DNA from: Syntrophaceae bacterium UBA6109
GTDB lineage: Bacteria > Desulfobacterota > Syntrophia > Syntrophales > UBA6109
Assembly (NCBI GenBank): GCA_002428445.1
Contig: DIWJ01000085.1
Coordinates: 83,038-100,596 of the forward strand
Direction of reading: 5' to 3'
Length of the DNA: 17,559 nucleotides
Positions 1-17,559 of this stretch are shown here, one piece after another; position 1 is the stretch's first letter; every line of letters starts with the position of its first letter. Both the position numbers and the translations under genes were made by a program. Under the pieces are notes generated by a model. It made no database searches. It had not been told where the DNA came from and saw nothing but the letters and a program-made list of their open reading frames with translations.

Positions 1-696
1 GACGGAACCTTCTCCAACACGGAGCGCCGCGTGCAGAGGGTGCGCAAGGCCGTCGAACCTCCGGGACAGGCGAGAACCGACTGGGAAATCGTCGCCGAAC
101 TCTCCAGCCGGATGGGGTACGCGATGAAATACGGCTCGGCCCGGGAGATCATGGACGAGATCAACGCCCTCGCGCCGAGCTACGCCGGGATCACCTACGA
201 CCGCATCGAGAAGACCGGTCTGCAGTGGCCCTGCCCGACGAAGGACCATCCGGGCACGAAGTTCCTCCACAAGGACCGTTTCAGCCGCGGGCTGGGTCTC
301 TTCGCCGCGATCGAATTTATCCCGCCGGCGGAAATGCCGGACAAGAAATTCCCGCTGATCCTGTCGACGGGGCGCGTGCTGTACCATTACCACACCGGCA
401 CCATGACGCGCCTTGCCGAGGGTCCGATGCAGCGTTATCCTCAGAGTCTGATCGAGATCCATCCGAAAGACGCCGAGAAGTTCGGAATCGGCGAAGGCCA
501 GACGGTGAAGGTCACTTCCCGCCGCGGTGAAGTCGAGGCCAAGGCCCTCGTCACCGAGCGCTCCCAGGAAGGCGTGGTCTTCATGAACTTCCATTTCAAG
601 GAAGCGGCCGTGAACCAGCTCACCAATGCGGCCCTCGATCCGATCGGGAAGATTCCCGAGTACAAGGTGTGCGCAGTGAAAATCGAAGCGGTCTGA
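1..696 (+). CDS. Formate dehydrogenase alpha subunit, C-terminal part (5' truncated)
   Basis: The reading frame is open from base 1, so the gene begins outside the window; 231 residues are visible. The segment near the start (SNTERRVQRVRKAVEPPG) is typical of the molybdopterin-binding catalytic subunit of formate dehydrogenases. The last ~115 residues form the molydop-binding domain, with LSTGRVLYHYHTGTMTR followed by IHPKDAEKFGIGEGQ and the SRRGEVEAKA strand. The enzyme oxidises formate to CO2 (or the reverse) using a Mo or W bis-MGD cofactor, the key redox step in syntrophic or acetogenic anaerobes. The active-site Cys/Sec and the Fe-S ligands lie upstream and cannot be seen, so selenium use is undetermined. 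A strong terminator follows 15 nt after the stop, so this is the last gene of its operon. Another molybdopterin oxidoreductase of the family is the main alternative. Confidence 0.9.
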   Translation, partial: DGTFSNTERRVQRVRKAVEPPGQARTDWEIVAELSSRMGYAMKYGSAREIMDEINALAPSYAGITYDRIEKTGLQWPCPTKDHPGTKFLHKDRFSRGLGLFAAIEFIPPAEMPDKKFPLILSTGRVLYHYHTGTMTRLAEGPMQRYPQSLIEIHPKDAEKFGIGEGQTVKVTSRRGEVEAKALVTERSQEGVVFMNFHFKEAAVNQLTNAALDPIGKIPEYKVCAVKIEAV

Positions 697-710
697 GGAA
701 GGACCCTTTG

Positions 711-750
711 CGATAAAAAAGGCCGGGGCTTCCCCGGCCTTTTTTTATCG
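711..750. terminator. Rho-independent terminator, probably bidirectional
   Basis: An 8-bp GC stem, GGCCGGGG (721-728) with CCCCGGCC (732-739), has a 3-nt loop. It is flanked by an A6 run on the left and a T7 run on the right, and the outer CGAT/ATCG also pair. It directly follows the formate dehydrogenase stop codon. The A and T tracts on both sides would let it act on either strand. Confidence 0.93.
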
Positions 751-843
751 GCGCCGCCGCGATCCAACGAAGAGGAAAGTGCACGGCAAACCTCCCTGAG
801 GCAGGTGGTGGGCGAAGCATGGTCAAATACCGGCGAAAACAAA

Positions 844-873
844 TTGACAGGAAATCGATTCAACGTGTATGGG
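844..873 (+). promoter_or_regulatory. Candidate sigma70 promoter for the Tim44-like gene
   Basis: A perfect TTGACA (-35) lies at 844-849. A weak -10 candidate, TATGGG, follows at 868-873 with 18-bp spacing. It sits after the upstream terminator and about 30 nt before the chosen start codon. The poor -10 keeps confidence low. Confidence 0.3.
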
Positions 874-905
874 AGTCTACCACAAAATATCACTCGGGAG
901 GTTTT

Positions 906-1883
906 ATGTCTTTCAAGAGTCTGTCAAAGGCCTGCATTGGCCTTTTGGTCCTGTGGTTCGTCTTTTTTGTCGCCCTGGAATCGAGCGCATTTGCCAGAGC
1001 CGGCGGCGGCAGATCCTTCGGAAGCCGAGGCTCCAGGTCGTTTTCGGCGCCCCGACCGGCCGCGCCCGCGCCTGCGCAAACCGTGCCGGGCGCCGGGCAG
1101 TTCGCGTCTCCGCCGGCAGCCGGTTTCCCGCAGCAGGGCGGTTTCATGAGGAGCATGGCAGGCGGATTGATCGGCGGCATGGCGGGCGCCATGCTGTTCC
1201 GGAGCCTGGGAATGGCCGGTGAATCTTCCGAGGCGACGGGCGGCGGCGGAATGGGGCTGCTGGACATCGCGCTGATCGGGCTGCTGCTGTACCTGTTGTT
1301 TTCCTACTTCAAGAAGCGCCGGCAAGCGGCTGTAGCCAGCGCCTATTACCGGTCCTCCCCTGCCCCCGGCCCCGCCCTGGAAGCCGGAATTCCGCCCGGC
1401 ACCGCGCCGTCGGCTGCGTCGCTGCAGGGAAACGACCTCGATACCGGCATGGCGCACATCCGGCAGATGGATCCCGCTTTCAATCCCTCCCGCTTCCTGG
1501 AGGAGAGTACCGACGCCTTCTTCAAGATTCAAGCGGCCTGGACGCAGCGCGACATGTCCGCCGCCGCCGGCCTGCTCACCCCGGAAATGCTCGCGACTTT
1601 TGAGGAGCAGGTTCGAACTCTGCGCAGGGAAGGACAAATCAACCGGCTGGAGAACATCGCCGTCCGCTCAATCGAGCTGGCCGAGGCCTGGCAGGAAAGC
1701 GGGCAGGATTTTGTGGCGGTGAAATTCCTGGCAAACCTTCTGGATTATACGGTCGAGGAAAAGACCGGCCGGATCAGCGCCGGGACGAAAGATGCGCCAA
1801 TCCGCTTCGAGGAATACTGGACCTTCACCCGTCCCGTCGGCAAGAAGGCCTGGAAGCTGGCGGCGATTCAGCAGCTGTCATGA
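906..1883 (+). CDS. Tim44-like domain membrane/secreted protein
   Basis: 325 residues from ATG 906, chosen because GGGAGG lies 4 nt upstream and a signal sequence starts there; an in-frame ATG at 819 has no such site. Residues 1-31 are a signal peptide or anchor ending near AFARA. Then come a Gly/Arg/Ser-rich GGGRSFGSRGSRSF stretch, a Pro/Ala-rich linker, a glycine-zipper segment (GGLIGGMAGAML, ~86-97) and a hydrophobic helix (~118-135) followed by KKRRQ. Residues ~185-325 match the bacterial Tim44-like fold: FLEESTDAFFKIQAAWTQRD, then a beta-rich half ending FEEYWTFTRPVGKKAWKLAAIQQ. The family is tied to membranes; its bacterial function is not established. The next gene starts 15 nt downstream, which suggests an operon. 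Confidence 0.85.
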   Translation: MSFKSLSKACIGLLVLWFVFFVALESSAFARAGGGRSFGSRGSRSFSAPRPAAPAPAQTVPGAGQFASPPAAGFPQQGGFMRSMAGGLIGGMAGAMLFRSLGMAGESSEATGGGGMGLLDIALIGLLLYLLFSYFKKRRQAAVASAYYRSSPAPGPALEAGIPPGTAPSAASLQGNDLDTGMAHIRQMDPAFNPSRFLEESTDAFFKIQAAWTQRDMSAAAGLLTPEMLATFEEQVRTLRREGQINRLENIAVRSIELAEAWQESGQDFVAVKFLANLLDYTVEEKTGRISAGTKDAPIRFEEYWTFTRPVGKKAWKLAAIQQLS

Positions 1884-1898
1884 GCCGGAGGTTCGGGC

Positions 1899-2369
1899 TT
1901 GAACAGACTGGACAAAACGCTGGCGGAGAAGGCGGAACTGCTGGAGAGAACCAACTGGCTCGGTTCCTTCAGCTGGAAAGAGATCGAGATCTTCTCCTGG
2001 TACGTCGACGTATTTCGCGTGGCTGCGGGTACCCCGATTTTCCATGAAGGCGGGAAAGACGCTTCCCTCTGCCTCATCGTGGAGGGAAGCGTCCAGATCG
2101 TCAAGGAGGATGCGGAGGCCCGAAAGAAGATCCTGTCGGTCATCACCCGGGGGAAAACGGTCGGCGAGATGGCTTTGTTTGACGGGGAACCGCGTTCCGC
2201 GAGCGCCATCGCCGCGGAAGCTACGACCATCATGATGCTGACGAAGGGATCGTTCGACCGCCTGCTGCGCGAACTCCCGGGGCTGGCCGCGAAGCTTCTT
2301 CTCGTACTGGGGAAGCTCCTCAGCCAGCGGTTGCGGCAGACCAGCGGGAAGTTGATCGACTTTATCTGA
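1899..2369 (+). CDS. Stand-alone cyclic nucleotide-binding domain protein
   Basis: 156 residues starting at TTG 1899; GGAGG at 1887-1891 with 7-nt spacing supports this start. Residues ~22-145 form one cNMP-binding (Crp/PKA regulatory-like) domain: GTPIFHEGGKDASLCLIVEGSVQIV, then the phosphate-binding cassette G89-E90-MALFDGEP-R99-SA. The Glu and Arg that bind cyclic nucleotide in active family members are both present, so ligand binding is plausible. There is no helix-turn-helix; the protein ends after a helical segment (LLRELPGLAAKLLLVLGKLLSQRLRQ). It is therefore more likely a sensory or partner protein than a transcription factor. It is probably cotranscribed with the Tim44-like gene. Confidence 0.85.
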   Translation: MNRLDKTLAEKAELLERTNWLGSFSWKEIEIFSWYVDVFRVAAGTPIFHEGGKDASLCLIVEGSVQIVKEDAEARKKILSVITRGKTVGEMALFDGEPRSASAIAAEATTIMMLTKGSFDRLLRELPGLAAKLLLVLGKLLSQRLRQTSGKLIDFI

Positions 2370-2401
2370 AGCGGCGACTCCGGTCCGCCCGGAACGCCCC
2401 G

Positions 2402-2468
2402 GCAGGACCGCACCGCGGCGCGGTCCTGCAGCTGATTCGCTTTTCTGATGCGGACGCCGCCCGCATCA
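2402..2468. terminator. Two hairpins between convergent genes
   Basis: Hairpin 1: GCAGGACCGC (2402-2411) with GCGGTCCTGC (2420-2429), a perfect 10-bp stem followed on the plus strand by TTTTC about 11 nt later. Hairpin 2: TGATGCGG (2446-2453) with CCGCATCA (2461-2468), a perfect 8-bp stem that includes the stop codon of the minus-strand gene. Their position between two converging genes suggests terminators for both strands, although neither has a long T tract. Confidence 0.5.
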
Positions 2469-2867
2469 ACCTTCTGCTTTCGGTTCGGCTTCCTTTTTCT
2501 TCTTCGGCGCCTTTTCCTTGGCAGCGGGTTTTTCGGCCTTTTCCGACTTTTCCGCTTTTGCTTTTGCCTTCGCCGGTTTTTCCCCCTTGGCCTTCTCCGC
2601 CGGCTTTTCCTCGGGCTGTTCTTTCGGCTGCGCAGCCTTCTCGGCCTTGATCCTGGCCAGGTCTTCCGTCCTCCGGGATTTCTTGTCGATTGCGGAGATG
2701 CGCCCGTTTGCCTGCTTCATCTTCGCGCGAAGGTTCTTCAACAGCGGATCCTTGGCGATTTCCTTCTCATCCAGACCGCGCGTTTTCAACAAGGCCAGGC
2801 GCCCGGCCAACTCTTTTTCCAGCGAAGCCTTCTGCGCCTGCCGGACTTCCATGGTGGTAGATGCCAT
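2466..2867 (-). CDS. Lysine/alanine/glutamate-rich small protein with histone H1-like tail
   Basis: 133 residues; the ATG at 2867 is preceded by a near-perfect AGGAGGAG. The first ~75 residues are a charged helical, probably coiled-coil region (EKELAGRLALLKTRGLDEKEIAKDPLLKNLRAKMKQANGRISAIDKKSRR). The remaining ~55 are low-complexity K/A/E/P repeats (KPAEKAKGEKPAKAKAKAEKSEKAEKPAAKEK), like the tails of bacterial H1-like proteins. No family is recognised. The tail could bind nucleic acid, but that is inferred from composition only. The gene is monocistronic and convergent with the cNMP-binding gene. Confidence 0.75.
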   Translation of the reverse strand: MASTTMEVRQAQKASLEKELAGRLALLKTRGLDEKEIAKDPLLKNLRAKMKQANGRISAIDKKSRRTEDLARIKAEKAAQPKEQPEEKPAEKAKGEKPAKAKAKAEKSEKAEKPAAKEKAPKKKKEAEPKAEG

Positions 2868-2974
2868 CTTCTCCTCCTGAGATCTTTCGTATTGCGGACC
2901 CTTCGTCGCCGTCGCTGCCGACTTGGAATCGTCCGTATTGCTCGCGGACGCTAACAGGTTTTCCCATCTAAATC

Positions 2975-3008
2975 AATCGGATCTTCGCGCGACTGAAGAT
3001 CTCCGATT
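2975..3008. repeat. Imperfect 12-bp hairpin
   Basis: AATCGG plus ATCTTC (2975-2986) pairs with GAAGAT plus CCGATT (2995-3008), with a 2-nt CT bulge and an 8-nt loop. It lies in the 335-nt gap between the pilin operon end and the start of the Lys-rich gene, both on the minus strand. It could be a transcript-end structure or an upstream control site; nothing distinguishes the two. Confidence 0.4.
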
Positions 3009-3089
3009 CCTGAAAATTTCAGTTGTGTAAATGGGCCTTCATTCTTCTTGCAATTATTCCAAGCGCAGGTGGTTTTCCGCCCTTAAATT

Positions 3090-3183
3090 GAAGTTCTCCG
3101 GATCAAGCTCCGGAGAATCTTCGATCCCCAAGGAAGGGATCTTGAGCATCATTCGCTCGCTCACCCCGCGGCAAGCCGCGGGG
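3090..3183. repeat. Cluster of three hairpins after the pilin operon
   Basis: Three adjacent palindromes occur. TTCTCCGGA (3094-3102) pairs with TCCGGAGAA (3109-3117), extended by GAAG/CTTC. GATCCC (3123-3128) pairs with GGGATC (3136-3141). CCCCGCGG (3164-3171) pairs with CCGCGGGG (3176-3183) around a CAAG loop. The last is flanked by similar GCTCGCT stretches. This is the look of REP/BIME-type intergenic repeats. They begin about 20 nt past the stop of the last pilin gene and may stabilise or end its mRNA. Apart from these and the 2975-3008 hairpin, the 2868-3202 gap shows nothing. Confidence 0.55.
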
Positions 3184-3202
3184 AATGCGCTCGCTGCCGG
3201 AT

Positions 3203-4618
3203 TCAATAGACGACATTGCCGGCACCCGTACCGCCGCCGGTCGATGAAAAGGCCTTGTCAACGTGTATACCGCCGCCGGTCATTGTTATGGTCTTGCAGG
3301 AAACCGTGCCAAAAAAATGCGATGCAGCGGTATAGGAACATACTGCCCCTGGCGCACTTACCCCTCCATAGGTTTCTTGTGAATTGAAATTCAGCTGGGT
3401 GGTAGTGATGCCCAAGAACCGCAGGGCGGTCGCCGGCGTCTGCGGCAGACCATCGGCGCAGGGTACTGCCGTTGTGCCTCCCCGGCAGGGCGGATTGATT
3501 CTGCAGTCCTGACCAAAGGTGGCTGTTCTCAGCACATACAGATCCAGTGATGCACCAGGTGAAATGAAGATATTGGATGCATTGATCATGTTCAGATTGC
3601 CGGTGTTCGTTATGAGGGAACCGTCATTCGTAAACACTTCGGAAATGATCAATGTGACATTGCCGTTGATCGTGAGTGTTCTGCCATTAAAATTAAAATA
3701 ATTCGTCCTGTAAACACCGGAAGTAAGCGTACTGGGATCATTGGCTGTGCCGGAACCAGTCATTGTGCGGTACGTATAGTTTATCGCTTTTATTTTTACG
3801 GTCACGGTGTTGCCCAGGAGCGAACCGCAAGTGTAGAAAGATGTGCAGGCGCCGGGAGGAAGGACTTCTGAATAAGCCTGAGCCGTGGCAGCGGAGGTCC
3901 TTGTTCCCGTAATCAGTATAATGGCGGGATTAAGGGAAACGGCATTGATGACTCCATAATCTTCATTAGGATCGCAATACTCCAGATTCGGCCCGCAGGG
4001 CCCGCAAATGGCGTCACCGCCGATCTGACAGGGGGTCGTTGCCTTATAAACAACATTGATCGACCCGTCGGCCGTTCCGTTCGTCCGGACAACTGCCAGT
4101 TGCGACCTATTCGAAGTGGCATTATATGGGCCTACGGACGAATCGTAACTGTCAATGATCGCTCCATTTGTAAGTTGAACGGACTGGACTCCAAAAACAT
4201 CCAGAGCGAACCTCTTGCTCTCGACGGTAAACATGATCTTCTGCTTCGTCTCCAGCGCCGTACCTACATTCACGATCCCCGTAGATTCCACGTAGGAACG
4301 CTTGTCGTCGGTTTGCGAGCTGAGATAGAATTTGCTTCCGTCCGACAAGGTAAATGTCTTCCCATGAAGAGCCGCGTCGATGGCAGCCCTGTCGCCGGCA
4401 GGGAGGGTATTGATGATCAATGCGGCATAATTCCTGCCGGACTGAGCCGCGTAGTAGGCTTTTTCCCGGTTATTGATGAACAACTCCGAAATGATGGTTG
4501 AAGAAAAAAGGCCGAGCATCCCGGAGCCGAGGACGGCGACGATCGTCATCGCAACGATGATCACGATGATTGCCGAACCTGCTTCTCTTTTTTCCCGCAT
4601 TCTCCGTTGCGAAATCAT
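3203..4618 (-). CDS. PilX/MshP-like prepilin-family protein with large extracellular domain
   Basis: 471 residues from ATG 4618; an in-frame TTG at 4639 adds 7 residues but has no better ribosome site. The N-terminus (REAGSAIIVIIVAMTIVAVLGSGMLGLFSSTIISE) resembles the PilX/MshP class of minor pilins: a Gly-Ser junction, a hydrophobic helix and no FTLxE. The exported part is much longer than MshP (~150 aa). It has a Cys-rich patch (CQIGGDAICGPCGPNLEYC) and a second one (CRINPPCRGGTTAVPC). It also has a repetitive beta-rich region (GRTLTINGNVTLIISEVFTNDGSLITNTGNLNMINASNIFISPGASLDLYV) that looks like a solenoid. The end (YGGVSAPGAVCSYTAASHFFGTVSCKTITMTGGGIHVDKAF) resembles the DUF7305 domain of pilus-associated proteins. 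It is the last gene of the minus-strand pilin operon and may be a tip or adhesive component (inference). Confidence 0.75.
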   Translation of the reverse strand: MISQRRMREKREAGSAIIVIIVAMTIVAVLGSGMLGLFSSTIISELFINNREKAYYAAQSGRNYAALIINTLPAGDRAAIDAALHGKTFTLSDGSKFYLSSQTDDKRSYVESTGIVNVGTALETKQKIMFTVESKRFALDVFGVQSVQLTNGAIIDSYDSSVGPYNATSNRSQLAVVRTNGTADGSINVVYKATTPCQIGGDAICGPCGPNLEYCDPNEDYGVINAVSLNPAIILITGTRTSAATAQAYSEVLPPGACTSFYTCGSLLGNTVTVKIKAINYTYRTMTGSGTANDPSTLTSGVYRTNYFNFNGRTLTINGNVTLIISEVFTNDGSLITNTGNLNMINASNIFISPGASLDLYVLRTATFGQDCRINPPCRGGTTAVPCADGLPQTPATALRFLGITTTQLNFNSQETYGGVSAPGAVCSYTAASHFFGTVSCKTITMTGGGIHVDKAFSSTGGGTGAGNVVY

Positions 4619-4682
4619 TTTATCTTTCCGTCCCTGCAATGAACTGCGGTCGCAATGTGAATTCTCTTTTCATCGATCATGT

Positions 4683-5198
4683 TCAGGGCGCGACAAGCGA
4701 GACATCGAAAGAGGGCGCAACCCGGGCGTTGAATGAGGCGGGCGTATTTTCCGCTCCCGTCAATACCAGATCGATCCCGATGATCCGCGATGCCGCCGAC
4801 CAGGTTGTCTGTGCAGCTCCGCTGTAGCTGTCATAATAGGCGAGTGAAAAACCGCTGACCTGATCCGTCAGGACGATGCCGTCGAGCAGAAGATTGGCGC
4901 CGGACCGGGATATCGTATGATCTGCCGCCACCGCATCTCTGTACGACGTGAATGTGATCTGTGTGCCGTTCGTGGAAGCGACATAAACCTTCTTCACGTT
5001 GTTCAGTTCCTTGACCATCCGTGCAATGGCAACCTGTCCCTTCAGCAGGGTGTCGGCGTTCTTCTGTGCAAAGACAAAACTGTTGACCATGTGGTAACTG
5101 GACAGGCCGATGACCGCCGTCACAATCCCGACCAGGAAAAGCGATACGATGATTTCAAGGAGCGTAAAGCCCCGCTTGTGGAATATGCCTCTGTTCAT
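4683..5198 (-). CDS. Prepilin-like protein (PilW/MshO/PulJ type)
   Basis: 171 residues from ATG 5198. MNRGIFHKRG10-FTLLE15 is a class III signal peptide: cleavage after G10, methylated F11, E15 in position +5, then a hydrophobic helix to ~30. The body (ADTLLKGQVAIARMVKELNNVKKVYVASTNGTQITFTSYRD) resembles PilW/MshO/GspJ minor pilins, where a helix is followed by a strand-rich globular part. Processing by the PilD peptidase is expected from the family. It starts 7 nt after the previous gene's stop. It is somewhat short for PilW, closer to a GspJ- or MshO-like pseudopilin. Confidence 0.8.
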   Translation of the reverse strand: MNRGIFHKRGFTLLEIIVSLFLVGIVTAVIGLSSYHMVNSFVFAQKNADTLLKGQVAIARMVKELNNVKKVYVASTNGTQITFTSYRDAVAADHTISRSGANLLLDGIVLTDQVSGFSLAYYDSYSGAAQTTWSAASRIIGIDLVLTGAENTPASFNARVAPSFDVSLVAP

Positions 5199-5205
5199 AA
5201 TCCCC

Positions 5206-5625
5206 TTATTGAATGAGCGTGAGCAGTATGGACAGCGTTTCGCCCAGATCGTTTTTAATGGTCACCTTCAGTATATTTTGAGGATCGACACCGACGACAA
5301 TCGGCGCTTCAGCATCGCCGACAAATTTGATGAAGTCGTTATACACGACCGTATATGCGCCATAGCCGGAGGTTGGCGGATTGCCGATCTTTGTCTTGAT
5401 CCCGGCGAGATTCGTCTTGTCCGAATTGTAGTCCGTCAGGATATTCTCCATGACCTGCTGCAGTGCGAAGGCCTTGGTCGCCTGGTGCAAGGGCTGGGAG
5501 CTCCTGATCAGCGACGTATTCGAATAGGTGAACATCATCGCGCCCAGGATCGCCGCGGCAACGATCACGATAACGGCCTCAATAAGGGTGAATCCCCCGT
5601 CATGTCGTCTGCTCGGCAGCCTCAT
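5206..5625 (-). CDS. Prepilin-like protein (MshD/GspI type)
   Basis: 139 residues. MRLPSRRHDGG11-FTLIE16-AVIVIVAAAILGAMMF gives a clear prepilin peptidase site and transmembrane helix. The helix continues into SLIRSSQPLHQATKAFALQQVMENILTDYNSDKTNL, like the QQxxExxL region of MshD/GspI. The globular part ends with PQNILKVTIKNDLGETLSILLTLIQ. The ATG overlaps the upstream stop by 4 nt (ATGA), so translation is probably coupled. Second gene of the four-gene pilin operon. Confidence 0.8.
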   Translation of the reverse strand: MRLPSRRHDGGFTLIEAVIVIVAAAILGAMMFTYSNTSLIRSSQPLHQATKAFALQQVMENILTDYNSDKTNLAGIKTKIGNPPTSGYGAYTVVYNDFIKFVGDAEAPIVVGVDPQNILKVTIKNDLGETLSILLTLIQ

Positions 5626-6128
5626 GGAATAAATCCTGTATTCCGTGTAACCGTAATGGTCTTCGTAGAGACACCATCGGTTATTTCAATGGTCGTTTCG
5701 CCGTCCAGGGCGGCCCCTGACGCGTCAACGGGGACGCCCCACACGTTGTATGTGACGGTTCCCGCCGTAACAGAAATGCCGCTCGGCAGATTGTGCGTCG
5801 GCGAGTCTTGACCGGGGAAATTATGCGTCGTGGTAACACCCTCTTCCGTTTTCCGCAAAGTGTAGGAGTTGCCGGAAAATAATACTCCCCATGTGGTATC
5901 CGTATAGCTGGATCTCTTATCCGCATCAGACAAGGCGCGAAACTGCGCATAACGGATGTTCGCTTTCAATATCTCCGTCTCGGCGGCGATATCGTAATAG
6001 GTCTTGGAGGCGATGCGGGATGTCGCCACGACACCGACGACGGCGATGACGAAAATGACGGCGATCACTTCCAGTACCGTAAATCCGTCTCGCCGTTTTT
6101 CGTAATGGTGAACTTTCATCTCCGTCAT
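5622..6128 (-). CDS. Prepilin-like protein (FimT/GspH/MshC type)
   Basis: 168 residues from ATG 6128; a second ATG at 6119 (MKVHH) is an alternative start, and neither has a strong ribosome site. YEKRRDG15-FTVLE20-VIAVIFVIAVVGVVATSR is a class III signal with methylation and +5 Glu positions intact. After the helix come EILKANIRYAQFRALSDADKRSSYTDTTWGVLFSGNSYTL and a beta-rich C-terminus, the usual GspH/FimT layout. First gene of the operon. The order FimT-like, GspI-like, PilW-like, PilX-like fits mshC-mshD-mshO-mshP or a PilY1-less type IV minor-pilin set. Pilus assembly ATPase and secretin genes are not in the window. Confidence 0.8.
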   Translation of the reverse strand: MTEMKVHHYEKRRDGFTVLEVIAVIFVIAVVGVVATSRIASKTYYDIAAETEILKANIRYAQFRALSDADKRSSYTDTTWGVLFSGNSYTLRKTEEGVTTTHNFPGQDSPTHNLPSGISVTAGTVTYNVWGVPVDASGAALDGETTIEITDGVSTKTITVTRNTGFIP

Positions 6129-6480
6129 ATTCGGGTCCGATCGTGGAGCTCTTTCGGCTGTGCACTTCAGGCCGGACTTCCCGCTGTCAGGGCGCCCGGA
6201 TCGGGACTCTTTCCCGGGCCGATTCTATCGGAAAGCGACATGTAAGTGTCTGTAATAATATCCATCTTTCACGCAAAAGGGAAGGACGAATCTGAAAGGA
6301 AACGGCCTCATCCTGCGTCAGCGAAGAGACGAAAAGCGGCCGCGCCGGCTGCTGCCGATTGCGAATGACGGCCGTCGGATCCGCTGCGGCGAAACACGAC
6401 TTGAAAACCTCGGCCTTTTTAGGCTAAAGACATTACGCAAATGCAGATCAAAAAAGCCGCTTCGTGAAAAGGAGTTCTCC
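6129..6480. other. 352-nt divergent intergenic region
   Basis: This gap separates the minus-strand pilin operon from pepA and must hold promoters for both. An AT-rich patch at 6252-6262 (GTAATAATATC) offers TATTAT on the minus strand and TAATAAT on the plus strand, but no convincing -35 is correctly spaced. I saw no sigma54 -24/-12 pair. No small gene or RNA is recognised here. Confidence 0.4.
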
Positions 6481-7986
6481 GTGAAAACAAGAGTTCTGAA
6501 AGGCACCCTTCCCGACCCCGCCTCCCACCGTTGTCTCGTCGTTCCCATCTATGAAGGAGGGCCGCTCTCCGGGACGGCGCAGCGCACGGACCAATCGTCC
6601 GGGGGCTGGATCTCCGAAGTGCTGCGCAGCCGCGAATTCGAGGGCAAGCACCTTCAGCTCGAACTGCTGCACACGGGCAGTTCCGACTCGGGCCGGAGAG
6701 TGGTCCTGGTCGGCCTGGGAAAGCGCGGCGACTTCGACCTCGACCGCGTGCGTGGCGCCTATGCAAAGGCGGCACAGCTTCTTCGCTCGTCGAATGTCCT
6801 GTCGTTTTCGACAGCCCTCGACTTCGGCCCGCATTCCGCGTCCATCGGGGACCTCACCGAAGCAGCCGTGGAAGGGGCGATCCTGGGCAGTTACCAGTTC
6901 ACACCGTACAAGACGGTGCACAAGGAGGAAATCCGCCATCTCCGCGAGATGACGATCGTCGTGGAAAGCCTGCAGATCCCCGCCGTTCGAACGGCGGCGG
7001 CGAACGCCGAGATCCTCTGCCGCGCCGTTTCCCTCGCCCGGGACATGGTATCGTCGCCGGCCAATGAGATGACGCCCAGCGACATGGCCGAGCGTGCGGT
7101 TCTTGCGGCCAAGGGAAGGCCGATCGCCGTCAAGGTGTTCAACGAGCAGAAAATGGAAAAGCTCGGCATGAACGCCCTTCTGGGCGTTGCCTGCGGGAGC
7201 AAACAACCTCCCCGTTTCATCATCCTCGAATACCGGGGCGGCAGGAAGAACGACAAGCCTCTCGTCCTGGTCGGCAAGGGCCTTACCTTTGACAGCGGCG
7301 GCATCTCTCTGAAGCCGGCCGAGAAGATGGACGAGATGAAATCGGATATGTCCGGCGGCGCCGCCGTCATCTGCGCGGTTATGGCCGCCGCCGATCTGAA
7401 GCTGCCGGTGAACCTCGTCGGCCTCGTCCCGGCTACCGAGAACATGCCCAGCGGGCGTGCCCTGAAGCCCGGCGACATCCTGAAATCCCTCTCCGGCCAG
7501 ACGATCGAGGTCGTGAATACCGACGCGGAGGGAAGACTGATCCTGGCCGACGCCTTGACGTACGCCGGGCGGTACAAACCGGCAGCCATCATCGACCTGG
7601 CCACCTTGACCGGCGCCTGCGTCGTCGCCCTCGGCGACCATGTCGCCGGCCTGCTGGGAACGGATGACGCCCTCAAGGGAAGGATCCGCAAGGCAGCCGA
7701 GTTCACGGGAGAGAAGGTCTGGGAACTTCCGTTATGGGACGAGTATGACGAACAGATCAAGAGCGACATCGCCGACGTCAAGAACGCCGGCGGCCGATCC
7801 GCCGGCACGATCACGGCAGCCGCTTTCCTGAGGAAATTTGTCGGCGACTTCCCCTGGGCGCATCTCGACATCGCCGGCCCTGCCTGGCTGGGCAAGGACA
7901 GGCCCTATATCCCCAAGGGGGCTTCGGGCGTGGGTGTCCGGCTGCTGATTCGGCTGCTGCGGACGTGGAACGGAGCGGCCTGCTGA
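6481..7986 (+). CDS. pepA: Leucyl aminopeptidase (M17, PepA)
   Basis: 501 residues, nearly the same length as the E. coli enzyme. The GTG start at 6481 has AAAAGGAG 6 nt upstream. The C-terminal catalytic domain carries LVGKGLTFDSGGISLKP and the family signature NTDAEGRL (346-353). Expected metal ligands are K266, D271, D289, D348 and E350; catalytic K278 and R352 are also present, all four residues below E. coli numbering. The enzyme is a hexameric cytosolic exopeptidase with two metal ions that removes N-terminal residues; in E. coli PepA is also a DNA-binding accessory factor. The gene stands alone, divergent from the pilins and convergent with the amidase operon. Confidence 0.97.
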   Translation: MKTRVLKGTLPDPASHRCLVVPIYEGGPLSGTAQRTDQSSGGWISEVLRSREFEGKHLQLELLHTGSSDSGRRVVLVGLGKRGDFDLDRVRGAYAKAAQLLRSSNVLSFSTALDFGPHSASIGDLTEAAVEGAILGSYQFTPYKTVHKEEIRHLREMTIVVESLQIPAVRTAAANAEILCRAVSLARDMVSSPANEMTPSDMAERAVLAAKGRPIAVKVFNEQKMEKLGMNALLGVACGSKQPPRFIILEYRGGRKNDKPLVLVGKGLTFDSGGISLKPAEKMDEMKSDMSGGAAVICAVMAAADLKLPVNLVGLVPATENMPSGRALKPGDILKSLSGQTIEVVNTDAEGRLILADALTYAGRYKPAAIIDLATLTGACVVALGDHVAGLLGTDDALKGRIRKAAEFTGEKVWELPLWDEYDEQIKSDIADVKNAGGRSAGTITAAAFLRKFVGDFPWAHLDIAGPAWLGKDRPYIPKGASGVGVRLLIRLLRTWNGAAC

Positions 7987-8003
7987 GAAGAATTCCGCGA
8001 ATT

Positions 8004-8471
8004 TCAGAACTCGATGCGGAGATTGACCTGCGGCTCGAAGATCTTTCCCATCGTCTCCAGGGAATCCCGATAGGACTGCGTCTGGAGCGACGATGACAGG
8101 GAACGGAACTTTTCCAGGGCGCGCTCCTCCTCTCCCCGCCGCGAGGGATCGATCCTGGGTTCCGTGTTCATGGCGCGGGAAAAGGTGAAGCTCAGATACG
8201 GCATCAGGGTTCCTCTGTTGCCGTTCTTCCTCTCCCCGGCCGGCGCCGCCGCCGGTTCATCAAGGCCCGTCAAGAAGGATTCGCGCGATTCGCCGCCGAC
8301 GGTGAGAGAATAGGATTCCGGCGAAAGAGACGGCACGCCCGGCGCGAGCTCGGCCAGGACATGGAAAGGACCGCCTTCTGTAGAGCCGCCGTTGGCGGCC
8401 GCGGACAGTCCGGTCCGGCAGAACAGCGGGAAGATCAAAACCAGGAAAAGGATGCTTCGGTACAGACGCAC
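8004..8471 (-). CDS. Small secreted protein of unknown function
   Basis: 155 residues from GTG 8471, with AAGGAGAGG upstream. Residues 1-~24 are a signal peptide (RSILFLVLIFPLFCRTGLSAAA). The rest is low in recognisable motifs: a Pro/Ser/Gly-rich first half, then LMPYLSFTFSRAMNTEPRIDP, an acidic helix and a terminal SLETMGKIFEPQVNLRIEF. The alternating hydrophobic end with a final Phe recalls envelope proteins, but that is weak. It starts 12 nt after the amidase stop and is probably cotranscribed with it, which hints at an envelope role. I do not recognise the family. Confidence 0.7.
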   Translation of the reverse strand: MRLYRSILFLVLIFPLFCRTGLSAAANGGSTEGGPFHVLAELAPGVPSLSPESYSLTVGGESRESFLTGLDEPAAAPAGERKNGNRGTLMPYLSFTFSRAMNTEPRIDPSRRGEEERALEKFRSLSSSLQTQSYRDSLETMGKIFEPQVNLRIEF

Positions 8472-8483
8472 GGATCCCTCTCC

Positions 8484-10289
8484 TTAAGAACGGACGGCGC
8501 CGCGGGAAGGAACCCTGATCGTCTGCTGAACCATCAGGGCATCGGATCGTTTCATGCCGTTCAAGGCGCGAATCTCTTTTACCGTCGTGCCGTATTTCTT
8601 GGCGATCGACGCAAGACTCTCCCCTTTTCGGACCTTATGATATGAATAAGCGGCTGTCTTCATCTTTGCCGCCTTATCCCCGACCGGAGCGGGACGGGGG
8701 GAGCTTCCTCCCGGAGCGACTTCTTCTCCCGAAAGCGGGATCTTCAGCTTGCGGTGGATGTAGAGAGGCCGCCGCGGGTCGATGCGGTTCCTCTCGGCGA
8801 TTTGCGCCACGCTGACTCCGTAACGAAGGGCGATTTTTTCGAGGGAATCCCCTCTCTTGACGACGTAGATCTCGAAAGTCTTGCCGGCGCCGCCCGGTTT
8901 TCCCCCGGCCGTCAAAGGCTTTGCCCCCGCGTCCGCCTTCGTCTTGGGTCCGGTTCTGCCGTTCTTCCGCATACCGCCTGCATCGGCTGCCGCCGCTGTT
9001 TCCGGACGTGCGGTATCGACGGCCGGACCAGGTTCGACCGCGTTCGACGGCTCCGGTCTGGGCGCCTCCGGGGAATGTGCCGCTTTGGCGGTCTCCTGGG
9101 GAATCGGTGCCCGGGCCTGCACCGCGGGCGCCTCGGCCGTCTCCGGCGGCAGGAATTCCTCGATGGCTGATGCCAGGGCCTGCGCCAGCTTTCGCTGATG
9201 ACGCTTGCTCCGGAGCAGCTTTTCTTCGTCGGGGTTGGATATGAATGCGATCTCAACCAGCGCGGAGGGGATTTCCGGCAGTTTCAGCACAAGGAACGGC
9301 GCCTCCTGGATGCGGCGGAACTTCACGTTCCCGACGTCGTCCAGGTGCTGGAGAAGAATCTGCCCGTAGCTCTTCGAGCGGTTGATGGAATTCGTCTGAA
9401 ACATGTTGAGCACGATCGGATCGGATTCGTATGCGCTCTCCCCCGCAGGGGAGCCGCCGATGACGTCGGCAAGGTTTTCGTCCTTCGCCAGCAGGCGGGC
9501 CGCCTCGCTGCTTGCGCCCCGCAGCGAGAGCGTATAGACGGAACTTCCTCTGACGCGGCGGCTGCGCGAGGCATCCGCGTGGATGCTGACGAAGAGATCC
9601 GCATTGTTGTCCCGGGCGGTCTGCATGCGTTTTCTGAACGAGACGTAGTAATCTCCGTCGCGCGTCAGGAGGGCGCGATATCCCGGCTTCTTGTTCAGAT
9701 TTTCCCGCGTCATCTTCGCGATGCTGAGGACCACGTCCTTTTCCTGCGTGCCGCCGCGGCCGACGGCCCCGGGCGCCTCGCCCCCGTGTCCGGGATCGAG
9801 GACGATGATTCTCCTTCTGGCCGGCGCCGCGGCCGGCTCGGGCTCGACAGCTTCCTTCTTTGCCGCCTCCGGCAGGAGGATATCGACAACCAAGCGATGG
9901 GGCTTGTCCTGGATTCGGCTCAGGGAGAAGATGTTGGCGCCCGTGTGCCCGGAAAGCTCCAGTTCGATGGTCAGCTGGTTTTCAGCAGTATTCAAAAGGA
10001 TGTTCCGGATCCCGGGTTTGTCGATGGCCATGACGCCGGGAAGCGTCGTCGACAGAGACGCATCGCGGATGACAATCCGCAGTTTCGCCTCTTCCCTCTC
10101 CACGGTGTAGGACGGCTCTTCGGTGGCATCGAATACGACACGGGTATGGTCGGGAGCCGCCCAGTGGCGGACATTGAAGATCTCGGTACCGGCTGAGGCG
10201 GGAAATGCCCCGAGCAGCAACAGCAGGAGGATGCCTCCTGCGAGGGAAATACCGCGCCATCGTTCAAGAAATCCGTTTATCGCTTGCAT
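8484..10289 (-). CDS. N-acetylmuramoyl-L-alanine amidase (AMIN + amidase_3 + two LysM)
   Basis: 601 residues. Signal peptide 1-33 (LLLLLLGAFPASA). An AMIN domain (~37-137) is involved in envelope or septal targeting in AmiC-type enzymes. The amidase_3 domain (~160-380) has zinc ligands H168 (LDPGHGG), E183 (QEKD) and H237 (SIHADAS), with catalytic E346 (SALVEIAFISN). A Pro/Ala/Glu-rich linker (~380-470) leads to LysM 1 (~473-518) and LysM 2 (~549-594), which bind peptidoglycan. The enzyme cleaves the amide between MurNAc and L-Ala, typically for daughter-cell separation. The two C-terminal LysM repeats are an addition to the E. coli AmiC plan. No strong Shine-Dalgarno precedes the ATG at 10289. 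The small secreted protein follows in the same operon. Confidence 0.95.
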   Translation of the reverse strand: MQAINGFLERWRGISLAGGILLLLLLGAFPASAGTEIFNVRHWAAPDHTRVVFDATEEPSYTVEREEAKLRIVIRDASLSTTLPGVMAIDKPGIRNILLNTAENQLTIELELSGHTGANIFSLSRIQDKPHRLVVDILLPEAAKKEAVEPEPAAAPARRRIIVLDPGHGGEAPGAVGRGGTQEKDVVLSIAKMTRENLNKKPGYRALLTRDGDYYVSFRKRMQTARDNNADLFVSIHADASRSRRVRGSSVYTLSLRGASSEAARLLAKDENLADVIGGSPAGESAYESDPIVLNMFQTNSINRSKSYGQILLQHLDDVGNVKFRRIQEAPFLVLKLPEIPSALVEIAFISNPDEEKLLRSKRHQRKLAQALASAIEEFLPPETAEAPAVQARAPIPQETAKAAHSPEAPRPEPSNAVEPGPAVDTARPETAAAADAGGMRKNGRTGPKTKADAGAKPLTAGGKPGGAGKTFEIYVVKRGDSLEKIALRYGVSVAQIAERNRIDPRRPLYIHRKLKIPLSGEEVAPGGSSPRPAPVGDKAAKMKTAAYSYHKVRKGESLASIAKKYGTTVKEIRALNGMKRSDALMVQQTIRVPSRGAVRS

Positions 10290-10300
10290 AAGACGCCCGT

Positions 10301-10329
10301 ACTCTAGCAGATCGTTTCCGCCGATTCAA
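10301..10329 (-). promoter_or_regulatory. Candidate promoter for the amidase operon
   Basis: On the minus strand, TTGAAT (10329-10324) and TAGAGT (10306-10301) are separated by 17 bp, each matching 4 of 6 consensus bases. A start site about 7 nt beyond the -10 would leave only ~5 nt before the ATG at 10289. That would agree with the missing Shine-Dalgarno site, but it is speculative. Confidence 0.35.
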
Positions 10330-10416
10330 TCAACAGTTGAATCCGGACTTGAAAAGATATTGACATCCTCCTTTTCAAATGACATGAATCGCCATGACTT
10401 TCGTGAGCCGCCTGAG

Positions 10417-11310
10417 ATGAAGATACGAGACCTGTTCGTCCGAAAAACCCCGACACTCTCCTTCGAGGTCTTTCCCCCCGCCCGGGAAGGCAACCTGGAG
10501 AGCCTGTACGAAACCATCCGGGAGCTGGGCGATTGGAAGCCGGACTTCATTTCCGTCACCTACGGCGCCGGCGGCAGCACGCGCGACAAGACGATCGAGA
10601 TCGCCTCGAAGGTCAAGAAGGATTTCCATCACGAGGTGCTGGCCCACCTGACCTGCGTGCAGTCCACCCGGGACGACATCGCCGGAATCCTCGATGCGCT
10701 GAAAAACGAAACCATCGGGAACATCCTTGCCCTGCGCGGCGATCCTCCGGACGGTACGGGGGCTTTCCGCCGTGTCGAGGGCGGTTTCGGGTACGCGAAC
10801 GAGCTGGTGGAATTCATCCGGTCCAGGGGCGACTTCTGCGTGGGTGTGGCCGGCTATCCCGAGGGCCATTGCGAAGCCCCCTCCCTGGAAGTCGACATCC
10901 GCAACCTGAAAAAGAAAATCGACGCCGGCGCGGACTTCATCATCACACAGCTGTTTTTCGACAACGACGACTTCTATCGCTTCCGCGAGAGGTCGCTGAA
11001 AAACGGCATCCGCGTTCCCCTCATCCCCGGAATCTTCCCGATTCTTAACTACAAACAGAGCCAGCGGATCGGTTCCCTGTGCGCGCCGAAACTTCCCTCC
11101 GCACTGCGGGAGAAGATCGAGAAGTACCGTGACAAGCCGGAAGAGATCGAGAAATACGGAATCGAACATGCCGCCCGGCAGTCGGAGCACCTGCTCCGGA
11201 ACGAAGCCGCCGGCATTCATATCTACAGCATGAACCGCAGCGGTCCGGTCCGCCGGATTCTCGCCGAACTCCCGTTCGACCCGGCGCGCCGGAAGAGCAA
11301 AAAGGATTGA
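10417..11310 (+). CDS. metF: 5,10-methylenetetrahydrofolate reductase (MetF)
   Basis: 297 residues from ATG 10417, matching the E. coli length (296). An in-frame ATG at 10384 would add 11 residues atypical of the family. LSFE17VFPP holds the catalytic Glu (E28 in E. coli). DFISVTYGAGGSTRDKT and the RGD109PP loop (D120 in E. coli) line the FAD/folate site. ITQLFFDNDDFYRF and PLIPGIFPILNYKQ are further family motifs. The enzyme reduces methylene-THF to methyl-THF for methionine synthesis or, in acetogens and syntrophs, for the methyl branch of the Wood-Ljungdahl pathway. No metV partner is next to it, so the methionine role cannot be separated from the C1 role. A TTGACA at 10360-10365 may be its -35, but no good -10 follows. 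Confidence 0.95.
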   Translation: MKIRDLFVRKTPTLSFEVFPPAREGNLESLYETIRELGDWKPDFISVTYGAGGSTRDKTIEIASKVKKDFHHEVLAHLTCVQSTRDDIAGILDALKNETIGNILALRGDPPDGTGAFRRVEGGFGYANELVEFIRSRGDFCVGVAGYPEGHCEAPSLEVDIRNLKKKIDAGADFIITQLFFDNDDFYRFRERSLKNGIRVPLIPGIFPILNYKQSQRIGSLCAPKLPSALREKIEKYRDKPEEIEKYGIEHAARQSEHLLRNEAAGIHIYSMNRSGPVRRILAELPFDPARRKSKKD

Positions 11311-11396
11311 TTATTCCGCCGGGCCGTTGTATGAAATCCGCGCTTGGTGAAATCGGACATATGCTCCGGAATCCGCTGCGAAGCAGGCTTCAAAGT

Positions 11397-11435
11397 GGGC
11401 GATTAGCTCAGAAGGATAGAGCGTTGGTCTCCGGA
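11397..11435 (+). pseudogene. 5' half of tRNA-Arg(CCG), cut in the anticodon loop
   Basis: The segment fits tRNA numbering exactly: acceptor strand GGGCGAT (11397-11403), TA, D stem GCTC/GAGC around AGAAGGATA, G26, anticodon 5' stem TTGGT (11424-11428) and loop CTCCGGA (11429-11435) with anticodon CCG. What follows (TGCGATCC) cannot pair with TTGGT. No T arm, 3' acceptor strand or CCA is found downstream in the window. This is a broken tRNA gene. tRNA anticodon loops are common integration sites, and accessory genes begin just after it. Confidence 0.8.
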
Positions 11436-11445
11436 TGCGATCCGG
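11431..11445. repeat. Palindrome at the tRNA break: possible attachment site
   Basis: CCGGAT (11431-11436), GCG, ATCCGG (11440-11445) is a perfect 6-bp inverted repeat with a 3-nt centre, starting inside the tRNA anticodon loop. Short inverted arms around a central spacer are typical of tyrosine recombinase core sites. No second copy of the full 15 bp was found in the window; only CTCCGGAT recurs, at 16559. Confidence 0.4.
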
Positions 11446-11751
11446 GCTGACGCTCTTTCTGTTTGAAATTGCTTACAAATTACCGATTTTATTGCAAATC
11501 CCCTCCCCTTCTCTTGTCACAAATCATCACAGAAAAACACAGAAAAGCGGCCTTTTCGCCTGCGGAGTCACACGGATTTTCACACTACCCTTGGACTCAC
11601 AATCCAGAGGGAGGAGAAGAAGAAAATAAACATTTCCCTTGATGCTGCCGATATGCATAGCCGTGGTGGGGTGTCGATTCCCCTTGACAAGCGGTCAAGG
11701 ACTGATTTACAAGTCAATCAAAAAGCAACCCGTTTTTGTTGGTGGCGTGAA
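11436..11751. other. Non-coding left flank of the accessory region
   Basis: About 315 nt between the tRNA fragment and the first accessory gene. Composition is mixed and more AT-rich than the backbone. I see no credible gene. The only notable element is the promoter/palindrome at 11682-11713. Confidence 0.4.
11682..11713 (+). promoter_or_regulatory. Candidate promoter covered by a palindromic operator
   Basis: CCTTGAC (11682-11688) and GTCAAGG (11694-11700) form a perfect 7-bp inverted repeat with a 5-nt spacer. The left arm contains the TTGACA -35 (11684-11689). TACAAG (11708-11713) is a possible -10 at 18 bp. Overlap of the -35 with a palindrome is the usual layout for repressor control. 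It sits ~40 nt upstream of the 72-aa gene. Confidence 0.45.
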
Positions 11752-11970
11752 ATGAGCAGGACATTTTTTTTATTTGCGAGACCAAGTTTGATCGGAGGCG
11801 CAGCGCGGCTTTTTGATCTTGCCGGGACATTGAACACCTACAATGTGTCCGCGACAGGAGATCTAGCGGATACTCGTGCATTTCTTGAGGATTGGAAAGC
11901 CATCGGTGACGACATGAGGGCCGTTCTTGCGGCTTATAAAAAAGAGCAAGAATGCAGGGCAAATGGCTAG
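11752..11970 (+). CDS. 72-aa protein upstream of DUF2335 gene
   Basis: 72 residues from ATG 11752; the frame is open further upstream, but the N-terminus MSRTFFLFARPSLIGGAARLFDLAGTLNTYN looks like a natural start. The rest, ATGDLADTRAFLEDWKAIGDDMRAVLAAYKKEQ, is helical and acidic. It has no signal peptide and no catalytic motif. It overlaps the next gene by 8 nt, so the two are translationally coupled and probably work together. I recall small proteins of this kind next to DUF2335 genes in other bacteria, but could not check. Ribosome site is weak (GGTGG). Confidence 0.65.
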   Translation: MSRTFFLFARPSLIGGAARLFDLAGTLNTYNVSATGDLADTRAFLEDWKAIGDDMRAVLAAYKKEQECRANG

Positions 11971-12394
11971 AAGAGGGAAAAAGGGAAATCGCAGCCCGAT
12001 GATCCCAGGAGCCCCACGAAATTCGTCTATTACAAAAATACAAGCCGCATCCTTCCAAGGTCCACTCCCTCCCCCACAAATTCTCAGCCACTACGATGAA
12101 ATAGTCCCCGGATCAGCCGAGAGAATTATTTCTCTTTGGGAACGCCAAGTGCAGCATCGGCAAGAACTCGAAAAGAAGGCCATAGGCTCAGACATAAGGC
12201 AAAGTTATTTTGGGGCAGCTCTCGGGTTCATCATAGCAATAGCAGCCATAGGCGCCGGCACATTCTTGGCTTATAATGGTCAACCAACGGAGGGTCTTGC
12301 TGCTATTATAACTGCCCTTGTAGGACTTGTCGGTGTGTACGGCTGGGGCAGCTATCAGCGTCGGAAAGAAAGAAGCCAAAAAGTTAATCAATGA
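11963..12394 (+). CDS. DUF2335 family predicted membrane protein
   Basis: 143 residues from ATG 11963 (MARRGKKG). The motif GPLPPPQILSHYDEIVPGSAERIISLWERQVQHRQELE (~44-81) is the DUF2335 hallmark. It is followed by two membrane helices, SYFGAALGFIIAIAAIGAGTFLAYNG and GLAAIITALVGLVGVYGWGSY, and a basic tail RRKERSQK. The function of DUF2335 is not known; members occur in mobile regions and phage-like islands. Coupled to the upstream 72-aa gene and followed at once by a strong terminator, so the pair is a self-contained cassette. A toxin-antitoxin or defence role is possible but not shown. Confidence 0.8.
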   Translation: MARRGKKGNRSPMIPGAPRNSSITKIQAASFQGPLPPPQILSHYDEIVPGSAERIISLWERQVQHRQELEKKAIGSDIRQSYFGAALGFIIAIAAIGAGTFLAYNGQPTEGLAAIITALVGLVGVYGWGSYQRRKERSQKVNQ

Positions 12395-12417
12395 TTTCTC
12401 GCCGCCTTCCCCCCCCT

Positions 12418-12438
12418 ACCCGCTTCGGCGGGTTTTTT
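12418..12438 (+). terminator. Rho-independent terminator after DUF2335 gene
   Basis: ACCCGC (12418-12423), TTCG tetraloop, GCGGGT (12428-12433), then a T6 run ending at 12438. It lies 24 nt after the stop codon. Confidence 0.92.
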
Positions 12439-12473
12439 GTGGCCCCTCATACTCGTCAATTTTCACAGTACCC

Positions 12474-12911
12474 CTATATTGGGATTTTATTGAATTCTAT
12501 TTGATCAACCTTCTCACAAAATAATGAAAGCGAATCATTAAAATATTGTCTTCTATTTTCACGCGCATGTGTCTCGACTCCATCGCGATTGAATTTATGT
12601 CTCAAAATCAGAGCTCTCCGATTCTTGTCGGTTTCACTTTGCTGATCTTCCAAAAACCACTTGACGAACCCAAGCTCTTTGGTCGCGCAAATATGGAATT
12701 CTATACAAACATGAAGATCAGCGAAACTGAATTTTACTGAGTTTTCCAATACTTGAATATCGCGGATCAAATTGAGGTCGAAATCCCCGGTTTCTTCAAC
12801 AATTTCCTTCTTGGCGAACTCAAGCCAATCCTTTGTTGCTGTAATCCACGTGCTGCGAGTATATGCAAGCCGTCTAAATTTTTCCGCATATTCAATAATC
12901 ACCCCACCCAT
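12474..12911 (-). CDS. 145-aa protein of unknown function
   Basis: ATG 12911 is preceded by AGGAGG at 8-nt spacing in an AT-rich leader, strong support for a real gene. The protein is soluble, with no signal or membrane helix: EYAEKFRRLAYTRSTWITATKDWLEFAKKEIVEETGDFDLNLIRDIQVLENSVKFSFADLHVCIEFHICATKELGFVKWFLEDQQ. This reads as a helix followed by an alternating beta region and a charged C-terminal helix. No family is recognised. It is transcribed away from the RHH regulator gene with a 151-nt shared control region. Its AT-rich codon use differs from the backbone, which suggests acquisition. Confidence 0.7.
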   Translation of the reverse strand: MGGVIIEYAEKFRRLAYTRSTWITATKDWLEFAKKEIVEETGDFDLNLIRDIQVLENSVKFSFADLHVCIEFHICATKELGFVKWFLEDQQSETDKNRRALILRHKFNRDGVETHARENRRQYFNDSLSLFCEKVDQIEFNKIPI

Positions 12912-12943
12912 AGTGCCACCTCCTTTTTTTTACTCAATTCGCA

Positions 12944-13034
12944 TTTATATCTATTCGATTTCACATCGAAATGCAAGTTTATCCAAAATTCTTGTATTTT
13001 CCATCTTGACATTTCTTACATTTGTATATATTGT
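12944..13034. promoter_or_regulatory. Divergent promoters sharing an inverted-repeat operator
   Basis: Plus strand: TTGACA (13006-13011) with TATATT (13027-13032, 15 bp) or TATTGT (13029-13034, 17 bp) drives the RHH gene. Minus strand: TATAAA (12949-12944) is a good -10 for the 145-aa gene, but its -35 is weak. Between them TTCGAT (12954-12959) and ATCGAA (12965-12970) form a perfect inverted repeat with a 5-nt spacer. The repeat covers the minus promoter spacer and lies upstream of the plus -35, so one bound regulator could control both genes. Confidence 0.6.
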
Positions 13035-13062
13035 ATGAGCCATCAAAGCGGAGGTTGAAGCT

Positions 13063-13374
13063 ATGGCTAGGAAATCGTTTCAAATCGTAATGAATGAAGA
13101 GATTCAGCGCAGAATTAAATCAAGGTCGAGCCTTCTTGGTATGAACATTGGTGATTTCATCGAAATGATGGTTTCTTCCTTGGAATCAAGGCTTCGCTAT
13201 GCCTACAGGGTCACAGGAAATAACCTTGACCCGGACCTCGATGAATTGCTTATCCGTAATATTTTGGCGGCGGATCAGACTGACGATCCAGCTGCCGAAT
13301 TGAACCGTAGTCTGCAGTCCATTAAAGAAGACGCAGAAGATACGGAGTGGACACCAGAAGTAAAACGTCCATAA
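13063..13374 (+). CDS. Ribbon-helix-helix DNA-binding regulator
   Basis: 103 residues from ATG 13063, with GGAGG 8 nt upstream. Residues ~4-42 fit an Arc/MetJ-type ribbon-helix-helix: strand KSFQIVMN, helix EEIQRRIKSRSSLLG, turn MN, helix IGDFIEMMVSSLESRL. The C-terminal ~55 residues are acidic (DPDLDELLIRN, then KEDAEDTEWTPE) and could bind a ligand or partner. It opens the phage-like block and faces the 145-aa gene across a shared operator, so it probably acts as the local repressor. A long hairpin terminator ends its transcript. Confidence 0.65.
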   Translation: MARKSFQIVMNEEIQRRIKSRSSLLGMNIGDFIEMMVSSLESRLRYAYRVTGNNLDPDLDELLIRNILAADQTDDPAAELNRSLQSIKEDAEDTEWTPEVKRP

Positions 13375-13427
13375 ATCAGAAAACAATGGGCTCTCCGGAA
13401 GGTCGGCCAACCTGACGGGGACGCAAG

Positions 13428-13487
13428 AAAAGAGAAAGCGGGCAGTGAAGGTGCCTTCACCATCTTCATTTGCCCGCTTTTTCTTTT
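13428..13487 (+). terminator. Long nested-hairpin terminator
   Basis: A stem of about 17 bp (13428-13444 with 13471-13487, core AAAGCGGGCA/TGCCCGCTTT, one G-T pair) ends in a T-rich strand. Inside its loop is a second perfect hairpin, GTGAAG-GTGC-CTTCAC (13445-13460). It separates the RHH gene from the replication operon and could terminate or attenuate read-through. Confidence 0.75.
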
Positions 13488-13505
13488 GCCCTGGAGTGAA
13501 ACGGA

Positions 13506-13703
13506 ATGACGATCTGGAACATCAAGAAGGCTGCCGAATACCTTGAACGAAGCCCCGGGGCGATCCGGAACCTGGTACTGCGGCGAAAGATACCCTTCCG
13601 CAAGGTGGGCGGCCGGCTGGTGTTCATCGAGGAAGAGATCCGGACGTGGATCGAGAAGGCGCCGGGCATGACCCTTGATGACTGCCTGAAGGGGGACCGC
13701 TGA
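13506..13703 (+). CDS. Excisionase-type helix-turn-helix protein
   Basis: 65 residues from ATG 13506 (GGAG at 13493-13496). The sequence TIWNIKKAAEYLERSPGAIRNLVLRRKIPFRKVGGRLVFIEEEIRTWIEK is the MerR-like HTH_17 (excisionase) fold: a helix-turn-helix on residues ~5-28, a wing on ~29-45 and a closing helix. Such proteins direct phage or ICE excision or act as small regulators. No integrase is present in the window, so the regulatory role may be the likelier one. Its TGA overlaps the next ATG (TGATG), so translation is coupled to the replication gene. Confidence 0.8.
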   Translation: MTIWNIKKAAEYLERSPGAIRNLVLRRKIPFRKVGGRLVFIEEEIRTWIEKAPGMTLDDCLKGDR

Positions 13704-14347
13704 TGGCGAGCCCGCAAGCTGAAAACGGACACATTGATGTCGCGAACGAGATCGTGGAGGCCTTGGCGCGGACGAATCTCTCCGCGTATCAGTCGCGGGT
13801 CTTGTGGGCGCTGTGGCGGAAGACATGGGGGTGGCATAAGAAAGAAGACTGGATCCCCTTGAGCCAGTTCGAAGAAATGACCAGCATTTCGAAAAGCCAT
13901 ATCTCAAGAACAATCACGGAATTGAAGACCAGGAACATGGTTACCAATCCGGGCAATGAAGGTTACCAATCCGGGCTACCTCAAAAGAAACTACTCAAAA
14001 GAAACTCTTCAAAAGAAATTTCTCAAAAGAAAGAAATGCGCGTGCGCTTCGAAGCCTTTTGGACATCCTATCCGAAAAAGAAATCGATAGGCCGGGCAGA
14101 ACGCGCCTTTGGGAAGATGAATCCGGACGAGCAGCTTATGGAGGCCATTATGGCCGGGATTGAGCGGGCCAAGACTTCGGAAGACTGGCTGAAAGACGGC
14201 GGGAAGTTCATCCCCTACCCTGCCACATGGCTGAATGCGCGTGGATGGGAAGACGAACCGACCGAATTGCACCCCTTGGCCGGCGCCGTATCCGAGACAA
14301 CGCGGCGGAACATGGCCGTGCTGGAATCATGGAGCCCGCCGTCATGA
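13703..14347 (+). CDS. Phage replication protein O-like initiator
   Basis: 214 residues. Residues ~8-80 match the winged-helix N-terminal domain of lambda O-type proteins (GHIDVANEIVEALARTNLSAYQSRVLWALWRKTWGWHKKEDWIPLSQFEEMTSISKSHISRTITELKTRNMV), which binds origin iterons. A Lys/Ser/Gln-rich linker (~82-111) is encoded by the repeat array. Residues ~115-195 (FEAFWTSYPKKKSIGRAERAFGKMNP, then GKFIPYPATWLNARGWEDEP) are the C-terminal module common in phage initiators. The family role is to open the origin and recruit the helicase loader. Start overlaps the HTH gene by 1 nt; stop overlaps the DUF6475 gene as ATGA. Confidence 0.88.
   Translation: MASPQAENGHIDVANEIVEALARTNLSAYQSRVLWALWRKTWGWHKKEDWIPLSQFEEMTSISKSHISRTITELKTRNMVTNPGNEGYQSGLPQKKLLKRNSSKEISQKKEMRVRFEAFWTSYPKKKSIGRAERAFGKMNPDEQLMEAIMAGIERAKTSEDWLKDGGKFIPYPATWLNARGWEDEPTELHPLAGAVSETTRRNMAVLESWSPPS
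13939..13976. repeat. Two perfect 16-bp direct repeats (origin part 1)
   Basis: GGTTACCAATCCGGGC occurs at 13939-13954 and again at 13961-13976, a 22-bp period, inside the replication gene and directly before the 14-bp iteron array. Since 22 is not a multiple of three, the two copies encode different peptides. The conservation is therefore at DNA level. Confidence 0.85.
13981..14032. repeat. Iteron array: four 10-bp repeats at exact 14-bp spacing (putative replication origin)
   Basis: TCAAAAGAAA begins at 13981, 13995, 14009 and 14023 with no mismatch; the 4-nt spacers vary. A 14-bp period shifts the reading frame each time, so this is a DNA signal and not a protein repeat. The location, an A-rich segment in the middle of an O-type initiator gene, is the same as lambda's origin. 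The encoded initiator is the likely binder. Confidence 0.85.
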
Positions 14348-14904
14348 CGAATCAGCGAATATTCAAAGAGTACATGACGGCACTCTCTGAGATCCACGGC
14401 AAGGAACTGAGCGCCCTGCTCAATAGCCTGTACTGGAAGACCCTGGAACCGTTCACGGATGCCGAGTGCGAACGGGCCTTCAAGGAATTGATCTTCTCCG
14501 CGAAGTTCTTTCCCAAGCCCGTCGAATTCCTGGAGGTGCTGCAGGGGAAACGGGAAGACCTGGGCGCCCGTGCATGGATCAAGGTTGTTGAGGCGGTCCG
14601 CCGCTGCGGAAACTGGCAGAGCGTCGAATTTGACGATCCCGTGATTCACAGCGTTTTCAAGTTTTGGGGCGGCTGGGGTGTCACTCGGGATTGGAAGGAC
14701 AAGGACCTGAAATGGATCCAAAAGGAATTTGAGCGGCTTTACTCGATCTTCCTGGGGGAAAACCGCGAACACCCGAAGTATCTGCCAGGGGATAGCGAGA
14801 TCCAGAACGCCGCGGAAGGATACGAAAGAGCGCCGGAGATCGTGAGGATCGGCAGCGACGCCGGCGAAAAGAAGCAAATTACCAACGAAGCGAGGCAGGA
14901 ATGA
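14344..14904 (+). CDS. DUF6475 protein, putative helicase-loader-position gene
   Basis: 186 residues from ATG 14344, which overlaps the initiator's stop (ATGA). An upstream in-frame start at 14227 lies inside that gene and is unlikely. The sequence FKEYMTALSEIHGKELSALLNSLYWKTLEPFTDAECERAFKELIFSAKFFPKPVEFLEVL, then ARAWIKVVEAVRRCG, FDDPVIHSVFKFWGGW and WIQKEFERLYSIFLG, fits the DUF6475 family of phage genomes. The family's function is not established. Its place right after an O-type gene is where phages carry a helicase loader (lambda P), so a replication role is inferred from position. Stop overlaps the next ATG. Confidence 0.75.
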   Translation: MTNQRIFKEYMTALSEIHGKELSALLNSLYWKTLEPFTDAECERAFKELIFSAKFFPKPVEFLEVLQGKREDLGARAWIKVVEAVRRCGNWQSVEFDDPVIHSVFKFWGGWGVTRDWKDKDLKWIQKEFERLYSIFLGENREHPKYLPGDSEIQNAAEGYERAPEIVRIGSDAGEKKQITNEARQE

Positions 14905-15089
14905 GAAGAAAGCATCATCAATGCGGGCACCCGGGATGCCACAAGATGGCCATCAGAAATTCTGATTTCTGCTGGGACCACGAAAACACAAAGCGGACGA
15001 CCTACGCGGCGCGCGCGGTCGGATGGTGCCCACGAAATACAGAAAGTCCGCGAAACCGCCAACAGGAGAGACCGGGAGAATATAGGTAA
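14901..15089 (+). CDS. Small zinc-finger-like protein
   Basis: 62 residues, starting as ATGA on the upstream stop. C8-G-H-P-G-C13 followed by C24-W-D-H27 is a plausible CCCH/CCHH zinc knuckle, of a kind common in small phage proteins between replication and structural genes. The C-terminal half (TYAARAVGWCPRNTESPRNRQQERPGEYR) is basic and unstructured. In the neighbouring frame, an open stretch runs on to 15204, so the 3' end of this gene might be frameshifted. Function unknown. Confidence 0.55.
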   Translation: MRRKHHQCGHPGCHKMAIRNSDFCWDHENTKRTTYAARAVGWCPRNTESPRNRQQERPGEYR

Positions 15090-15114
15090 GCTCACAGTCC
15101 CATGGGGCGAAACA

Positions 15115-15204
15115 ATGACGTCCACCATGGAATATATGCTGGAGAGATTTTTCACGATCACCGCCCCATGGCGGCCAGATCACAGAAAGGAGAATTCACC
15201 ATGA
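15115..15204 (+). CDS. Possible 29-codon leader ORF coupled to the capsid gene
   Basis: ATG 15115 reads MTSTMEYMLERFFTITAPWR and ends at a TGA (15202-15204) that overlaps the capsid ATG at 15201 as ATGA. The same overlap is used by the two preceding gene pairs. The frame stays open for more than 30 codons upstream of the ATG, so it could also be the tail of a decayed gene. The ribosome site (GGGGCG) is poor. Confidence 0.3.
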   Translation: MTSTMEYMLERFFTITAPWRPDHRKENSP

Positions 15205-16484
15205 CAGAACGCGAAAGGCAATTGAGGAGCAAGCTTGCAAAAGCGGTCGAGGATGCGCGGGCGATTCTTGACAAGGCCGAGAAGGAAAGAAGAGCGCTTC
15301 GCACCGACGAAGAGGAACAGTACAGCCGCACCAACGACGAAATCGACAACCTCAGTCGACAGCTGGAAATCTTCCTGAAGAGCGGTTTGATCGACGATGA
15401 GCGCCGCGATGCCGAAACCAGAAATCTCATTTACGGAAATGAACCCCTGACGCCCGCGGGCCACAATTACCGGGAGAGCAACAACATATGGGAACAGCGC
15501 GATCTCCGTTACGAGGCCCCCAGCCGACGCGAAGCCTTTTCGCGATATCTGCGGCAGGGCGTCAATGCCCTTTCAAGCGAAGAATATCGGGCGCTTCAAG
15601 CCGACTCCGATACTGCAGGCGGCTATCTCGTTCTTCCGATGGCATTGGCCGGAAGAATCATCAAGGCCGTCGACAACGAAGTGTTTATCCGACAGTTCGC
15701 CACCATCTTCCCCGTTCCGGCGAGCGAATCTCTCGGCGCTCCGGCGCTTGACAACGATATGGGCGATCCGACCTGGACTGCCGAGCTCGGAACGGGAGAT
15801 GAAGACAGCACCATGTCTCTCGGGCTGCGACAACTGACGCCCTCCCCGATTGCACGGCGGATCAAGGTCTCAAATAAACTGCTCCGCCTGGCATCCATCA
15901 GCGCCGACAATCTCGTCGCCGACCGCCTCGCCTACAAATTCGGCACCGTGATGGAATACAACTATCTTCTTGGAGATGGCGCCGGGAAGCCCATGGGTGT
16001 TTTCACGGCGGCGCCGGCCGGCATGGGCATCAGTACGTCCCGCGATGTTTCGACTGGGAACACGGCGACGGCCATCACGGCGGACGGGCTGATTGAGGCT
16101 TTCTACAGCCTCAAGGCGCAGTATCGAAAACGCGCAGTCTGGATACTGCACAGGGATGTCGTCAAGAAAATCCGCAAGCTGAAAGACGGCGACGGGAATT
16201 ATATCTGGCAACTCGGGATTGCCAACAACAAGCCAGAAACAATCCTCGGCAGGCCCTACTGTGAAAGCGAATATGCGCCGAATACCTTCACCGCCTCTCA
16301 GTATGTCGGCATCATCGGCGATTTTTCGCACTACTGGATCGCAGACGGACTGCAGCTGACCATCCAGCGCCTTGTTGAACTGTACGCAGCGACAAACCAG
16401 GTCGGCTTCATCGGCCGCGTCGAGTCGGATGGGATGCCGGTCCTGGAAGAGGCCTTCGCCCGCGTGAAGCTGGCCGCGGCTTAA
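15201..16484 (+). CDS. HK97-family phage major capsid protein
   Basis: 427 residues from ATG 15201, with AAAGGAG 8 nt upstream; this start was preferred to the upstream in-frame one at 15102. Residues 1-~75 are a coiled-coil delta/scaffold domain (LRSKLAKAVEDARAILDKAEKERRALRTDEEEQYSRTNDEIDNLSRQLE). The mature domain starts near ALQADSDTAGGYLVLP. It contains the family stretches DRLAYKFGTVMEYNYLLGDGAGKPMGVF, WILHRDVVKKIRKLKDGDGNYIWQ, ILGRPYCESEYAP and GFIGRVESDGMPVLEEAFARVKL. Family members assemble into icosahedral shells, and the delta domain is usually removed by a phage protease. No protease, portal or terminase gene adjoins it. It is the last gene of the block, followed directly by hairpins. 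Confidence 0.93.
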   Translation: MTERERQLRSKLAKAVEDARAILDKAEKERRALRTDEEEQYSRTNDEIDNLSRQLEIFLKSGLIDDERRDAETRNLIYGNEPLTPAGHNYRESNNIWEQRDLRYEAPSRREAFSRYLRQGVNALSSEEYRALQADSDTAGGYLVLPMALAGRIIKAVDNEVFIRQFATIFPVPASESLGAPALDNDMGDPTWTAELGTGDEDSTMSLGLRQLTPSPIARRIKVSNKLLRLASISADNLVADRLAYKFGTVMEYNYLLGDGAGKPMGVFTAAPAGMGISTSRDVSTGNTATAITADGLIEAFYSLKAQYRKRAVWILHRDVVKKIRKLKDGDGNYIWQLGIANNKPETILGRPYCESEYAPNTFTASQYVGIIGDFSHYWIADGLQLTIQRLVELYAATNQVGFIGRVESDGMPVLEEAFARVKLAAA

Positions 16485-16521
16485 AAAACGTGAATCCGGG
16501 TTCTGAGTCCCGGTGAAACCA

Positions 16522-16593
16522 GGGCGGGCTCGTTCACCCGCCCGCACCTCCGAAACAGCTCCGGATCGGTTCGCCGGCCGGTCCGGAGCTTTC
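16522..16593 (+). terminator. Double hairpin terminator after the capsid gene
   Basis: GGGCGGG (16522-16528) pairs with CCCGCCC (16537-16543). Next, AGCTCCGGA (16557-16565) pairs with TCCGGAGCT (16582-16590), with more pairs inside, followed by TTTC. The T tract is short, but two stable stems within 75 nt indicate that the operon ends here. Confidence 0.7.
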
Positions 16594-16755
16594 AAATACG
16601 CCGGGCCTCCGGGGGGGCTCGAAATCTATGGAAAGCCATAATTCCCGAAACCACCCGGTATCTCATGCGCAGATTATTTTTCCTGTATGAATTTTATCAA
16701 AAAAATCAAAGGCGCATAATAACCTGAATATACGACTGATTTAACCATTTTGGCG

Positions 16756-16788
16756 TTTGAACTTTGAACATTGTTTGAACATTTGAAA
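16756..16788. repeat. TTTGAAC direct repeats
   Basis: TTTGAAC occurs at 16756, 16763 and 16774, and TTTGAAA at 16782: four near-identical heptamers in 33 bp. They lie in an AT-rich stretch just before the structured GC-rich segment. They could be binding sites for a regulator or recombinase. Confidence 0.5.
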
Positions 16789-16795
16789 ATCAAAC

Positions 16796-17119
16796 GGTCC
16801 CGGGGCACGGGAACCACGAAGAGGGGACATGAATTGACTCCGCCATGAGGCGGAAGACATAGCGCAAGCCCCGCCAACGGGATGTAGGCGAGGAAACGTC
16901 CCCGCGGCGACGATGGAGTAACAGGGGGCTGGTTATTTGAAATCGAACGCCGGGCCTTCCTAACCCGGAATAGGCCCCTGGCCGGTCAACCTGGGGCCGT
17001 GGCAAACCCGGCCGAAGAAATCGAGCGATTGTGTCGACGATGGGCGGCGGCCGGGTGCCATTCTTTGAAAACTCATTTTAGGTGCGCTAACGGCCAGCCT
17101 GAAGTCGGCTGTAAATCAC
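16796..17119 (+). ncRNA. Candidate structured RNA of unknown class
   Basis: The segment folds on inspection into many stems. GGTCCCG/CGGGAACC closes 16796-16815. GGGGAC (16823-16828) pairs with GTCCCC (16898-16903) around two inner hairpins, CCGCC-ATGA-GGCGG (16840-16853) and CGCC/GGCG (16872-16890). CCGGG/CCCGG spans 16950-16968, GGCCCC/GGGGCC 16973-16998, CCCGGCC/GGCCGGG 17007-17055 and CAGCC/GGCTG 17095-17111. The loop GGCCGG (16980-16985) can also pair with CCGGCC (17008-17013), which would make a pseudoknot. No convincing ORF covers the region. The plus strand is inferred: the sequence ends just before GGAGGG and a short ORF from ATG 17149 (20 codons, MKQHVRTRGGRVPTNRKMVI). An IscB/IsrB omega RNA, part of a group II intron or a phage-associated giant RNA are possibilities; I could not assign a family. 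Confidence 0.45.
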
Positions 17120-17234
17120 GCAAGAAAACCAAATCCGACAACGGAGGGATGAAACAGCATGTCCGCACACGGGGCGGTAGGGTGCCAACAAACCGAAAGA
17201 TGGTTATTTAAATTAAGAATGCAGATTATCTTCT

Positions 17235-17527
17235 CTAGCCTATATATGGTTTAAATATTTCTAATGCTTCTTTTCCAATTAGGATTCTATTGCAATGACC
17301 GGCAAAAGAGTGAATCTCTATGAGTTCAGCTATTATAGCCTGTATATCTTCAGGATTTTCAGGTTTAGATAAACTTTCTGCACGTTGTTTATAGACTTGT
17401 AGGAGCTCAAGTTCTTGATTGAACTCATCGGAATATTTTTTAGTTCATCATATGTTTGCTTCAGGTAAAAAGGCAGACCATTTATGTAGACAACAATGAA
17501 TTTATTCACAAACACCGAAAAGTGCAT
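17235..17527 (-). pseudogene. Small AT-rich gene split by a frameshift at an A6 run
   Basis: From ATG 17527 the frame reads MHFSVFVNKFIVVYINGLPFYLKQTYDELK, then at the A6 run (T6 at 17436-17441 on the plus strand) it goes on into low-complexity sequence. In the -1 frame, the same strand gives a far more protein-like stretch: YSDEFNQELELLQVYKQRAESLSKPENPEDIQ, then IAELIEIHSFAGHCNRILIGKEALEIFKPYIG, ending at TAG (17237-17235). A lost A or a -1 ribosomal slip at A-AAA-AAT would join them into a ~97-aa helical protein. No family is recognised and there is no good ribosome site. Low GC sets it apart from everything else in the window. Confidence 0.5.
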
Positions 17528-17539
17528 TTTATCATCTAA

Positions 17540-17559
17540 CAGGCCGTTGAAAAACGGGC
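17540..17559. mobile_element. Possible insertion-sequence terminal inverted repeat
   Basis: The last 20 bases contain GGCCGTTGAAAAACGGGC, similar to the GGCTGTTGAAAAA ends I associate with several DDE-type insertion sequences. It is cut by the window end, so neither a transposase nor a partner repeat can be seen. Confidence 0.25.

Follow-up and report, generated by a model that had tools for sequence, protein, structure and literature searches.

HTH_17, Phage_rep_O, DUF6475 and Phage_capsid genes stand in that order across positions 13506-16484 of the 17,559-nucleotide stretch of DNA analysed here (the window). The first-pass annotation had remarked that no terminase, portal, protease, tail or integrase gene accompanies them, and had proposed either a phage satellite that supplies its own shell or a deletion remnant. 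The locus raises the question of what kind of element ends a replication operon with a capsid gene. The absence of these genes held within the window and applies only there. Since the window ends 1,075 bases past the capsid stop codon, there may be packaging genes beyond its edge. The element is probably a cryptic prophage whose capsid gene stayed intact while genes on either side of it were lost by deletion.

Left end of the element

According to the family scans, chromosomal genes extend as far as metF (11310) and phage genes start at 13506. Between them lies half a tRNA gene (Table 1), in which 38 of 39 bases are identical to the intact tRNA-Arg(CCG) of locus L236 (145-221); the likeness stops after that. 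ARAGORN reported no tRNA in the whole window, and the 3' half of tRNA-Arg(CCG), a second core and the right junction of the element were all absent from it. Because the tRNA gene is broken in the anticodon loop at 11435, this point is read, from the sequence, as the probable integration (attachment) junction. The DUF2335 gene is likely still within the element.

Table 1. Features of the element and its left flank (window coordinates)
Feature	Position	Strand	Evidence or remark
tRNA-Arg(CCG), 5' half	11397..11435	+	Broken just past anticodon loop; left end of element, probable integration junction
DUF2335 membrane protein, phage 'moron' type	11927..12394	+	PF10097 E 3.8e-16; phrog_3996 E 1.4e-33
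Hypothetical protein, divergent from the 13063 gene	12474..12911	-	ORF; without family match
103-aa ORF, annotated earlier as 'RHH regulator'	13063..13374	+	ORF only; without family match
Long hairpin, A-rich 5' flank, T-rich 3' flank	13428..13487	.	17-nt arms, 94% complementary
HTH_17, excisionase-like DNA-binding protein	13506..13703	+	PF12728 E 2.5e-10; phrog_66 E 3.8e-5
Phage replication protein O (RepO)	13703..14347	+	PF04492 (Phage_rep_O) E 1.4e-23; TIGR01610 54.6 bits, cut-off 45.5
Two iterons, 16 bp, 22 bp apart, within repO	13939..13976	+	Repeat search
A-rich 14-bp repeats, 3.8 copies, within repO	13980..14032	+	Repeat search
DUF6475 protein	14344..14904	+	PF20081 E 1.4e-13; phrog_10105 E 4.4e-39
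62-aa zinc-knuckle ORF	14901..15089	+	PF24906 below Pfam cut-off (21.1 vs 27 bits)
29-aa ORF	15115..15204	+	Stop overlaps capsid start (ATGA)
HK97 major capsid protein, complete	15201..16484	+	TIGR01554 positions 2-384/385; PF05065 (Phage_capsid) E 2.5e-56
Two G+C-rich hairpins, without T-tract	16522..16590 (16522-16543, 16557-16590)	+	Fold z -4.3

The 103-aa ORF had been called an RHH regulator. No match was obtained in Pfam (E up to 10), PHROGs (E up to 1), NCBIfam or PADLOC, so that none of these libraries backs the call and the RHH identity is unproven. In the PDB, the only matches were to DPBB_sym proteins (E 0.015 at best) and to Titin. The single-sequence structure model was poor (pLDDT 59.7) and showed two helices after a start that did not resolve. 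A promoter-like TTGACA-17-TATTGT was found at 13006-13034, one of 7 such sites against 5.1 expected by chance. Behind the ORF, the region 13375-13505 folds with z -4.7, and the long hairpin in it is a probable (bidirectional) terminator or antitermination point. Rfam matches near 13430 (E 0.15 and worse) were put down to chance likeness to this hairpin.

Replication genes and origin

The HTH and RepO genes overlap by 1 base, RepO and DUF6475 by 4, and DUF6475 and the zinc-knuckle ORF by 4. The supposed RHH ORF lies outside the "tight block" described earlier, cut off from the HTH gene by the hairpin. The excisionase-type HTH was borne out by its Pfam match, and the O-type initiator with an origin by its family match together with the repeats within repO.

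In lambda, the O gene contains iterons and an A-rich stretch, and P follows directly. The same plan was found here, with iterons and an A-rich array (the probable unwinding element) inside the initiator's own gene and a probable P-like protein directly downstream. The locus differs from lambda-type O-P replicons in its distant O (about 25% to lambdoid O proteins), in its putative loader, which is DUF6475, and in having two iterons only. The two-part layout within repO is common to six relatives, in which RepO measures 240-279 aa (214 aa here) and the iterons number 3.7-4.8 copies by TRF, or 2-5 by a strict spacing count. The short RepO and the two iterons, against 3.7-4.8 by TRF, look as if the origin had lost DNA too. 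By the strict count, however, the relative L228 likewise has only two, which counts against such a loss.

DUF6475 had been identified correctly, as its Pfam match confirmed. The best matches of its structure model were lambda P and SPP1 G39P, and in 28 of 42 IMG/VR loci the gene came immediately after a match to the RepO profile. The model suggests that DUF6475 is probably a helicase loader of the lambda-P/G39P type. The closest sequence was 92% identical and belongs to a Syntrophales cluster (5 sequences, 7 contigs), which may include the window's own copy; a further sibling was 87% identical. DUF6475 was not found mentioned in a search of the PMC literature. A scan of the three genomes reached through the loci gave no DUF6475 (0/3), and the controls likewise gave none (0/14).

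Zinc-knuckle ORF and the frames before the capsid gene

A zinc finger had also been claimed. A small zinc-knuckle ORF is present, but its Pfam match lies below the cut-off and no homologue was found, the phage matches being at E 4 or worse only. Judging from the sequence, it may be what is left of an HNH gene: its Cys/His spacing is, by eye, the same as in the N-terminus of the HNH protein of L120, a likeness that is not significant (E 0.16). The motif gave three matches among the loci, of which one besides L120, in L197, is plausible.

The 29-aa ORF showed no likeness above shuffled controls. The 99-codon open frame leading up to the capsid start matched the loci no better than shuffles did, and matched no protease or portal end. 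When the ORFs of 118 loci were compared with the window for remnants of protease or portal 5' and of cement 3' of the capsid gene, only short weak matches were obtained, once those in the capsid gene or antisense to it had been set aside. The best of them (15015-15074, 21 residues, E 0.005) was put down to chance.

Capsid gene and 3' region

The call of an HK97 capsid protein was upheld by both families in Table 1, with TIGR01554 covering residues 6-423 of 427. The longest frame, from 15102, encodes 460 aa, and that from the ATG at 15201 encodes 427 aa. The latter start is preferred because a GA-rich stretch resembling a ribosome site lies ahead of it and the lengths of the relatives agree. 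Only 3 of 123 otherwise invariant positions are altered, compared with 0-5 in each of 21 relatives; on sequence grounds, the whole frame is present and is conserved to the same degree as in the relatives. The closest capsid protein besides the window's own was 68% identical. A genome scan with the protein gave 24 loci, the best at 45% identity.

The hairpins behind the capsid gene had been taken for terminators. They are real by their fold score, but they have no T-tract, and the window scan, which gave 14 terminator-like sites, did not include them. Hairpins occur at this place in 37 of 78 capsid relatives, and in 42 of 240 stretches within capsid genes. Further on, 16600-17559 held no ORF with a family match and gave no DNA match; a minus-strand ORF cut by the window end (17333-17557) was left out. 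A structured RNA at 16785-17215 was considered and rejected: its fold (z -1.5) was matched by 4 of 100 shuffles, and no Rfam family reached the gathering threshold. No DNA relatives of 16485-17559 were found among plasmids. The comparison of 11400-17559 with phage DNA gave three records, which cover parts of the capsid and repO genes only.

Gene order in relatives

The relatives of the capsid gene were 80 IMG/VR loci (L148-L227), smaller denominators counting the loci with enough flank. The portal gene lies upstream of the capsid gene in 54 of 56, and the terminase gene (TerL) in 24 of 26. In 68 of 72, the 800 bases downstream contain a match to the cement profile, which was built by iteration and may have drifted, since in L154 it picked up a region ahead of the capsid gene. 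No RepO or DUF6475 was found near these capsid genes within the stretch examined (0/80). A full head cluster was also present in five actinobacterial genome loci (L014-L018) and in Streptomyces phage Chymera; the Chymera capsid is 44% identical to the one here, but its cluster is complete (TerS-TerL-portal-protease-capsid-cement-connectors).

From the other side, a capsid-profile match was found in 1 of 42 DUF6475 loci, namely L120, where the order is DUF6475-HNH-TerL-capsid-portal and the capsid gene stands behind HNH and TerL. The order DUF6475-zinc knuckle-capsid occurred in none of these 42 IMG/VR loci. Nine of the ten RepO-DUF6475 loci inspected reach terminase or portal genes (L119, L120, L122, L123, L124, L127, L133, L134 and L135); the tenth, L121, gave neither, with one ORF scanned. 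The block is thus not conserved among the 42 DUF6475 and 80 capsid loci, and related loci do continue into normal head clusters from both module sides, as a simple deletion would predict. With DUF6475 at 92% and the capsid protein at 68% identity, the two modules seem not to travel together at that closeness.

Origin of the element

The element, as it stands, looks like an ordinary prophage remnant. Phage genes of recognisable modules lie in a bacterial chromosome and relatives of these modules sit in ordinary phage gene clusters, which supports the earlier suggestion of a deletion remnant. No other virion or packaging genes were seen in the window, the right end of the element being beyond it. 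The ancestor would have been a tailed, temperate phage that combined an HK97 head cluster with a replication operon of the lambda type (HTH, O with its in-gene origin, P-like DUF6475) and inserted itself into the tRNA-Arg(CCG) gene of what was presumably a Syntrophales-like bacterium; the broken tRNA gene is seen directly. To judge from the relatives, terminase, portal and protease genes would once have stood between the capsid gene and the zinc-knuckle ORF, with cement, connector and tail genes downstream of the capsid gene, and deletions would have removed them all. The intact capsid frame is most simply explained if the deletions were recent. The replication genes would still work as an O-P replicon if transcribed, and the capsid protein is probably idle, with no protease, portal or terminase in view.

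Like other cryptic prophages, the element keeps some phage modules at a tRNA gene, with packaging and tail genes missing in view; it differs in that the head cluster is cut to one intact capsid gene in view while replication is kept. PMC7744054 does report capsid genes among incomplete prophages, with counts of 18 and 40 for its two data sets, which favours a remnant. It also describes replication, packaging and capsid genes as preferentially lost and integrase genes as enriched, so that a remnant which keeps its replication and capsid genes is atypical. Further points count against a remnant: the capsid frame is whole and normally conserved, neither a deletion scar nor an intact sibling locus was found, and through the ATGA overlap the capsid gene is entered as in an operon.

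It is also conceivable, but unlikely, that the prophage is larger or rearranged and that its terminase, portal, tail and integrase genes follow beyond 17559, separated by an insertion or by another module order. The left junction has no right counterpart in the window, the capsid protein is recorded on a 128 kb contig, and L120 has its portal gene behind the capsid gene; the close relatives argue against this, since portal and TerL precede the capsid gene and a cement match follows it in nearly all of those counted above, whereas 16600-17559 is without family or DNA match. An assembly artefact, in which a phage fragment was joined to the chromosome, is hardly credible: the capsid protein is recorded on two contigs, the operon genes overlap, and composition is even across 13.5-16.5 kb (G+C 0.52-0.59). 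A domesticated capsid gene, serving as an encapsulin-like shell or as a dominant-negative interferer with incoming phages, appears highly improbable. The gene is the sole one of its head cluster in view and is intact, and standalone HK97-fold shells exist as encapsulins (PMC8987985). Yet the protein matches phage capsid families over its full length, only these score well, no encapsulin family is among the Pfam and NCBIfam matches, no defence family was matched, and no cargo-like neighbour was recognised by eye or by family scans.

A satellite with its own replicon and major capsid protein only, dependent on a helper for portal, protease, terminase and tails, is very unlikely. An intact replication operon and a capsid gene under normal constraint do lie within 3 kb, with overlapping genes. 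Against this, no second locus of this order was seen among the IMG/VR loci, and no protease or portal in the window, the rest of the element lying beyond it; the earlier idea of a satellite supplying its own shell found no backing there. Described capsid-forming satellites (cf-PICIs) bring capsid, protease, portal, connectors, TerS, TerL and HNH (PMC10690885). The element resembles them in having its own HK97 capsid gene near replication genes, but terminase, portal, protease and connectors are missing in view, the capsid gene being the only one of that set in the window. A literature search for a capsid-only satellite found none. When a replication operon ends in a capsid gene close to a window edge, this is insufficient to name a satellite. 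There is an equally slim chance of a minimal satellite or selected remnant, in which an O-P replicon and a lone HK97 capsid gene are kept and the subunits would co-assemble with those of an infecting phage, taking over the procapsid or poisoning assembly. If true, this would be a prokaryotic counterpart of capsid-derived restriction, with the helper procapsid captured for the element's own DNA or its assembly poisoned.

Two by-products are useful whatever the origin of the element, namely a functional lead for DUF6475 and the two-part origin in repO that is common to the relatives.

Probable left border of the element

The features of the window and of two other loci, L120 and L236, are collected in the table. 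It was found that the 39 bases immediately past metF correspond, except for one base, to the 5' half of the intact tRNA-Arg(CCG) of L236, and the similarity ends just past the anticodon loop. No tRNA was detected in the window by ARAGORN, and both the 3' half of the tRNA-Arg(CCG) and a second copy of the core are absent from it. A tRNA broken at the anticodon loop can be produced by tyrosine-recombinase integration. Since the tRNA is interrupted at this point and its remainder is missing from the window, the integrated element probably starts near position 11436 and has its other end beyond the window. The block delimited in the first-pass annotation is therefore an excerpt: its compactness and the missing integrase hold within the window and may not carry over to the whole element, whose other end lies outside.

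L236 is a viral contig situated at the same tRNA-Arg(CCG), which is intact there. No tail gene was recognised between its capsid gene and the tRNA; the portal, a frame comprising protease plus capsid, and TerS-like and RusA-like genes are oriented toward the tRNA.

Features of the window and of two other loci
Feature	Coordinates	Strand	Remarks
Ordinary chromosomal genes	1-11310		formate dehydrogenase end, Tim44-like, cyclic-nucleotide-binding, prepilin-type, leucyl aminopeptidase, amidase, metF
5' half of tRNA-Arg(CCG)	11397-11435		39 bases
First ORF	13063-13374	+	103 aa, regulator-like
Hairpin	13428-13487		very stable; A- and T-rich flanks
HTH_17	13506-13703	+
RepO	13703-14347	+	214 aa
Repeats inside repO	13939-14032		two 16-bp repeats 22 bp apart; A-rich 14-bp repeat x3.8
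DUF6475	14344-14904	+	putative helicase loader
Zinc-knuckle ORF	14901-15089	+
HK97 capsid	15201-16484	+	complete
G+C-rich stretch	16785-17215		few ORFs
L120 frame	2964-4694		577 aa, between TerL and portal
L236 tRNA and phage genes	145-4372		viral contig at tRNA-Arg(CCG)

Replication operon and origin

The HTH_17, RepO, DUF6475 and zinc-knuckle genes overlap successively by 1-4 bases. The two-part arrangement of the repeats in the interior of repO, including the order of the parts, recurs within the repO genes of six relatives (L228-L231, L133 and L135), in which repeats of roughly 18-24 bp (about 22-bp iterons) are followed by a ACAAAAGAAACT-like repeat. TRF gave 3.7-4.8 iteron copies in these relatives; by a strict count of spacing there are two in L228, three in L135, four in L133 and L231, five in L229 and L230, and two in the window. 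RepO is shorter in the window than in the six relatives, where it has 240-279 aa. The RepO genes of L119, L121 and L122, which were also run through TRF and whose N-termini look different, are left out of this comparison.

In the lambda origin, iterons precede an A-rich stretch, and the origin inside repO shares this layout. The hairpin that separates the first ORF from the HTH-O-P genes likewise occupies the position of lambda tR1.

The DUF6475 protein looks like a helicase loader of the lambda-P/G39P type. The named protein closest to it (92%) belongs to a Syntrophales MAG, and the next, at 64%, to a Syntrophaceae MAG; judging by these names, the host is probably a member of the Syntrophales. 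No mention of DUF6475 was found in the PMC literature searched.

Capsid gene

The capsid gene of the window retains the conserved positions on a par with 21 relatives. The closest solved structures were 6tba and 6tb9 (E 2e-33), both of Rcc01687, the capsid protein of the Rhodobacter gene transfer agent.

The best 80 of 441 IMG/VR capsid relatives were analysed, with flank counts limited to loci having enough flank and with profiles built by iterated search within the loci. Among these best 80, a portal gene lies upstream of the capsid gene in 54 of 56 loci (misses: L186, L194) and TerL in 24 of 26 (misses: L178, L182). A match to the cement profile, which may have drifted, was detected downstream in 68 of 72 (misses: L154, L162, L197, L226). 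Neither RepO nor DUF6475 was found near the capsid gene in any of the 80, within the stretch examined.

Hairpins past the capsid stop were present in 37 of 78 relatives, compared with 42 of 240 stretches within capsid genes; for this reason the hairpins after the capsid gene of the window are probably native to that gap. The G+C-rich stretch further right gave no Rfam family match, and it folds only slightly better than its shuffles (z -1.5).

Remnant or satellite

Two readings had been offered for the block, a phage satellite that supplies its own shell and a deletion remnant. This operon and this capsid gene were not found paired in any other case among the loci examined, and relatives of both the replication half and the capsid half sit in ordinary phage clusters. 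Regarding the former, 42 DUF6475 loci were mapped (13 from one search plus 29 new from a second), and the capsid profile matched in one. Terminase or portal genes lie downstream in 9 of the 10 loci inspected by ORF listing and family scans; in L121, with one ORF scanned, neither was found. The deletion remnant fits best and is quite likely the correct reading. The intact capsid frame is the sole positive sign of a satellite, and the right end of the element, lying beyond the window, leaves that reading some room; it is the less probable of the two.

How a deletion remnant could have arisen is illustrated by L120, with the order RepO, DUF6475, HNH, TerL, a protein with a C-terminal capsid domain, and portal. 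Its gene order shows an example of such a replication operon running straight into a head cluster, and a deletion of what lies between the gene after DUF6475 and the capsid gene would give the arrangement of the window. Because its DUF6475 is only 54% identical to that of the window, L120 serves as a model and not as an ancestor. The capsid domain is confined to the C-terminal half of the L120 frame, which is perhaps a protease-capsid fusion.
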